NCBI GenBank assembly: GCA_017441705.1
Contig: JAFRWU010000003.1
Location: forward strand, 1 to 47,543
DNA length: 47,543 nucleotides
Origin: Clostridia bacterium
GTDB taxonomy: Bacteria > Bacillota > Clostridia > Oscillospirales > QAMX01
Direction of reading: 5' to 3'
Shown: in pieces, positions 1-47,543 of the stretch
How positions within the stretch are numbered: the first letter of the stretch is position 1
Layout of the letters: each line of letters opens with the position of its first letter
Position numbers and translations under genes: made by a program
The notes under the pieces: model-generated
Databases searched by the model: none
What the model was told of the DNA's origin: nothing
The model's input: the letters and a program-made list of their open reading frames with translations, nothing else

Positions 1-119
1 ACCTCATCCGGCCCGCTTCGCGGCCCACCTGTCTCGCCTGCCGGCTCGGTCGGCGCTTTTGAGCTTGCGCTCAAAGGTCTCCACCGGAGACCCGCGCCCC
101 TCAAAGGGGAAGGCATTGG
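1..119. repeat. Hairpin-rich intergenic repeat, copy 1 (left edge)
   Basis: This 119-bp block recurs base for base at 361-479. It holds a chain of small perfect hairpins: TTTGAGC/GCTCAAA with a TTGC loop, GGTCTCC/GGAGACC with an ACC loop, and CCCCT/AGGGG. Its last 30 bp or so are repeated again with small changes at about 117-150 (GGAGACCCGCGCCCCT core). It contains no credible gene. The copy probably continues beyond the window start. Composition and layout resemble the short dispersed intergenic repeats common in gut Clostridia; that is inference, since only this locus is visible. Confidence 0.85.
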
Positions 120-173
120 AGACCCGCGCCCCTCGAGGGGAAGGCTTTGGGGGACGGCGAGGGGCGGAGGACG

Positions 174-206
174 AAAAAGCCCCCGGAGGACGGGCGTCCT
201 CCGGGG
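174..206 (-). terminator. Rho-independent terminator of the 489-1544 gene
   Basis: The stem CCCCGGAGGAC (181-191) pairs with GTCCTCCGGGG (196-206) around a 4-nt loop. Read on the minus strand it is followed by CTTTTTCG (174-179), which gives the U tract. It lies 283 bp beyond the stop codon of the oxidoreductase, with repeat copy 2 in between. Confidence 0.7.
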
Positions 207-360
207 CGGTTCACAACGTATTCTTTATATGATTTATATTATATAGGTAGGCCGTGCGATCAAAGCTGTGCGCTCAGCCGGGAATCCGTACGTCGCCGGA
301 AGGCCGCGAGGGATCAAAGCTCTGCAAGAAAGCGGGGGGACACATCATCCGCGGGGGAAC
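207..360. other. Intergenic spacer between the two repeat copies
   Basis: No convincing gene. The stretch begins with an AT-rich segment (about 213-246, several TATA-like words) in otherwise GC-rich DNA. It also holds a short direct repeat, GATCAAAGCT(G/C)TGC, at 258-271 and 312-325. Short frames crossing it run through the repeat and have no ribosome binding site. Confidence 0.5.
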
Positions 361-479
361 ACCTCATCCGGCCCGCTTCGCGGCCCACCTGTCTCGCCTG
401 CCGGCTCGGTCGGCGCTTTTGAGCTTGCGCTCAAAGGTCTCCACCGGAGACCCGCGCCCCTCAAAGGGGAAGGCATTGG
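361..479. repeat. Hairpin-rich intergenic repeat, copy 2
   Basis: Exact second copy of the block at 1-119. It starts 10 bp beyond the stop codon of the minus-strand oxidoreductase (stop at 489-491) and lies between that stop and the likely terminator of the gene at 174-206. It would therefore be transcribed in the 3' untranslated region of that mRNA. No terminal inverted repeats, target duplications or transposase are visible. Confidence 0.85.
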
Positions 480-488
480 GGAGCAAAA

Positions 489-1544
489 TCAGATCTCGTC
501 GATGCGCGGATCCCAGACCGAGACGCGCTTTCCTTCCCGCACGGAAAGGTAGCAGGCCAGGACCAGCCGCAGGGTGTTTCGTCCCTCCTCGGCGGTGCAG
601 ACCGGGCCGGCCTCGCCCCTGAGGTAATCCGCGAAGGGCTTCGCCTGGGCCTTCAGGCGCTCTCCGTGCGCCGCGGGGCTCGGGATCCCGCTGGGGGTCC
701 AGTCCTTGTCGCCGTTTTTGAACCATTTCAGCCCGGGCTGGCCCGCGGGACGCGGGAGCGCGGTGCTGACGGCGTCGCCGTAATACTGCTGGATCGACCC
801 GCCGGTGAGGTAGATCTCGGTGGTGATCTCCGACGCGGAGGTGGTGAAGCCGCAGGAGATCTCCGCGATCATGCCGTCCGCGTATTTGAAAAGCGCCACG
901 CCGTTGTCGTTCGGGATCTTCGGGTTCGCCATGGTGGTCATTTCGCACATGACCGTCTCCGGCATGCCGAACATCCACTGCATCATGTCGATGGGATGGG
1001 CGGAATCGTCGGCGAAGATGTCGCGGTTCAGCTCCGGCGCCACGTGCCACGCCGTCTCGAAATTCGCCCAGAGATGGGTCGCAAGCCCGTGACGGCGGCG
1101 GTAATGGCAGACCTTGCCGAGACTTCCGTCGTGCACCAGTTCCTTCATCCGGATATTCTGCGGATCGGTGCGGCTCTGCCAGCCCATGGTGAATTTGACG
1201 CCGTTCCGCCTGACCGCGTCGACGATGCGGTCGGCCTCCTTCATGTGCAGCGCCATCGGCTTATAGAGGATGATATCTTTTTTCGCATCGGCCGCGCGCT
1301 CGACGTATTCCGCGTGGAAGCTCGTCTCGCTCGTGATCGCCACCGCGGAAATATCGCTCGCAAGAAGCTCGTCGAGGCTCGAAAAACACGGGATCCCGAG
1401 CTTTTCGCAGCCGTCGGCCGCCCGCGCTCCGTCCCGGTCCCAGCCGCCCGCAAGCTTTACGCCGTATTCGGGATGGGCGTTCCATTCGCCTCCGAAGGAA
1501 AATACGTGGCCGTGTGCAAATCCGATGATTCCGACCTTGATCAT
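489..1544 (-). CDS. Gfo/Idh/MocA family NAD(P)-dependent oxidoreductase
   Basis: A 351-residue cytoplasmic dehydrogenase of the Gfo/Idh/MocA family, which oxidises or reduces hydroxyl groups of sugars, inositols or glycosides with NAD(P). The N-terminus (VGIIGFAHGHV) is the Rossmann nucleotide-binding turn. The usual EKP motif reads YKP (in DIILYKPMALHM), so the catalytic Lys is kept but the preceding Glu is replaced by Tyr. DDSAHPIDMMQWMFG is the family H-x-x-D segment at the active site. The ATG at 1544 follows AAAGGGG. It is divergent from the 1822-8385 operon and shares its control region, so it probably acts in the same pathway. Its substrate cannot be read from sequence. The family call is firm. 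Confidence 0.9.
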   Translation of the reverse strand: MIKVGIIGFAHGHVFSFGGEWNAHPEYGVKLAGGWDRDGARAADGCEKLGIPCFSSLDELLASDISAVAITSETSFHAEYVERAADAKKDIILYKPMALHMKEADRIVDAVRRNGVKFTMGWQSRTDPQNIRMKELVHDGSLGKVCHYRRRHGLATHLWANFETAWHVAPELNRDIFADDSAHPIDMMQWMFGMPETVMCEMTTMANPKIPNDNGVALFKYADGMIAEISCGFTTSASEITTEIYLTGGSIQQYYGDAVSTALPRPAGQPGLKWFKNGDKDWTPSGIPSPAAHGERLKAQAKPFADYLRGEAGPVCTAEEGRNTLRLVLACYLSVREGKRVSVWDPRIDEI

Positions 1545-1582
1545 GACCGTTCCCCTTTCTTTTCTCTCGTTTGTCCGGTTCC

Positions 1583-1611
1583 AGTATAGCGCGGGAAGCC
1601 GCGCCTGTCAA
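1583..1611 (-). promoter_or_regulatory. SigA promoter for the 489-1544 oxidoreductase
   Basis: On the minus strand: TTGACA (1606-1611), a 17-bp spacer, TATACT (1583-1588), about 40 bp before the ATG. The spacer contains a perfect inverted repeat GCGCGG-CTTC-CCGCGC. A 10-bp palindrome, AATCGCGATT (1610-1619), abuts the -35 box. Either could bind a regulator. Confidence 0.8.
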
Positions 1612-1679
1612 TCGCGATTTCCCGCGCCGCGGCCCGCCGCGGGACGTTTTCTCCGCGTGACGAATTTTCCGGGCGATTT

Positions 1680-1696
1680 TTGTGACTATTTCACAA
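1680..1696. promoter_or_regulatory. Palindromic operator candidate TTGTGA-N5-TCACAA
   Basis: TTGTGACTATTTCACAA is a perfect 6-bp inverted repeat around a 5-bp centre, lying 22 bp upstream of the -35 box of the 1822 operon in the divergent control region. The spacing differs from the N6 of a Crp site, so I do not assign it to Crp; a GntR- or LacI-type dimer would also fit. No regulator gene lies next to the cluster. Confidence 0.5.
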
Positions 1697-1717
1697 GGCG
1701 GAATTTGTATCTTTCTC

Positions 1718-1749
1718 TTGATTTTGTGATACCGCTGGGGTAAAATCAA
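1718..1749 (+). promoter_or_regulatory. Promoter of the 1822-8385 operon within an inverted repeat
   Basis: TTGATT (1718-1723), a 17-bp spacer and TAAAAT (1741-1746) form a SigA-type promoter about 75 bp before the first ATG. The two elements sit in a perfect inverted repeat: TTGATTTT (1718-1725) and AAAATCAA (1742-1749), 16 bp apart. A dimer binding it would cover both promoter boxes. Confidence 0.6.
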
Positions 1750-1756
1750 AGCGTGA

Positions 1757-1780
1757 GCCCGCGCCGTCTGCGGCGCGGGC
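1757..1780 (+). other. Perfect 10-bp hairpin in the 5' untranslated region
   Basis: GCCCGCGCCG (1757-1766) pairs with CGGCGCGGGC (1771-1780) over a TCTG loop, just after the expected transcription start and about 40 nt before the ATG. No U tract follows, so it is unlikely to terminate. An mRNA-stabilising 5' hairpin is the simplest reading. Confidence 0.6.
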
Positions 1781-1821
1781 GTATCCGACGATTCGAGAGT
1801 TTTTACGGAGGTATGTGAAAA

Positions 1822-2616
1822 ATGAAGCTTGGTGTGAACACCGTTCTGTTCAAGGGCTTCGGCGTCAAGGAGGCCTTCAAGGCCATCAAGCTCGCCGGCT
1901 ACGACGGAGCGGAGCTTTCCTGCATCGAGGGCATGTGCGAGCATCTGGTGCTCGACGCCTGGGAGACCGAAGCGCCCCTGGTGCGCGCGGCGGCCAGAGA
2001 AGCCGGGATTGAGCTCCTTTCCATGGAGGTGGCAAGCCTGAACGAAGAGCGGCTGAAAAAAGCCTTCGCCGCGGCGCGTTTCCTCGGGATCCCCGTGGTC
2101 AACGTGGGGCCCGGCGGCAAGACCGGCGACGAGGAATCCTTCCTGAACGCGGTCGCCACCCTGAAAAGCCGCGCCGAGCTCGCCGCAGAATACGGCGTGA
2201 AGCTCTGCTGCAAGGCGCACGTGGGCTGCGCCATCGACTCCACCCCCACCACGCTGCGCGCCGCCGGACTTCTGGATCTGCCTTCCTTCGGCGTGGATAT
2301 GGATCCGAGCCACATCTGGCGCGCCGGCGAAAAGCCGGAGAACGCGCTCGCCGCAGTGGTCGCCCGGATGGGACACGTGCACATCCGCGACTGCAAGGGG
2401 CCCGGCCCCTCGCCCGGAGCGCCGGCCGATCAGGCCTGCGGACGCGGCGAGATCAATCTCTTCGGCTATTTCAAGGCGCTGACCGATTTCGGTTACGACG
2501 GACCGGTCTGCCTGGAAGTCATCGGACCCGAGCAGACCATGCCCCAGGCGATGGCCATCGCCGCCGAAAGCTACGGCTACATGAACGCGTGCCTGAAGAT
2601 CCTCGGCGCGCGGTAA
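1822..2616 (+). CDS. Sugar phosphate isomerase/epimerase-like TIM-barrel protein
   Basis: A 264-residue member of the AP-endonuclease-2/xylose-isomerase-like TIM-barrel superfamily. These metal enzymes isomerise, epimerise or eliminate from keto-sugars. The visible metal-site strand ends are GVDMDPSHIWRAGE, HVHIRDCKG and CLEVIG. There is no signal peptide, so it is cytoplasmic. The ATG follows GGAGG with a 10-nt gap. It opens an operon with two sulfatase-fold proteins, two Gfo/Idh/MocA oxidoreductases and a second isomerase; the next gene starts 14 bp after its stop. Pairing with Gfo/Idh/MocA enzymes recalls 3-keto-glycoside routes such as DgpA/DgpC deglycosylation, but that is inference. Inositol or hexulose metabolism is equally possible. 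Confidence 0.85.
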   Translation: MKLGVNTVLFKGFGVKEAFKAIKLAGYDGAELSCIEGMCEHLVLDAWETEAPLVRAAAREAGIELLSMEVASLNEERLKKAFAAARFLGIPVVNVGPGGKTGDEESFLNAVATLKSRAELAAEYGVKLCCKAHVGCAIDSTPTTLRAAGLLDLPSFGVDMDPSHIWRAGEKPENALAAVVARMGHVHIRDCKGPGPSPGAPADQACGRGEINLFGYFKALTDFGYDGPVCLEVIGPEQTMPQAMAIAAESYGYMNACLKILGAR

Positions 2617-2630
2617 GGGAGGAAACGACT

Positions 2631-4007
2631 ATGGGAAACAAGCTGCCGAACATTCTCTTCTTCGGGATCGATTCCCTCCGGCGGGACCACATGAGCAACT
2701 ACGGCTATTCCCGCCTGACCACGCCCCACATCGGCAAGTACGCCGAGGGCGGCGTGACCTTTGAAAACTGCTTCTCACCCCACATTCCCACCACCCCCGG
2801 CTATTCCAACATGCTGACCGGGCGCGACTGCTTCGGCACCGACGTGGTGGGCCTTTCCCAGCCGAAAATCATCGACGGCGTCCCGGTCCTGGCCGAGGTG
2901 CTGCGCGACCGCGGCTACAACACCACCTGCGTGGGCTTCCAGGGCAACGCCGCCGGACGCGGCTACGACAAGTACATCAGCTTCTCCGGATGGGGCCCCG
3001 ACCGCGAGGACGGACGCGCCCACAAGGCCGAAGCCCTCAACGAGGTCGCCATCCCCGAGCTGGAGAGACTGGCGAAGGAGGACAAGCCCTTCTTCCTCTT
3101 CCTGCGCCACATGGATCCCCACAGCCCCTACCTGCCGCCCGAGCCCTTCCAGCATATGTTCTTCCAGGGCGATCCCTGCGATCCCGCCGATCACCGCATG
3201 GAAAAGGTCTACGCCTTCCGTCCCTTCGCCGACTACATCGCAAGCTGGATCCCCAAAGGCTGCACCAATCCCGACTACGTGATCGCTCAGTACGACGCCG
3301 CCCTGGCTTACATGGACGCCTCGATCCAGCGGATCCTGCAGAAGCTCGCCGATCTGGGCATCGAGGACGACACCATCGTCGTCTTCGTCTCCGACCACGG
3401 CGAGACCCTTTACGACCACGACTGCTACTTCGACCATCACGGCATGTACGAGCCGACCCTGACGGTGCCGCTGATCATCCGCTGGAACGGACATCTGCCG
3501 GCGGGCAAACGCATCCCCGACATCTGCCAGCTCAAGGATTTCATGCCCACGCTTCTGGATCTGATGGGCGTCGAGACCGGTCTCCCCTTCGACGGACGGA
3601 GCCTGATGCCTCTGATCCGCGGCGAAGAGCGCGAGCCGGAGCCGGAATTCTACATCACCGAATGCACCTGGATGCGCAAGCACGGCTGGCGCACTCCCGA
3701 ATGGAAGCTGATCGTCTCGCTGGAGCCCGACTTCCACTTCAAGCCGATGCTCGAGCTCTACAACCTCATCAAGGATCCTCTGGAAAATCACAACGTGGCC
3801 GACGAAAACCCCGAGGTGGTGGAGATGCTGCGCGCCAGGATGGAGGCTTTCATCGCAAAGCGTGAAAAGGAAGTCGGCCGCACCGACCCGATCTACCGGA
3901 ACTTCCTTGCCAACGACCGGCCCTTCGCCTCTTCGGAGGAGGCTTACTACGGAAAGTACATCGGCGGCATCGAAGACGCCGTCAAGCTGCAGAAGCAGGA
4001 CAAATAA
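2631..4007 (+). CDS. Sulfatase-fold hydrolase with Thr in place of the catalytic Cys
   Basis: A 458-residue alkaline-phosphatase-superfamily protein resembling arylsulfatases: metal-site Asp14 in FGIDSLRRDH, later SDHGE, and a typical sulfatase C-terminus. The start at 2631 is chosen because GGAGG precedes it by 6 nt; the frame also opens at 2589, inside the previous gene. The active-site motif Cys/Ser-x-Pro-x-Arg reads Thr54-Thr-Pro56-Gly-Tyr58 (PTTPGYSNMLTGR), so formylglycine cannot form and the supporting Arg is missing. Thr nucleophiles occur in phosphodiesterase and phosphotransferase branches of the superfamily, so this may hydrolyse a phosphodiester, or it may be a specialised or inactive sulfatase. 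It has no signal peptide. The following oxidoreductase starts 13 bp after the stop. Confidence 0.85.
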   Translation: MGNKLPNILFFGIDSLRRDHMSNYGYSRLTTPHIGKYAEGGVTFENCFSPHIPTTPGYSNMLTGRDCFGTDVVGLSQPKIIDGVPVLAEVLRDRGYNTTCVGFQGNAAGRGYDKYISFSGWGPDREDGRAHKAEALNEVAIPELERLAKEDKPFFLFLRHMDPHSPYLPPEPFQHMFFQGDPCDPADHRMEKVYAFRPFADYIASWIPKGCTNPDYVIAQYDAALAYMDASIQRILQKLADLGIEDDTIVVFVSDHGETLYDHDCYFDHHGMYEPTLTVPLIIRWNGHLPAGKRIPDICQLKDFMPTLLDLMGVETGLPFDGRSLMPLIRGEEREPEPEFYITECTWMRKHGWRTPEWKLIVSLEPDFHFKPMLELYNLIKDPLENHNVADENPEVVEMLRARMEAFIAKREKEVGRTDPIYRNFLANDRPFASSEEAYYGKYIGGIEDAVKLQKQDK

Positions 4008-4020
4008 AGGAGGAACGCGA

Positions 4021-5040
4021 ATGCTGAGAGTCTGCGTCATCGGCCTGGGACACATCGGGAACCTGCACGCGACCATCTACAAGGAAGACGAAATGGTGGA
4101 GCTCGTCGGCGTGTGCGATCTGATCGAGGAGCGCGCAAAGGCCGCCTCGGAACGCCTCGGCGTTCCCTACTGGCTGGACGCGCCGACCATGCTCCGGGAA
4201 GTCAAGCCCGACCTGGTCTCGGTGGCCACCGGCGGATACGAGTATTCCTCCGATCACTGCCTGCCCACGATCCAGGCGCTGGAGGCCGGATGCCACGTGC
4301 TGTGCGAAAAGCCCATCTCCAACTCCATCGAGGACGGGCGGCGCATGGTGGCGGCGGCAAAGAAAAACGACCGCTGCTTCGCCCTGGACTTCAACCACCG
4401 CTTCACCCCCGCCGCACGCACGGCGAAGAAGTGGCAGAACGAGGGACGGATCGGCGACCTGCTCTTCTGCAACATGGCGCTGTGGATCGGAAAGCCCCAG
4501 CCTCTGGAATCCCCCTATTATCACCTGAAGGCCCTGAATCCCCATTCCTGCGAGATCATCCGTTACTTCATGGGCGACGTGGAGGCGGTGCAGTGCTTCG
4601 CGATGATGGCGCCGGGACGCAATATCTGGTCCACGGCCTCCATCAACATGAAGTTCAAGTGCGGCGCGGTGGGTCATCTGACCTCCAGCTACGACATCGC
4701 CCGCGGCCATCCGATGGAACGGTGCGAGGTGGCGGGTCTGAAGGGCCGGCTGGTCTTCGAGGACATGTGGCGCGAGGCGACCCTTTACCCCGCGGGCGAT
4801 CCGGTGAAGCTCGTGTATACCAATCCGGTCTTCGGCGGATATTCCAATTTCGACGACACCTTCCGGGAGAGGATCCGCTGCTTCGTGCGCGAAGTGGCCG
4901 CCGGCACCCGTCCCGAGGATATCGACGGCAGCGGCCTGCAGGGCCTGAAGGCCCAGATGATCATCCACGCCGCCATCGAATCGCTGGACACCGGGCGCGT
5001 GGTCTATCTGGAAGAAATGTTCCCCGACGTTTACGCCTGA
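4021..5040 (+). CDS. Gfo/Idh/MocA family oxidoreductase
   Basis: A 339-residue NAD(P)-dependent dehydrogenase. RVCVIGLGHIGN is the Rossmann loop, LCEKPISNSIED carries the family EKP motif with the catalytic Lys, and YYHLKALNPHSCEIIRYF is the active-site helix. The frame is open from 3862, but ATG 4021 has a perfect AGGAGG 6-8 nt upstream and begins the fold correctly. It is closely related to the next gene: both share an H-x-K-A ... H-x-S ... R-[YH]-F-x-G-D segment instead of the common GGG-x-x-x-D pattern, which suggests a duplicated pair working on related substrates. Cytoplasmic; substrate unknown. Confidence 0.9.
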   Translation: MLRVCVIGLGHIGNLHATIYKEDEMVELVGVCDLIEERAKAASERLGVPYWLDAPTMLREVKPDLVSVATGGYEYSSDHCLPTIQALEAGCHVLCEKPISNSIEDGRRMVAAAKKNDRCFALDFNHRFTPAARTAKKWQNEGRIGDLLFCNMALWIGKPQPLESPYYHLKALNPHSCEIIRYFMGDVEAVQCFAMMAPGRNIWSTASINMKFKCGAVGHLTSSYDIARGHPMERCEVAGLKGRLVFEDMWREATLYPAGDPVKLVYTNPVFGGYSNFDDTFRERIRCFVREVAAGTRPEDIDGSGLQGLKAQMIIHAAIESLDTGRVVYLEEMFPDVYA

Positions 5041-5068
5041 AAAGGGCGACATCAAAGAGAAGGAGAAA

Positions 5069-6178
5069 ATGAATATGGCAATCAAAGTAGCGATCGTCGG
5101 TATGGGCGGCATCGGCAACACCCATGCGAGAGTCTATATGCAGGATCCCCGGGCGGAGCTTGTCGCGGTATGCGATCTGGTGAAGGAAAAGGCCGACAAG
5201 GCCGCCGAAGCCTACGGCTGCCGCGCCTTCTACGACGAGGAGGAAATGCTCAAGGCCATGCCGGAAATCGAAGCGGTGTCGGTCACCACTTCGGGTTACG
5301 ACAACGGTTCCATGCACTTTGAGCCGGCGATGCTGGCCCTTTCCTACGGCAAGCACGTTCTGGTGGAAAAGCCGATCTGCGCCGACATCCGCGACGCGCG
5401 GGAGCTGGTCGCCTACGCCGACAGACAGAAGCTCTACCTCGGCTGCGATCTGAACCACTACTTCACCGGTCCGGCTTACGACGCCGACAAGATGATCGCG
5501 AACGGCGATATCGGCGAACTGGTCTACTGCGTTCACAAGGTCGGCTTCAACGGCAGCGAAAAGAAGTACGGCGGCGCGGGCTCTCCCCGCTGGCTGACCC
5601 CGTACTCCCACATCAAGGCCTTCTGCGCCCATCCCTTCAGCGTGATGCGCCATTTCTGCGGCGACATCGTGGGCGTGCAGGCTTTCCTTTCCAAGCCCGG
5701 CGTGCGCGCCACGGCCTGCGATCCGATGCTTTCCATCTGCTCGATCCACGTGAAGTTCGCCAACGGCGGCGTCGGCTACCTCCTCAGCCAGCGCGGCGAC
5801 GCCATGTTCGGGCTGGGCGGCTGGTGGAGCTACGAGCACGCCGGCACCCGCGGCACCTTCTGCATCGAGAACGCGGTGGAGAAGCTGCATTACTGGGATG
5901 TGGACAAGGTCGAAAACCCCGGCATGGCCTCCCCGACGCCGGTGACCAAGGACTACGGCGTCTCGGACTTCGGCAGCACCTTCCCGAACCGGATCGGCGC
6001 CTTCCTGGAGGATCTGGAGAACAAGGTCCCGCGTGAATACCTCCGCGCCTCCGGCCGCGACGCGCTGGCCACGCTGGAATACACCTTCGCCGCCATCAAG
6101 TCCTACGAGAACGGCGGCATCCTGGTGGTGCCCGAGATGCTCCCGCCGCTCCACGGCGACATCTCCAGAGTCTGGTAA
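5069..6178 (+). CDS. Gfo/Idh/MocA family oxidoreductase (paralogue of the preceding gene)
   Basis: A 369-residue dehydrogenase with Rossmann motif IVGMGGIGNTH, the LVEKPICADIRD EKP motif and the SHIKAFCAHPFSVMRHF active-site segment shared with its upstream neighbour. AGAAGGAG lies 4 nt before ATG 5069 and 10 nt before an in-frame ATG at 5075, so the start may be two codons later. The C-terminal half also carries NHYFTGPAYDADKM, again resembling the neighbour. It overlaps nothing, and the next gene begins 3 bp after its stop. The role is oxidation or reduction of a sugar or glycoside hydroxyl within this operon; the substrate is unknown. Confidence 0.9.
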   Translation: MNMAIKVAIVGMGGIGNTHARVYMQDPRAELVAVCDLVKEKADKAAEAYGCRAFYDEEEMLKAMPEIEAVSVTTSGYDNGSMHFEPAMLALSYGKHVLVEKPICADIRDARELVAYADRQKLYLGCDLNHYFTGPAYDADKMIANGDIGELVYCVHKVGFNGSEKKYGGAGSPRWLTPYSHIKAFCAHPFSVMRHFCGDIVGVQAFLSKPGVRATACDPMLSICSIHVKFANGGVGYLLSQRGDAMFGLGGWWSYEHAGTRGTFCIENAVEKLHYWDVDKVENPGMASPTPVTKDYGVSDFGSTFPNRIGAFLEDLENKVPREYLRASGRDALATLEYTFAAIKSYENGGILVVPEMLPPLHGDISRVW

Positions 6179-6181
6179 TCC

Positions 6182-7573
6182 ATGAATTTTCTTCTGATCA
6201 ACGCCGATCAGCTCCGGCACGACGCGGTGGGATACCGCGGACTGCGGGATGTGAAGACTCCCAACCTGGACCGGCTGGCCCGGGAGAGCGTCGATTTCCG
6301 GGAGGGGTTCACCCCCCTCCCGGTCTGTTCTCCCGCGCGTCAGTCGATCCTTTCGGGACGTCATCCCGACAGCTTCGGCGCCCAATGGAATTACGATTTT
6401 ATCCCCACGCCGCGGCTGGATCCGGCCTGGTGCTGGCCCCGCGCGCTCGAAAGCCGGGGCTGGAACACCGGTTACGTCGGCTCCTTCCACGTGGCGCCCG
6501 AGCGCGACGCCCGTCCCTACGGCTACCGGGATTTTATCAGCAGCGCGGAGCACAAAAAGCTCCTGTCCGAAAAATACCCCGGCGCGGTCTACTCCGGCGG
6601 ATGGTTCGGCTGTCCGAGCCCGATCCCGCTGGAGGACAGCGCGACCCACTGGACGGCCGGGAAGGCGGTCTCTCTTCTGGAAAAATACGTCTCGTCCGAC
6701 AGGCCGTGGCACCTCTGGGTGGACTTTGAGGAGCCGCATCTCCCCTGTCGTCCCTCGGCTCCCTTCGACGCCATGTACGATCCCGCCTCGATCGCTCCGT
6801 GGCCGGGATACGGCGACGACTTTCACGACAAGCCTTACATCCACCGCCAGCAGACCTGGAGCTGGGATACCGACGCGTGCACCTGGGAAAGGGATTTCGC
6901 GCCTATGGTCGCCCGGTATTTCGGCGTGGTCAGCCAGCTGGACGACGCGATCGGCCGGATCCTCGACTGCCTCCGCCGGAGCGGAAAGTGGGACGACACC
7001 GTCGTCGTCTTCACCTCGGACCACGGAGACATGTGCGGAAGCCATCAGATGCTGGACAAGCACTACGTGCTTTATGACGACATCCTGCGGGTCCCCTTCC
7101 TGGTGAAATACCCCGGAGCCGCGCCGCGGGTCAGCGGGGAATTCGTGCAGAACACGCTCGACCTTCCCGCCTCGCTTCCCGCGTGGCTGGGGATCGATCT
7201 GCCCGTTCCCTCTCACGGCCGTCCTCTGCCGCTCGCGGCGGAGGAGGAAAAGGGCCGGCGGGAGATCGTCTCCACCTCAAACGGCCAGCAGTTCGGACTG
7301 TATACCGCCCGGGCCATCCGCACGAAAAAGTGGAAATATGTGTGGAACCTTACCGACGTGGACGAGCTTTACGATCTGGAATCCGATCCCGGCGAAAAGG
7401 AAAACCGCGTTTCGGATCCCTCTCTTCGCGAACTGCTCGCCGATCTGCGCCGGCGGCTCTGGGATGATCTCGCGGCGCACGGCGATCCCTTTACCGGAAG
7501 CGCCTGGCTCAGGCACCAGCTTCTGGACGGCAGGATCGTGCCGCCGGAGCTTGCAAGGAAAGGGACCTCATGA
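6182..7573 (+). CDS. Cys-type sulfatase (formylglycine-dependent), cytoplasmic
   Basis: A 463-residue type I sulfatase. PVCSPARQSILSGR holds the C-x-P-x-R motif, with Cys49 the residue converted to formylglycine and Arg53 its partner. NADQLRHD is the N-terminal metal site, and VVVFTSDHGD and DKHYVLYD complete the active site. It should hydrolyse sulfate esters of sugars. There is no signal peptide, unlike most sulfatases of host-glycan degraders, so the sulfated substrate must be imported. No maturase (anSME) is in the window. There is almost no ribosome binding site: the ATG lies 3 bp after the previous stop and behind a small palindrome, CCAGAGTCTGG (6166-6176), so translation is probably coupled. 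It overlaps the next gene by ATGA. Confidence 0.92.
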   Translation: MNFLLINADQLRHDAVGYRGLRDVKTPNLDRLARESVDFREGFTPLPVCSPARQSILSGRHPDSFGAQWNYDFIPTPRLDPAWCWPRALESRGWNTGYVGSFHVAPERDARPYGYRDFISSAEHKKLLSEKYPGAVYSGGWFGCPSPIPLEDSATHWTAGKAVSLLEKYVSSDRPWHLWVDFEEPHLPCRPSAPFDAMYDPASIAPWPGYGDDFHDKPYIHRQQTWSWDTDACTWERDFAPMVARYFGVVSQLDDAIGRILDCLRRSGKWDDTVVVFTSDHGDMCGSHQMLDKHYVLYDDILRVPFLVKYPGAAPRVSGEFVQNTLDLPASLPAWLGIDLPVPSHGRPLPLAAEEEKGRREIVSTSNGQQFGLYTARAIRTKKWKYVWNLTDVDELYDLESDPGEKENRVSDPSLRELLADLRRRLWDDLAAHGDPFTGSAWLRHQLLDGRIVPPELARKGTS

Positions 7574-8385
7574 AAATCGCGGCATTTTACGAAAACGTCG
7601 CCGAGGGCGCCCGCGCTTCCGGTGTCTCTCTGGAAAAGGCCCTCTCCGGTCTGCAGGAGGAGGGCCTCTCGCTCCTCTGTCTGACGCCCGAATCCTGGGA
7701 AAAGGACGCGGGGCTTCTCGGGCCGGTCCTGGAAAAGACCGGGATCGGGATCGAGGGACTTCACGCCGTATGCGATTTTGCGCGGGAACCCGGAACCGAA
7801 CGATACAAAGCGGTCATCGACCTCGCCCTTTCGCTCGGCGCGGGGAACGTGCTTTTGATCCCCGGCTTCCTCACCACGGGAAACACCGAAGAGGCGTTGC
7901 GCCGCATGACCGGGGGCATGCGCCGCGCAGCGCGGTACGGCGCGGAGAAAGGCATGCCGGTCCTGATGGAGGATTACGACGGGATGCTCGCTCCCTTCAA
8001 CTCCATCGCGGGGCTCGCATATTTCCTGGACGCCGTCCCGGAGCTCGGCTGCGCTTTCGACACCGGCAATTTCTGCATGTACCGCGAGGACGAGCTTTGC
8101 GCCTTCGAGCGGTTCGCCGGCCGGATCGTGACGGTTCACCTGAAGGACCGGAGCGATCTTCCCTTCTTCCCCGGCGACAGTTTCAAGGTCTGCGCCGATC
8201 TGGAAAAGATCTGGCCCGCCCCGGTGGGAAGCGGGTCGATCCGCATCGCGGAGATCCTCAGAGAGCTGCAGATGCGCGCCTATCCCGGAAACGTCATCGT
8301 CGAGCATTACGACGTGGACCCGGAAAGGATGCTGTCCGCGATCCGGACCTCGGTGGCCTGGGTGCGGGATTTTCTTGCGGAGTAA
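7570..8385 (+). CDS. Sugar phosphate isomerase/epimerase-like TIM-barrel protein
   Basis: A 271-residue xylose-isomerase-like TIM-barrel protein, the last gene of the operon. The likely metal ligands are in LMEDYDG, CAFDTGNF, TVHLKDRSD and VIVEHYD. It starts on the ATGA shared with the sulfatase stop, so the two are translationally coupled and probably act on the same molecule. It is only distantly similar to the 1822-2616 isomerase, so it should catalyse a different step. It has no signal peptide. The reaction (isomerisation, epimerisation or beta-elimination of a keto-sugar) cannot be decided from sequence. Confidence 0.85.
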   Translation: MKIAAFYENVAEGARASGVSLEKALSGLQEEGLSLLCLTPESWEKDAGLLGPVLEKTGIGIEGLHAVCDFAREPGTERYKAVIDLALSLGAGNVLLIPGFLTTGNTEEALRRMTGGMRRAARYGAEKGMPVLMEDYDGMLAPFNSIAGLAYFLDAVPELGCAFDTGNFCMYREDELCAFERFAGRIVTVHLKDRSDLPFFPGDSFKVCADLEKIWPAPVGSGSIRIAEILRELQMRAYPGNVIVEHYDVDPERMLSAIRTSVAWVRDFLAE

Positions 8386-8476
8386 CAGAAGCCCTTTGCC
8401 GCAAAAGAGGCGTCCCACCGGCGCTTCCTCCGCAAAGAAACGCTTTACCGGACGTGATCGCAGGCGAAAAGACGCA

Positions 8477-8509
8477 AAAACGGCGCGGCCGCGACGGCCG
8501 CGCCGTTTT
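8477..8509. terminator. Bidirectional terminator between convergent operons
   Basis: AAAACGGCGCGGCCG (8477-8491) pairs perfectly with CGGCCGCGCCGTTTT (8495-8509) over a 3-nt loop. It has T runs on both strands. It closes the 1822-8385 operon and the minus-strand merR-yhfC operon. Confidence 0.9.
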
Positions 8510-8608
8510 CGTATCTCTGTCTCAGGTCCGGGGACGCAGAATCCGGCGCCCGTTGCCCGCACTGCCTGCGGGCGATGAAGACTCTCTCCGGTCAGCCGGG
8601 GATCGCCC

Positions 8609-9448
8609 TCACAGAGCGTTTCCGGTCGAAGACGATGCCTTCAGTTTTCCGTATAGCTTTACGGCGATCCATACGAACACACCGGACCAGAAAGCGCCCC
8701 ATACCTCGACCGCCCACAGCGGAAGGACGCCTCTCTGGTACAGCGCGGGGAAGATATCCGCCAGCATATGCAGAAGGATCGCCGCCGGCAGACAGATCCT
8801 CTTTGCGTTCGCAACGCCGTAATATACGATAACCGTCAACCCGATATGGGTGAGCATAGCCGTCACCCGCTCCACGACGTTCATCGCCGCCATCCCGTAA
8901 TCGAACGCGGCGGCCGCTTGAACGGCGGGAAGCGCGGCGGCGGTTTCCTCCGTGATCTTCAGGGAGCTGAGCGCGGTTTCCGCGTCGCCCTCCGAAAACA
9001 GCACCGCAATGACAAGATAGGAGATCATGGCCGGCAGAAGCACGGCAAGGATCTCGATCCCGCCGTGACCGATCCCGTACAGGACCGCATTCTCACGGGT
9101 GCGGTTCTTTTTCATGACGTATTTCAGAACGATATGCCGCCCGCACTCTTCGAAAACGCCCGCCATGACGGTCCCGTAGACCACGTAGGCGGCCGTGCTC
9201 CCGTTGATGAATCGGGAGACGGGATTGTCCGCAAGGATGCAGAAATAATGCACGCCAAGCTCCAAAACGCGGGCGAAAACGATAAAGCCGGCGGCGCCGG
9301 CAGCAAGCCAGCCGATATTCGTCTGTTCCTTGTGCTTCCTGCGCCAGCACAGGAAGAAGACGACGGGGATCGCGATTATCAGAACGACCGCGATGCTCAG
9401 CGAGGGTATGCTGCTCTTGCCGACGACGATGTCCTCAAAAGCCGTCAT
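8609..9448 (-). CDS. YhfC family intramembrane metalloprotease-like protein
   Basis: A 279-residue polytopic membrane protein with about seven hydrophobic segments. FEECGRHIVLKY, GIGHGGIEI and HMLADIFPA match the YhfC family (Glu/His residues in membrane helices, related to CPBP-type intramembrane proteases). The start at 9448 is chosen because its ATG overlaps the stop of the regulator gene (ATGA); the frame extends to 9496 but only through regulator coding sequence. It forms a two-gene operon with a membrane-bound MerR-type regulator. Protease activity is inferred from the family and is not established for it. Confidence 0.85.
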   Translation of the reverse strand: MTAFEDIVVGKSSIPSLSIAVVLIIAIPVVFFLCWRRKHKEQTNIGWLAAGAAGFIVFARVLELGVHYFCILADNPVSRFINGSTAAYVVYGTVMAGVFEECGRHIVLKYVMKKNRTRENAVLYGIGHGGIEILAVLLPAMISYLVIAVLFSEGDAETALSSLKITEETAAALPAVQAAAAFDYGMAAMNVVERVTAMLTHIGLTVIVYYGVANAKRICLPAAILLHMLADIFPALYQRGVLPLWAVEVWGAFWSGVFVWIAVKLYGKLKASSSTGNAL

Positions 9449-10170
9449 TTCCCGTCGTCTCCCCAGATCTCCACGCAGAAGCCTTTGTGGCCGCATTCGG
9501 TGCAGGTCAGCTTGCGGGCGGTCGGCGTATGATTCGCCCAGAAAGCTTCCTTCAGAGCGGGCTTGAACCCCTTATGGCATTCCGGGCAGATGTATTTTAC
9601 GTGATTGAAATAATACCGGCTGCCCAGTACGCCATAGAGAACCGCCGCCAGTACCCACGCGGCGAAGGGCCACCATATGCCTTTGACGATCCAGAAGATG
9701 ACGGAAAAGCATTGCAGCGCCGAGACCGGGATCCCGGTCAGGAGCAACATCCAACGCATTCTTTTCAGTTTTTTCTTTCCTTCCATAACTGCGGCTACGT
9801 CGCCGATGGATTCAACGGAGAAGTTTGCTTTGTTTTTCAGCCCGTTTTTCAGCTCGCGCAGCTTTTCCAGCTTTTCCTCCTTGCCGGCGATTTCCTCCGA
9901 AAGAGCTTTTTCCTGCTGCTCGATCAGGAGCGAGATCACCTTTTCCGGATGCTCTTCCTTCAGGATCTGAGAAACGGCGTCGATCGAAAGATCCAGATCC
10001 CGCAGGAAGCAGATGATCTTCATCCGCCTGAGATCGTCTTCCGAGTAGAGCCGCCTCCCGCCTTCGGAGAGTTCGCTCGGAATCAGGATGCCTCTGGCGT
10101 CATAGTACTGAACCGTCCGGACCGTGACGCCGCAGAGCTTTGCAAGTTCTCCCGTTGTGTATTTCGACAT
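9445..10170 (-). CDS. MerR-type regulator with two membrane helices and a C-terminal zinc ribbon
   Basis: A 241-residue protein. Residues 1-70 are a MerR winged helix (YTTGELAKLCGVTVRTVQYYD), followed by a coiled coil (about 80-115). Two hydrophobic helices lie at about 139-163 and 166-184. A zinc-ribbon module follows with CPEC (Cys195, Cys198) and CTEC (Cys223, Cys226). This would put a DNA-binding domain on the membrane with a cytoplasmic Zn module. AGGAGG precedes the ATG. It is translationally coupled to the YhfC protein. The neighbouring promoter has the long 19-bp spacer typical of MerR targets, so self-regulation is likely. The signal is unknown. Confidence 0.85.
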   Translation of the reverse strand: MSKYTTGELAKLCGVTVRTVQYYDARGILIPSELSEGGRRLYSEDDLRRMKIICFLRDLDLSIDAVSQILKEEHPEKVISLLIEQQEKALSEEIAGKEEKLEKLRELKNGLKNKANFSVESIGDVAAVMEGKKKLKRMRWMLLLTGIPVSALQCFSVIFWIVKGIWWPFAAWVLAAVLYGVLGSRYYFNHVKYICPECHKGFKPALKEAFWANHTPTARKLTCTECGHKGFCVEIWGDDGK

Positions 10171-10194
10171 AGCCTGAACCTCCTGTCGCCACGT

Positions 10195-10235
10195 ATTCTA
10201 CAACATGACGCCGCGTAACAAGCAATACCTTACGC
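10195..10235 (-). promoter_or_regulatory. MerR-type promoter and operator of the merR-yhfC operon
   Basis: On the minus strand: TTGCTT (10220-10225), a 19-bp spacer and TAGAAT (10195-10200), about 25 bp before the MerR ATG. An inverted repeat GCGTAA / TTACGC (10213-10218 and 10230-10235) spans the -35 box. The overlong spacer with a dyad is the hallmark of MerR-activated promoters, which bend DNA to bring the boxes into register. Confidence 0.55.
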
Positions 10236-10546
10236 AGGGGGATTTTTTTGTTTTTCGGGAAAGAAACGGTTCCCCGGGATCATTATAGCATTTCTTCCCG
10301 GTTTCATCAATCGCCCGCCGCAGAAACAAAAGCCGGCGCTTCCTTTTTTCTGCCGCGGTCCGGGCCCGTCCTTTCCCGGTTTTCCGGCTGGATTTTTTCA
10401 CGCTCCTGTTGTATAATGAATCCGTCCGGACCGGGCCCGGCCGTCTGAAGCCGGCCGGACGGCCGTCGGGAAAAAACAAGCGGCGGCAGAGCGACGCCTG
10501 CCCGCCGTCCGCCTCACACATCGATCACATTTCAAAGGAGAAAACC
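10236..10546. other. Intergenic region upstream of the L,D-transpeptidase gene
   Basis: No gene. A TATAAT (10412-10417) may be the -10 box of the transpeptidase promoter, but no good -35 box is visible. Downstream, CCGTCCGG (10422-10429) pairs with CCGGACGG (10455-10462), so the leader is strongly folded. AAAGGAG (10534-10540) is the ribosome binding site of the next gene. Confidence 0.4.
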
Positions 10547-11287
10547 ATGAACATCAAACGTCTGAAAATCCTCTGCGCAGTCCTCGCGGCGCTGGCCGTG
10601 CTCTTCGGCGCGGCAGCCGTATACTTTGCCGTCGGCAGGGCAAGCCTTCTTTCGGATTACAAGCTTTACAAAAACGTCATCTCCCAGGACGAGGTGGAAA
10701 AGACCCTGTTCGGTCAGCCGGTCTCCGCGGAACGGAACGGCGAATACCGCATCGGCGTCAAAACCGCAGTCGACGGGGATTTCCACGCGGAGCTTTCGAT
10801 CTATCAGGCGCAGGACGGCAAGTACGTCAAGGTCTTCTCCTGCCCGGCTCTCGTCGGCAAAAACGGCCCCGGCAAGCAGTCAGAGGGCGACGTCAAGACG
10901 CCGCTCGGCACCTGGACCGTCGGCGAGGCCTACGGCGTCAAGGACGATCCCGGAAGCAGGGTCCCCTTTACGAAGATCACCGACGATATGTACTGGTGCG
11001 CCACCGGAAGCAACGGCAAAAACTACAACACCCTGCTCTATAAAAGCGAGCATCCCGACTGGGATTATTCCGAGGACGAGCATCTGATCGATTACCCCGT
11101 CCGCTACGCCTATCTGCTCGACCTCGGCTACAACGCCGCCGGAGCGCCTTACGCCGGCAACGCCATTTTCCTGCACTGCTGGAAAGAGCCCGATTATCCC
11201 ACCGGCGGCTGCGTCGCCGTTTCCGAGGAAAGCATGATCGAGATCCTCCGGACCGTCGTTCCCGGCACCGCCGTCACGATTTACTGA
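10547..11287 (+). CDS. L,D-transpeptidase (YkuD domain), membrane-anchored
   Basis: A 246-residue protein. The start at 10547 is preceded by AAAGGAG and opens with a basic N-terminus and one hydrophobic helix (about residues 7-30), an uncleaved signal anchor or signal peptide. The rest is a YkuD catalytic domain with HCWKEPDYPTGGCVAVS near the C-terminus: His, then Gly-Cys with the nucleophile Cys. The family acts outside the membrane, making or trimming 3-3 peptidoglycan crosslinks or attaching proteins. Unlike many YkuD proteins it has no LysM or other cell-wall-binding domain. The MATE gene follows 28 bp later and may be co-transcribed. Confidence 0.88.
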   Translation: MNIKRLKILCAVLAALAVLFGAAAVYFAVGRASLLSDYKLYKNVISQDEVEKTLFGQPVSAERNGEYRIGVKTAVDGDFHAELSIYQAQDGKYVKVFSCPALVGKNGPGKQSEGDVKTPLGTWTVGEAYGVKDDPGSRVPFTKITDDMYWCATGSNGKNYNTLLYKSEHPDWDYSEDEHLIDYPVRYAYLLDLGYNAAGAPYAGNAIFLHCWKEPDYPTGGCVAVSEESMIEILRTVVPGTAVTIY

Positions 11288-11315
11288 ATTCCCGTTTTGA
11301 GATCGGAAATAGGAA

Positions 11316-13070
11316 ATGATTCAAAAACTGTTTCGCCGGATGCTCCTGACCCAGATCCTGTCCGCCATGACCGTGACCCTCTGCATGCTGATCGACAGCA
11401 TCATGATCGGCCGGTTTCTGGGGGTCGACTCCATGAGCGCCTACGGGCTTGCCAGTCCGCTCCTTCTGATCTTCGCCGCCTTCGGCAGTCTGATCTCCGC
11501 CGGCGTGCAGGTGGTGTGCGGCAAGACGATCGGCCGAGGCGACCGGGAAGGCACCAACGCCTGCTTCTCCGTATCGATCTTTCTGGCTGCGGCGATCTCC
11601 GCGGTCGGGCTCGCCCTGGTCTTGTCTCTTCTCGATCCCCTGACGTGCCTGCTCGGCGCGGGAAACCCCGGCCCGGACAATCCGGTCTTCGGTCTGACCC
11701 GGGAGTATATCGTCGGCTTTATCCTCGGAGCGCCGGCTTTTCTCCTCGCACAGATCATGGTCCCCTATATGCAGATCGCCGGAGCCCGGATGCGCCTTGT
11801 CGCCGCGGTCGCCGCCATGACCGTATCGGACGTCGTCTTTGATTTCCTCAGCGTGTTCGTCTTCAACGGCGGGACCTTCGGCATGGGGCTCGCCTCCACG
11901 CTGAGCTACTACGTCGCCGTTGCGGTCGGCGTCGGCTGTTTCCTCAAAAAGGATTCCATCTTCCGCTTCCGCCGGAAGCTGATCGGGATGCGGGTCGTCC
12001 GGGAGCTGGCCGCTTACGGCGTGCCCACCGTGATCAATCAGATCAGCATGGTGCTTCAGGTCTTTCTTTTCAACCGGCTTCTCCTCTCGGTCGACGGGAC
12101 CCGTGCGGTCGCCGCCTGTTCGGTGATCCTGACGGTCGGCAACATCTGCTTCTGCGTCGGCTCCGGCGCCGGCGCCGTGGCCATGATGCTTTCGGCTATT
12201 TTCTATGCCGATCAGGACAGGACCTCGATCCGGCAGCTCGTGGGGATCATGACGAAATACGCCGTCCTTCTGGATATCGGCGTGACGGCGGTCTGCCTGC
12301 TGGCCGCACCTCTCCTGATCGCGCTGTTCCTCGATCCCGCGAGCGGCGCAAGAGCCATCGCCGTGACGGGGCTGCGCCTGTTCGCTCTGTCGCTTCTGCC
12401 CTCCTCGATCAACTCCTCTTTCAAGAATTATTATCAGGGCGTAAACCGTCTGCGGCTCGCCGAGATGATCTCGGTCCTGCAGAATCTCGTTTTTCCCGTG
12501 CTTTTCGCTTTTCTTCTCAGCCGCACGCTCGGCGTCAACGGCGTCTTTCTCGGCTTCGTCACCGGCGAGACGGCGACCCTCCTTTTCTTCTCCCTCTTCG
12601 TATGGAAGCACCACGGCGGAATCTCCTTCTCCGCGGACGCTTACAGCATGCTGGAGCCGGGATTCGGCGCGGACGAGGATCATTCCTTCGAGCGTACGGT
12701 ACGGTCGCTGGAGGAGGCGGCGGAGGTTTCCAGGCAGCTCGGCGATTTCTGCCGGGAAAAGGGGCTTGACCGGCGTACCTCCAACCTGATCGCCCTTTGC
12801 GTGGAGGAGATGACGGTCAACGTCGTCCGGCACGGCTTTACAAAGGATAAGCGTTCCCACAGCATAGACGTGCGCTTCGTCCTGGGGGAAGGGCGCCGCG
12901 TCATCCGCATCCGGGACGACTGTCCGGGCTTTGATCCGACCGAATATCTGAAGCTGCATCAGGCCGACGATCCCGCGTCTCATATCGGTCTCCGGATGGT
13001 GATGAGCATGGTGAAGGAAGCCGATTACGTGAATTCCCTCGGTCTGAACAGCGTCTCCCTCGTCATATGA
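11316..13070 (+). CDS. MATE transporter fused to a HATPase_c (anti-sigma/histidine-kinase-type) domain
   Basis: A 584-residue fusion. Residues 1 to about 440 are a twelve-helix MATE-family transporter (start RMLLTQILSAMTVTLCMLID). From about 450 to the end is a GHKL ATPase of the RsbW/serine kinase type: N box CVEEMTVNVVRHGF, G1-like RDDCPGFDP, and SHIGLRMV. MATE proteins normally end after the helices. The ATPase could sense, phosphorylate or sequester a partner according to transporter state. The ribosome site is weak (TAGGAA). No antagonist or sigma gene is adjacent. The fusion lies in one uninterrupted frame with no sign of a frameshift. Confidence 0.9.
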   Translation: MIQKLFRRMLLTQILSAMTVTLCMLIDSIMIGRFLGVDSMSAYGLASPLLLIFAAFGSLISAGVQVVCGKTIGRGDREGTNACFSVSIFLAAAISAVGLALVLSLLDPLTCLLGAGNPGPDNPVFGLTREYIVGFILGAPAFLLAQIMVPYMQIAGARMRLVAAVAAMTVSDVVFDFLSVFVFNGGTFGMGLASTLSYYVAVAVGVGCFLKKDSIFRFRRKLIGMRVVRELAAYGVPTVINQISMVLQVFLFNRLLLSVDGTRAVAACSVILTVGNICFCVGSGAGAVAMMLSAIFYADQDRTSIRQLVGIMTKYAVLLDIGVTAVCLLAAPLLIALFLDPASGARAIAVTGLRLFALSLLPSSINSSFKNYYQGVNRLRLAEMISVLQNLVFPVLFAFLLSRTLGVNGVFLGFVTGETATLLFFSLFVWKHHGGISFSADAYSMLEPGFGADEDHSFERTVRSLEEAAEVSRQLGDFCREKGLDRRTSNLIALCVEEMTVNVVRHGFTKDKRSHSIDVRFVLGEGRRVIRIRDDCPGFDPTEYLKLHQADDPASHIGLRMVMSMVKEADYVNSLGLNSVSLVI

Positions 13071-13089
13071 CCCTCCGTGTGAAACGGCA

Positions 13090-13115
13090 GGCGGCGCGCC
13101 GGATGGCGCGCCGCC
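13090..13115. terminator. Bidirectional terminator between the MATE and ABC operons
   Basis: GGCGGCGCGCC (13090-13100) pairs perfectly with GGCGCGCCGCC (13105-13115) over GGAT. GTTGTTTTC follows on the plus strand. It lies between the converging 11316-13070 and 13131-16303 transcripts. Confidence 0.75.
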
Positions 13116-13130
13116 GTTGTTTTCGGGGAT

Positions 13131-13703
13131 TCATACCTGCTTTGCCGGGAGTGTGAGGATCGCTCCTCCGAGAAGGCGCGCGTCCTCCAGGGAATGCGTG
13201 CTCACCAGAAGCGGCCTTTTCTGCTCCAGGATCAGGGCGATCATCCTTTTCGTCAGCTCCGCGTCCAGCCCCTTGAAGGGCTCGTCCAGGATCAGGAGCC
13301 CATCTCCGTAAGCCAAGGCGCGGGCAAGGGCCACGCGTCGCTGTTGGCCGCCCGAGAGAGCGGAGGGAAGCGCGTCAAAGCTCTCCCCGGGAAGCTCCAC
13401 TTTTTCGAGCCACCGGCCGGCCTCCCCGCGTTTCCCCTTCGGCAGGACCGCCGCGACGTTTTCCTCCGCCGAAAACCAGGGAAGCAGGCGGTCCTCCTGA
13501 AAGAGGAAGGACGCCGGTCCCTCCGCGCCGCGGATCGCGCCTGCGTCCGGCTTCAGAAGCCCCGCGATCAGACGGAGAAGCGTCGTCTTGCCGCAGCCGG
13601 AAGGCCCCATCAGGACGGCCGCCGGACCGGGGATCTCCAGCGAAAAGTCCCGGAAGACCGGCGTCCTGCCGTAGGAAAAGGAGAGAGAGTCGATTTCGAT
13701 CAT
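13131..13703 (-). CDS. ABC transporter ATP-binding protein (SsuB/TauB/ThiZ-like)
   Basis: A 190-residue ATPase of the nitrate/sulfonate/pyrimidine-precursor importer class, short for the family (about 240-260), with an abbreviated C-terminus after the H loop. Walker A GPSGCGKT, Q loop FLFQEDRLLPW, signature LSGGQQRR, Walker B LLILDEP and H-loop STHSLED are all intact. The start at 13703 overlaps the permease stop (ATGA); the longer frame to 13928 runs inside the permease gene and is not used. It is the last gene of the importer operon and powers the permease at 13700-14464. Confidence 0.9.
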   Translation of the reverse strand: MIEIDSLSFSYGRTPVFRDFSLEIPGPAAVLMGPSGCGKTTLLRLIAGLLKPDAGAIRGAEGPASFLFQEDRLLPWFSAEENVAAVLPKGKRGEAGRWLEKVELPGESFDALPSALSGGQQRRVALARALAYGDGLLILDEPFKGLDAELTKRMIALILEQKRPLLVSTHSLEDARLLGGAILTLPAKQV

Positions 13704-14464
13704 TTCGCTCCGCCCCCTTTCCTTTTGATCAGAGCCACGAATCCCTTTTCCAGGATCCAGCTCAGAAGGATCACCACCGCCGTCCACGCGAAAAGATCGG
13801 CGGTCTCCAGATAGATTTTGGAATAGTAGATCTCCGTGCCGAGACTGAGCCTCGGCAGACACAGGACCTCCGCCGCGACGCCCGATTTCCACGCGAGCCC
13901 CAGAGCCGTCACCGCGCCGGCGCGCCATGCGGGCGCCACGGAGGGGACGTACACCTTTTCAAGGGTCTTCCGGAATCCGAATCGATAGCTTTTCGCCATT
14001 TCCAGAAGCAGCGGATCGGCGCTCCGGATCCCCGCCGCGGTGTTTTCCCATACCACCGGCAGGACCATCAGCATGCTGATGAAGCCCGGGACCTGCGTCT
14101 TGCCGATCCACAGGAAGGCCAGGATGATAAAGGAGGCCACAGGCGTCGCCCGCGCCACCCGGATCACGGGCGAGAGGATCGCGTCGGCGGGCGAAAAGAA
14201 CGAGGTCAGGACTGCAATCAGCGTCCCGAAGAGGACCCCGCAGAGAAAGCCCGCGAGGATCCGGCCGAGGCTGATCCCGGCGGTCAGCCAGAACTCGCCC
14301 GTCCCGGCCAGGACGAAGAGCCGTTTCGCCACCGCCCACGGCGCGGGCAGGATCAGCTCCTCGCTCACCAGCATGGCCGCAAACTGCCAAAGGGCGATCC
14401 AAAACAGGACCGCCCCGGCGTTTTTCAAGAGTTTTTTCAGCGTGTTCCGGTCAGGCGACTTCAT
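13700..14464 (-). CDS. ABC transporter permease (SsuC/TauC/ThiX-like)
   Basis: A 254-residue inner-membrane permease with about six helices. It has the cytoplasmic EAA-type loop (MAKSYRFGFRKTLEKVYVPS), where the ATPase docks. The family imports sulfonates, taurine, nitrate or the thiamine precursor HMP. It overlaps the substrate-binding gene by 14 bp and the ATPase gene by 4 bp, so the three are translated as a unit. Because the binding protein does not reveal its ligand, the substrate stays open. Confidence 0.9.
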   Translation of the reverse strand: MKSPDRNTLKKLLKNAGAVLFWIALWQFAAMLVSEELILPAPWAVAKRLFVLAGTGEFWLTAGISLGRILAGFLCGVLFGTLIAVLTSFFSPADAILSPVIRVARATPVASFIILAFLWIGKTQVPGFISMLMVLPVVWENTAAGIRSADPLLLEMAKSYRFGFRKTLEKVYVPSVAPAWRAGAVTALGLAWKSGVAAEVLCLPRLSLGTEIYYSKIYLETADLFAWTAVVILLSWILEKGFVALIKRKGGGAK

Positions 14465-15560
14465 AATAGATGCCGTCGTCGGGGAGCTTGCCGCCGACAG
14501 AGGCCGGATCGGCCTGGAAGAGCACCGAGAAGTATCCGTCCAGGTATCCCTTCATGGCGTCCTTGCCGGAGACAAAGGTCAGACCGCACTGCGGCAGGGC
14601 GGCTTTCGCCACCGGGACGGCGCCGACGATCTCATACTTCACGGCGAGCTCGGCCGCCGCGTCGAGATTCGCGGAATCCTTCATATAGTCGATGGACGCC
14701 CGGTAGTCCTTCAGGAAGGAGGCGGCCGCCGCGTCGGACACCTTGTCCGCGCGATAGACGACGCAGCCCTGGGTCAGGATGCTGCCGTCGGCGCTGACCT
14801 TTTCCCATTCGGCGTTCAGATCCAGCGCGTCGCGGGCGTTTTCGCCCTTCATCAGAACGGTGGTGGCAAGCGGGACCGGCAGCATGCACAGGTCGGCCTT
14901 GCCGGTGGTCATCCGCGTGACGATCTCATCGTTGGGGAGGAATTCCACCGTGACGTCTTTCCCCGGCTCCAGGCCGTTCTGCCGGAGGATATAATTCAGG
15001 ACGTACTCCGGATTGGCTCCCTGGCCAGTGGCGAGGATCGTCTTGCCCTTGAGGTCGGCGACGCTTTGGACCGTTTCGCCGTTTTCCAGGATATGCAGTA
15101 CGCCCAGCGTGTTGATGGCCAGGATCCTGACCTTGCCTTCGGTCTTGTTATAAAGGACCGCGGCGGCGTTGGTGGGGACGGCGGCGATATCCAGCTCGCC
15201 CGAGATGATCGAGGGCAGGACGTTCGAGGCGTCGGCCTCCAGCGTCACCTTGTAGGAGATCTCCAGCCCGCCGGCTTCGTTCTGCTCCATAAAGCGGGCG
15301 GCGCCGATGCCGGTGGGCCCCTTCAGGAAGCCGACGCTCAGGCTTTCGGGCAGGGTCTCTTCAGACCCGCTAGTCTCTTCAGACCCGGTCTCGCTTTCGG
15401 AGGCGGGTGCGGAGGCGGGCTCGGACCCGCTCTGTGGCGCGGTTTCCGAATCGGCCGGCCGGCTTTCCGGGGTTTGGGTTGTCGTTTCGGCGTTTCCGCC
15501 GCAGGCGGCCAGCGAGATCAGAAGTCCCAGCGCCGCGATCAGAGCAATGATCTTTTTCAT
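14451..15560 (-). CDS. ABC transporter substrate-binding lipoprotein (NMT1/SsuA-like)
   Basis: A 369-residue lipoprotein. The signal peptide ends in the lipobox LAAC with Cys20. A Thr/Ser/Glu/Pro-rich linker of about 45 residues, with short SGSEE-type repeats, tethers the binding domain to the membrane. The periplasmic-type fold has NMT1/ThiY features (LPESLSVGFLKGPTGIGAARFME). GCAAGGAG precedes the ATG. It delivers a small ligand (sulfonate, thiamine precursor, nitrate-like or other) to the permease. It sits 47 bp downstream of a Crp/Fnr-family regulator gene and is probably under its control. Confidence 0.9.
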   Translation of the reverse strand: MKKIIALIAALGLLISLAACGGNAETTTQTPESRPADSETAPQSGSEPASAPASESETGSEETSGSEETLPESLSVGFLKGPTGIGAARFMEQNEAGGLEISYKVTLEADASNVLPSIISGELDIAAVPTNAAAVLYNKTEGKVRILAINTLGVLHILENGETVQSVADLKGKTILATGQGANPEYVLNYILRQNGLEPGKDVTVEFLPNDEIVTRMTTGKADLCMLPVPLATTVLMKGENARDALDLNAEWEKVSADGSILTQGCVVYRADKVSDAAAASFLKDYRASIDYMKDSANLDAAAELAVKYEIVGAVPVAKAALPQCGLTFVSGKDAMKGYLDGYFSVLFQADPASVGGKLPDDGIYYEVA

Positions 15561-15589
15561 GTTTTTCTCCTTGCCGTGTTTTCTCTATA

Positions 15590-15608
15590 AAAACCCTTCG
15601 GGGGTTTT
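15590..15608 (-). terminator. Small hairpin between the regulator and importer genes
   Basis: AAAACCC (15590-15596) and GGGTTTT (15602-15608) form a 7-bp stem. On the minus strand it is followed by a short T-rich run. It overlaps the stop codon of the regulator gene. It may partly terminate transcription, lowering importer expression relative to the regulator, or serve as a processing site. Confidence 0.45.
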
Positions 15609-16303
15609 CACCTTGCGTCGAATTCCCGGAGCGCCTCCGGATCGGGGATCAGGATCCTTTTCCCTTCGCGGCGGATCAGACCGTTCTCCTCCATTTCGTC
15701 CAGCGCCCGGTAGAGCGACGCCCTTCCCATGTTCAGCGTGTCCGCAAGAGCCGAATAACTGACCGCGAGCCGGAGGACATATCCCTCTTCCTCGCGGCGG
15801 GCGTTTTTCAGGAGATAATTCCGCAGCGTCCCGCCGGTGGAGGGGGTCGTGAGCGAGCGGATCTTTTCGTTCAGGAAACGCACCCGCTCCGAAAGAAAGA
15901 CGATATAGTTTTCCGCAACCGCGGGATCTTCAACCAGAAGCCGTGCAAGAAGCGCCTGCGGCAGGAAAAGCACGCGGCACCGCGTCTCGGCGGTGAGGCG
16001 CGTCGCATAATCCTCCTCGGGGGAAAAGACCGCCGCGGCGCCGAAGGGATCGCCCTTCGAAAGCGTGCGCATCCGGTAGCGCGGCGCGCTGCCGCCCGAA
16101 ACGCGGATCCGGCCGGAAAGCACCAGTCCCACCGCGCGGGCAAAATGCGCCGAATCAAAGACCGTCTCCCCTTTTTCATAGCTCCCGACCCTTGCCAGGG
16201 GATCGGAAAGCGCGCCGGAAACCGTTTCGTCTTTGGCGTTCCGGAAGAGAAAGGAGGAGCGCACGAGTTCCTTTTCGTCGGCTTTCAACTCCATGGGATC
16301 CAT
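15608..16303 (-). CDS. Crp/Fnr family transcriptional regulator
   Basis: A 231-residue regulator: N-terminal cyclic-nucleotide-binding-like beta roll, long dimer helix (about 125-150) and C-terminal winged helix (YSALADTLNMGRASLYRALDEME). No CxxxC cluster of FNR type is seen, so it is not an obvious oxygen sensor. The ATG at 16303 is chosen because AGGAGG lies 6 nt upstream; the frame continues to 16372 without another site. Its promoter is consensus and carries an 18-bp palindrome over the start site, so it very likely represses itself. The ABC importer genes directly downstream are its probable targets. Confidence 0.9.
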   Translation of the reverse strand: MDPMELKADEKELVRSSFLFRNAKDETVSGALSDPLARVGSYEKGETVFDSAHFARAVGLVLSGRIRVSGGSAPRYRMRTLSKGDPFGAAAVFSPEEDYATRLTAETRCRVLFLPQALLARLLVEDPAVAENYIVFLSERVRFLNEKIRSLTTPSTGGTLRNYLLKNARREEEGYVLRLAVSYSALADTLNMGRASLYRALDEMEENGLIRREGKRILIPDPEALREFDAR

Positions 16304-16318
16304 GGTCGCCCTCCTATT

Positions 16319-16336
16319 CTGTCTCATTTGATACAG
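16319..16336. promoter_or_regulatory. Operator candidate for the Crp/Fnr-type regulator
   Basis: CTGTCTCATTTGATACAG is a near-perfect palindrome: 7-bp arms with one mismatch around ATTT. It covers about +1 to +18 of the regulator's own transcript, between the promoter and ribosome site. Arm length and spacing fit the Crp/Fnr family (FNR box TTGAT-N4-ATCAA is similar), so autorepression is expected. Confidence 0.6.
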
Positions 16337-16343
16337 CTTTATC

Positions 16344-16372
16344 ATTATACGTCGGTTTCTCGTTTTTGTCAA
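16344..16372 (-). promoter_or_regulatory. Consensus SigA promoter of the Crp/Fnr-type gene
   Basis: On the minus strand TTGACA (16367-16372), exactly 17 bp, then TATAAT (16344-16349): all twelve bases match the consensus. Such a strong promoter would need repression, in keeping with the palindrome just downstream. Confidence 0.9.
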
Positions 16373-16400
16373 GCGTTTTTTTGTCGCCCACCGGAGGCGA

Positions 16401-16437
16401 AAAGATCCGCCCGTCCTTCCCGGACGGGCGGATCTTT
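16401..16437 (-). terminator. Terminator of the GH9 gene
   Basis: AAAGATCCGCCCGTCC (16401-16416) pairs with GGACGGGCGGATCTTT (16422-16437), a 16-bp perfect stem. It lies 17 bp past the GH9 stop and 29 bp ahead of the next gene's promoter, with T runs on both strands. Confidence 0.9.
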
Positions 16438-16453
16438 CTTTTCCGTGAACGGC

Positions 16454-18799
16454 TTACTTTCTCGCCGCGAGATAGCCCCACTGGTAGGCGTTGGGTCCGA
16501 TGGATTCCTGGACGGTGTATTCGGTCTGGCTGGGATAACGGTACACGTCGAGGTAGCTCTCGGCGCCCGGCCAGACGAAGGCGCCGGGGAAGATGTTGTC
16601 CTCCCGGAGCATGCGGATCATCTCGCCGCTCGGGAAGCCCCATCCGTACGGTCCGAAGACCGTGATGCCGTCGGGCGCTTCCTGACCGGTGATGCGGCTG
16701 TCATGATGCAGGACGTTTTCCGGGCAGCGCAGGCCGACGCCGGTGGTGTAGCAGAGGTTGATGGGGTTGGCGCCCGCGGCAAACTGCGCCGCGTCGATGG
16801 CGGCGGCGAGATACTTTTCCTCGCCGGTGAGGTAGTGGGCCCTGATAAGCTCCACGTTGTGGGGGATGGTATAAAAGCTGGAATAGGGACCGACGCGGGT
16901 CATCTGCGGATCGCCGGTGGTCAGGCGGAAGGGGGTGGTCTCTCCGCAGGCGACCGCCCGGTCGGCGGCGGCGAGGATGGACGCGCGGCATTCCTTCTTC
17001 AGCGCCTCGTCGCCCATGCCCTCGGGCAGGGTGGCGTAGACAAAGGACGCTTCGTAATTCATCGGGGAGCGCAGCTCGTGATAGAGCCTGTCGCAGTCCT
17101 CTCTGCCGGTGAGACGGAAGAGATCGGCGGCGGCCAGTTCCCGCTGGATCTTCAGGCGCATGTTCGCCATGCGGGTCCACTTGTGCCACTCCTTCGCGTA
17201 TTTTTCGGCGTAGTCCTTTTCCGCCCAGTCAAAGGCGCGGACCGCCGATTCTTCGTAGACTTCGGAAAGCGCCTTGTCGCTCGCCCGGAGCGCATAGGCC
17301 ATGCGCGCCGCGCACGCCGCGTAGAACCAGGACGCCCAGAAATCGGGCTTGTAGGCGTAGGTCTTCCAGCTGTCCTGCCAGGCGCACTGGCCGATGATGG
17401 GATGCTCCTCCTGCTCCGCGCCTCCGCGGACGCCGCCTTCCGGCGTCTGCAGACGGCGGTAGAAATCCAGGTTGTACATGCCCTCGTTCAGGATGTCGGC
17501 CACGCCGTTGCCGCTTTCGGGAAGCGGGAGCTTCAGCTCGTCGAAATACGCAGGGAACATCAGATAGAGCTCCTCGCCCATCAGCGTGGCGTGAAGATGC
17601 TGGATCCTTCTGTCCCAGTCGCAGGCGTCGAAGTAGCCGCCCCAGGCGTTTTCCACCACGATATCGGTGCCCTTGCGCACCAGGTTCCCGAAGTTGCCGT
17701 TGTCGGTGCCGTAGGCGTTCATGCCGTTTCCGCTTTCAAAAATGGTGGATTCACTGTGATAGACCTTCTTGCCGTCGTCAGGATGGTAGGCGCGGGGTCT
17801 GCGGAAGCGGGTATAGGGTTCCTTGTTTTCGATGCCGCTTCTCTGACAGAAGAGGCCGTTCATGCTGGCCCTGAAGCCGCGGAGCCAGCTTCCCTCCCGG
17901 TCGATGACGAAGGGGAAGGAGGTGCCGAGCTCGGGCACCATCACGCGGTATTTCCCCTCTTTCCGGAAATCGGAGAAGTTCATCTCGTAGACAGCGCTGC
18001 CGCCGGTGACCGCCGCGCCGCCGATCATGGCGGGGCTCGCGTCGTGCTGCAGCGTGACCTCTCCCTCATAGACGGGGCTGCCCGCCTCGTCCAGAAGGAA
18101 GAAGCGCTTCACGCCGTCGTAGCTCGCGCCTCCTCCGAGGCCCATCCACTGAGAAAGATAGGCTCTCTTGACCGGGTCGTCCGGGCGGAAGCCCACCTGC
18201 GAGACGTGGACCGCTTCGGAGAAGGTCGTTTTGGGATCAAAGACGAACGCGACCGTTTCCTTGTCGAAGAGTCCCTTCGGGAAGGAAAGGGAGATGGTTT
18301 CCCCGGGAGCGAAGACTTCCCCGCACACGAGATAGATCACGTGCAGGCAGGTCTCTCTCCGGTGGGTGTCGATATACTCGCCGGGGTCGGTCAGATGGAC
18401 CAGCGGATCGCCGAAAAGCGAATCGCGCCGGTCTGCGTAATCGTCGGGCTTGGATTTGCGCCAGACCTTTTCCGGCGCTTTGCCGTTGACCAGATAGCTC
18501 GCGGGATCATCGGCCTTTTGAAGGTCCAGCTTGTCGCCCTTGACCTCCTCCAGGGGGAAGCGCTTGTCGCCGAAGCGGGGATCGGGCACCTTGATGCCGA
18601 TCCGTTCGCCGTTCTTCCGGATCCAGACGAGATAGGGAACGCGCTTGTCCTCCTCCAGCGTCTCGCCCTCCTCCGGCACGTAGGGGATCTGAACGCCGCC
18701 TTCGATCCAGCCCTCCTTGACGGTCAGGGCCAGGATGCCGGGAGCCGCCACACTGACGCCGCGGAGCTCCGGTTCTGGCGTATTCCGGGAAACATGCAT
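16454..18799 (-). CDS. Glycoside hydrolase family 9 enzyme, cytoplasmic
   Basis: A 781-residue protein. Residues 1 to about 190 are a beta-rich region I do not recognise. About 195-300 is a GH9 N-terminal Ig-like domain (VHVSQVGFRPDDPVKRAYLS). About 300-781 is the (alpha/alpha)6 barrel. GGYFDACDWDRR gives the catalytic Asp pair (Asp391, Asp394), and TEYTVQESIGPNAY near the C-terminus holds the acid Glu (760 or 765). There is no signal peptide, so it should act on imported oligosaccharides such as cello-, xylogluco- or chito-oligomers rather than polymer; the exact bond is unknown. The ATG follows AAGGAG. It is a single-gene transcript with its own promoter and terminator. Confidence 0.88.
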   Translation of the reverse strand: MHVSRNTPEPELRGVSVAAPGILALTVKEGWIEGGVQIPYVPEEGETLEEDKRVPYLVWIRKNGERIGIKVPDPRFGDKRFPLEEVKGDKLDLQKADDPASYLVNGKAPEKVWRKSKPDDYADRRDSLFGDPLVHLTDPGEYIDTHRRETCLHVIYLVCGEVFAPGETISLSFPKGLFDKETVAFVFDPKTTFSEAVHVSQVGFRPDDPVKRAYLSQWMGLGGGASYDGVKRFFLLDEAGSPVYEGEVTLQHDASPAMIGGAAVTGGSAVYEMNFSDFRKEGKYRVMVPELGTSFPFVIDREGSWLRGFRASMNGLFCQRSGIENKEPYTRFRRPRAYHPDDGKKVYHSESTIFESGNGMNAYGTDNGNFGNLVRKGTDIVVENAWGGYFDACDWDRRIQHLHATLMGEELYLMFPAYFDELKLPLPESGNGVADILNEGMYNLDFYRRLQTPEGGVRGGAEQEEHPIIGQCAWQDSWKTYAYKPDFWASWFYAACAARMAYALRASDKALSEVYEESAVRAFDWAEKDYAEKYAKEWHKWTRMANMRLKIQRELAAADLFRLTGREDCDRLYHELRSPMNYEASFVYATLPEGMGDEALKKECRASILAAADRAVACGETTPFRLTTGDPQMTRVGPYSSFYTIPHNVELIRAHYLTGEEKYLAAAIDAAQFAAGANPINLCYTTGVGLRCPENVLHHDSRITGQEAPDGITVFGPYGWGFPSGEMIRMLREDNIFPGAFVWPGAESYLDVYRYPSQTEYTVQESIGPNAYQWGYLAARK

Positions 18800-18833
18800 C
18801 TTCTACACTCTCCTTCTTTGGTTTGTTTTCTTT

Positions 18834-18862
18834 ATCTTATCATAAACCGGCGCGGGGCTCAA
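18834..18862 (-). promoter_or_regulatory. Promoter of the GH9 gene
   Basis: On the minus strand TTGAGC (18857-18862), 17 bp, TAAGAT (18834-18839), about 35 bp before the ATG. It is back to back with the radical SAM gene promoter. Confidence 0.65.
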
Positions 18863-18890
18863 CCGTTTTTTCGGGGAAGGCGAAGACGGT

Positions 18891-18919
18891 TTGACAGGAA
18901 ACGGCCGATCTGTTATGAT
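18891..18919 (+). promoter_or_regulatory. SigA promoter of the radical SAM gene
   Basis: TTGACA (18891-18896), a 17-bp spacer and TATGAT (18914-18919), about 45 bp before the GTG start. Confidence 0.85.
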
Positions 18920-18963
18920 GAGGAAAAGCGGCGTGGAAACGCGGTGGAGAAGGGGGCGGCGGC

Positions 18964-19839
18964 GTGCGGTTTTTGTCCGATTATCTGAAGGAAACCTACG
19001 GGGAAAAGATCTACAAGATCGCCCTGACCTCCGGCTGCACCTGCCCGAACCGGGACGGGACCGCGGGGACCGGCGGCTGCGCCTTCTGCTCCGAAGGAGG
19101 GTCGGGCGATTTCGCGGCCCCTCTTCTCCCCCTTGAAGAGCAGATCGAAAGAGCCGAGGCCCTGATCCGGCCGAAGACCGGCGCGCGCCGGTTTATCGCC
19201 TATTACCAATCCTTCACCAACACCTACGGCGACGTGAAAAGGCTCGCTTCCCTGTATGAGGAAACGGCCCGTCGGGACGACGTGGCGATCCTTTCTCTGG
19301 GGACCCGTCCCGACTGCCTCGGTCCCGAGGTGATGGACATGCTCCGCGGGCTCCGGAAGATCAAGCCGCTCTGGGTGGAGCTGGGACTGCAGACGGTCCA
19401 CGACGGGACCGCGGAGGCTTTTCACCGCGGATATCCGTTTGCGGTTTTCCGGGAGGGGTACGCCCGGCTGAAGGAAGCCGGGATCACGGTCGTGGTCCAT
19501 ATGATCTTCGGTCTTCCCGGCGAGACGAAGGAAATGATGCTGGAGTCCGTACGCACCCTCGCCTCCCTCGACCCGCCGCCCGACGGGGTCAAGCTTCAGA
19601 TGCTTCATATCCTACGGGGCACGGAGCTCGGCGCCCTTTACGAAAAAGAACCCTGGCCGATGCTGTCCCTCGAGGAATACGCCGGTCTGATCGCCGAAAG
19701 CCTCCGGATCCTCCCGGAGGAGACCGTGATCCACCGCATGACCGGAGACGGGCCGGGGAAGCTGCTTCTCGCGCCGGAATGGACGCGGAACAAGAAGCGC
19801 GTCCTGAACGCGATCCGACGGAAGGCGGGACTGGTCTGA
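18964..19839 (+). CDS. TIGR01212-type (YhcC-like) radical SAM protein
   Basis: A 291-residue radical S-adenosylmethionine protein. The cluster is CTCPNRDGTAGTGGCAFC: not the usual CxxxCxxC but the wide-spaced pattern of the YhcC family, followed by EGGSGDF. GRPDC-type (LGTRPDCL) and MIFGLPGET segments also match. The start is GTG, 3 codons into a G-rich purine run that serves as ribosome site. The family's substrate is not established; a role in nucleic acid or tRNA modification is often proposed. It is not a sulfatase maturase (no SPASM domain). Confidence 0.88.
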   Translation: MRFLSDYLKETYGEKIYKIALTSGCTCPNRDGTAGTGGCAFCSEGGSGDFAAPLLPLEEQIERAEALIRPKTGARRFIAYYQSFTNTYGDVKRLASLYEETARRDDVAILSLGTRPDCLGPEVMDMLRGLRKIKPLWVELGLQTVHDGTAEAFHRGYPFAVFREGYARLKEAGITVVVHMIFGLPGETKEMMLESVRTLASLDPPPDGVKLQMLHILRGTELGALYEKEPWPMLSLEEYAGLIAESLRILPEETVIHRMTGDGPGKLLLAPEWTRNKKRVLNAIRRKAGLV

Positions 19840-19910
19840 TCCCGGCTCCGTCTTGCTTTTCAAGGCGGGATATGATACAGATAAAAAAACTGAAAGGAGC
19901 TTGTGGAACG

Positions 19911-21080
19911 ATGTCGACGGTGAAAGATCTGGATCTTCTTCTGGAGGATTTCGCAAAGAACCGCGTACCCGGATGCGCCTGCATCGTCATGAAGGACGGC
20001 GAAACGCTTTACGAGGGGTACAAGGGGCTGATGGACGCGGAGAACGGCCGGAAGACCGGCGAGGAAACGCTCTACCGGCTTTTCAGCATGACCAAGGTGA
20101 TCGTGTGCGCGGGCGCCCTGATCCTCTTCGAGCGCGGCGGGTTCGCCCTGAACGATCCCTACTCCGACTATTATCCGGAGTACAAAAACACGCAGACGGC
20201 CGAGCTTCTCGGGAACGGCTCCTGGAGGATCCGCCCCGCAAAGCGTCCGATCCGCGTGAAGGACGTCTTCAACATGGCCTGCGGCCTTCCCTACCCCTCC
20301 GCGCTCTCGGATCATCCGACCGACAAGGCGATGAACGAAGCGCGCGCGAGGCTGGACAGGGAGAAGGGCGGAAGGTATACTCTGCAGGACGACGTCCGCG
20401 CCATGGGAAGCGTGCCGGTCCGTTTCGATCCGGGCGAGCACTGGCTTTACGGCTTCGGTCACGAGATGGTGGCGGCCCTGATCGAAAAATGCTCCGGCAT
20501 GACCGTGGGCGAATTCCTGAAGAAGGAGATCTTCGATCCCTTGGGCATGACGCATACCGCCTACCGCTTCCGCGAGGGAGAACGGGAAAAGATGGCCGTC
20601 CTCTACCGGATCGGGGAGGACGGAAGCTATGAGCCGATGCAGGGCCGGATGGACGCCCGGCACGAGCCGGACGCCGTCTACGAGGGCGGCGGCGCGGGTC
20701 TTTTCTCCAATCTTCGCGATTACGCGGTGTTCACCCAGATGCTGGCGAACGGCGGCGTCTGGAAGGGGACGCGGATCCTCGGGCGGAACACGATCGACCT
20801 GTTCCGCACCAACATGCTGAACGAGACCCAGCTTTCGGAATTCCGGAACACCTATCTGGACGGCTACGGATACGGTCTCGGCGTGCGCACCATGATGGAT
20901 ATCGGCGGGGTCGGCAATTCCACCCCCGGCGAGTTCGGATGGACCGGCGCGGCGGGCACCTGGACCTCGATCGATCCCAAAAACCGCTTTTCGGTGGTCT
21001 ACATGCACAACACCTTCCCCAACCATGAGGAATACCATCACATGCGCGTGCGCGCCGCCGCCTACGGGCTTCTGGAATGA
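19911..21080 (+). CDS. Serine hydrolase, beta-lactamase class C/esterase type
   Basis: A 389-residue protein of the beta-lactamase/EstB family. SMTK (Ser59 to Lys62) is the nucleophile tetrad, Tyr180 lies in HWLYGFG, and GWTGAAGT near the C-terminus corresponds to the KTG strand. No signal peptide is present, so it is more likely an intracellular esterase or peptidase than a drug-resistance enzyme. ATG 19911 is preceded by AAAGGAG; the frame extends back to 19779 only through the neighbour's coding region. It stands alone between the radical SAM gene and a convergent operon. Confidence 0.9.
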   Translation: MSTVKDLDLLLEDFAKNRVPGCACIVMKDGETLYEGYKGLMDAENGRKTGEETLYRLFSMTKVIVCAGALILFERGGFALNDPYSDYYPEYKNTQTAELLGNGSWRIRPAKRPIRVKDVFNMACGLPYPSALSDHPTDKAMNEARARLDREKGGRYTLQDDVRAMGSVPVRFDPGEHWLYGFGHEMVAALIEKCSGMTVGEFLKKEIFDPLGMTHTAYRFREGEREKMAVLYRIGEDGSYEPMQGRMDARHEPDAVYEGGGAGLFSNLRDYAVFTQMLANGGVWKGTRILGRNTIDLFRTNMLNETQLSEFRNTYLDGYGYGLGVRTMMDIGGVGNSTPGEFGWTGAAGTWTSIDPKNRFSVVYMHNTFPNHEEYHHMRVRAAAYGLLE

Positions 21081-21124
21081 CGGCGCGGGAAACCCGCCTT
21101 CCCCCGCGGCGCAGCGAAAAACAA

Positions 21125-21154
21125 AAAGGCCTCGTCCCGAAGGATGAGGTCTTT
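21125..21154. terminator. Bidirectional terminator
   Basis: A 13-bp stem with one wobble pair (21125-21137 with 21142-21154) around CGAA, with A and T runs on both sides. It separates the serine hydrolase gene from the convergent YwaF-like gene. Confidence 0.8.
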
Positions 21155-21175
21155 CCTTTTGTCCGGATCCCGCCG

Positions 21176-21955
21176 TCAGGCGCGGGATCTCTTCCGGTTC
21201 CAGGCCCAGAAGGGCAGGAAGATCAGAAACCCGCCGAGGACCACCACGGGGATGTAGAGCGCGGTGGAGACGTACCAGCCCGCCGCCCTGGAGATGTCCT
21301 TGAACACGATGAGGGAGGAATTGGCCGGCCCGACGAAGAACATGTTCATCGTGCCGCCCGACGCCTTCCAGAAAGCCAGGTTGAGGAGGAACGCCGCGAG
21401 GCACAGGGCGAGGAGCGTGATGCTCGCGCTCCCGAAATCCTTCATCCGCTTTTCGGTCTGGCCGGAAAGGCCCAGATAAAGGCCGACAAAGACCAGCGTC
21501 AGATGCCACAGGAAGGAATGCAGGGTCAGGGTGAGATAGGGATATACCATGCCGGACGGTTCGAAATACGCCGACACGCCGCCCAGGAGATTGTAGATCA
21601 TCATGAAGTGGTACATCCCCCGCCTGACCGGGCCGTTTTTCAGGAAGGGACCGATCAGAAGGAAGTACATCGGGACGCTGCACATCTGGAACGGGAAGAT
21701 CCACCACTGATAAGTCCCGTGCCCGATGTAGAAGAAGTAGAAGAGCTGCTTGTAGATCTCGGTGACGAAGAGGAACAGGCCGCAGGAGAAAAGCAGGATC
21801 CGGCTCCCCCTGTCCCCGAGCTTCCGGAGCTTCCACGCGGCGAAAATGACCGCGAGGAAGCCTACGATGAAAAACGTCAGGTGGAACGGGCCATAGGCTT
21901 TCGGCGTCTCCATCGGGACCGCCGTCTTTTCCATGAGGTCATACATCCAATCCAT
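21176..21955 (-). CDS. YwaF-like (TIGR02206) integral membrane protein
   Basis: A 259-residue membrane protein with about seven helices. FPFQMCSVPMYFL and the early TVP/HLTFF segment match the YwaF/TIGR02206 family, whose function is not established. It starts 29 bp after the SGNH hydrolase stop with AAAGGGG before the ATG, so the two form an operon. The C-terminus is a basic cytoplasmic tail (WNRKRSRA). Confidence 0.8.
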   Translation of the reverse strand: MDWMYDLMEKTAVPMETPKAYGPFHLTFFIVGFLAVIFAAWKLRKLGDRGSRILLFSCGLFLFVTEIYKQLFYFFYIGHGTYQWWIFPFQMCSVPMYFLLIGPFLKNGPVRRGMYHFMMIYNLLGGVSAYFEPSGMVYPYLTLTLHSFLWHLTLVFVGLYLGLSGQTEKRMKDFGSASITLLALCLAAFLLNLAFWKASGGTMNMFFVGPANSSLIVFKDISRAAGWYVSTALYIPVVVLGGFLIFLPFWAWNRKRSRA

Positions 21956-21983
21956 ACTGTCTTTCCCCTTTCCCGCCGCGCCT

Positions 21984-22961
21984 TCAGAAGGCGACGCGGC
22001 CGTCTTTCAGAAGGATCCTCCACAGGTTTTCGGCAAAGAGCGAAAAGCCGTCGTCGTTCGGATGCACGGCGTCGGTGAAAAACGTCTTGTCCGCGGGGAT
22101 CAGAGAAGCGCCGTCCACCGGGAAAAAGCCGTGCTTTTCGGCCTCTCCGGCAATCAGGCGGCGAAACAGCGCGTGGTCGCCCGCCGGGCGCGTTTCCCCG
22201 TCGAACCGCGGCGTGGGCGTGATCGCGATCACGGGCTTCCCAGTGTAAAGAGACGCGAGGCGATCCATCGTCTCTTTCATCCGGCCGAGGAATTCGTCCC
22301 GGTCGTCGAAGCGGGAAAAATCGTTGGTCCCGAGCGCAAGAAAGACCGCGTCCGGATCAAAAGGCAGAGGCCTGATCGCGCCGGGGCGGAAAAAGTCGCC
22401 GCCGATCCCCTGGATCACGCTGTCCGCGTTGAAAAACAGGCTCGTCCTCCAGGCCCAGGAATTCACGTCGTAACGGGAATGCCACCCCTGCGTGAGCGAA
22501 TCGCCGATGAAAAGAAATCTCCGGTCGTACTTCTGCCGGACCGCGCTTTTCCCCTCCTCGATCTCCAGAAAGCGGAGCACGGCGTTTTCCCCGTGGCTTC
22601 CGAAGACCAGGGTCACCCGCCGGTTCCCCTTTCCGTTCCCCGCGGGCGAAAGGGCGCCGGGATCGATCACGGTATCCTCCCGCGGCGCAGGGGTCCATCT
22701 TTTGATCAGAACGCCGTCGATCAAAAGCTCCAGAGCCGATCCGCGCGCAAAGGCGAATCCGATCCTGCGGGCGTCGGTCACGAAGTCCAGCCGTACCCCG
22801 GTGGTCGCCCGGGTCGACTGCATGCCGTTCGGCCATGCGCGCGCCACTTCCCCGGTCTGCTCCTCGGTGCATTTGAAAAACGCGAGCCCTCCGTCTTCCT
22901 CCGCAAAAGCAAGCGCTCCGGCCGAAAGGCCCCGGATCTCCTCAGCAGTCAGTCGTTTCAC
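21984..22961 (-). CDS. SGNH/GDSL hydrolase with N-terminal beta-sandwich
   Basis: A 325-residue esterase. About the first 135 residues look like a beta-rich jelly roll. Then FIGDSLTQGW gives the catalytic Ser (155), FLALGTNDFSRFD the block III Asn, and DAVHPNDDG the Asp-His pair. This layout resembles carbohydrate acetylesterases (CE2-like), but the substrate is unproven. The start is GTG 22961, which has GAGGAAGAGGATCT in front; an upstream in-frame GTG at 22985 is possible. There is no signal peptide. It is the first gene of an operon with the YwaF-like protein. Confidence 0.85.
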   Translation of the reverse strand: MKRLTAEEIRGLSAGALAFAEEDGGLAFFKCTEEQTGEVARAWPNGMQSTRATTGVRLDFVTDARRIGFAFARGSALELLIDGVLIKRWTPAPREDTVIDPGALSPAGNGKGNRRVTLVFGSHGENAVLRFLEIEEGKSAVRQKYDRRFLFIGDSLTQGWHSRYDVNSWAWRTSLFFNADSVIQGIGGDFFRPGAIRPLPFDPDAVFLALGTNDFSRFDDRDEFLGRMKETMDRLASLYTGKPVIAITPTPRFDGETRPAGDHALFRRLIAGEAEKHGFFPVDGASLIPADKTFFTDAVHPNDDGFSLFAENLWRILLKDGRVAF

Positions 22962-23014
22962 AGATCCTCTTCCTCTTTTCCTCACTTTGTCCGGGCGATC
23001 GTCTCCCGTCCACG

Positions 23015-23038
23015 ATTATACACGAAACCCGCCGGAAA
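23015..23038 (-). promoter_or_regulatory. Promoter of the SGNH-YwaF operon
   Basis: On the minus strand TATAAT (23015-23020); 18 bp upstream a weak -35, CTGGCA. The -10 is consensus and lies about 55 bp before the GTG start. Confidence 0.55.
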
Positions 23039-23079
23039 TGCCAGAGGAGAAATCCTCCTCCGGGCGTTTTCGCACGGCG

Positions 23080-23108
23080 TTGTTTTTCCTTTTCGGATGT
23101 GATATACT
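23080..23108 (+). promoter_or_regulatory. Promoter of the UroD-like gene
   Basis: TTGTTT (23080-23085), 17 bp, TATACT (23103-23108), leaving a leader of about 75 nt before ATG 23188. Confidence 0.65.
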
Positions 23109-23187
23109 GTTTTCGAAAGAAAGGTCGTCTTCCGCCGGAGCGCCGTGCGCGAAGGGCGGATCTCAAAACCGGGACGGAGGGAAAAAC

Positions 23188-24243
23188 ATGCTGATCACAG
23201 AAGAACAGAAGAGACGCTACACCGCCTTCTGGAACCGCGAGCCTCTTGACCGCGCCTGCCTGTATCTCACTTCCTGGGACGGCAGCGCGCCCTTCCGCGC
23301 CCCGAAGGATCCGGAAGAGCAGTGGGGTGATCTGGCTTTCCGCGAGGAGCAGATCGTATACAACACCCTCCACACGCAATTCCACGCGGAGGGGTTCCCC
23401 TCGATCTTCACAAACTTCGGTCCCGGGAGCCTGGCCGCCTGCATCGGCGGGAGCTACAAATTCGCGCCGGCCACGGTGTGGTTTGAAAACGAGCCCTTTT
23501 TCGCCGCCGACTGGGAGACGAGACCGCCCGTCAAGCTCGATCGCGAAAGCAAAATGTTCCGGATGATCGAGGAGATGACCTCCCGCGAACTCCGCCACAA
23601 GGATCTCTTTATCACGTCCATCAGCGACATCGGCGGTACCTACGACGTCGTCGCTTCTCTGCGCGGCACGCAGAATCTGCTCTACGACATGTACGACGAT
23701 CCGGAGGAGGTCAAAAAGCTCCGGGACGAGATCGCGCCGATCTGGAAGGAATACTATCTGGAATACTCCTCCCTCCTTCTCCGGGAGCAGGGATGCATGT
23801 CGAGCTGGCAGCCGATCTGGTCGGACAAATCCTATTATCCCCTCCAGTGCGATTACAGCGCCATGATCTCCCCCGACATGTTCCGGGAATTCGTGCTTCC
23901 CGATCTCCGGGAGCAGACCGAGTATATGGACCGCTCCATTTACCATCTGGACGGCCCCGGCGAGATCCCCCATATCGATCTGATCCTCTCTCTGCCCCGT
24001 CTTTCGGCGATCCAGTGGGTGTCCGGCGCCGGCAACGCGCCGAATACCGATCCCTGCTGGTTCGACCTTCTCCGCCGCATCCAGAAGGCGGGAAAAGGCG
24101 TGATCCTTCTGGAGGTCGATCCCGCGGAGCTGGAGACGCTTTTCAAAAACATCAGCCAGAGGGGTCTTTACATCTGCGCCAACGTCCGGGACGCCCAGGA
24201 AGCCCGGGAAGTCGTCGAGATGGCGAAAAAACTGAATTTCTGA
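23188..24243 (+). CDS. Uroporphyrinogen decarboxylase-like (UroD superfamily) protein
   Basis: A 351-residue protein with a UroD-type TIM barrel. The family includes corrinoid or coenzyme-M methyltransferases as well as decarboxylases, and in Clostridia most members are not haem enzymes. The conserved GGTYDVVASLRGTQNLLYDMY and YHLDGPGEIPHIDLIL segments are seen; the His-x-Asp there could be metal- or substrate-binding. Databases often call such proteins trimethylamine corrinoid protein 2, without proof. GGAGG lies 7 nt before ATG 23188; the frame is open far upstream but has no start signal. No corrinoid protein gene is beside it. It is divergent from an SGNH-YwaF operon. Confidence 0.8.
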   Translation: MLITEEQKRRYTAFWNREPLDRACLYLTSWDGSAPFRAPKDPEEQWGDLAFREEQIVYNTLHTQFHAEGFPSIFTNFGPGSLAACIGGSYKFAPATVWFENEPFFAADWETRPPVKLDRESKMFRMIEEMTSRELRHKDLFITSISDIGGTYDVVASLRGTQNLLYDMYDDPEEVKKLRDEIAPIWKEYYLEYSSLLLREQGCMSSWQPIWSDKSYYPLQCDYSAMISPDMFREFVLPDLREQTEYMDRSIYHLDGPGEIPHIDLILSLPRLSAIQWVSGAGNAPNTDPCWFDLLRRIQKAGKGVILLEVDPAELETLFKNISQRGLYICANVRDAQEAREVVEMAKKLNF

Positions 24244-24269
24244 GGGCCCCTGTTCTCCTCTGCCGAAAG

Positions 24270-24308
24270 CCCCTTTCCGGTTCCTGTTTCGGGAATGCCG
24301 GAAAGGGG
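24270..24308. terminator. Terminator between the UroD-like and MBL genes
   Basis: CCCCTTTCCGG (24270-24280) pairs with CCGGAAAGGGG (24298-24308), extended by GC pairs on the outside. CTCTTTGTCTTTG follows on the plus strand. It lies between convergent genes. Confidence 0.75.
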
Positions 24309-24333
24309 GCTCTTTGTCTTTGAGGCCAGCCGC

Positions 24334-25131
24334 TCACTCGCTCTTTTCTTCCTCCGCGAGCATCCGGTCCAGTCCTTCCTCGCAGGCGCGAAGGAATCTT
24401 TTCCACTCGGTCGGATCGACGAAGGGGTTTCCTCCGTTTCCCATCCGGGAGAGCTTTCCCTCGGTATCGTTCTGCTGCGGATGGTTGCCCAGGACCACGT
24501 CGACCTTCTCCGGCGCGAGCTTCCGGAGGCCACGGCGGAAATCGTCCCGAAGCGAAAGCGGAAGCCCGCGGGAGCAAAGAAACGCGCGCGTCATGCTGTT
24601 GAGGCCGACGCCGCCGTGCATGGCCGCGGTCGCGGGGATCCCCCCGACCTTCGTTTCGATGAAGAACGCATAGGTCCCTTCGGTGTGTCCCGGCGCGTGG
24701 ACGACCCGGATCCTTCTGTCACCGAAGGTCAGGACGTCGCCGTCCGAAAAGACCGCCGCGGGCGTGAAGGTCTCTGCCGGGGGAAGGCCCAGTTCCTTCG
24801 CCCAGGAAAGGTCCCTTTCACCGGTCACGATATCCGCATCCTCCCGGCCGATACAGGTCCTTGCGCCGGTAAGCCTTACGATGGCGGCGGTATTGCCGAA
24901 ATGATCGATGTGACCGTGGGTGTGTATCACGGCCGTCACGTCGGCGAGCGACAGGCCGAGAGCTTTCAGGCTTTCCCCGATCCCCTCCAGCATACCCGGA
25001 AAGCCGGTGTCGAGAAGGACGATCCCTTCGTTTGAAAGAATGGCGTGAACCGAAACGCTCCTGTCCCCGACGAAGGCGATATCATCGGTCAGCATCGCGG
25101 GTCTGATCGCGTTGTCTCTGTCGACCGGCAC
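24334..25131 (-). CDS. MBL-fold metallo-hydrolase
   Basis: A 265-residue metallo-beta-lactamase-fold hydrolase. HTHGHIDHFGN is the zinc motif, APGHTEGT and GNHPQQND supply further ligands. Members hydrolyse thioesters, lactones or phosphodiesters; the exact job is unknown. The start is GTG 25131: an ATG at 25152 also opens the frame, but its coding sequence contains the ribosome site AAAAAGGAG, which is 8 nt before the GTG. It is divergent from the alpha-galactosidase gene. Confidence 0.85.
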   Translation of the reverse strand: MPVDRDNAIRPAMLTDDIAFVGDRSVSVHAILSNEGIVLLDTGFPGMLEGIGESLKALGLSLADVTAVIHTHGHIDHFGNTAAIVRLTGARTCIGREDADIVTGERDLSWAKELGLPPAETFTPAAVFSDGDVLTFGDRRIRVVHAPGHTEGTYAFFIETKVGGIPATAAMHGGVGLNSMTRAFLCSRGLPLSLRDDFRRGLRKLAPEKVDVVLGNHPQQNDTEGKLSRMGNGGNPFVDPTEWKRFLRACEEGLDRMLAEEEKSE

Positions 25132-25166
25132 GGAAATCACTCCTTTTTCCAATGACTTGCATCCGT

Positions 25167-25195
25167 ATTATACATCAAAATGAAAAGCGGGGCAA
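25167..25195 (-). promoter_or_regulatory. Promoter of the MBL hydrolase gene
   Basis: On the minus strand TTGCCC (25190-25195), 17 bp, TATAAT (25167-25172), about 35 bp before the GTG start. Divergent from the 25225-25253 promoter. Confidence 0.65.
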
Positions 25196-25224
25196 TCCTT
25201 TCCCTTTCCGGAGAGCGAAAACGA

Positions 25225-25253
25225 TTGACGCGCGGTGCGGCCGGTCGTATAAT
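25225..25253 (+). promoter_or_regulatory. Promoter of the alpha-galactosidase operon
   Basis: TTGACG (25225-25230), 17 bp, TATAAT (25248-25253), about 40 bp before ATG 25295: eleven of twelve consensus bases. Confidence 0.85.
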
Positions 25254-25294
25254 GAGGTGAAGAAAACACTATACGTCTACAAGGAGGAAACGCC

Positions 25295-27334
25295 ATGCAG
25301 CCGGATCGTTTTTGGAAAGAGTGTTTCGAGGAAGGAACGCCCCTGTCGTTCCGTTACGGCGGCGAACCCGCCGAAACGCGGTTCGGGCCTTTGACGCGCG
25401 TCCCGGAGGAAGACGGCGAAGGATATGAGGCCTGGGGGCGCACGCTTCTCTTTTCCGACGGTGAAAAAACGCCGACGCGGGTTTCCGGGCCGCAGATCTT
25501 CCGCGCCGAGCTGAAGATCCGGCGCTATGCCCCGGGAGCGGTGGAATGGTGGACGGAGGTATCCGGGGAGGGGGTCTTCGATTCCCGGATCGTCGACCGT
25601 CTCTGCTACGCCGATCTGACCCTTGACGCCGGGATGCGCTTTCACGGGAGCGACTGGAAGTATCCGCGGCTCATCTGGGCGCGCGGATCGCTGGCTCAGG
25701 AGAACGATTTCCAGCCGGTCAGCGAGAGCTTCGTTCCGGAGGGCCGGCACGTGCTTTCCTGCGGCGGCGGACGGTCTTCCTCCGGCGTGATGCCCTATTT
25801 CAACCTGCAGCTTCTGGAAGAAAGCGGCGTTCTGTTCGCCGTGGGCTGGAGCGGACAGTGGAAGGCCGTGCTGGAGCGCCGTCCCGGCGAAACGCGGCCG
25901 ATCCGCGTCGTCTGCGAAATGGACGACGCTTCCTTCCGCGTACGTCCGGGAGAAACGCTCGTGCTGCCGAAAATGCTGGCTCTTCCCTGGGAAGGGAAGC
26001 TGGAGGATTCCTTCAACGCCTTCCGCCGGTTCATGCGGCGGAACGTCCTCCCGAAATACGGCGGAAAGCCCCTGGAAGGATACGTCTTTCTGCGCACCTG
26101 GGGCGGCCTTTCGCCGGAGATCCACAAGGCCAAGCTCCTGAACGTCAAAAAGCACCGCCTGCCTGCCGAGCTTTACCAGATCGACGCCGGGTGGCACGGG
26201 GACGAGACGACGCCCGAAAGCAAGCACGATTATTTCGATCTGTGGGCGCAGACCGTCGGCGTATGGAAGCCTCTGCCGGCTCTCTTCCCCGACGGCATCG
26301 GCGCTCTCGGCGAGCGGTGCCGGGACGCGGGGATGGGGTTCGCCGTCTGGTTCGAGCCGGAACGGATGCCCTCCTGGAACCGGATCGTTTCGGAGCACCG
26401 GGAATACTTCATCGGTCCCCGGCTTCCCGACGCCGCGGGGAACGGAGAAATCTGGGACGGCCGGTACTTCCTGATGCTGAATCTCGGATACGAACCCGCG
26501 CGGAAGTGGATCGCCGATCAGATCTCGGCGGTGATCGAGGAGGCGAATATGGAGGTTTTCCGCCTCGATTTCAATTACGAGCCTCTGCCCTTCTGGCATT
26601 ACAACGACGAGCCGGACCGCCGCGGCGTCACCGAAATCCGATACGTCAACGGTCTTTACGCCATGCTGGACGAGCTCCTCCGCCGCCATCCCGGACTGAA
26701 GATCGACAATTGCGCCTCCGGCGGCCGCCGTCTGGACTACCGCATGTTCCGGCGCGGCATGCCCATGATCTGCCGCAGCGATTACTTCTGCGCCCGCGAC
26801 AACGAACCCGATCCGAAACAGGCCCACACCTACGGCCTTTCTCTCTGGATCCCGGCTCATGCCGATTCTCTCGGCTCCTGCATCGGGCACACGCCCGAGT
26901 CGATGGACACCTACCGCGTCAGAAGCTCGCTTTCCTCCGGCGTCGGCATGACCGCGCCCTGGTGGGAGCTTTCCGAAGAGGAAGCCGCCTGGTACCGGAA
27001 AATGCTTTCCGAGGCGCGTGAGGTGCGGGAATACGCGTCGGGCGATTTTTACCCCCTTACCGGATATTCCCTGAGCCCGCTCGACTGGATGGCCTTCCAG
27101 TTCGCCCTTCCGGAGGAGGGGCGCGGCATGGCGATGGTCTTCCGGAGAGAGGAAAGCGCCACGGAAAAAATGACCTTTGCGCTCCGGGGGATCGGGAAGG
27201 AAGCTCGTTACCTTCTCCGCGACGCCGACCGGGGCGCGCTCGGCGAGGTTTCCGGGGAGGAGCTCTCGCGTCTTTCGGTGGAGATCCCCGAGCCGCGCGC
27301 CAGCCGGATCCTCTTTTATGAAAAACTCCGCTGA
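25295..27334 (+). CDS. GH36 alpha-galactosidase
   Basis: A 679-residue GH36 enzyme: N-terminal beta-supersandwich (to about 290), (beta/alpha)8 barrel and a C-terminal beta domain. YQIDAGWHGD and FAVWFEPERM are barrel landmarks. RLDFN carries the nucleophile Asp425 and CRSDY the acid/base Asp496; KIDNCASGGRRLDYR is the conserved GH36 segment between them. It hydrolyses alpha-1,6-galactosides such as melibiose and raffinose, here intracellularly (no signal peptide). Galactinol or raffinose synthase-like activities of GH36 are less likely given the full bacterial architecture. AGGAGG precedes ATG. It leads an operon with a second glycosidase-like gene 126 bp on. Confidence 0.92.
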   Translation: MQPDRFWKECFEEGTPLSFRYGGEPAETRFGPLTRVPEEDGEGYEAWGRTLLFSDGEKTPTRVSGPQIFRAELKIRRYAPGAVEWWTEVSGEGVFDSRIVDRLCYADLTLDAGMRFHGSDWKYPRLIWARGSLAQENDFQPVSESFVPEGRHVLSCGGGRSSSGVMPYFNLQLLEESGVLFAVGWSGQWKAVLERRPGETRPIRVVCEMDDASFRVRPGETLVLPKMLALPWEGKLEDSFNAFRRFMRRNVLPKYGGKPLEGYVFLRTWGGLSPEIHKAKLLNVKKHRLPAELYQIDAGWHGDETTPESKHDYFDLWAQTVGVWKPLPALFPDGIGALGERCRDAGMGFAVWFEPERMPSWNRIVSEHREYFIGPRLPDAAGNGEIWDGRYFLMLNLGYEPARKWIADQISAVIEEANMEVFRLDFNYEPLPFWHYNDEPDRRGVTEIRYVNGLYAMLDELLRRHPGLKIDNCASGGRRLDYRMFRRGMPMICRSDYFCARDNEPDPKQAHTYGLSLWIPAHADSLGSCIGHTPESMDTYRVRSSLSSGVGMTAPWWELSEEEAAWYRKMLSEAREVREYASGDFYPLTGYSLSPLDWMAFQFALPEEGRGMAMVFRREESATEKMTFALRGIGKEARYLLRDADRGALGEVSGEELSRLSVEIPEPRASRILFYEKLR

Positions 27335-27460
27335 CGTGGCACGCCCGAAGCGGATCAGACATAGAACGCCCTTCGCCGGCAAAGCGGACCCGGCGCGGGG
27401 GACACGGTCTTTCTCCCCCGGGGCGGCATGCAGAACAGCAAAAAGAAGGAGGTCCTGCCT

Positions 27461-29536
27461 GTGATCACGCTGGAGAGCGAAAGCCTCCGTCTGGAGTTTT
27501 CAAGCGAAAACGGCGCCCTGACAAAAATGATTTCCCGGGACACCGGATGGATCGTTCACCGCCGTCCGGAGCTCGGTCTTTCCTGGCGGCTTCTGGTTCC
27601 CGTGAACGACGAGCTCAGGAACAACCCCGTTTACGGGGAAAAGCAGCCGGTCTCCTCTTTCGAAACGGGCGAGGGCTTCGTTCGCTTCCTCTGGAACGAC
27701 GTCCTTTCGGAGCGGGCCGGAAGGCTTCCCATCCGCATCGTGACCGAGATCCGGGCCGAGGGCCGCGCCGCGGTCTGGCGCACCCGGGTGGAGAATCAGA
27801 GCCCGTACACGGTGGAAAGCGTTTACAGCCCCTATATCGGCGATCTCTCCCATCCGGAGGACGCCCGGTGGTTCAGGACCTTCCTGCCCGGATACTCGTC
27901 GCCCCAGGAATGGGATCTCTGGCCCCGGTTCGAAACGCACGAAGGCGATCACAGCACCGATTTCCCCACCCAGTTCAATTCCGACGCCATGGGGGCGGGC
28001 AATCCCTTTTCCCCCTGGTTTTTGATGCGGGATGAAAAGCAGGGGCTTTCCGCCTCGGTGCGGTCGGCGGGAAACGAGTTCGTCGCCTGGCACTGCGAGC
28101 TGCGCCCCGGCTACGGCGAGGCCATGGACGCGCGGGTTCCGGAAACCGATGAGATCGCGGGAAAGCCCGTTCACATCCGGTTCGCGCCGGTGCATATGTG
28201 CTGCCTGGCTCCGGGGAACGCGGTCGATCTCACGCCCGTCGCGCTGGAGGCGTTTACCGGCGGCTGGCAGAAAGGCGTCGATTGCTACGGACGCCGGCGG
28301 GCGGCCTTTTCGCCGACGGCAGAGGCTCCCCGCTGGATGAAGGAGCCCCACGCGTGGCTGCAGCTTCACGTCAATTCCCCGGAGGACGAGCTCCGCATGC
28401 GCTTTACCGAGCTTCCGCGGGTGGCGGAGGAGTGCGTGAAATACGGCGTCAGGGCCATCCAGTTGGTCGGCTGGAACGACGGCGGCCAGGACCAGGGCAA
28501 TCCCTCCCACGATCCCGATCCCCGGCTCGGCACCCGGGAAGAGCTCCGGGAAGCGATCCGGGAGATCCGCGCCATGGGGATCAAGCTGATCCTTTTCGTG
28601 AAATTCACCTGGGCCGACCGGGGGACCGAACGGTTCCGGAAGGATCTTGTCCGCCTTGCGGTGAAGGACCCCTACGGCGATTATTACATGCACGGCGGCT
28701 ACGAATACCAGACCCCCGCCCAGCTTCTCGGCATCAACACCAAGAGGCTGATCCCCATGTGCTTCGGGAGCGAAGAGTATCTCGATCTCTGCTGCCGGGA
28801 ATTCCAAAAGGTGCTCGAGCTGGAGCCCGACGGCATCCTCTTCGACGAATGCTGCCACCACGGGCCCGCACTCCTGTGCTTCGATCCTTCGCACGGGCAC
28901 AGGATCGGATGGCCGGTCTACGCAAACGATCTGGAGCTGGTCCGGCGCTTCCGGGCCGTGCCGGGGCTTCCCGGGGATTTTCTCATTGCGGGAGAGGCGC
29001 TTTACGACCGGGAATTCGAGGGATACCAGCTTTCCTACTTCCGTTCGCGCGGCCGGGGGCATATCCCCTTCGCCCGTTATCTGCGCCCCCGCGGGGAAAT
29101 CATGACCGCCGTGTCCGGTTTCTGCGACCGGAACATGATCAATCAGTGTCTGATGGACCGGTATATCATCAGTTACGAACCCTATAATTTCAAGGGCTGG
29201 CTGCACGATTTCCCGGACACCGTGGCCTACGGCCGGAAGATGGACGCGCTCCGCACCGCCTGCCGGGACTATCTCTGGGACGGGACCTACCGGGACACGC
29301 TCGGCGCTTCGGTCGTGACGGAGGACGGGACTTCCTGGTCTTCCTACGCCCGCTTTGAAAGAGAGGACGGGCGTTCGGCTCTGGTTGCCGTCAACTACGG
29401 GGACGAGCCCGTCACGGTGACGGCGTCCCTGGAGAGCGGGACTCTTTCCCGCTGGCGCACGGTAGACGACGAGACCTGGCATGAAGGCGCGGGAAAGATC
29501 CCGATCCCGCCGCGCTCGGCCGTGCTGATCCTCTGA
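27461..29536 (+). CDS. Large glycoside-hydrolase-like protein (DUF6259-type)
   Basis: A 691-residue protein with a beta-rich N-terminal part (galactose-mutarotase-like, to about 300), a central TIM-barrel-like domain and a beta C-terminal part. LILFVKFTWADRG, GILFDECCHHG and DFLIAGEAL look like barrel strands carrying acidic residues; the Asp and Glu of these are catalytic candidates. I recognise the general type (DUF6259) but not a characterised family. GTG 27461 is taken as start because AAGGAGG lies 8 nt upstream; an ATG at 27428 would place that ribosome site inside the gene. It follows the GH36 alpha-galactosidase and probably shares its substrate or pathway. No signal peptide. Confidence 0.75.
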   Translation: MITLESESLRLEFSSENGALTKMISRDTGWIVHRRPELGLSWRLLVPVNDELRNNPVYGEKQPVSSFETGEGFVRFLWNDVLSERAGRLPIRIVTEIRAEGRAAVWRTRVENQSPYTVESVYSPYIGDLSHPEDARWFRTFLPGYSSPQEWDLWPRFETHEGDHSTDFPTQFNSDAMGAGNPFSPWFLMRDEKQGLSASVRSAGNEFVAWHCELRPGYGEAMDARVPETDEIAGKPVHIRFAPVHMCCLAPGNAVDLTPVALEAFTGGWQKGVDCYGRRRAAFSPTAEAPRWMKEPHAWLQLHVNSPEDELRMRFTELPRVAEECVKYGVRAIQLVGWNDGGQDQGNPSHDPDPRLGTREELREAIREIRAMGIKLILFVKFTWADRGTERFRKDLVRLAVKDPYGDYYMHGGYEYQTPAQLLGINTKRLIPMCFGSEEYLDLCCREFQKVLELEPDGILFDECCHHGPALLCFDPSHGHRIGWPVYANDLELVRRFRAVPGLPGDFLIAGEALYDREFEGYQLSYFRSRGRGHIPFARYLRPRGEIMTAVSGFCDRNMINQCLMDRYIISYEPYNFKGWLHDFPDTVAYGRKMDALRTACRDYLWDGTYRDTLGASVVTEDGTSWSSYARFEREDGRSALVAVNYGDEPVTVTASLESGTLSRWRTVDDETWHEGAGKIPIPPRSAVLIL

Positions 29537-29576
29537 CGGCGGGCGAAAAAACCAATGAAACAAAAAGGAGAAACGC

Positions 29577-30020
29577 ATGGTTTCCATCAGACCCTTCGCC
29601 GAAAGCGACGCCGGCGTCGTCCGCACCCGCCGATACCCGGACAGGACGGAAACCGACGTCCTTTGTATGCTGCATGACTGGAACGCCGGTTTCTTTCAGG
29701 GGAAGCCTTTTGAAATGTTCGCCGTGTGCCGCGGGGATACGGTCGTCGGTTCGGTTTCACTCTGTCAGAAAAGCCCGCACGTCGCTTCGATGGGCGTCGA
29801 GATCTTTGAAGAATACAGGCGCTCGGGGTTTGCATACCGGGCGGCTCTCCTGCTTTTCAGCCGCGCCGAAAAGCTTGGGTACAGGGTCCTTCTGGATCAG
29901 GTGCGAATCGACAATACCGCCAGCATCGGTCTTCACGAGAAGCTTTCTTTCGAATCGGACCGGTACGTTTTCCAAAACGCAAAAGGACACCCCGTCTATC
30001 TGTATATCAAAACGCTGTGA
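29577..30020 (+). CDS. GNAT family N-acetyltransferase
   Basis: A 147-residue acetyltransferase: MGVEIFEEYRRSGFAYRAA is the acetyl-CoA pyrophosphate loop region (the usual R/QxxGxG/A is altered to R-S-G-F-A), and LDQVRIDNTASIGLHEKLSF matches the RimJ/RimI-type end. AAAAGGAG lies 6 nt before ATG. It lies in the 25295-30872 operon. The substrate (protein N-terminus, amine or amino acid) is unknown. Confidence 0.85.
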   Translation: MVSIRPFAESDAGVVRTRRYPDRTETDVLCMLHDWNAGFFQGKPFEMFAVCRGDTVVGSVSLCQKSPHVASMGVEIFEEYRRSGFAYRAALLLFSRAEKLGYRVLLDQVRIDNTASIGLHEKLSFESDRYVFQNAKGHPVYLYIKTL

Positions 30021-30050
30021 CCGTCGGCGGACGGCAGGGAGGATGACGTC

Positions 30051-30872
30051 ATGAAAAAGAGAGTGCTCTTTCTGTGCGATCTGGAAGGAGTAAACCATGT
30101 GGTCGGCGAACCCTATCGCGGGCTGGGCCGCAGTTCCGCGGAATGGGAGACCGCGCGGCGCGAAGCCGCGAGGGAGCTCAACGCGGCCGCCGGCGCCCTG
30201 TTCGCCGCGGGCGTCGAAGCCGTGGGGCTTTGGGACAACCACGGCGGCGGGAACAACATCGAAAGAGGCGATCTCGATCCCCGGATCGGCGTGATCGACC
30301 CCGAAGGGCCGCGTCTCGGCTTCGCCGCGGGACGGTTCGACGTTCTCTGCTTTTTCGGATATCACGCCATGGAGGGGACGCTCGGCGGCGTCCTGGCCCA
30401 TACCATGAGCAGCGCGAGCGTCCAGTACTACAAGCTCAACGGCCGGTACGTCGGCGAAGTGGACATGGACGCCGCGATCGCCGCCTCCCACGGGATACCG
30501 AGCTGCTTTTACGCCGGGGGCGACGTCGCCTGTCTCCAGGCGGAGCGCGCCGTCCCGGGGATCACGACCGTCGTGACCAAAAAGGAGCTTTCCCGCAACG
30601 AGGCGGTCTTTCGCGAAGAGGAAGCGCTCCTTGCCGAGATCCGGGAAAAGATCGTCGAGGCGGTAAGGAAAGACTTGATCCCGCATCCCCTCGGATTCCC
30701 CTGCGTGATGGAAAAATCCTTCAAGCGCGTGGAGGACGCGGCGATCTACCGGGAGCGGCTCCTCTCGGCCGGACTCAAAGCCGAATACCCGAAAGACGAA
30801 ATCCTCGGATACGACGCCCATACGGTGCGGACCGGGATCCCGGATATGGACGCCTTTATCCTCTCTATTTGA
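30051..30872 (+). CDS. M55 family D-aminopeptidase-like protein (DppA family)
   Basis: A 273-residue member of peptidase family M55, zinc enzymes that remove D-amino acids from short peptides such as cell-wall-derived D-Ala-D-Ala peptides. The DppA metal and catalytic residues all line up: Asp10 and Glu12 (CDLEGV), His64 (DNHGG), His105 (GYHAM), Glu136 (VGE) and the nucleophile His117 (AHT). It is cytoplasmic. GGAGG lies 8 nt before ATG. It ends an operon of two glycosidases and an acetyltransferase, and two hairpins follow the stop. Confidence 0.92.
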   Translation: MKKRVLFLCDLEGVNHVVGEPYRGLGRSSAEWETARREAARELNAAAGALFAAGVEAVGLWDNHGGGNNIERGDLDPRIGVIDPEGPRLGFAAGRFDVLCFFGYHAMEGTLGGVLAHTMSSASVQYYKLNGRYVGEVDMDAAIAASHGIPSCFYAGGDVACLQAERAVPGITTVVTKKELSRNEAVFREEEALLAEIREKIVEAVRKDLIPHPLGFPCVMEKSFKRVEDAAIYRERLLSAGLKAEYPKDEILGYDAHTVRTGIPDMDAFILSI

Positions 30873-30888
30873 GCGCGGCGCGCTCTGT

Positions 30889-30925
30889 GATCCCCTGCCT
30901 GGCCGCTGCCGCCCGGCAGGGGATC
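30889..30925 (+). other. 11-bp hairpin without T tract
   Basis: GATCCCCTGCC (30889-30899) pairs perfectly with GGCAGGGGATC (30915-30925) over a 15-nt loop. No T run follows, so it may protect the 3' end or pause polymerase before the main terminator at 30952. Confidence 0.6.
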
Positions 30926-30951
30926 CTGTTCTGAGCGCCGGACCGCCGTAT

Positions 30952-30984
30952 CGCAAAAAAGTCGGGGGCTTTTTTGCGTTTTTT
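30952..30984 (+). terminator. Strong terminator of the 25295-30872 operon
   Basis: CGCAAAAAAG (30952-30961) and CTTTTTTGCG (30969-30978) form a perfect 10-bp stem over TCGGGGG, followed by TTTTTT. Immediately downstream lies the control region of the sigma factor gene. Confidence 0.9.
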
Positions 30985-31049
30985 GTAATCCGTCCGCTTT
31001 TTTTGCGGGTAGGAAAGCGAGGTTCCTTCAGGAGAAAGGAGGGTTCCAT

Positions 31050-31607
31050 ATGGACGACGAAACGCTGGTCCGGATGTTCTGGGACCGGGATGAACGCGCG
31101 ATCGACCGGGTCAGGGAGCAATACGAACCGTACTGCCGGTATATCGCGCAAAACGTCCTCCACGACCGTCAGGACACAGAAGAATGTCTGAACGACGCTC
31201 TGCTCGCGGCCTGGAACAGCATCCCGCCGCAAAAGCCCCAAAACCTCAAGACCTATCTGGGCAAGCTGATCCGTGAGATCGCGGTGGATCGCTGGCGCAA
31301 AAACCACGCGCAGAAGCGGGCGGTTCCCGCTCCTCTCGTCCCTCTTGACGAGTTGGAGAACCTGATCGGGGAAAACTCCCTCGACGAGGCGGTAAGCGAG
31401 GAGGAGCTTGCGCGCGAGATCTCCTCCTTTCTTCGCTCCCTTTCCGGGACCGAGCGCCTTCTCTTCGTCCGCCGGTACTGGTACTACGATTCGATCCGGG
31501 CGATCCAGGATCGCACCGGTTTCGGCAAAAGCAAGATCACGGTCACGCTGAAGCGGACCCGGGACAAGCTTGCCGCCCATCTGAAGAAAGCGGGGTATAT
31601 GATATGA
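31050..31607 (+). CDS. ECF-type RNA polymerase sigma factor
   Basis: A 185-residue sigma factor with only regions 2 and 4. Region 2 (CLNDALLAAWNSIPP) binds core and the -10; region 4 is the helix-turn-helix RAIQDRTGFGKSKITVTLKRTRDKL. ECF factors direct RNA polymerase to stress or envelope regulons and are held inactive by a membrane partner. AAAGGAGG lies 8 nt before ATG. It overlaps the next gene by ATGA; that gene encodes the likely anti-sigma factor. TGTAATC upstream could be a non-SigA -35 box (autoregulation), which is uncertain. Confidence 0.9.
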   Translation: MDDETLVRMFWDRDERAIDRVREQYEPYCRYIAQNVLHDRQDTEECLNDALLAAWNSIPPQKPQNLKTYLGKLIREIAVDRWRKNHAQKRAVPAPLVPLDELENLIGENSLDEAVSEEELAREISSFLRSLSGTERLLFVRRYWYYDSIRAIQDRTGFGKSKITVTLKRTRDKLAAHLKKAGYMI

Positions 31608-32827
31608 AAAGCGATCTCCTTCGCCGCGCCATAGGCTCCATCGACGACGACCTGATCGAAGAAGCCGAAAGAAAGAAACTCTCCCCCGGGAGAAAACGTC
31701 TTTATGCCGGGATCGGTCTTGCCGCCGCCTGCCTTGCCCTCGTGACGGTCGGCGTCTTCGCGCCCGGCGGATTCCGATCCCGGGGATCCGTTTCCCCGGA
31801 GGATCCGCCCGCCGCCCAGAACGACCCCGTCCGGACGCCGGAAGGGGAAGGTCCTGCCCTCGATACGCTCGAGCCGTCGGCGTCCCGGATCGGCGAAAAC
31901 CGGGACGCACGGCCTAACGCCGACCGGGAAACGCTTCTCGGGTACCGGATCGGCGGTCTCTATCTCGGCATGCCCTACACGGAGGCCGAAAAGCTTCTCG
32001 GCAAGCCGAAGACCGCGTCCAATTCAGGGCCGGACCTTCTTCCGAACGGTATCACCCGGGACTCCGTGTCCTGGAATCTTTCAGGCACGGCGGCGCGCCG
32101 GAACGACCTCACGATCGCCATCGCCGACGCCGGCGACGGATTCGTCGTCGACGAAATAGACGTCTGGGCCGACGCCGACCTTTCCCTCCCCCACGGCATC
32201 CGGATCGGCATGACGCGGGAAGAGCTGCTGGAAGCCTGGCCGGAGCTGGAAACCGATTGTATCCGTTACGAGGGGAACGCCGCCGAAAACGGGGTGGATT
32301 ATTGCGCGTACGAGCAGTATGCCGGGGACGAACTGCGGTTTTTGATCGATCTGGAACTTGATAACGGGCGTTTCGTCGTGAAATATCTCACGCTGGGCAC
32401 CTTTTATAAAGGTCCTACCCTTGACGAGGACGCCGCGGAAGAACCTCCGTACGATTTCCGGTTCCACGGCAATCCGGAAAGCCGAAGCTTCACCCTCTGG
32501 CGCAATTCCGGCGGCGCATGGAGCGAAACCGAGCTCAAAAACCCGGAGGCAAAGCGGGTGGAGGTACAGTTCGGCATAGAGGATCTCGGCGCCTGCTCCG
32601 GAGAGCCCTGTGTTCCCGTCTGGTTCGTCGATTTCCATAACGGCACCGTGGCGGGAGTTTTCGACCGGAACGAGGCGGGTTTCGTCGCAAAGCTTGAAGA
32701 CCCCGACGCCTTTGCCCGGGCGTTGGAAAACGGCGAAAGCGACCTCGCGTCCTTCGGCCTTGCCAAAATCGAGGGATGCGTCTTTCCCGCCGGGGTATGG
32801 GATCTCCTGGAAGCGCTCGGAAAATGA
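31604..32827 (+). CDS. Putative membrane anti-sigma factor with extracellular BamE-like domain
   Basis: A 407-residue single-pass protein. A cytoplasmic head of about 30 residues is followed by one membrane helix (about 31-50), a Pro/Ser/Glu-rich linker, then a large outside part. GLYLGMPYTEAEKLLGKP and GIRIGMTREELLEAWPE are two copies of a short motif typical of BamE/OmlA-like folds. The topology and the ATGA overlap with the sigma gene support an anti-sigma role, although the head does not show an obvious zinc motif (HxxxCxxC). It could instead be a sensor or a regulon member. Inferred, moderately sure. Confidence 0.7.
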   Translation: MKSDLLRRAIGSIDDDLIEEAERKKLSPGRKRLYAGIGLAAACLALVTVGVFAPGGFRSRGSVSPEDPPAAQNDPVRTPEGEGPALDTLEPSASRIGENRDARPNADRETLLGYRIGGLYLGMPYTEAEKLLGKPKTASNSGPDLLPNGITRDSVSWNLSGTAARRNDLTIAIADAGDGFVVDEIDVWADADLSLPHGIRIGMTREELLEAWPELETDCIRYEGNAAENGVDYCAYEQYAGDELRFLIDLELDNGRFVVKYLTLGTFYKGPTLDEDAAEEPPYDFRFHGNPESRSFTLWRNSGGAWSETELKNPEAKRVEVQFGIEDLGACSGEPCVPVWFVDFHNGTVAGVFDRNEAGFVAKLEDPDAFARALENGESDLASFGLAKIEGCVFPAGVWDLLEALGK

Positions 32828-32840
32828 CGGCCGCAGGCAT

Positions 32841-32906
32841 GCGGACGGAGGATCCCTTTTTGCATCGTCACGTGCAAGCCGCCGGCAGAGAAAGGATCCC
32901 GTCCGC
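32841..32906 (+). terminator. Probable terminator after the sigma/anti-sigma pair
   Basis: A long imperfect stem: 32841-32859 (GCGGACGGAGGATCCCTTT) pairs with 32891-32906 (AAAGGATCCCGTCCGC). GGCCGCGTTTTCC follows, with TTTT as T tract. The loop has a further inverted repeat, TTGCA/TGCAA. It is moderately convincing. Confidence 0.5.
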
Positions 32907-32924
32907 GGCCGCGTTTTCCGGGAA

Positions 32925-32953
32925 TTGCAAAGCGCGCCGTTTTTTGCTATACT
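32925..32953 (+). promoter_or_regulatory. Promoter of the amidohydrolase gene
   Basis: TTGCAA (32925-32930), 17 bp, TATACT (32948-32953), about 65 bp before ATG 33019. The same box pair and spacing occur on the aldo/keto reductase promoter at 35426-35454. Confidence 0.75.
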
Positions 32954-33018
32954 GGACCCATGAAAACACGCGCCGTTCCTGTCGAACGGCCGCCTGCAGC
33001 AAAAAGGAGGAAAACGGA

Positions 33019-34161
33019 ATGATCATCAGAAACGGTCTGATTCACGACGCCGTGAATCCCGCGCCTTACACGGCCGATATCCGCGCGGAAGACGGTAAGA
33101 TCCGGGAAATCGCCCCTTCCCTTCCCGCCGGAGACGGCGAAGAGATCCTTGACGCCGCCGGGCTTTCGGTTTACCCGGGATTCATCGACGCCCACTGCCA
33201 TCTGGGTCTGGACGGCTGGGGGATCGGCTTTGAAGGCGCCGACTACAACGAATACGGCGACGTCTGCACCCCGCAGATGCGCGCCGAGGACAGCTTCAAT
33301 CCGCTGGATCCCAGCGTGCGCGCGGCGGCAAGGAGCGGCGTGACCTCGGTCGCCACCGGCCAGGGAAGCTCCAACGCCATCGGCGGCACCTGGATCGCCG
33401 TAAAGACCGTGGGAAAATGCGTGGACGATATGCTCCTGAAGACGCCGGTGGCCATGAAGTGCGCCCTGGGCGAAAACCCCAAGAGATGCTACCGGGACAA
33501 AGGCAACGCCGCGCGTATGTCCACCGCCGCCGTGATCCGCGGGATGCTTTTCAAGGCGAAGGAATACCTCGCGAAAAAAGAAGCCGCCGGGGACGATCTG
33601 TTCAAAAGGCCCGCCTTTGATTTCAAATGCGAGGCCATGATCCCGGTCCTGAAAAAAGAGATCCCTCTGAAGATCCACGCCCATCAGGCAAATGACATCC
33701 TGACCGCCATCCGGATCGCAAAGGAATTCGACGTCCTCCTCACCATCGAGCACGTGACCGAGGGGCATCTGATCGCGGACGAGCTGGCTTCCTGCCCCTA
33801 TCCCCTCGCGGTCGGTCCGTCCCTGACCCACGCGACGAAATTCGAGCTGCAGAACAAGTCCTGGACGACCCCGGGGATCCTGGCGGCGAAGGGCTGCAAA
33901 GTCTCCATCATCACCGATTCCCCGGTCATTCCTCAGGAATACCTGCCGCTGTGCGCAGGTCTCGCGGTCAAGGCCGGCATGGATCCCTTCGAAGCCCTGA
34001 AGGCCGTCACGATCCATCCGGCGCGCCAGATCGGCATCGCCGACCGCGTCGGCTCCATCGAACCCGGCAAGGACGCCGACCTGGTCCTCACCGACGGCGA
34101 TCCGATGATCAGCGCCACCGTCGTCAAGACCGTCCTGATCGACGGAAAGCCGGTCGATTGA
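33019..34161 (+). CDS. Amidohydrolase family protein (imidazolonepropionase-like)
   Basis: A 380-residue metal-dependent amidohydrolase: N-terminal beta domain, then FIDAHCHLG (first metal His pair), KIHAHQAND and TIEHVTEGH (further ligands), ITDSPVIP (catalytic Asp) and the closing KDADLVLTDGDP strand. AAAAAGGAGG lies 8 nt before ATG 33019; the frame is open from 32776 without a start signal. Related enzymes open cyclic amides or deaminate bases; the substrate is not evident. It is cytoplasmic and a single-gene transcript between its own promoter and the terminator at 34195. Confidence 0.88.
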   Translation: MIIRNGLIHDAVNPAPYTADIRAEDGKIREIAPSLPAGDGEEILDAAGLSVYPGFIDAHCHLGLDGWGIGFEGADYNEYGDVCTPQMRAEDSFNPLDPSVRAAARSGVTSVATGQGSSNAIGGTWIAVKTVGKCVDDMLLKTPVAMKCALGENPKRCYRDKGNAARMSTAAVIRGMLFKAKEYLAKKEAAGDDLFKRPAFDFKCEAMIPVLKKEIPLKIHAHQANDILTAIRIAKEFDVLLTIEHVTEGHLIADELASCPYPLAVGPSLTHATKFELQNKSWTTPGILAAKGCKVSIITDSPVIPQEYLPLCAGLAVKAGMDPFEALKAVTIHPARQIGIADRVGSIEPGKDADLVLTDGDPMISATVVKTVLIDGKPVD

Positions 34162-34194
34162 TCGTTTTTCCCCGGGCGGATTTCCCAAAAGTGA

Positions 34195-34234
34195 AAAAAG
34201 CTCTCCGGATCCCGAAGGATCCGGAGAGCTTTTT
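34195..34234. terminator. Bidirectional terminator, perfect 18-bp stem
   Basis: AAAAAGCTCTCCGGATCC (34195-34212) pairs with GGATCCGGAGAGCTTTTT (34217-34234) over CGAA. It closes the amidohydrolase gene on the plus strand and the aldo/keto reductase gene (ends 34252) on the minus strand. Confidence 0.95.
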
Positions 34235-34251
34235 CATGCTTTCTTCCGGTT

Positions 34252-35385
34252 TCAGAGCGCCGAGATCTCCCGGAACATGCGCTGAAGGTCCTCCCGGATC
34301 GGAAGCGCCTGCGGGCAGGCCTTTTCGCACTTACCGCATTTTTGGCACTTGTCGGCCCATTTGGAGGGATCGAGCCGCGCGAGGCCCCACTTCGCCCGGC
34401 CGGCGTTGGCGTACATGCCGTATTCGTTCCAGATCGAAAAATTCCGCGGGATATCCACGCCGAAGGGACAGGGCATGCAGTAGGCGCACCCCGTGCAGCC
34501 GTTGCGGATGTTTCCGCGGATCTCCTCCGCCACCCGGTCGATCACCTTTTTCTCCTCCTCGGTGAGGGGCTCGAAAGCATTGAAGGTATCGAGATTGTCC
34601 CTGACCTGCTCTTCGGTGGACATGCCGCTGAGCACCACCGCGACCTCCGGATGCGCCGCGACCCAGCGCACCGCCCAGGAGGCGAGGCTCTTTCCGGGGG
34701 CGTAGTCCTTGAAGATCTTTTCGGCGTTCGGGGCGAAGGAGGCGAGCGAGCCGCCCTTCACCGGCTCCATGATCACCAGCGGCACCCGTAGCTTCGCCGC
34801 CAGCGCCACGCCCCGGTCGCCCGCCTGGATATCCTTATCCATATAATTGTACTGGATCTGGCAGAAGTCCCATTTGCGGTAAGACAGGATGTACTCGAAA
34901 TCCTCGTAGCTTCCGTGGAAGGAGAAGCCGAGATTGCGGATCTTTCCCTCCTCCTTCATTCTGATCATCTCGTCCAGAAGGCCGAATTTCAGGATCTTTT
35001 CGTCGAAGGTCTCCTTATTGATGCCGTGGAACATGTAAAAATCGATGTAATCGACCTGGAGCTTTTCGAACTGATGCCGGAAGATCTCCACGCCGCGCTC
35101 GTAGGAATCGATCATCCCCATCGGCAGCTTGGTGGCGAGATAGAAGGAATCGCGGGGGTATTTTTTCATGGTTTTGCCCACGAAGATCTCGCTCTGCCCG
35201 TCCAGATATCCGTAGGCCGTGTCGAAGTAGTTTACGCCGTTTTTGACGGCTTCGTCGATCATGCGCTCGGCGAGGGGATAGTCGATGTCGCCGCGGGATC
35301 CTCCCGGCAGGAGCGGCAGACGCATGCATCCGAATCCGAGAAGCGACGGGCGTTCCTTCATGTCGTAAAGCTTCCTGTACTCCAT
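34252..35385 (-). CDS. Aldo/keto reductase with C-terminal 4Fe-4S ferredoxin domain
   Basis: A 377-residue fusion. Residues 1 to about 280 are an aldo/keto reductase barrel with the Asp-Tyr-Lys-His tetrad in FDTAYGY, TKLP and YMFHG. The C-terminal part has two cysteine sets, CTGCAYCMPCP and CQKCGKCEKACP, for [4Fe-4S] clusters. This class is widespread in anaerobes and probably reduces small carbonyls using a ferredoxin-type electron path. ATG 35385 is taken because AGGAGG lies 6 to 8 nt upstream; the frame extends to 35490 without support. Single-gene transcript. Confidence 0.92.
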   Translation of the reverse strand: MEYRKLYDMKERPSLLGFGCMRLPLLPGGSRGDIDYPLAERMIDEAVKNGVNYFDTAYGYLDGQSEIFVGKTMKKYPRDSFYLATKLPMGMIDSYERGVEIFRHQFEKLQVDYIDFYMFHGINKETFDEKILKFGLLDEMIRMKEEGKIRNLGFSFHGSYEDFEYILSYRKWDFCQIQYNYMDKDIQAGDRGVALAAKLRVPLVIMEPVKGGSLASFAPNAEKIFKDYAPGKSLASWAVRWVAAHPEVAVVLSGMSTEEQVRDNLDTFNAFEPLTEEEKKVIDRVAEEIRGNIRNGCTGCAYCMPCPFGVDIPRNFSIWNEYGMYANAGRAKWGLARLDPSKWADKCQKCGKCEKACPQALPIREDLQRMFREISAL

Positions 35386-35425
35386 TTTTCTTCCTCCTTG
35401 TATTTGGACCGGTTTAGTTGGAATC

Positions 35426-35454
35426 AGTATATCATATCCGTCTCCCGATTGCAA
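35426..35454 (-). promoter_or_regulatory. Promoter of the aldo/keto reductase gene
   Basis: On the minus strand TTGCAA (35449-35454), 17 bp, TATACT (35426-35431). The ATG is about 40 bp downstream. An overlapping TATGAT lies 5 bp upstream of the -10. Confidence 0.75.
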
Positions 35455-35502
35455 TCCCCGGCCGGAACGGCGGAGCGCGCCGCCGCGCATCCGGCGCGCA
35501 AA

Positions 35503-35535
35503 CTCCCCCGCCGCGCCCGATGCGCGGCGGGGGAG
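35503..35535 (-). terminator. 14-bp GC-rich hairpin, likely terminator of the DinB gene
   Basis: CTCCCCCGCCGCGC (35503-35516) pairs perfectly with GCGCGGCGGGGGAG (35522-35535). On the minus strand only TTTG follows, so termination may be incomplete. Confidence 0.55.
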
Positions 35536-35572
35536 CGTTCATTGGGGAGCGGGAAAGGCGGGGCCGGCGGAC

Positions 35573-36097
35573 TCACGGATAGTAATTCGGCATCGGATCG
35601 CCGGGATATTTCCCGTTCATATTGAGCACATAGGGCCATTTGCCGGTATCTTCGATCAAGAATCCGTAGACGACGCCCATATGCCGGTGCCAGTGCCGGT
35701 GCTGGCCGAGGATCAGGCGGAGGCGGCTCATATCGCAGTTTTCCGGGCGTTCGGCAAGCATATCGTCCCGAAGAGAGGCGAGATACGCCTCGATTTTCTT
35801 TTTGACCGCGAGAAAGTATTCGCCCAGCTGCTCCCGGGAAAGGCATTCCCCCTCCACGGGGATCACGTTCAGATCGGCCAGTGTCTTTGTGTGAAACGCG
35901 GGATCCCGGTAATCGGGATCGTGCGGGTTCACAAACCACCGGTCCATTGAATACAGCATGTGGTAAAGGTATTTCCATAAGGGGATCCCGTCGTACCTCT
36001 TCGTCCACAGCGCGTCGGGAACGCAGGCCATGAGGTTTTCGGTCTCCCACAGGGCTCTTCCGGTCAGATACCGGATATCGTCGGACAGCGGATCCAT
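35573..36097 (-). CDS. DinB family protein
   Basis: A 174-residue all-alpha DinB-fold protein (four-helix bundle), with His ligand candidates in LYHMLYSMDRW and LGQHRHWHRHMGV that usually bind a divalent metal. The family includes thiol S-transferases (for example bacillithiol-dependent) and stress proteins; the reaction of this one is unknown. GGAGG precedes the ATG. It is in the same direction as the acyl-CoA ligase gene upstream (95-bp gap with a small hairpin), so co-transcription is possible. Confidence 0.85.
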   Translation of the reverse strand: MDPLSDDIRYLTGRALWETENLMACVPDALWTKRYDGIPLWKYLYHMLYSMDRWFVNPHDPDYRDPAFHTKTLADLNVIPVEGECLSREQLGEYFLAVKKKIEAYLASLRDDMLAERPENCDMSRLRLILGQHRHWHRHMGVVYGFLIEDTGKWPYVLNMNGKYPGDPMPNYYP

Positions 36098-36128
36098 AAG
36101 CTTTCCCTCCGTTCCATGCAGAATCCGC

Positions 36129-36146
36129 GGCGCGGCCTTCCGCGCC
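36129..36146 (-). other. 7-bp hairpin between the ligase and DinB genes
   Basis: GGCGCGG (36129-36135) pairs with CCGCGCC (36140-36146) over CCTT. There is no T run, so it is not a terminator in itself; it may influence DinB translation or mRNA processing. Confidence 0.4.
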
Positions 36147-36192
36147 GTCGTCTCATCGGTTTCCGAAACCCGGAGAAACTTCCGGCTTCCGG

Positions 36193-37842
36193 TCAGCGCG
36201 CGGCGGTTTCCGTCTTTTCTTCGTCAGCCGCTCGCGTTTTCTTCCCGGCGGCCGGGACGTTTTTATGACGGAGGATCTTCATGCTGGTGTTTTTGACGAA
36301 TTCATGATCCGCAAGGGTGATCTGGGCGATGCGCTTGTAGGGCGGACGATCCTTGTTGACCCTGTTCCGGAGCTTTTCGAAGTACGCCGCGTCTCCCTTT
36401 CGTTTTTCGTCGGGGTAGACCTCCGCGACGATCCGGCCGTCCTCTTCGTAAACCAGCGCCTCTTTCACCGCGGAATCCCGGGTCAGATTCATCTCCAGCT
36501 CTTCGGGAGAGACGTTTTCTCCGTTGGAAAGGATGATCAGGTTTTTCTTTCTGCCCGTCAGCGTGATGAAGCCGTCCCCGTCTATCATACCGAGATCGCC
36601 GGTGTGATACCACCCGTCGATCAGGACTTCTTTCGTGGCCTCCTCGTCCTTGTAGTAGCCCTTCATCACCAGGCCGCCGCGGAAGGCGACCTCTCCCTCC
36701 TCCGTGATCTTCACCTCGATCCCGGGGACCGGCACCCCGACGGTGCCGTCCCGGTGATACTGCGCCCGGTTGACCGCCGTACAGGGGGAGCATTCGGTCG
36801 CGCCGTACCCGTTGAGGATCTCGATGCCCCAGCTCCGGAATTCGCGGACGTACATCGGATCCAGAGGCGCGCCGCCGCAGATGATGTAGGAAAGATTGCC
36901 GCCGAACACCTTCTGAATGGCGCCGTATGCAAATTTTCTGACGTCCACGCCCGATTTGAGGATGAGATCGGTGGACTTCATCAGGCCTCTGATCGGATGC
37001 GTCATCTTCTTTTTGGAGATCTCGGCCCAGATCTGGCGGTGAAAGGATTCCACGAAGGCGGGCACCATGAACATGGTCCTGGGGCGGAACCGCTCCATGT
37101 CCTCCCGGAGGCGCCGGAGACTCTTGTTGATGTAGACCGGCTGTCCGTAATTGATCACCATGAGGATCCCGACCACAAGCCCGAACGCGTGATGAAACGG
37201 CAGGACGGCCAGGACGCCCCCCTGGGGATCGAACAGCATACTGGTGCGGGTGATTTCAAACGCCAGATTGTCGTTGGTCAGTTCCACGCCCTTGCTGAAG
37301 CCGGACGTGCCGGAGGTAAACAGGATGGCGGCCGTATCGTCCCCTTTGATCTCGTAGCGAAGGAATTCCTCCTCCCCTCGTTTCAGGCACTGCCGGCCTT
37401 CCCGGAGAAACTCGTCGAACCGGTCCAGAACGTAGCTTTTGCGGGCGACGCGCCTTCCGCACTTTTTGGCGGCGGCGGAGACGAAGGCGACGTCCACGTC
37501 GGCCTTTTTCGCGAGCTGTACGATCTCCTCCTCCGGCAGGTTGCGGTCGATCGCCACCGCGACGTTGCCCCCGTTGACCGAGGCGAGGAAGGCCACCAGC
37601 CATTCGTAGGAGTTTTCCCCCACCAGCGCCACGTGTTTTCCGCGGATCTTGTGATGATACATCCACGTACCGAGCGCGTTGACGTCCGCCTGCAGGTCGC
37701 GGTACGTCTTCCGCAGCTCCCCGCTTTCCAGCGGATACAGGAAGGCGGTCTCCTTTTTGTGCGTCCTCGCTTTGACGGCGAGCATCTCCTTGAGATCCTT
37801 GATCGCCGTCGCTTCGCAATAGGGATAGGGTCTGTTCTGCAT
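36193..37842 (-). CDS. AMP-dependent acyl-CoA synthetase (long-chain fatty acid-CoA ligase type)
   Basis: A 549-residue adenylate-forming ligase. Motifs in order: LFTSGTSGFSKGVE (A3, P loop), NGYGATECSP (A5), WYHTGDLG (A7/A8) and the catalytic Lys in TSMKILRH near the C-terminus (A10). It activates a carboxylic acid as AMP ester and then usually transfers it to CoA. No membrane segment is seen; the Lys/Arg-rich tail after residue 525 may associate with membrane. AAAGGG precedes ATG 37842 at about 12 nt. It lies between the DinB gene and a giant surface-protein gene in the same direction, 100 bp from the latter. The chain length is not deducible. Confidence 0.9.
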   Translation of the reverse strand: MQNRPYPYCEATAIKDLKEMLAVKARTHKKETAFLYPLESGELRKTYRDLQADVNALGTWMYHHKIRGKHVALVGENSYEWLVAFLASVNGGNVAVAIDRNLPEEEIVQLAKKADVDVAFVSAAAKKCGRRVARKSYVLDRFDEFLREGRQCLKRGEEEFLRYEIKGDDTAAILFTSGTSGFSKGVELTNDNLAFEITRTSMLFDPQGGVLAVLPFHHAFGLVVGILMVINYGQPVYINKSLRRLREDMERFRPRTMFMVPAFVESFHRQIWAEISKKKMTHPIRGLMKSTDLILKSGVDVRKFAYGAIQKVFGGNLSYIICGGAPLDPMYVREFRSWGIEILNGYGATECSPCTAVNRAQYHRDGTVGVPVPGIEVKITEEGEVAFRGGLVMKGYYKDEEATKEVLIDGWYHTGDLGMIDGDGFITLTGRKKNLIILSNGENVSPEELEMNLTRDSAVKEALVYEEDGRIVAEVYPDEKRKGDAAYFEKLRNRVNKDRPPYKRIAQITLADHEFVKNTSMKILRHKNVPAAGKKTRAADEEKTETAAR

Positions 37843-37941
37843 GATTCGTTCATCCCTTTCCGGGCCGCTTTGCGGACCAGTCCGGCAGCGGGAAAAAGCG
37901 GGATGCTTCCGTCTTTTTCCGCCGTATGATCTTATCTCCGG

Positions 37942-40900
37942 TTATCTGCGGCGCTTTTTTGCGAGGCGCTTCCCTGCGACGGACAGGACCGCGGCAAGTC
38001 CGAACAGACCGGCCGAAGCCAGGACGAATCCGATTGCCCGGTTCGTCCCGCCGCCGGCGCCGGGCGCATCCGGTCCTTCCGGTCCGGCCAGCTCCTTCCC
38101 CGTCCGGAAGGCGTCCGCGGGATTGACAAGATAGATCTCCTCGTTGGACTGCCGGTTGCCTTCCGCATCCACCAGCGACACGTAAGCGCCGCGCAGGCCG
38201 TCCTTGAGACCGTCTTTCCATACGCCGTCCATATCGACGTCGAAATAATAGGTCCGGCCGACGGGCTCTTCGCTCTCCGGATCGAACCGGCAGAGGAGCT
38301 CTTTTGTGGGCAGATCGAATCTGAGCTCTCTCGCTTTCTTCGCGGGATCTCCGTAATCCAGTCTGACCCTGACGATCGGCGTCTTTTCTCCGACCAGCGC
38401 GTTGTTGGTAATGGCGGTGCTGATGACGTGTCTGCCGCCGATCAATGCGTTCCTCGCCGTCAGGGAGGTGTCGTCGGCGAGCATTTTCGCCGAATTGACC
38501 ACGTCGTCAAGGCTGCCTTCGTACCGGTATCCGTCGGCCACCTCTACGATGATCTCGTGCTCTTCGTTCTTCTTCCAGGCGGGGCTGGGCCGGATCAGGA
38601 TCCGGTCGACCCTCGTGTCGCCGGTATACAGTTCGTTCCCGGTGTAGAAGTAGCCCTCTCCGCTGAAATCGGTTTTGCCGTTGGTCATCATCAGGCGGGT
38701 CCCGTTTTCGTCCTTCACCACGTAAGGGACCGGATTCTCCCGGCCGTAACCGTAATTCCTGACCGTGACGAACGCCTCGATGCAGGGCTGACCCGTAAGC
38801 ACCAGATAGTCCGGGATCCGCACCTGCGTGACGAGCAGTCCCTTGTCGGCGTTCTGCTTCCACATTTTGATATTGCAGGCATAGCGGGATCCCTCCCCGG
38901 CCGGCGCCGCATAGGCGACGGTCAGACCGCTTGCCCGGCACTCGTCCGGGTTATACGCGGCGGTGAAGCAGCTGATCTTTTCGCCTTTCGCGAATTTCAG
39001 ATCCAGCGGCCCGTGAAGCGTGCAGGAGAGACCGCCCGACCCGTTCCGGTCGGTGGTGATGGTGTAAATCTTAACGACGTTGCCGCCTTTTTCCGCCGTG
39101 CCAGCTTCTACGTCGACCTCGTAATCTCCGACGACGCCGATCAGGTAGACGGCGGACTGGTTGTTGTTGGTGATCATGGCGTAATGGTTGTCGACCGACA
39201 CGACGCCGGAGCCGTTGATCACCTTTTCCACCGTCCATTCGTAATCGGAGGGATCGGTCCCCCTGGCTTTCTTCGACATCCAGTAGACGCTGTCGCCGGC
39301 GATAAAGTAGCTGCAGCCGTTCAGATACTGCCAGTTGGTGATGATCGAATCGAAGGATACCGTGCCGTCCCGGATACTCTCCACGTTGACCATGCCCTCG
39401 ATATCGATGCGGAAATTGCACCGGAGCGTCTCCTCATAGTATCCGTTGGCGCCGTAGCCTTTGACGTAGAGGTATTTGTCCGAGGATTTGCTGCCGTCCA
39501 CCGTCCAGAAGCTCGGCTCGTTCGGCGCGACGGCTCCGGTGGAATAGACCTTGTTCCTGCCCAGATTGCGGAAGGAGCGTTCCGCCGGATTTCCGTCCGC
39601 GCCCCAGGAGATATAATAGTCGGTGGTTTCCGGGACCGCGCCCAGAAGCGCCTTCAGCCCGTCGACGCTCTTCCCGTTGTCGTCCCGGAGACGGGTCGCG
39701 GCGTATGCGACCGCCGAAAAGCTTCCGCTGCCCACGGGAAGCGGCGCGCTGTAGAAAACCTGTCCCTTTGCCTCGGGGTCGCTCGCGATCACCGAGCTTA
39801 CCGTGTATTCCCGATCCAGATCGACCACGATGGACGCGACGTCCGTGCTCCGCATCCTCGCATTCTCATCCGTGAGCGTATTGTCCGCCAGGATCGCGCC
39901 GATATAGACCTTGTTGCAGTTTTCGGGATCGTCCCGGTCGGTCTTGTTGGGGACGACGACGAATTCCGAGACCGATCTGGTCTCCCCTTCGGGAAGCCTG
40001 ACCTTATAAAGGCCGGAATAGAGATCCCCCGTCTCCCTGTTCTGGAGCTGATAATAAATATCGGTCCTCTGCCCGTTGGAGGCAATGCGGAAAAGCGCGG
40101 TACAGTCCTTCGTCGCGGCAAACTGAAGCTGGGGGTCCGGATAAATGCTGGAATCCACGGGAACGATGCTCGAATTCCCTTCCAGCCGGTCGTCCGCGCT
40201 CCGGAGCGTATAGAATTCGTCATGGGGGACTCCATCCTCCGCAGACGCCTGCAGGACGAATTTTTCCGCGCAGTCCGCGAGGGAAAGATCGTTGAATTCC
40301 ATTCCCTTCAGGGCTTCCCCGAGTTTATCATACTCACCGTTGCTGTCGGCAAGCCGCTGCGCTCCGTTCAGGCAGTCCAGACTGACGGTCCCGCTGTAGA
40401 AGAGGATATAGTATTCAATTTTCAGACCGTACAGCACGTCGATAAAGCTGTGCGGTTTCCCGAATTCCGTCCGTCCTTTCCCGATCACCGTCGCGATATC
40501 AAAGTCGACGTATCCCGTGGCACAGGCGCCGAGCACGCCCTTGACGCCCACGCCGCCGAAGACCGAGAAGCCGATGATCACCTCGATCCGGGCGTTGACG
40601 TCCGTGCCGTCGTCGGTGGAGTATTTCCATTCCCTGTCCTGGTCGTGTCCGGTGGGCGGCCGGTCCATGCCGAAGTTGACGTTGAGCGCCGTCTTGACGG
40701 CGATATGCCCTTCGAATCCGATATAGACGGGAAGGATGACGGGGCCGACCGGAAGGAGGAAGTATTCGGTGACGCCCGCGGTGAAGCTGCCGCTGAACAG
40801 GATGCCGCCGCTTCCGTAGTTGTCGTTCGTTTCCTTGTTGTAGCAGGAGCGCAGGAAAAGCGAAAAGCTCATCGAGAAATCGTAGTTGAAGTTGCTGACG

Positions 40901-42381
40901 CATTTGATCTTTCGCTGGGATTCCAGGATCTTGTCGCCCTTTTTGACCTTTTCCGTGTTCTCCCAAAAGCTCTTTTCGAAAATCTCCAGCGGATCCTGAA
41001 GATTCTCGGTATCCTTGGGATTCCAGGATTTCTCGAACAGAGAGCTGAATTTGTATTGGGTGTTCGGATCGAGCTGAGTGATGTCGTAGGAGGCCATCAG
41101 GATCATGGTGCCGTCCGGGAACATGCCGAAGCTGACCGGGACCTTGAGCATCTGCATCGTTTGATTCAGGAAGCCGCCGCCGGACATCCGGTCGGAAACG
41201 CTGCCGTCCAGAGCCTTCGTGGTGACGGGCACCTCGGTTTCCCCGGCGGCGGGATTCACGACCGCGTTTTCCACGGTCACGTGTTCCAGAGCGAACGCTT
41301 CGTTTCCCAGCCTGACGCTGACCCGGTCTCCGTCCTTCAGAAGCCCGGCGCTCTGTTCCGCCCACCTTCTGGAGACGGTGTAGACCCGGGTGTTCGAGTC
41401 GTAGGGGTATTCGGAGACGTCGCCGATCGACAGGATCGTCTCGCCCCGGCTGTCGGAGAAGATCTCCGCCGAAGACGGGAATTCGGCGTTCCCCCGTTTG
41501 GTGACGATGACCTTCAGGGTCAGATCGGCCGTGTTCATATTCACGAGGGAGAGCTTGGTCTCCTCGTTCACCATATCCTTGCCGGCCAGATCCACGCCGC
41601 GGATATATACCTCGTTTTCTTCGGCTTCCTCCAGCACGACGGTGAAATGCCTGCCCTGGCCCATAAGCTTGTCCAGGATGGAGACCGAACGGTACCCTTC
41701 GGCCTGGATATCCACAAGCCCGAAGAATTCGTCGGGAAGCTCGTCGAACACCGCGATGCCGGGCGTGTTGCCGCCGGTCGCCGGAACGCTTTTCGTGACG
41801 CGCCTGCCCGACGCGTCCAGATAGGAGATGGTGACCAGCGCGTTGGGAACGCCCATGCCGTCCGGCCCCTTGACGAACCAGCTCATGGCGTCCTTGTCGA
41901 CGACAAAAACCCAGCCGCCGGCGTTGGAATCGCCGCCGAGGACCTTGACTTTTTCTTGCCGGTTGTTCGTCAGGCCGATCTCGGATCCCATCAGGAGATT
42001 GCCGCTCTGCAGGTATTTTTTCAGTCCGCCGGTCGAGAGGAAATGCTCGACTCTGCCGAGAACCAGGGAAACGTCCCGGTCCTCCGCCGGCTCGAAGCCG
42101 GAGACGACGTCGATCGCCGAGGAGAACCGCTCCTTCGCCTCCTCCGAAATCATGGAGTCGATCACGTCCGCGTCCTCGTTTGAAACCCGGCCGCAGACGT
42201 CGGCAGGATCCGTATAGGTCGGAAGCTTTGAGGAATCGGTGACGTTTTCGAGCATCTTTTCGTCCGCCGCGGGGAAGCCGGCCGCCTCTTTGCCGACGCC
42301 ATCGGCGAAGGCGCCCGCCGTACCTGTGAAAATCAGCACCGCCGTCAATAGAAGGCTGAGGATCGCCTGGATCTTTTTCAT
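37942..42381 (-). CDS. Very large surface/secreted protein with C-terminal membrane anchor
   Basis: A 1479-residue protein. Signal peptide 1 to about 27 (hydrophobic LLTAVLIFTG, then AFADG). A carboxypeptidase-regulatory-like Ig fold is likely at about 165-250. The middle (about 480-720) contains Gly-rich hydrophobic strands (VILPVYIGFEGHIAV, VIIGFSVFGGVGVKGVLG) that I cannot assign. The C-terminus has a Pro/Gly linker, one membrane helix (about 1447-1466) and a basic tail KKRRR. There is no LPxTG motif, so it is not a sortase substrate of the classical type. Its function is unknown; adhesion or extracellular scaffold is a guess. GC content and codon use resemble its neighbours. The ribosome site (TTAGGA) is weak, and no clear promoter is seen. 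Confidence 0.75.
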   Translation of the reverse strand: MKKIQAILSLLLTAVLIFTGTAGAFADGVGKEAAGFPAADEKMLENVTDSSKLPTYTDPADVCGRVSNEDADVIDSMISEEAKERFSSAIDVVSGFEPAEDRDVSLVLGRVEHFLSTGGLKKYLQSGNLLMGSEIGLTNNRQEKVKVLGGDSNAGGWVFVVDKDAMSWFVKGPDGMGVPNALVTISYLDASGRRVTKSVPATGGNTPGIAVFDELPDEFFGLVDIQAEGYRSVSILDKLMGQGRHFTVVLEEAEENEVYIRGVDLAGKDMVNEETKLSLVNMNTADLTLKVIVTKRGNAEFPSSAEIFSDSRGETILSIGDVSEYPYDSNTRVYTVSRRWAEQSAGLLKDGDRVSVRLGNEAFALEHVTVENAVVNPAAGETEVPVTTKALDGSVSDRMSGGGFLNQTMQMLKVPVSFGMFPDGTMILMASYDITQLDPNTQYKFSSLFEKSWNPKDTENLQDPLEIFEKSFWENTEKVKKGDKILESQRKIKCVSNFNYDFSMSFSLFLRSCYNKETNDNYGSGGILFSGSFTAGVTEYFLLPVGPVILPVYIGFEGHIAVKTALNVNFGMDRPPTGHDQDREWKYSTDDGTDVNARIEVIIGFSVFGGVGVKGVLGACATGYVDFDIATVIGKGRTEFGKPHSFIDVLYGLKIEYYILFYSGTVSLDCLNGAQRLADSNGEYDKLGEALKGMEFNDLSLADCAEKFVLQASAEDGVPHDEFYTLRSADDRLEGNSSIVPVDSSIYPDPQLQFAATKDCTALFRIASNGQRTDIYYQLQNRETGDLYSGLYKVRLPEGETRSVSEFVVVPNKTDRDDPENCNKVYIGAILADNTLTDENARMRSTDVASIVVDLDREYTVSSVIASDPEAKGQVFYSAPLPVGSGSFSAVAYAATRLRDDNGKSVDGLKALLGAVPETTDYYISWGADGNPAERSFRNLGRNKVYSTGAVAPNEPSFWTVDGSKSSDKYLYVKGYGANGYYEETLRCNFRIDIEGMVNVESIRDGTVSFDSIITNWQYLNGCSYFIAGDSVYWMSKKARGTDPSDYEWTVEKVINGSGVVSVDNHYAMITNNNQSAVYLIGVVGDYEVDVEAGTAEKGGNVVKIYTITTDRNGSGGLSCTLHGPLDLKFAKGEKISCFTAAYNPDECRASGLTVAYAAPAGEGSRYACNIKMWKQNADKGLLVTQVRIPDYLVLTGQPCIEAFVTVRNYGYGRENPVPYVVKDENGTRLMMTNGKTDFSGEGYFYTGNELYTGDTRVDRILIRPSPAWKKNEEHEIIVEVADGYRYEGSLDDVVNSAKMLADDTSLTARNALIGGRHVISTAITNNALVGEKTPIVRVRLDYGDPAKKARELRFDLPTKELLCRFDPESEEPVGRTYYFDVDMDGVWKDGLKDGLRGAYVSLVDAEGNRQSNEEIYLVNPADAFRTGKELAGPEGPDAPGAGGGTNRAIGFVLASAGLFGLAAVLSVAGKRLAKKRRR

Positions 42382-42432
42382 ATTCGTCGTCCTAATATAT
42401 CTCCTGTTGAAGTTTTCTCCGGTTTTGACATT

Positions 42433-42472
42433 CTCCCACCGCCTGTCCGGGAAAGCGGACGGGTGATGGGAG
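42433..42472 (-). other. 17-bp imperfect hairpin between the Fe-S operon and the surface-protein gene
   Basis: 42433-42449 pairs with 42456-42472 (three positions not Watson-Crick) around GGAAAG. On the minus strand it ends about 50 nt before the surface-protein ATG and follows the last Fe-S gene by 17 nt. No T run follows. It may be a weak terminator, an attenuator or a 5' stabiliser of the downstream gene. Confidence 0.5.
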
Positions 42473-42489
42473 GAACTCCATAGGCGCCG

Positions 42490-43500
42490 TCAGGTATTCT
42501 CCGTTCCGCCGGAAGGTTCCTTGCGGCTTATCACCCAACTCGTCTCGTGGATGCCGGTCTCGAACTGCGAGGTGTCGAGCTTCCAGTCCGCGCCGCTGCG
42601 GAAACGCTTGCGGAACGTCTTCCCCAGAAGCCCCTTTTCCTCGAGATGGATGTAGCAGGCCCGGTCACAGGCGCGGCCGCAGATGGAGGTCCGGTAGAAA
42701 TGCTTGGCGGGGGGATAAAAATAAGTGTCGTTCAGGATCTCCCGGGCGCCTTCGGCGTCGAATTCGGCGGTACCGTTGATGACGTCCATCCGGTTTTCCA
42801 GTTCCGCGTAGGCCTCCGGCGGCATGAAGGGGTTCTTGCTGCCGTTGGCGCCGTTGTAGTAGACGGCGCAGCGCCAGGTGTCCATCGTGCCGTCCTCTGC
42901 GAGGGCATGGCCGGGACAGGCCCGGATGCATTCGCCGCAGCGGTCGCAGAGCGTTTCGGTCACGAGAGGCGTCTCCTCCAGCTCCGCATCCGTAAGGATG
43001 AAGCAGTACCGGATGAACGGCCCGTAGTCCTTCGTCAAAAGCGAGTGGATCATGCTCTCCTCGCCCAGGCCGCAGAGCACGGCGCAGTGCAGGAAATCGA
43101 TCTGGTTTTCCGCCGTGACGCCCCTGCGGACGTCGGAATAGTCCACCTCCGGGTTCGTCCCGTCCGTTTCGGCCATGATGAGCTGGTTGCGGCGCTGGGG
43201 GATGGCCTCGAAGCCCTCCTCCTCGATGAGATTGGCGACGTTGATGAGTGCCATCGGCATGACCGTCTCTTCCAGGTTCTCCACGCCCATGGTGGTATAC
43301 TGATAGTAGGTCGTGCCCTCCTCGACGCAGCGGTAGATGCCGCGAAGCACACGGAAACCCAGTCCGATCACCGTTTTCGTGCCGGGGAAGACCCGGAACA
43401 CGGCGTCGTCCGGCGAAAACCGCGACACGGGGGCGAATCCGACGATATCCGCGTCGAAGCGTTTGGCGCAAGCCTCGATCAAGCTTCTTAAGTCTCTCAC
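42490..43500 (-). CDS. Double [4Fe-4S] protein, QueG/reductive-dehalogenase-like paralogue 3
   Basis: A 336-residue protein of the epoxyqueuosine reductase/reductive dehalogenase-like class. The N-terminal part aligns with the two upstream paralogues (YYQYTTMG ... NLIEEEGFEA). CGLGEESM and GPFIRYCFILTDAEL precede the first cluster CDRCGECIRACP (Cys185, 188, 191, 195). The second cluster ligands are Cys211 (TWRC) and CGRACDRAC (Cys274, 278, 282). It begins at GTG 43500, which overlaps the previous stop (GTGA) with GGAGG 10 nt upstream; an in-frame ATG at 43557 lies inside the neighbour and lacks a site. It has no signal peptide. Cofactor and substrate are unknown. Confidence 0.85.
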   Translation of the reverse strand: MRDLRSLIEACAKRFDADIVGFAPVSRFSPDDAVFRVFPGTKTVIGLGFRVLRGIYRCVEEGTTYYQYTTMGVENLEETVMPMALINVANLIEEEGFEAIPQRRNQLIMAETDGTNPEVDYSDVRRGVTAENQIDFLHCAVLCGLGEESMIHSLLTKDYGPFIRYCFILTDAELEETPLVTETLCDRCGECIRACPGHALAEDGTMDTWRCAVYYNGANGSKNPFMPPEAYAELENRMDVINGTAEFDAEGAREILNDTYFYPPAKHFYRTSICGRACDRACYIHLEEKGLLGKTFRKRFRSGADWKLDTSQFETGIHETSWVISRKEPSGGTENT

Positions 43501-44399
43501 AGTCTTCCCGCCTCCTTCAGATGGTGCCAGCATACGGTTTCGCAGCTCTTTCCGCACAGGCAGGGCAGGTAGCCGAAATGCGTGGGCGGGAGGAAGCGCA
43601 GTTTGGGGTAGATCGCCTGCGCGCTCTCCCGGTCGAAGCGCTTTTCCCCGTTCACGATCGCTTCCCGCTCCGGGTCGTCCCGCAGAAAGTCGTCGGTCAT
43701 GAAAGGATTGGACTTATGTGCGCCGCGATAGTAGACGCTGCACTGCCAGGTGTCCACGCCGTCTTCGGATACGGCGCGTCCGGGGCAGGCTTCCATGCAT
43801 TTCCCGCAGCGGTCGCACAGGGTCCCCTCGAAAGGCGGGTCGCATTCCAGCGGCATGTCCGTGATGATATAAACAAATCGCATGAAGGTGCCGTACTTCG
43901 GCACGATCACCCGTCCATGGAGACCGGGGCTGCCCAGTCCGCAGACCTCCGCGGCGCGGTTGAAGTCGATGATCACGTCCGGCGCAGGCTTGCCTTCTGC
44001 GACGGGGGTGGAGAATTCCAGCTCGTAGATCCGGTTGACCTCGGGATTGGCGGTCTTGTCGCCCTTGATCCGAAGACCGGGGATGAAACGCTGCAGGCAG
44101 GCGTCGTAGCCCGCGTCCTCGATCAGCGCGCCCATCTTTAAAAGGAAGATCTCCGAAAAGCTTTCGTCTATGTACTTGACGCCGAGATTGGCGTAGTTGT
44201 AGTACTGCCGCCTGTCCTCCATCGCATGGAACAGGCCCCGGGGGACCTTGATGCCGAAGCCGAGGATGGTCTTCGCCTTCGGCAGGATAGCGAAGGGGTT
44301 TCTCTGCGGCGGTTCGTCCCGCATCCGCTCCACGTCGCCGATCCCGCAGATCGTCGCGCCCAGTTCCGAGGCTTTCTCTTTGATATCTTTGGCCGTCAT
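43497..44399 (-). CDS. Double [4Fe-4S] protein, QueG/reductive-dehalogenase-like paralogue 2
   Basis: A 300-residue protein with the same layout as its neighbours. EVCGLGSPG and FVYIITDMPLE come first; the first cluster is CDRCGKCMEACP (Cys195, 198, 201, 205); the second set is Cys220 (TWQC) plus CGKSCETVC (Cys282, 286, 290). NPFMTDDFL after Cys220 matches NPFMPPEAY and NPFVPKEVF of the others, a signature of the set. It lies 13 bp after the gene at 44413 and overlaps the next by 4 bp, so the set is translated together. Known relatives use cobalamin or bind it weakly; no B12 motif is obvious here. Confidence 0.85.
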   Translation of the reverse strand: MTAKDIKEKASELGATICGIGDVERMRDEPPQRNPFAILPKAKTILGFGIKVPRGLFHAMEDRRQYYNYANLGVKYIDESFSEIFLLKMGALIEDAGYDACLQRFIPGLRIKGDKTANPEVNRIYELEFSTPVAEGKPAPDVIIDFNRAAEVCGLGSPGLHGRVIVPKYGTFMRFVYIITDMPLECDPPFEGTLCDRCGKCMEACPGRAVSEDGVDTWQCSVYYRGAHKSNPFMTDDFLRDDPEREAIVNGEKRFDRESAQAIYPKLRFLPPTHFGYLPCLCGKSCETVCWHHLKEAGRL

Positions 44400-44412
44400 A
44401 CTCCGCCCTCCG

Positions 44413-45492
44413 TCAGCGATCCATCTTCCAGGGCTTGCCGGTGCGCAGCGGTTCCTTGAACCGGCCTTCCATGCAGCCGCCCTTCTTTTCCAGCATGCTC
44501 ACACAGCCGCGGATGCAGCCTCCGCATTTTGCCATGTTGTAGCCCACCCAGCTGGGGAAATACTTCTCCAGCGCCACGTAGACCTTCGTGACCTCCTTCT
44601 CATTCGCCTCGGCCGTACGGCCTTCGAGCAGGTCCAGGGAGCCGTCCTCGTTTTTGTCGAAGACCTCCTTGGGCACGAAGGGGTTGTAATACCGGCCCGC
44701 GTGGGTGTAGAAGGCATAGCAGCGCCACATGTCGATATCGCCCCACTCGCAGATCTTCCCGGCGAGATTGACCTTCACCGACTTCCCGGAGTTGATCGCG
44801 GGGATGCAGCCGCCGGGGCACTCGCGCACGCAGGCGCCGCAGCGGCGGCAGAGCGGCGGGCCGGAGTACATCTCGTCGTATTCCAGCTCGGCGTCGGTGA
44901 AGATGAAGGCCAGACGCTGCAGGGGGCCGAACTCCGGCGTCAGGAGCATCTTGCTCCAGCCCATCTCGCCCAGTCCGCAGATGACCGCCGCCAGCCGGAA
45001 GCTGAACTGCAGATCCGGCGGGACCTTGTCCGGAGCCACCTCGCGGGTATACTGCACGCTGCGATGATGGGCTGTCTTGCCCTTGGCTCGTTTGCTGATC
45101 TCGATCTGCTCTTCCGGGGAGAGGGTGTTGCCGGGGCTGCCGTCCATGTCGGAGACCACGCCGCGGGCGCCGGTATTGCGATAAACTACCGCTTCGTAGC
45201 CCTCGTCCTCGATGACCTTGCCCACGTGGTACAGCACCGCCGGCGCGTAGATCTCGTTGATGCCGCCGTAGGCCATGGAGGGGTACTGGTAGAACTGCGT
45301 GCCCTCCTCGATGCCGCGCTGCACGCCCCGCGGAATGCGGAACGCCATCGCGATGCAGCTCTTCGCGCCGGGGAAGAGATACCGCGGATCCATCTCCGGC
45401 GGCGCGCTTGCGAAGCGGGACATCGGACCGATCCCGCATTTGTCGGCGCCGGCTTCCAGCGCGGCCTTCTTGATCATCTCACTCGTCAGCAT
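44413..45492 (-). CDS. Double [4Fe-4S] protein, QueG/reductive-dehalogenase-like paralogue 1
   Basis: A 359-residue protein, the longest and most divergent of the three. An insertion of about 35 residues (about 110-150) lies in the N-terminal half. ICGLGEMGWSKMLLTPEFGP and LAFIFTDAEL are close to the active-site lead-in of QueG and RdhA proteins. The first cluster is CRRCGACVRECP (Cys215, 218, 221, 225). Cys258 (MWRC) and CGGCIRGC (Cys323, 326, 330) make the second; here the spacing is CxxCxxxC instead of CxxxCxxxC. It overlaps the upstream U32-like gene by 14 bp. No Tat signal or RdhB-like anchor is present, so it is not a classical respiratory dehalogenase. Confidence 0.85.
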   Translation of the reverse strand: MLTSEMIKKAALEAGADKCGIGPMSRFASAPPEMDPRYLFPGAKSCIAMAFRIPRGVQRGIEEGTQFYQYPSMAYGGINEIYAPAVLYHVGKVIEDEGYEAVVYRNTGARGVVSDMDGSPGNTLSPEEQIEISKRAKGKTAHHRSVQYTREVAPDKVPPDLQFSFRLAAVICGLGEMGWSKMLLTPEFGPLQRLAFIFTDAELEYDEMYSGPPLCRRCGACVRECPGGCIPAINSGKSVKVNLAGKICEWGDIDMWRCYAFYTHAGRYYNPFVPKEVFDKNEDGSLDLLEGRTAEANEKEVTKVYVALEKYFPSWVGYNMAKCGGCIRGCVSMLEKKGGCMEGRFKEPLRTGKPWKMDR

Positions 45493-46480
45493 AGTTTTCC
45501 TCCAGATCGATCATAGCCTCTTCCAGGTTTGAATATATAAGCTTCCCGTCCTCCACGCGGCTTTCGATGCGGCTGTTTTCCAGCACGTACGGATAGATCA
45601 GCCCGGCGTGGTTCGGTTCCAGGAGCTCCAGGACGTTCCCGCGGAAGCGCCCCGCCGCATAGGCCTTCAGGATGCGCAACGGGCAGGGGCTGACCCGCGT
45701 CGCCAGCTTCAGGCCCTCGAAAAGCTCTTCGTACAGCCCGGCGTCTTCCGGGCGGAGAAAGCTCGTGCGCGTCAGCAGCGCCGCGCGGTTCTCCGGTTTT
45801 GAAAGGTAGCGCCGGCAGATCCCCTCGAAGGCGTAGCCGTTGTCCATCGCGGCGATCTCTGCCTCGTGCGAGACAAGATTGTCGTGGAACACGTGCGCTG
45901 AGCAGTGATTCAGGCAGCCGCTGTTGGCAAGGCCGTAGAGCTTCTTCCCGTTTTTGCCGCACCAGTCCCGCAGCTCGGCCAGCCGGGTGAGATCCCGGTT
46001 GTACTCCCGCGCCGCGTAGAAGCTGTCGAAGCAATCCGCAACGTAGTCCATCCCCTCGACGCTGCCGATGCTCATGTTGACCGAGGCCCGCGTGTCCAGG
46101 CCCGGGAAATTTTCATGGATGAACCGCGCGATCAGCGGGGAGGTCGTGGTGATCCCCCGCAGCGCGTACCGCCCGGCCAGGTAGTCCACCGTATTGCCGA
46201 CCTTCAGGAAAAACGCCCGGGACAGGCTGTCGCGGCCGTAGCAGGTGGCGTTGAAAAGCAGATTCAGCGCAATGCCATGATCAGAGAACGCCGCCAGGTC
46301 TTCCTCCTGGCGCCGCTGGGCTTCCCAGGGCGTCAGGCCGCCGGTCAGCGGCAGGCTGTTCCGCCCGTTGGCGAAATCGCCCCAGGAAAAGTATACTTCG
46401 CCGATGCGGTCCTTCAGACAGAGGATCGCCTCCCTGAAATCGGGCGTCCCGCATAACTGATACCCCACGGAAAGCTTCAC
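45479..46480 (-). CDS. U32 peptidase-family-like protein (putative Fe-S TIM-barrel)
   Basis: A 333-residue protein leading a four-gene operon. NSGCLNHCSAHVFHDN resembles the Cys-rich box of the U32 family (UbiU/UbiV, TrhP, RlhA), whose members carry a [4Fe-4S] cluster and take part in oxygen-independent hydroxylations; further Cys residues (GICRRY, SPCPLR) could complete the cluster. Repeated short beta-alpha units suggest a TIM barrel. The start is GTG 46480 with AGGAG 8 nt upstream. It overlaps the first Fe-S paralogue by 14 bp, so it is co-translated with it. Assignment to U32 is by motif only; the leader of about 165 nt can fold over the ribosome site. Confidence 0.65.
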   Translation of the reverse strand: MKLSVGYQLCGTPDFREAILCLKDRIGEVYFSWGDFANGRNSLPLTGGLTPWEAQRRQEEDLAAFSDHGIALNLLFNATCYGRDSLSRAFFLKVGNTVDYLAGRYALRGITTTSPLIARFIHENFPGLDTRASVNMSIGSVEGMDYVADCFDSFYAAREYNRDLTRLAELRDWCGKNGKKLYGLANSGCLNHCSAHVFHDNLVSHEAEIAAMDNGYAFEGICRRYLSKPENRAALLTRTSFLRPEDAGLYEELFEGLKLATRVSPCPLRILKAYAAGRFRGNVLELLEPNHAGLIYPYVLENSRIESRVEDGKLIYSNLEEAMIDLEENYADE

Positions 46481-46489
46481 AGACTCAAC

Positions 46490-46533
46490 TCCTGACTTCG
46501 GCCGGTACGTACGTTTTTATCAAGATCTCAGGA
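46490..46533 (-). promoter_or_regulatory. Leader stem that can hide the ribosome site of the Fe-S operon
   Basis: On the minus strand TCCTGA (from 46528-46533) can pair with TCAGGA (from 46490-46495), the latter containing most of the AGGAG ribosome site of GTG 46480. The loop is about 32 nt. Such pairing would lower translation unless something opens it. No known riboswitch class was recognised. Confidence 0.4.
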
Positions 46534-46653
46534 AGAACACTCCCTCTTCCGCAAGCGGCGAGATGAATTCCCGAAACATGAACGGAAGGAATAAAACGGG
46601 CCCGTAAATCCGGCATCATGCAGTTGCCATAAAAAAATACATCACTAAAGGAT

Positions 46654-46682
46654 ATTATAGTCCAAAACAAACGAGATTTCCA
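46654..46682 (-). promoter_or_regulatory. Promoter of the Fe-S operon
   Basis: On the minus strand TATAAT (46654-46659), consensus, with a weak -35 TGGAAA 17 bp upstream. It implies a 5' leader of about 165 nt before GTG 46480. Confidence 0.55.
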
Positions 46683-46763
46683 GTCCTAATTGCAGAAATG
46701 TCTCTTCCCTTCTTTTCCTTTTGTTTACAGGGGCTCTGCGCTTTCTTCCCATGCAAAAAATAC

Positions 46764-46795
46764 AGCCCTTCGCTGCATACCCACAGCGAAGGGCT
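46764..46795. terminator. Perfect 12-bp hairpin, terminator-like
   Basis: AGCCCTTCGCTG (46764-46775) pairs with CAGCGAAGGGCT (46784-46795) over an 8-nt loop. The T tract is better on the minus strand (TATTTTTT) than on the plus. It stands between two divergent promoters with no gene ending there, so it may be the remnant of a gene lost here or an insulator. Confidence 0.6.
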
Positions 46796-46917
46796 TTCAT
46801 CATTTGGATCTTTCCAACCGCAAGCCTTTCCGGATTCCTCTTTACCCTCAAACCCCCTGATACGGAGAATGATCGGGTGTCATGCGGGATAATCTCCTGC
46901 TTGGCGGCGCTTTTCTA

Positions 46918-46946
46918 TTGTCTTATTCTCGGATTCATGATAAAAT
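46918..46946 (+). promoter_or_regulatory. Promoter of the Nudix gene
   Basis: TTGTCT (46918-46923), 17 bp, TAAAAT (46941-46946), followed by a leader of about 90 nt. Confidence 0.65.
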
Positions 46947-47044
46947 GAATATATAAAAATAGCGGAGAAGGATTTCATACCAAGAGTAATCGCCGTCATC
47001 ATAGAATTGTTTGTTTTTATCTGCATTTTAAGGAGACTGTAAAG

Positions 47045-47506
47045 ATGGAAATAGAAGAGATGAACAGCACGAATTGGAGCCAGTCGGTTGCGGGGGTTTG
47101 CTTGAAGGACGGCAAGGTATTGCTTGCAAGACATACTTACGGGAGCGGAAAAGGAAAGTTGATCATTCCCGGTGGTTATGTCAAATTTGGAGAACTGCCG
47201 GAAGAGACCTTGGTACGGGAATATCTGGAGGAGACCGGAATAAAGGTCAGAGCAGGCAGACTGCTTGGAATCCGGTTTAATGAAAAGGATTGGTACGTTA
47301 TCTTTGCCGCTGAATATATTGAGGGAGTGGCAAAATCGGACGGCGATGAAAACAGTGAAGTAGTCTGGATGGATATTGATGATGCACTGCACGATGACGC
47401 TGTTCCCGGACTTACAAAAGCGCTCGTCGAGTGTGCACAAAAGGAGTCCGGATTTCACTTGACACCTTATCAGACAAATAAGGTTAGGAATCAACTGTAT
47501 GCGTAA
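47045..47506 (+). CDS. Nudix hydrolase
   Basis: A 153-residue Nudix protein. The Nudix box is complete: Gly44, Glu50, then REYLEETGI with Arg58-Glu59, Glu62-Glu63 and Gly65, which binds Mg and cleaves nucleoside diphosphate-X bonds. ARHTYGSGKGKLIIPGG is the usual lead-in. AAGGAG lies 9 nt before ATG. Its GC content (roughly 45-48 percent by eye) is lower than the window average (over 60 percent), and codons such as AAA, GAA and ATA are more frequent, so it may have been acquired recently. The gene is complete, 37 bp before the window end. Confidence 0.92.
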   Translation: MEIEEMNSTNWSQSVAGVCLKDGKVLLARHTYGSGKGKLIIPGGYVKFGELPEETLVREYLEETGIKVRAGRLLGIRFNEKDWYVIFAAEYIEGVAKSDGDENSEVVWMDIDDALHDDAVPGLTKALVECAQKESGFHLTPYQTNKVRNQLYA

Positions 47507-47543
47507 AACGACAACTGTTTTTAACGGTTTCAGAGGACTTCAT

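Follow-up and report, generated by a model that had tools for sequence, protein, structure and literature searches.

The gene at 2631-4007 encodes a protein with a sulfatase fold (designated T1) that carries threonine at the position of the formylglycine (fGly) precursor, and it shares an operon with an ordinary fGly-type sulfatase. This raises the question of whether T1 is an active enzyme and, if so, whether the group that it releases is sulfate. The gene was analysed in its window, i.e. the whole stretch of 47,543 nucleotides, and among its relatives in other genomes.

Signature residues, predicted fold and conservation of T1

The T1 open reading frame begins with the ATG at 2631 and its stop codon ends at 4007, with a Shine-Dalgarno-like aaggGAGGaaa just 5′. 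The first core strand coincides with the start of the protein and there is no evident signal peptide or membrane segment, suggesting that T1 is probably cytoplasmic. The gene and its key codons are as follows.

2631..4007, + strand: Thr-type sulfatase-fold hydrolase (T1), 458 aa (PF00884; AlphaFold2 model; S1 sulfatase folds nearest)
2790..2804, + strand: T54-T-P-G-Y58 codons, covering by sequence the nucleophile position and that of the lost Arg (neither T54 nor Y58 varies in 45 homologues)
3114..3122, + strand: D162-P-H164, H164 being the sulfatase leaving-group His and D162 one of the proposed second-metal residues (invariant in 45 T1 sequences)
3390..3401, + strand: S254-D255-H256-G257, metal-site residues (D255 and H256 invariant)
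3432..3440, + strand: D268-H269-H270, in place of the Lys of the sulfatase leaving-group pair (all three invariant in T1; the sister CxPSR group has [D/E]H as well)

The comparator was the sulfatase at 6182-7573, which has C49-S-P-A-R53, D9 and SDHG from residue 279. The preliminary description had proposed that Thr54 and Tyr58 replace Cys49 and Arg53 of this neighbour, that Asp14 and SDHG are kept, and that T1 is thus not an ordinary fGly sulfatase. Reading both genes bore this out: T54-T-P-G-Y58 stands against C49-S-P-A-R53, so that the fGly precursor is replaced by Thr and the supporting Arg is lost, and D14 and S254-D255-H256-G257 of the metal site are present. Beyond that description, T1 also lacks the GK lysine, whose position is F103, and the Lys of the leaving-group pair, whose position is D268-H269-H270 (MAFFT and HMMER equate the lost Lys with D268 or H269, varying by sequence). 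The Pro of T-x-P is not strictly conserved among T1 homologues, TTSGY also occurring.

PF00884 covers residues 6-314 of T1 (2.2e-51) and matches the comparator at 4e-36, both proteins having an SGSH_C-like end; the PF01663 (NPP) match of T1 is 2.2e-9. The top NCBIfam matches (arylsulfatase, choline-sulfatase, PehA and Mn-arylsulfatase) were far under their cut-offs, indicating that T1 is covered by no curated family, and T1 members are named simply sulfatase wherever annotation was visible. The structure prediction that had been suggested was run with AlphaFold2 on 45 sequences (pLDDT 91.3, pTM 0.92) and gave a sulfatase fold. Foldseek and VIA-align placed the model among S1 sulfatases and phosphonate monoester hydrolases, with S1 sulfatases best; the closest solved fold by VIA-align was 6hr5 (S1_25; Z 36.0, rmsd 3.2, 353 residues), and the C-terminal subdomain is present. 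The structure match lists were full of sulfatases and listed no NPP folds, an absence that carries no weight.

T54, Y58, D162, H164, D255, H256, H263, D268, H269 and H270 were invariant in all 45 aligned homologues (from Clostridia, Paenibacillus, Lederbergia, Armatimonadota, Lentisphaeria and Planctomycetota), and D14 was kept in at least 90% of them, with Glu in some close relatives; invariance of the signature across the 45 homologues excludes a chance motif. A further invariant block comprises E344-T346-W347-R349-K350-G352-R354-T355-P356 and L364-E365-P366-D367-H369, and these two segments, E344-P356 and L364-H369, probably bind the substrate. The dN/dS of T1 was 0.10 against the closest congener and 0.16-0.23 against three others, showing that the gene is under purifying selection. 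Together with the invariant T54, Y58 and metal residues, these values for four pairs indicate that T1 is not a decaying pseudoenzyme.

The operon and its relatives

The T1 gene belongs to an operon of six co-directional genes (1822-8385, spacing at most 28 bp). Its other members and a divergent neighbour are as follows.

489..1544, − strand: divergent Gfo/Idh/MocA oxidoreductase beside the operon (PF01408 7.6e-21; recurs in relatives as cluster 13, 11 loci)
1822..2616, + strand: AP_endonuc_2 / sugar phosphate isomerase-epimerase-like TIM barrel, 15 bp upstream of T1 (PF01261 6e-26)
4021..5040, + strand: Gfo/Idh/MocA oxidoreductase, directly downstream of T1 (PF01408 3.4e-25)
5069..6178, + strand: second Gfo/Idh/MocA oxidoreductase (PF01408 2.9e-27)
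6182..7573, + strand: ordinary CxPxR (fGly-type) sulfatase, accessory operon member (PF00884 4e-36; C49-S-P-A-R53)
7570..8385, + strand: second AP_endonuc_2 TIM barrel, with a 4-bp overlap at the sulfatase stop (PF01261 3e-22)

Of 21 genomes from the same family, 12 encoded T1 homologues, as did 20 of 391 from the class (57-93% identity; the own genome is counted in both). In a sample of 249 genomes of the phylum the window gene was the sole match at E 1e-40, implying that no smooth continuum surrounds the T1 family; matches outside the family drop to about 30% identity. A GTDB scan yielded at least 581 stretches encoding T1 relatives, and the hosts of the best 80 of these included rumen and gut Clostridia, Paenibacillus, Cohnella, Lederbergia, Armatimonadota, Lentisphaeria and Planctomycetota. 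Viral contigs searched with the query patterns gave no match, and among the matches listed from phage and plasmid collections one was a true T1 member (on a Paenibacillus megaplasmid), the others having less than 32% identity.

Neighbour counts were taken from related genomes and from the best 80 of the at least 581 relatives; 50 loci, each at least 18 kb long, had long flanks. The core order was Gfo/Idh, AP_endonuc_2, T1, Gfo/Idh: AP_endonuc_2 was present in 49/50 long-flank loci and at least two Gfo/Idh genes in 45/50. A CxPxR sulfatase was found in only 31/50, and a second Thr-type protein in 25/50. The earlier suggestion that the co-occurrence of both enzyme types points to two different ester bonds on the same substrate did not hold up as a general rule, since the CxPxR partner is missing from the other loci and the core consists of T1, Gfo/Idh and AP_endonuc_2.

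APS kinase was present in 31/50 long-flank loci, in nine of them without any CxPxR sulfatase, and ATP sulfurylase in 7/50. By chance alone, an APS kinase would be expected to fall within about 20 kb in roughly 1% of genomes (1-3 copies per 4-8 Mb), with the qualification that the loci are not independent. The window locus, like many others, contains neither APS kinase nor Sat. The Lederbergia citrea locus runs, in order, second Thr-type, Sat, CysC, AraC, a small ASRT-like protein (read from sequence), Gfo/Idh, AP_endonuc_2, T1 and Gfo/Idh. Elsewhere in Lederbergia and in Bacillus, Sat, an SLC13-like permease (named from sequence) and CysC lie downstream. The Paenibacillus APS kinase (L064 and others, cluster 4) is divergent, scoring 207-217 bits with TIGR00455 versus 255-291 for the Lederbergia copies; it has no linked ATP sulfurylase, and its substrate may be other than APS.

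The draft isolate genomes of L. citrea and L. citri contained no CxPxR sulfatase and neither FGE nor anSME over the cut-off, and their PF00884 proteins were Thr-type only, apart from LtaS-like (LtaS-sized) ones. The presence of Thr-types without FGE or anSME in these two genomes implies that the enzyme does not depend on the fGly machinery. The genome of the window encodes two anSMEs, so its CxPxR partner can be matured.

Three other regions of the window, all on the − strand, were recorded. An SsuABC/Sao-like ABC importer (ATPase, permease and binding protein, the latter two with profile matches under cut-offs) with a Crp/Fnr-like regulator lies at 13131-16372, 5 kb from the sulfatase operon, and is possibly a transporter of sulfonate or a similar compound. 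The region at 37942-42381 encodes a protein of 1479 residues whose start resembles a signal peptide and whose C-terminal end resembles a membrane anchor. Three tandem paralogous ferredoxin-type proteins at 42490-45492 are weakly QueG/reductive dehalogenase-like (E 1e-6 to 1e-13, far under cut-offs).

Phylogeny of the Thr-types and their CxPSR sister group

The phylogeny called for in the preliminary description was carried out within the sulfatase branch, with 155 aligned proteins from eight genomes and several plasmids. Thr-type proteins made up 31 of the 155 and fell into three motif types, TxPxY, TxxxH and TxPxF. The second type (IPTEVAH or IPTEAVH) occurs in the same operons as T1 in Paenibacillus, Cohnella, Lederbergia and Gracilibacillus; the third, PTHPSF, was seen directly 3′ of a TxPxY gene on a Planctomycetota contig (L216/L217, G656:C615). 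All 31 formed one clade (FastTree support 0.995, and 0.81-0.83 with the signature columns masked), and its sister was a group of 17 CxPSR proteins, one of which is CxPAR. The two groups together were supported at 0.98 by FastTree, and at 0.997 with the signature columns masked. With masked columns, IQ-TREE gave SH-aLRT values of 95 for the Thr clade, 99 for the sister group and 98 for both together.

In the sister group both catalytic lysines are gone, and D162-P-H164 (once D-V-H) and [D/E]268-H269 are common to it and the Thr-types, D162 and H164 being present in all Thr-types and all 17 sister proteins. The simplest path suggested by these sequences would lead from an ordinary fGly site through an fGly site with a new acidic/His cluster to the Thr site; the tree is unrooted, and this order of events presumes a root among ordinary lysine-bearing sulfatases. 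Haloarchaeal and Streptomyces relatives were at one point taken for Thr-types, and all those fetched proved to be C-type, which led to the sister group. Its haloarchaeal members adjoin Gfo/Idh and sugar isomerase genes, and an FGE gene adjoins one of the CxPSR genes. The genome of the window has a member of its own (L004, C102:7863-8858), a CxPSR sulfatase in which EH replaces the catalytic Lys, belonging to an uncharacterised fGly-motif subgroup. A PDB sequence search found no close solved member of the sister group.

Proposed reaction, alternatives and significance

We rate the chances as about even that T1 is an active, fGly-independent hydrolase with a Thr nucleophile, derived from S1 sulfatases and cleaving a small sulfate ester, probably in the cytoplasm. 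From the observed sequence features, conservation, selection, phylogeny, predicted fold and gene linkage, we infer the Thr nucleophile, a second metal, a covalent intermediate, sulfate as the group removed and the class of substrate. Thr54 would act as nucleophile and, together with D14, D255 and H256, would coordinate the ordinary metal. The cluster D162, H164, D268 and H269 (perhaps with H263 and H270) would make up for the missing fGly Arg and the two missing lysines; it most likely holds a second metal, which would activate both the leaving group and the hydrolytic water in the manner of nucleotide pyrophosphatases. D162, [D/E]268 and H269 resemble a second metal site and by homology would lie around the leaving group, which is where the second metal is sited in ENPPs and alkaline phosphatases. 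Catalysis would then proceed by double displacement, with Thr-O-sulfo (or phospho) as the covalent intermediate. The leaving group of choline sulfatase is stabilised by a His-Lys pair (PMC5870055); compared with this pair, the His is kept in T1 as H164, whereas the Lys is replaced by D-H. Choline sulfatase with an unmodified Cys is still a multiple-turnover enzyme (PMC6189696), implying that fGly is not strictly required chemically. The pathway partners of T1 would be the Gfo/Idh dehydrogenases and the sugar isomerase-like TIM barrel, and its substrate is most likely a small sulfated molecule that the cell imports: a sugar, a glycoside or a cyclitol.

The preliminary description had left the choice between a phosphodiester- or phosphonate-type hydrolase and a new sulfatase mechanism. 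This was the right pair of alternatives, and the linkage to APS kinase and ATP sulfurylase, kept also where no fGly sulfatase exists, tips the choice towards sulfate. The loss of the sulfate-binding Arg and lysines speaks against sulfate and suits a phosphodiesterase equally well. In the main alternative, T1 would be a phosphodiesterase, phosphatase or phosphonate-type hydrolase, its sulfatase scaffold remodelled to an NPP-like two-metal Thr site that cleaves a phosphodiester-linked sugar or polyol, the fGly sulfatase removing sulfate where present; we consider this possible though doubtful. It is favoured by the lost cationic residues together with the NPP-like nucleophile, a Thr nucleophile with two metals being the arrangement of ENPPs, which use two zincs (PMC11677397), and the folds close to that of T1 include phosphonate monoester hydrolases. 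However, the recurrent neighbours include no phosphate-related genes but do include APS kinase, ATP sulfurylase and an SLC13-type anion permease, the link to sulfate activation persists without any fGly sulfatase, and the fGly motif is retained in the sister group as CxPSR, once with an adjoining FGE gene.

The same linkage could point to a sulfuryl (or phosphoryl) transferase using PAPS from the linked Sat/CysC, by analogy with Thr-type LtaS, phosphoethanolamine transferases or the sulfatase-like AcmG. CysC or Sat-CysC is linked in operons without reduction genes, the sole APS kinase found in Paenibacillus sp. XY044 is at the position of the operon copy, and AcmG of ascamycin biosynthesis, annotated as a sulfatase, is needed in a PAPS-dependent pathway (PMC4257720). 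Yet APS kinase and Sat are absent from many loci, that of the window included, and the importers, dehydrogenases and isomerase look catabolic, making a transferase improbable. That T1 is a catalytically dead homologue with a binding or regulatory role appears very improbable: T1 lacks residues regarded as essential in S1 sulfatases, namely both lysines and the fGly precursor with its Arg, but Thr54, Asp/Glu14, Asp255, His256, His164 and the new polar residues are conserved in the 45 sequences, and two further Thr-type lineages retain the same set of residues.

T1 shares with S1 fGly sulfatases (PF00884; SulfAtlas S1) the fold, D14/D255/H256, the leaving-group His164 and the C-terminal subdomain; unlike them it has no C/S-x-P-x-R, fGly, GK lysine or leaving-group Lys and possesses D162, D268 and H269. 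Like NPP/ENPP it has Thr in the place of the nucleophile and, by alignment, Asp, Thr, Asp and His as first-metal ligands (D14, T54, D255, H256), and it may also have a second metal, D162, H164, D268 and H269 being co-conserved in the Thr-types and the sister group, whereas its profile match is far better to PF00884 than to PF01663 and its proposed second-site ligands are in sulfatase-type positions. LtaS and phosphoethanolamine transferases, also Thr-type PF00884 proteins, have the Thr nucleophile and the D/E-T-D-H metal set but are long membrane proteins (e.g. TxNxE), while T1 is a soluble protein with TTPGY in the sulfatase branch. The phosphonate monoester hydrolases RlPMH and BcPMH are close structural neighbours with Asp/His metal ligands, but they use fGly from CxPxR, where T1 has Thr54 as its putative nucleophile, and they keep the lysine. 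The CxPSR sister group (L004, haloarchaea, Paenibacillus) matches T1 in D162-P-H164, [D/E]268-H269 and the lack of catalytic lysines; unlike T1 it keeps Cys and Arg, so it can carry fGly.

Thr in place of Cys was noted in 2016 in about half of the PF00884 Pfam seed (30/59), with the advice that TxNxE proteins should not be called sulfatases without evidence (PMC5066984), and LtaS-type members have been characterised (PMC4192460). Our literature search found no described Thr-type sulfatase family beyond the LtaS-type cases and no assayed enzyme of the Thr clade, nor any homologue reported to be an ordinary sulfatase or dead. Thr in PF00884 is therefore already known; what is new is the soluble Thr clade of the sulfatase branch, its sister with a rewired site and the linkage to sulfate activation. 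Tentatively, and as something possible rather than probable, these proteins may form an fGly-free class of sulfatases, in which the S1 fold would have exchanged its lysines for a second metal with fGly kept and then fGly for Thr, and in which two-metal, double-displacement cleavage of sulfate esters would feed a dedicated sulfate-activation module.

The CxPSR sister group provides a traceable intermediate between the one-metal fGly site and the Thr site. Should T1 and its relatives cleave sulfate esters, a sulfatase of the alkaline phosphatase fold could do without fGly, against the working rule of annotation (PMC5066984), and there would be sulfatases that need no maturation enzyme. With at least several hundred loci in the family, its true chemistry has consequences for numerous annotations in bacteria from gut, rumen and soil.

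Follow-up and report, generated by a model that had tools for sequence, protein, structure and literature searches.

Do the four closely spaced genes at one end of a clostridial DNA stretch form a single system, and what would such a system do? The window (the whole stretch of DNA analysed, 47,543 nucleotides) carries an operon on its minus strand, spanning 46480-42490, in which a U32-like gene is followed by three diverged paralogues, here called p1, p2 and p3. The features are as follows.

45479..46480, minus strand: U32-like gene, GTG start, 333 aa; predicted TIM-barrel protein with four invariant Cys
44413..45492, minus strand: p1, 359 aa; double [4Fe-4S] protein of the QueG/RdhA superfamily, the most conserved member
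43497..44399, minus strand: p2, 300 aa; second QueG/RdhA-like paralogue, 31% identical to p1
42490..43500, minus strand: p3, 336 aa, most likely GTG start within a 355-aa ORF; third paralogue
46654..46682, minus strand: candidate promoter-like site ahead of the U32-like gene, 10/12 consensus matches, from a consensus scan only

The U32-like gene and p1 overlap by 14 bp, p1 and p2 are separated by a 13-bp gap, and p2 and p3 overlap by 4 bp; this layout had been described in the original prediction, and the coordinates confirm it. A start of p3 at 43557, giving 355 aa, was rejected. The GTG at 43500 is the most likely start, because it gives the conserved 4-bp overlap with p2 and agrees with relatives. 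Upstream of the U32-like gene, a strong terminator-like hairpin is found on the minus strand (46764-46795), where there is no evident gene for it to terminate. On the strand of the operon, p3 is followed directly by a 1479-aa ORF (37942-42381) with an apparent signal peptide and a C-terminal hydrophobic stretch, for which a Pfam search gave no match.

Every motif previously noted in the four proteins is present in the translations. The paralogues share a TDxxL motif (TDAEL in p1 and p3, TDMPL in p2), CxxCxxCxxxCP (p1 215-226, p2 195-206, p3 185-196), W-[RQ]-C (WRC in p1 and p3, WQC in p2), NPF[MV] (NPFV in p1, NPFM in p2 and p3) and a final set of three Cys (CGGCIRGC, CGKSCETVC and CGRACDRAC, respectively), and the U32-like protein contains NSGCLNHCSAH. 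In the alignments, the eight Cys of the double [4Fe-4S] module are 100% conserved (87/87 p1, 79/79 p2 and 78/78 p3).

To place the operon among its relatives, one genome per species was scanned and the best 80 loci were kept (p1 at 78-90% identity). Nearly all come from gut metagenome assemblies, and where record titles name a host it is mostly a herbivore (ruminants, deer and rabbit, with 'Lapin' read as rabbit). The order U32>p1>p2>p3 recurs on one strand: the U32-like gene precedes p1 in 79/80 contigs, p2 follows p1 in 79/80, and p3 is present in 78/80. The missing members are U32 in L047, p2 in L013, and p3 in L013 and L040, the last two loci being at contig ends. About 50 of 77 loci show the 4-bp overlap of p2 and p3; L081 has the two naturally fused in frame as a single ORF, with some residues lost within the p2 part. 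Correlations between distance matrices, which carry no control for shared descent, are 0.89 for p2-p3, 0.82 for p1-p3, 0.80 for p1-p2, and 0.62-0.65 for U32 against each paralogue. In a class survey of 391 genomes, the distribution of the operon is patchy. A U32-like gene is found in 22 genomes besides the window's own, all 22 of which also have a p1-like gene; among genomes without a U32-like gene, a p1-like gene is found in only 3. The idea of one system would have failed had the paralogues rarely been adjacent elsewhere; instead they and the U32-like gene are neighbours across the best 80 loci, in a fixed order among related contigs. The four genes are kept together and are one conserved unit. 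Since the module Cys are invariant and the gene order recurs across 80 contigs, the pattern of motifs, Cys conservation and order is far beyond chance.

The relationship of the paralogues to known families was addressed with profiles, phylogeny and structure models. None reaches the family cut-offs of TIGR00276 (QueG, 200 bits; p1 27.0, p2 43.5, p3 37.2) or TIGR02486 (RdhA, 160 bits; p1 39.8, p2 50.9, p3 36.5), the latter being the best NCBIfam match for p1 and p2. Against sequences of solved structures, phmmer with p2 found QueG 5d08 (E 1.2e-9) and PceA (E 4e-7), and a joint p1-p3 profile found RdhA 8q4h (7e-19) and QueG (1e-16). An ML tree was built from 12 QueG, 9 RDase, p1, p2, p3 and two groups of simpler relatives, with limited sampling of other uncharacterised relatives. 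In this tree, QueG (100/100) and RDases (100/97) are each supported, and everything else falls in one clade (99/99), in which p1, p2 and p3 are each a single group and p2 and p3 are sisters (100/99). Thus, p1-p3 and their simpler relatives make up a third clade, distinct from both QueG and RdhA. As each paralogue is a single group, the triplication is older than all sampled genomes, with all three copies retained. A canonical QueG identity for p1-p3 was rejected on the low scores, the missing C-terminal domain and the tree.

The AlphaFold model of p1 (pLDDT 80.9, with a low-confidence loop at 108-161) matches QueG 5d6s in the PDB with Z 17.7 over 207 residues, and dehalogenases with Z 15.3-16.4 (RDase 8q4h, 16.4). 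The predicted fold of p1 is thus of the nitroreductase type. In QueG and RdhA this fold holds a base-off cobamide. The QueG/RdhA-like identity originally proposed for the paralogues stands for architecture, from the fold matches of p1, and does not stand for family membership: p1-p3 belong to neither QueG nor RdhA, because their scores are far below the cut-offs and their clade is separate, yet they are built like both.

The U32-like protein has no PF01136 match and no family up to E 1 in Pfam, and no family was found in NCBIfam; it has a phrog_5757 peptidase E match (6e-10). Profile search against PDB sequences gave 5d88 alone, weakly (E 0.09), a match that is settled by the fold: the model (pLDDT 90.8) is a TIM barrel whose best PDB match is 5d88 (U32 Mk0906; Z 17.9, 224 residues, rmsd 3.3; next match 12.8). 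The structure predictions called for by the original prediction, made here for p1 and the U32-like protein singly, thus returned the QueG/RdhA-type and U32-type architectures. Four Cys are invariant (86/86) at C80, C189, C193 and C222 in alignment numbering, corresponding to C80, C188/189, C192/193 and C221/222 in the window's protein. Many U32-like relatives carry a C-terminal motif of the type C-x3-C-x2-C-x2-C (e.g. CSKDCQGCNYC), which is not found in the window's copy and its near relatives.

The surroundings of the operon give indications of function. In most loci a divergent AraC-type gene lies upstream (61 hits in 69 loci with enough flank), a small cupin gene lies between p1 and p2 in about 30/78 loci, a Gfo/Idh/MocA gene is downstream of p3 in 20 loci, and a DUF5696 glycosidase-like gene is found within 1.5 kb in 15. 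GH3 is found between AraC and U32 in L009 and L101, and an EamA transporter gene near the operon in L021 and L028. Among 100 near genes, GH3 was counted 3 times, DUF5696 4, DUF6259 2 and beta-lactamase-like genes 5, and none of these is among the best 25 rows for 100 far genes, a comparison that is suggestive only; apart from the recurrent genes, enrichment is modest. Next to the copy in the window there is no AraC, cupin, Gfo, DUF5696 or GH3 gene, and a close AraC orthologue is also not found elsewhere in the genome, which does encode a B12-binding-domain protein. Overall, the association with AraC, cupin, Gfo/Idh/MocA and glycoside-hydrolase-like genes points to carbohydrate or glycoside catabolism.

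Two further gene neighbours are radical SAM proteins resembling the tungsten-cofactor maturase TIGR04317, below cut-off, one between U32 and p1 (L007:9057-9980) and one directly downstream of p3 (L180:4890-5882). Elsewhere in the window, 489-8385 looks like a sulfated-glycan utilisation locus, with sulfatases (2589-4004 and 6182-7570), several Gfo/Idh/MocA-type oxidoreductases and xylose-isomerase-like TIM barrels. Further glycan genes lie in 16457-29533: GH9 (16457-18799), a beta-lactamase-fold hydrolase (19779-21077), a melibiase-like gene (25295-27331) and DUF6259 (27428-29533).

Simpler relatives are of two types. Type B has a single p1-like gene and a U32-like gene; AraC adjoins in L096, L097 and L178, GH28 polygalacturonase-like genes adjoin in L174 and L177, and in L179 the pair shares its operon with genes for DUF4432, an arabinose-isomerase-like protein and an FGGY kinase. 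Type C (L167-L171 and L181) has two QueG/RdhA-like paralogues, mostly with AraC, and no U32 nearby; it looks like a second, related undescribed system.

The reading we favour, to which we give a roughly even chance, is that the operon encodes an inducible, AraC-controlled catabolic set of cobamide/Fe-S reductases which, together with a U32-type Fe-S barrel, would process a plant sugar or glycoside in anaerobic gut bacteria. We infer the substrate, cobamide binding, complex formation and the direction of the chemistry as follows. Ferredoxin or flavodoxin would supply electrons, which would travel via the two clusters of the module to a cob(II/I)amide; p1 would contain this cofactor, and probably p2 and p3 as well. 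The cob(II/I)amide would reductively cleave or reduce a C-O type bond, the substrate being a sugar, a sugar acid or an aglycone set free from plant glycans. Either ahead of the reductase step or following it, the U32-like protein, holding a single [4Fe-4S] cluster, would work on this substrate too, through O2-independent hydroxylation or other, related Fe-S chemistry. An interaction between p2 and p3 is most likely, and a p1-p2-p3 complex is plausible.

Active-site residues bear on how many of the paralogues would be catalytic. The Arg at the position of PceA R305 and NpRdhA K488 is invariant (p1 R193 87/87, p2 R174 79/79, p3 R164 78/78), a position that is mostly aromatic in QueG. At the position of the RdhA Tyr, the gapless alignment places Glu in p1-p3 (p1 E80 85/87, p2 E79 77/79, p3 E78 78/78). 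Profile alignment of type B against RdhA supports this assignment, and other alignments open a gap and leave the invariant Y70 as an alternative; in most two-gene relatives the position is Tyr, also depending on the alignment. In p1-p3, Glu probably stands where RdhA has Tyr. PceA Tyr246 is the proton donor (PMC5500849), and in the favoured reading a conserved acid near the cobalt, this Glu, would take that role in p1-p3. The more specific proposal, that three cobamide reductases of the third clade work as a heteromer, with Glu for Tyr in every member, and serve carbohydrate or glycoside catabolism coupled to a U32-type barrel, is put forward tentatively; it would give B12-type reductive chemistry a new physiological use. 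Possible, but likewise a minority view, is that p1 is the sole catalyst and that p2 and p3, carrying no cobamide, serve it as scaffold or electron-transfer subunits and supply it with electrons. p1 has diverged far less (mean p-distance 0.15, compared with 0.33 and 0.35 for p2 and p3), and a long conserved insert (residues 108-157) and an Asn at the position of PceA Asn272 (Asn106) occur in p1 alone; p2 and p3 are a translationally coupled pair that was fused once. However, the active-site Arg and the Glu are retained in p2 and p3 (97-100%), as is an acidic residue ahead of a GLG motif, and pure electron carriers would not need these.

Whether a cobamide is the cofactor at all is a related question. 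The proteins might instead be nitroreductase-like with another cofactor, or be CblC-like cobamide handling factors: after QueG and RdhA, the next PDB matches of the p1 model are CblC (B12-binding, Z 10.2) and CblD, and a search for a cobalamin riboswitch near the operon found none. This is doubtful, as the drop in Z from 15.3 to 10.2, the full two-cluster module and the Arg point to the reductase branch.

Compared with the proposed catabolic reductase set, an RNA-modifying system is considerably less probable. QueG acts on tRNA (PMC4646009) and U32 proteins hydroxylate tRNA and rRNA (PMC11574389), so that both superfamilies have RNA-modifying members, and the window's genome has no canonical QueG (no match over the TIGR00276 cut-off). 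However, the match of the p1 model to QueG ends at about residue 254, without the C-terminal helical repeat domain (QueG residues 258-372; PMC4646009), and the patchy presence, AraC neighbour and glycosidase linkage fit catabolism; in addition, canonical U32 genes are already present elsewhere in the genome. The absence of the QueG helical domain and the catabolic linkage thus make this role less likely. Least likely, and improbable in our view, is a true reductive dehalogenase system acting on natural organohalides: TIGR02486 is the top NCBIfam match for p1 and p2 and the Arg is shared, but scores are 37-51 bits against a cut-off of 160, the clade is apart from all nine RDases, the RdhA Tyr is probably Glu, and there is no twin-arginine start.

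Two reactions are known for the QueG/RdhA fold: dehalogenation and the reduction of epoxyqueuosine. If the catabolic reading is true, this widespread third clade would bring cobamide reductive chemistry into fibre digestion in the herbivore gut, and U32 barrels would gain a partner beyond quinone and RNA hydroxylation. The one-reductase and two-reductase relatives form an evolutionary series that is testable gene by gene. As the original prediction had suspected, no described system with the four-gene layout was found in the open-access literature. The nearest known proteins compare as follows.

With QueG (5d6s, 5d08), the paralogues share the eight-Cys double [4Fe-4S] module and, in the p1 model, the N-terminal nitroreductase-type fold. 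p1 differs in lacking the C-terminal helical repeat domain, its model aligning only to QueG residues 1-254, and 94-140 residues follow the first cluster motif in p1-p3, compared with mostly 170-190 in QueG. The DYH motif, present in QueG rows that reach that region, is absent from p1-p3, which have Arg where QueG is mostly aromatic, and which are triplicated and operonic with a U32-like gene; scores against the QueG profile span 26-44 bits, far from its 200-bit cut-off. With RdhA (PceA 4uqu, NpRdhA 4ras, 8q4h), the core fold, the cluster module and the Arg (PceA R305) are shared, and p1 probably also has the equivalent of PceA Asn272; the differences are the absence of a twin-arginine start, the probable Glu at the Tyr246 position and the separate clade. 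With the U32 proteins UbiU/UbiV, RlhA, TrhP and Mk0906, the U32-like protein has the TIM barrel (Z 17.9 to Mk0906, 5d88) and four invariant Cys in common. The canonical U32 cluster motif is CX6CX15CX3/4C, and in UbiV the first Cys is far upstream (PMC6747719), as it also is in the window's protein. However, unlike UbiU/UbiV, RlhA and TrhP, the U32-like protein departs from the canonical motif with a spacing of its own, C-x(about 108)-C-x3-C-x28-C, and its partners are QueG/RdhA-like proteins rather than a second U32.
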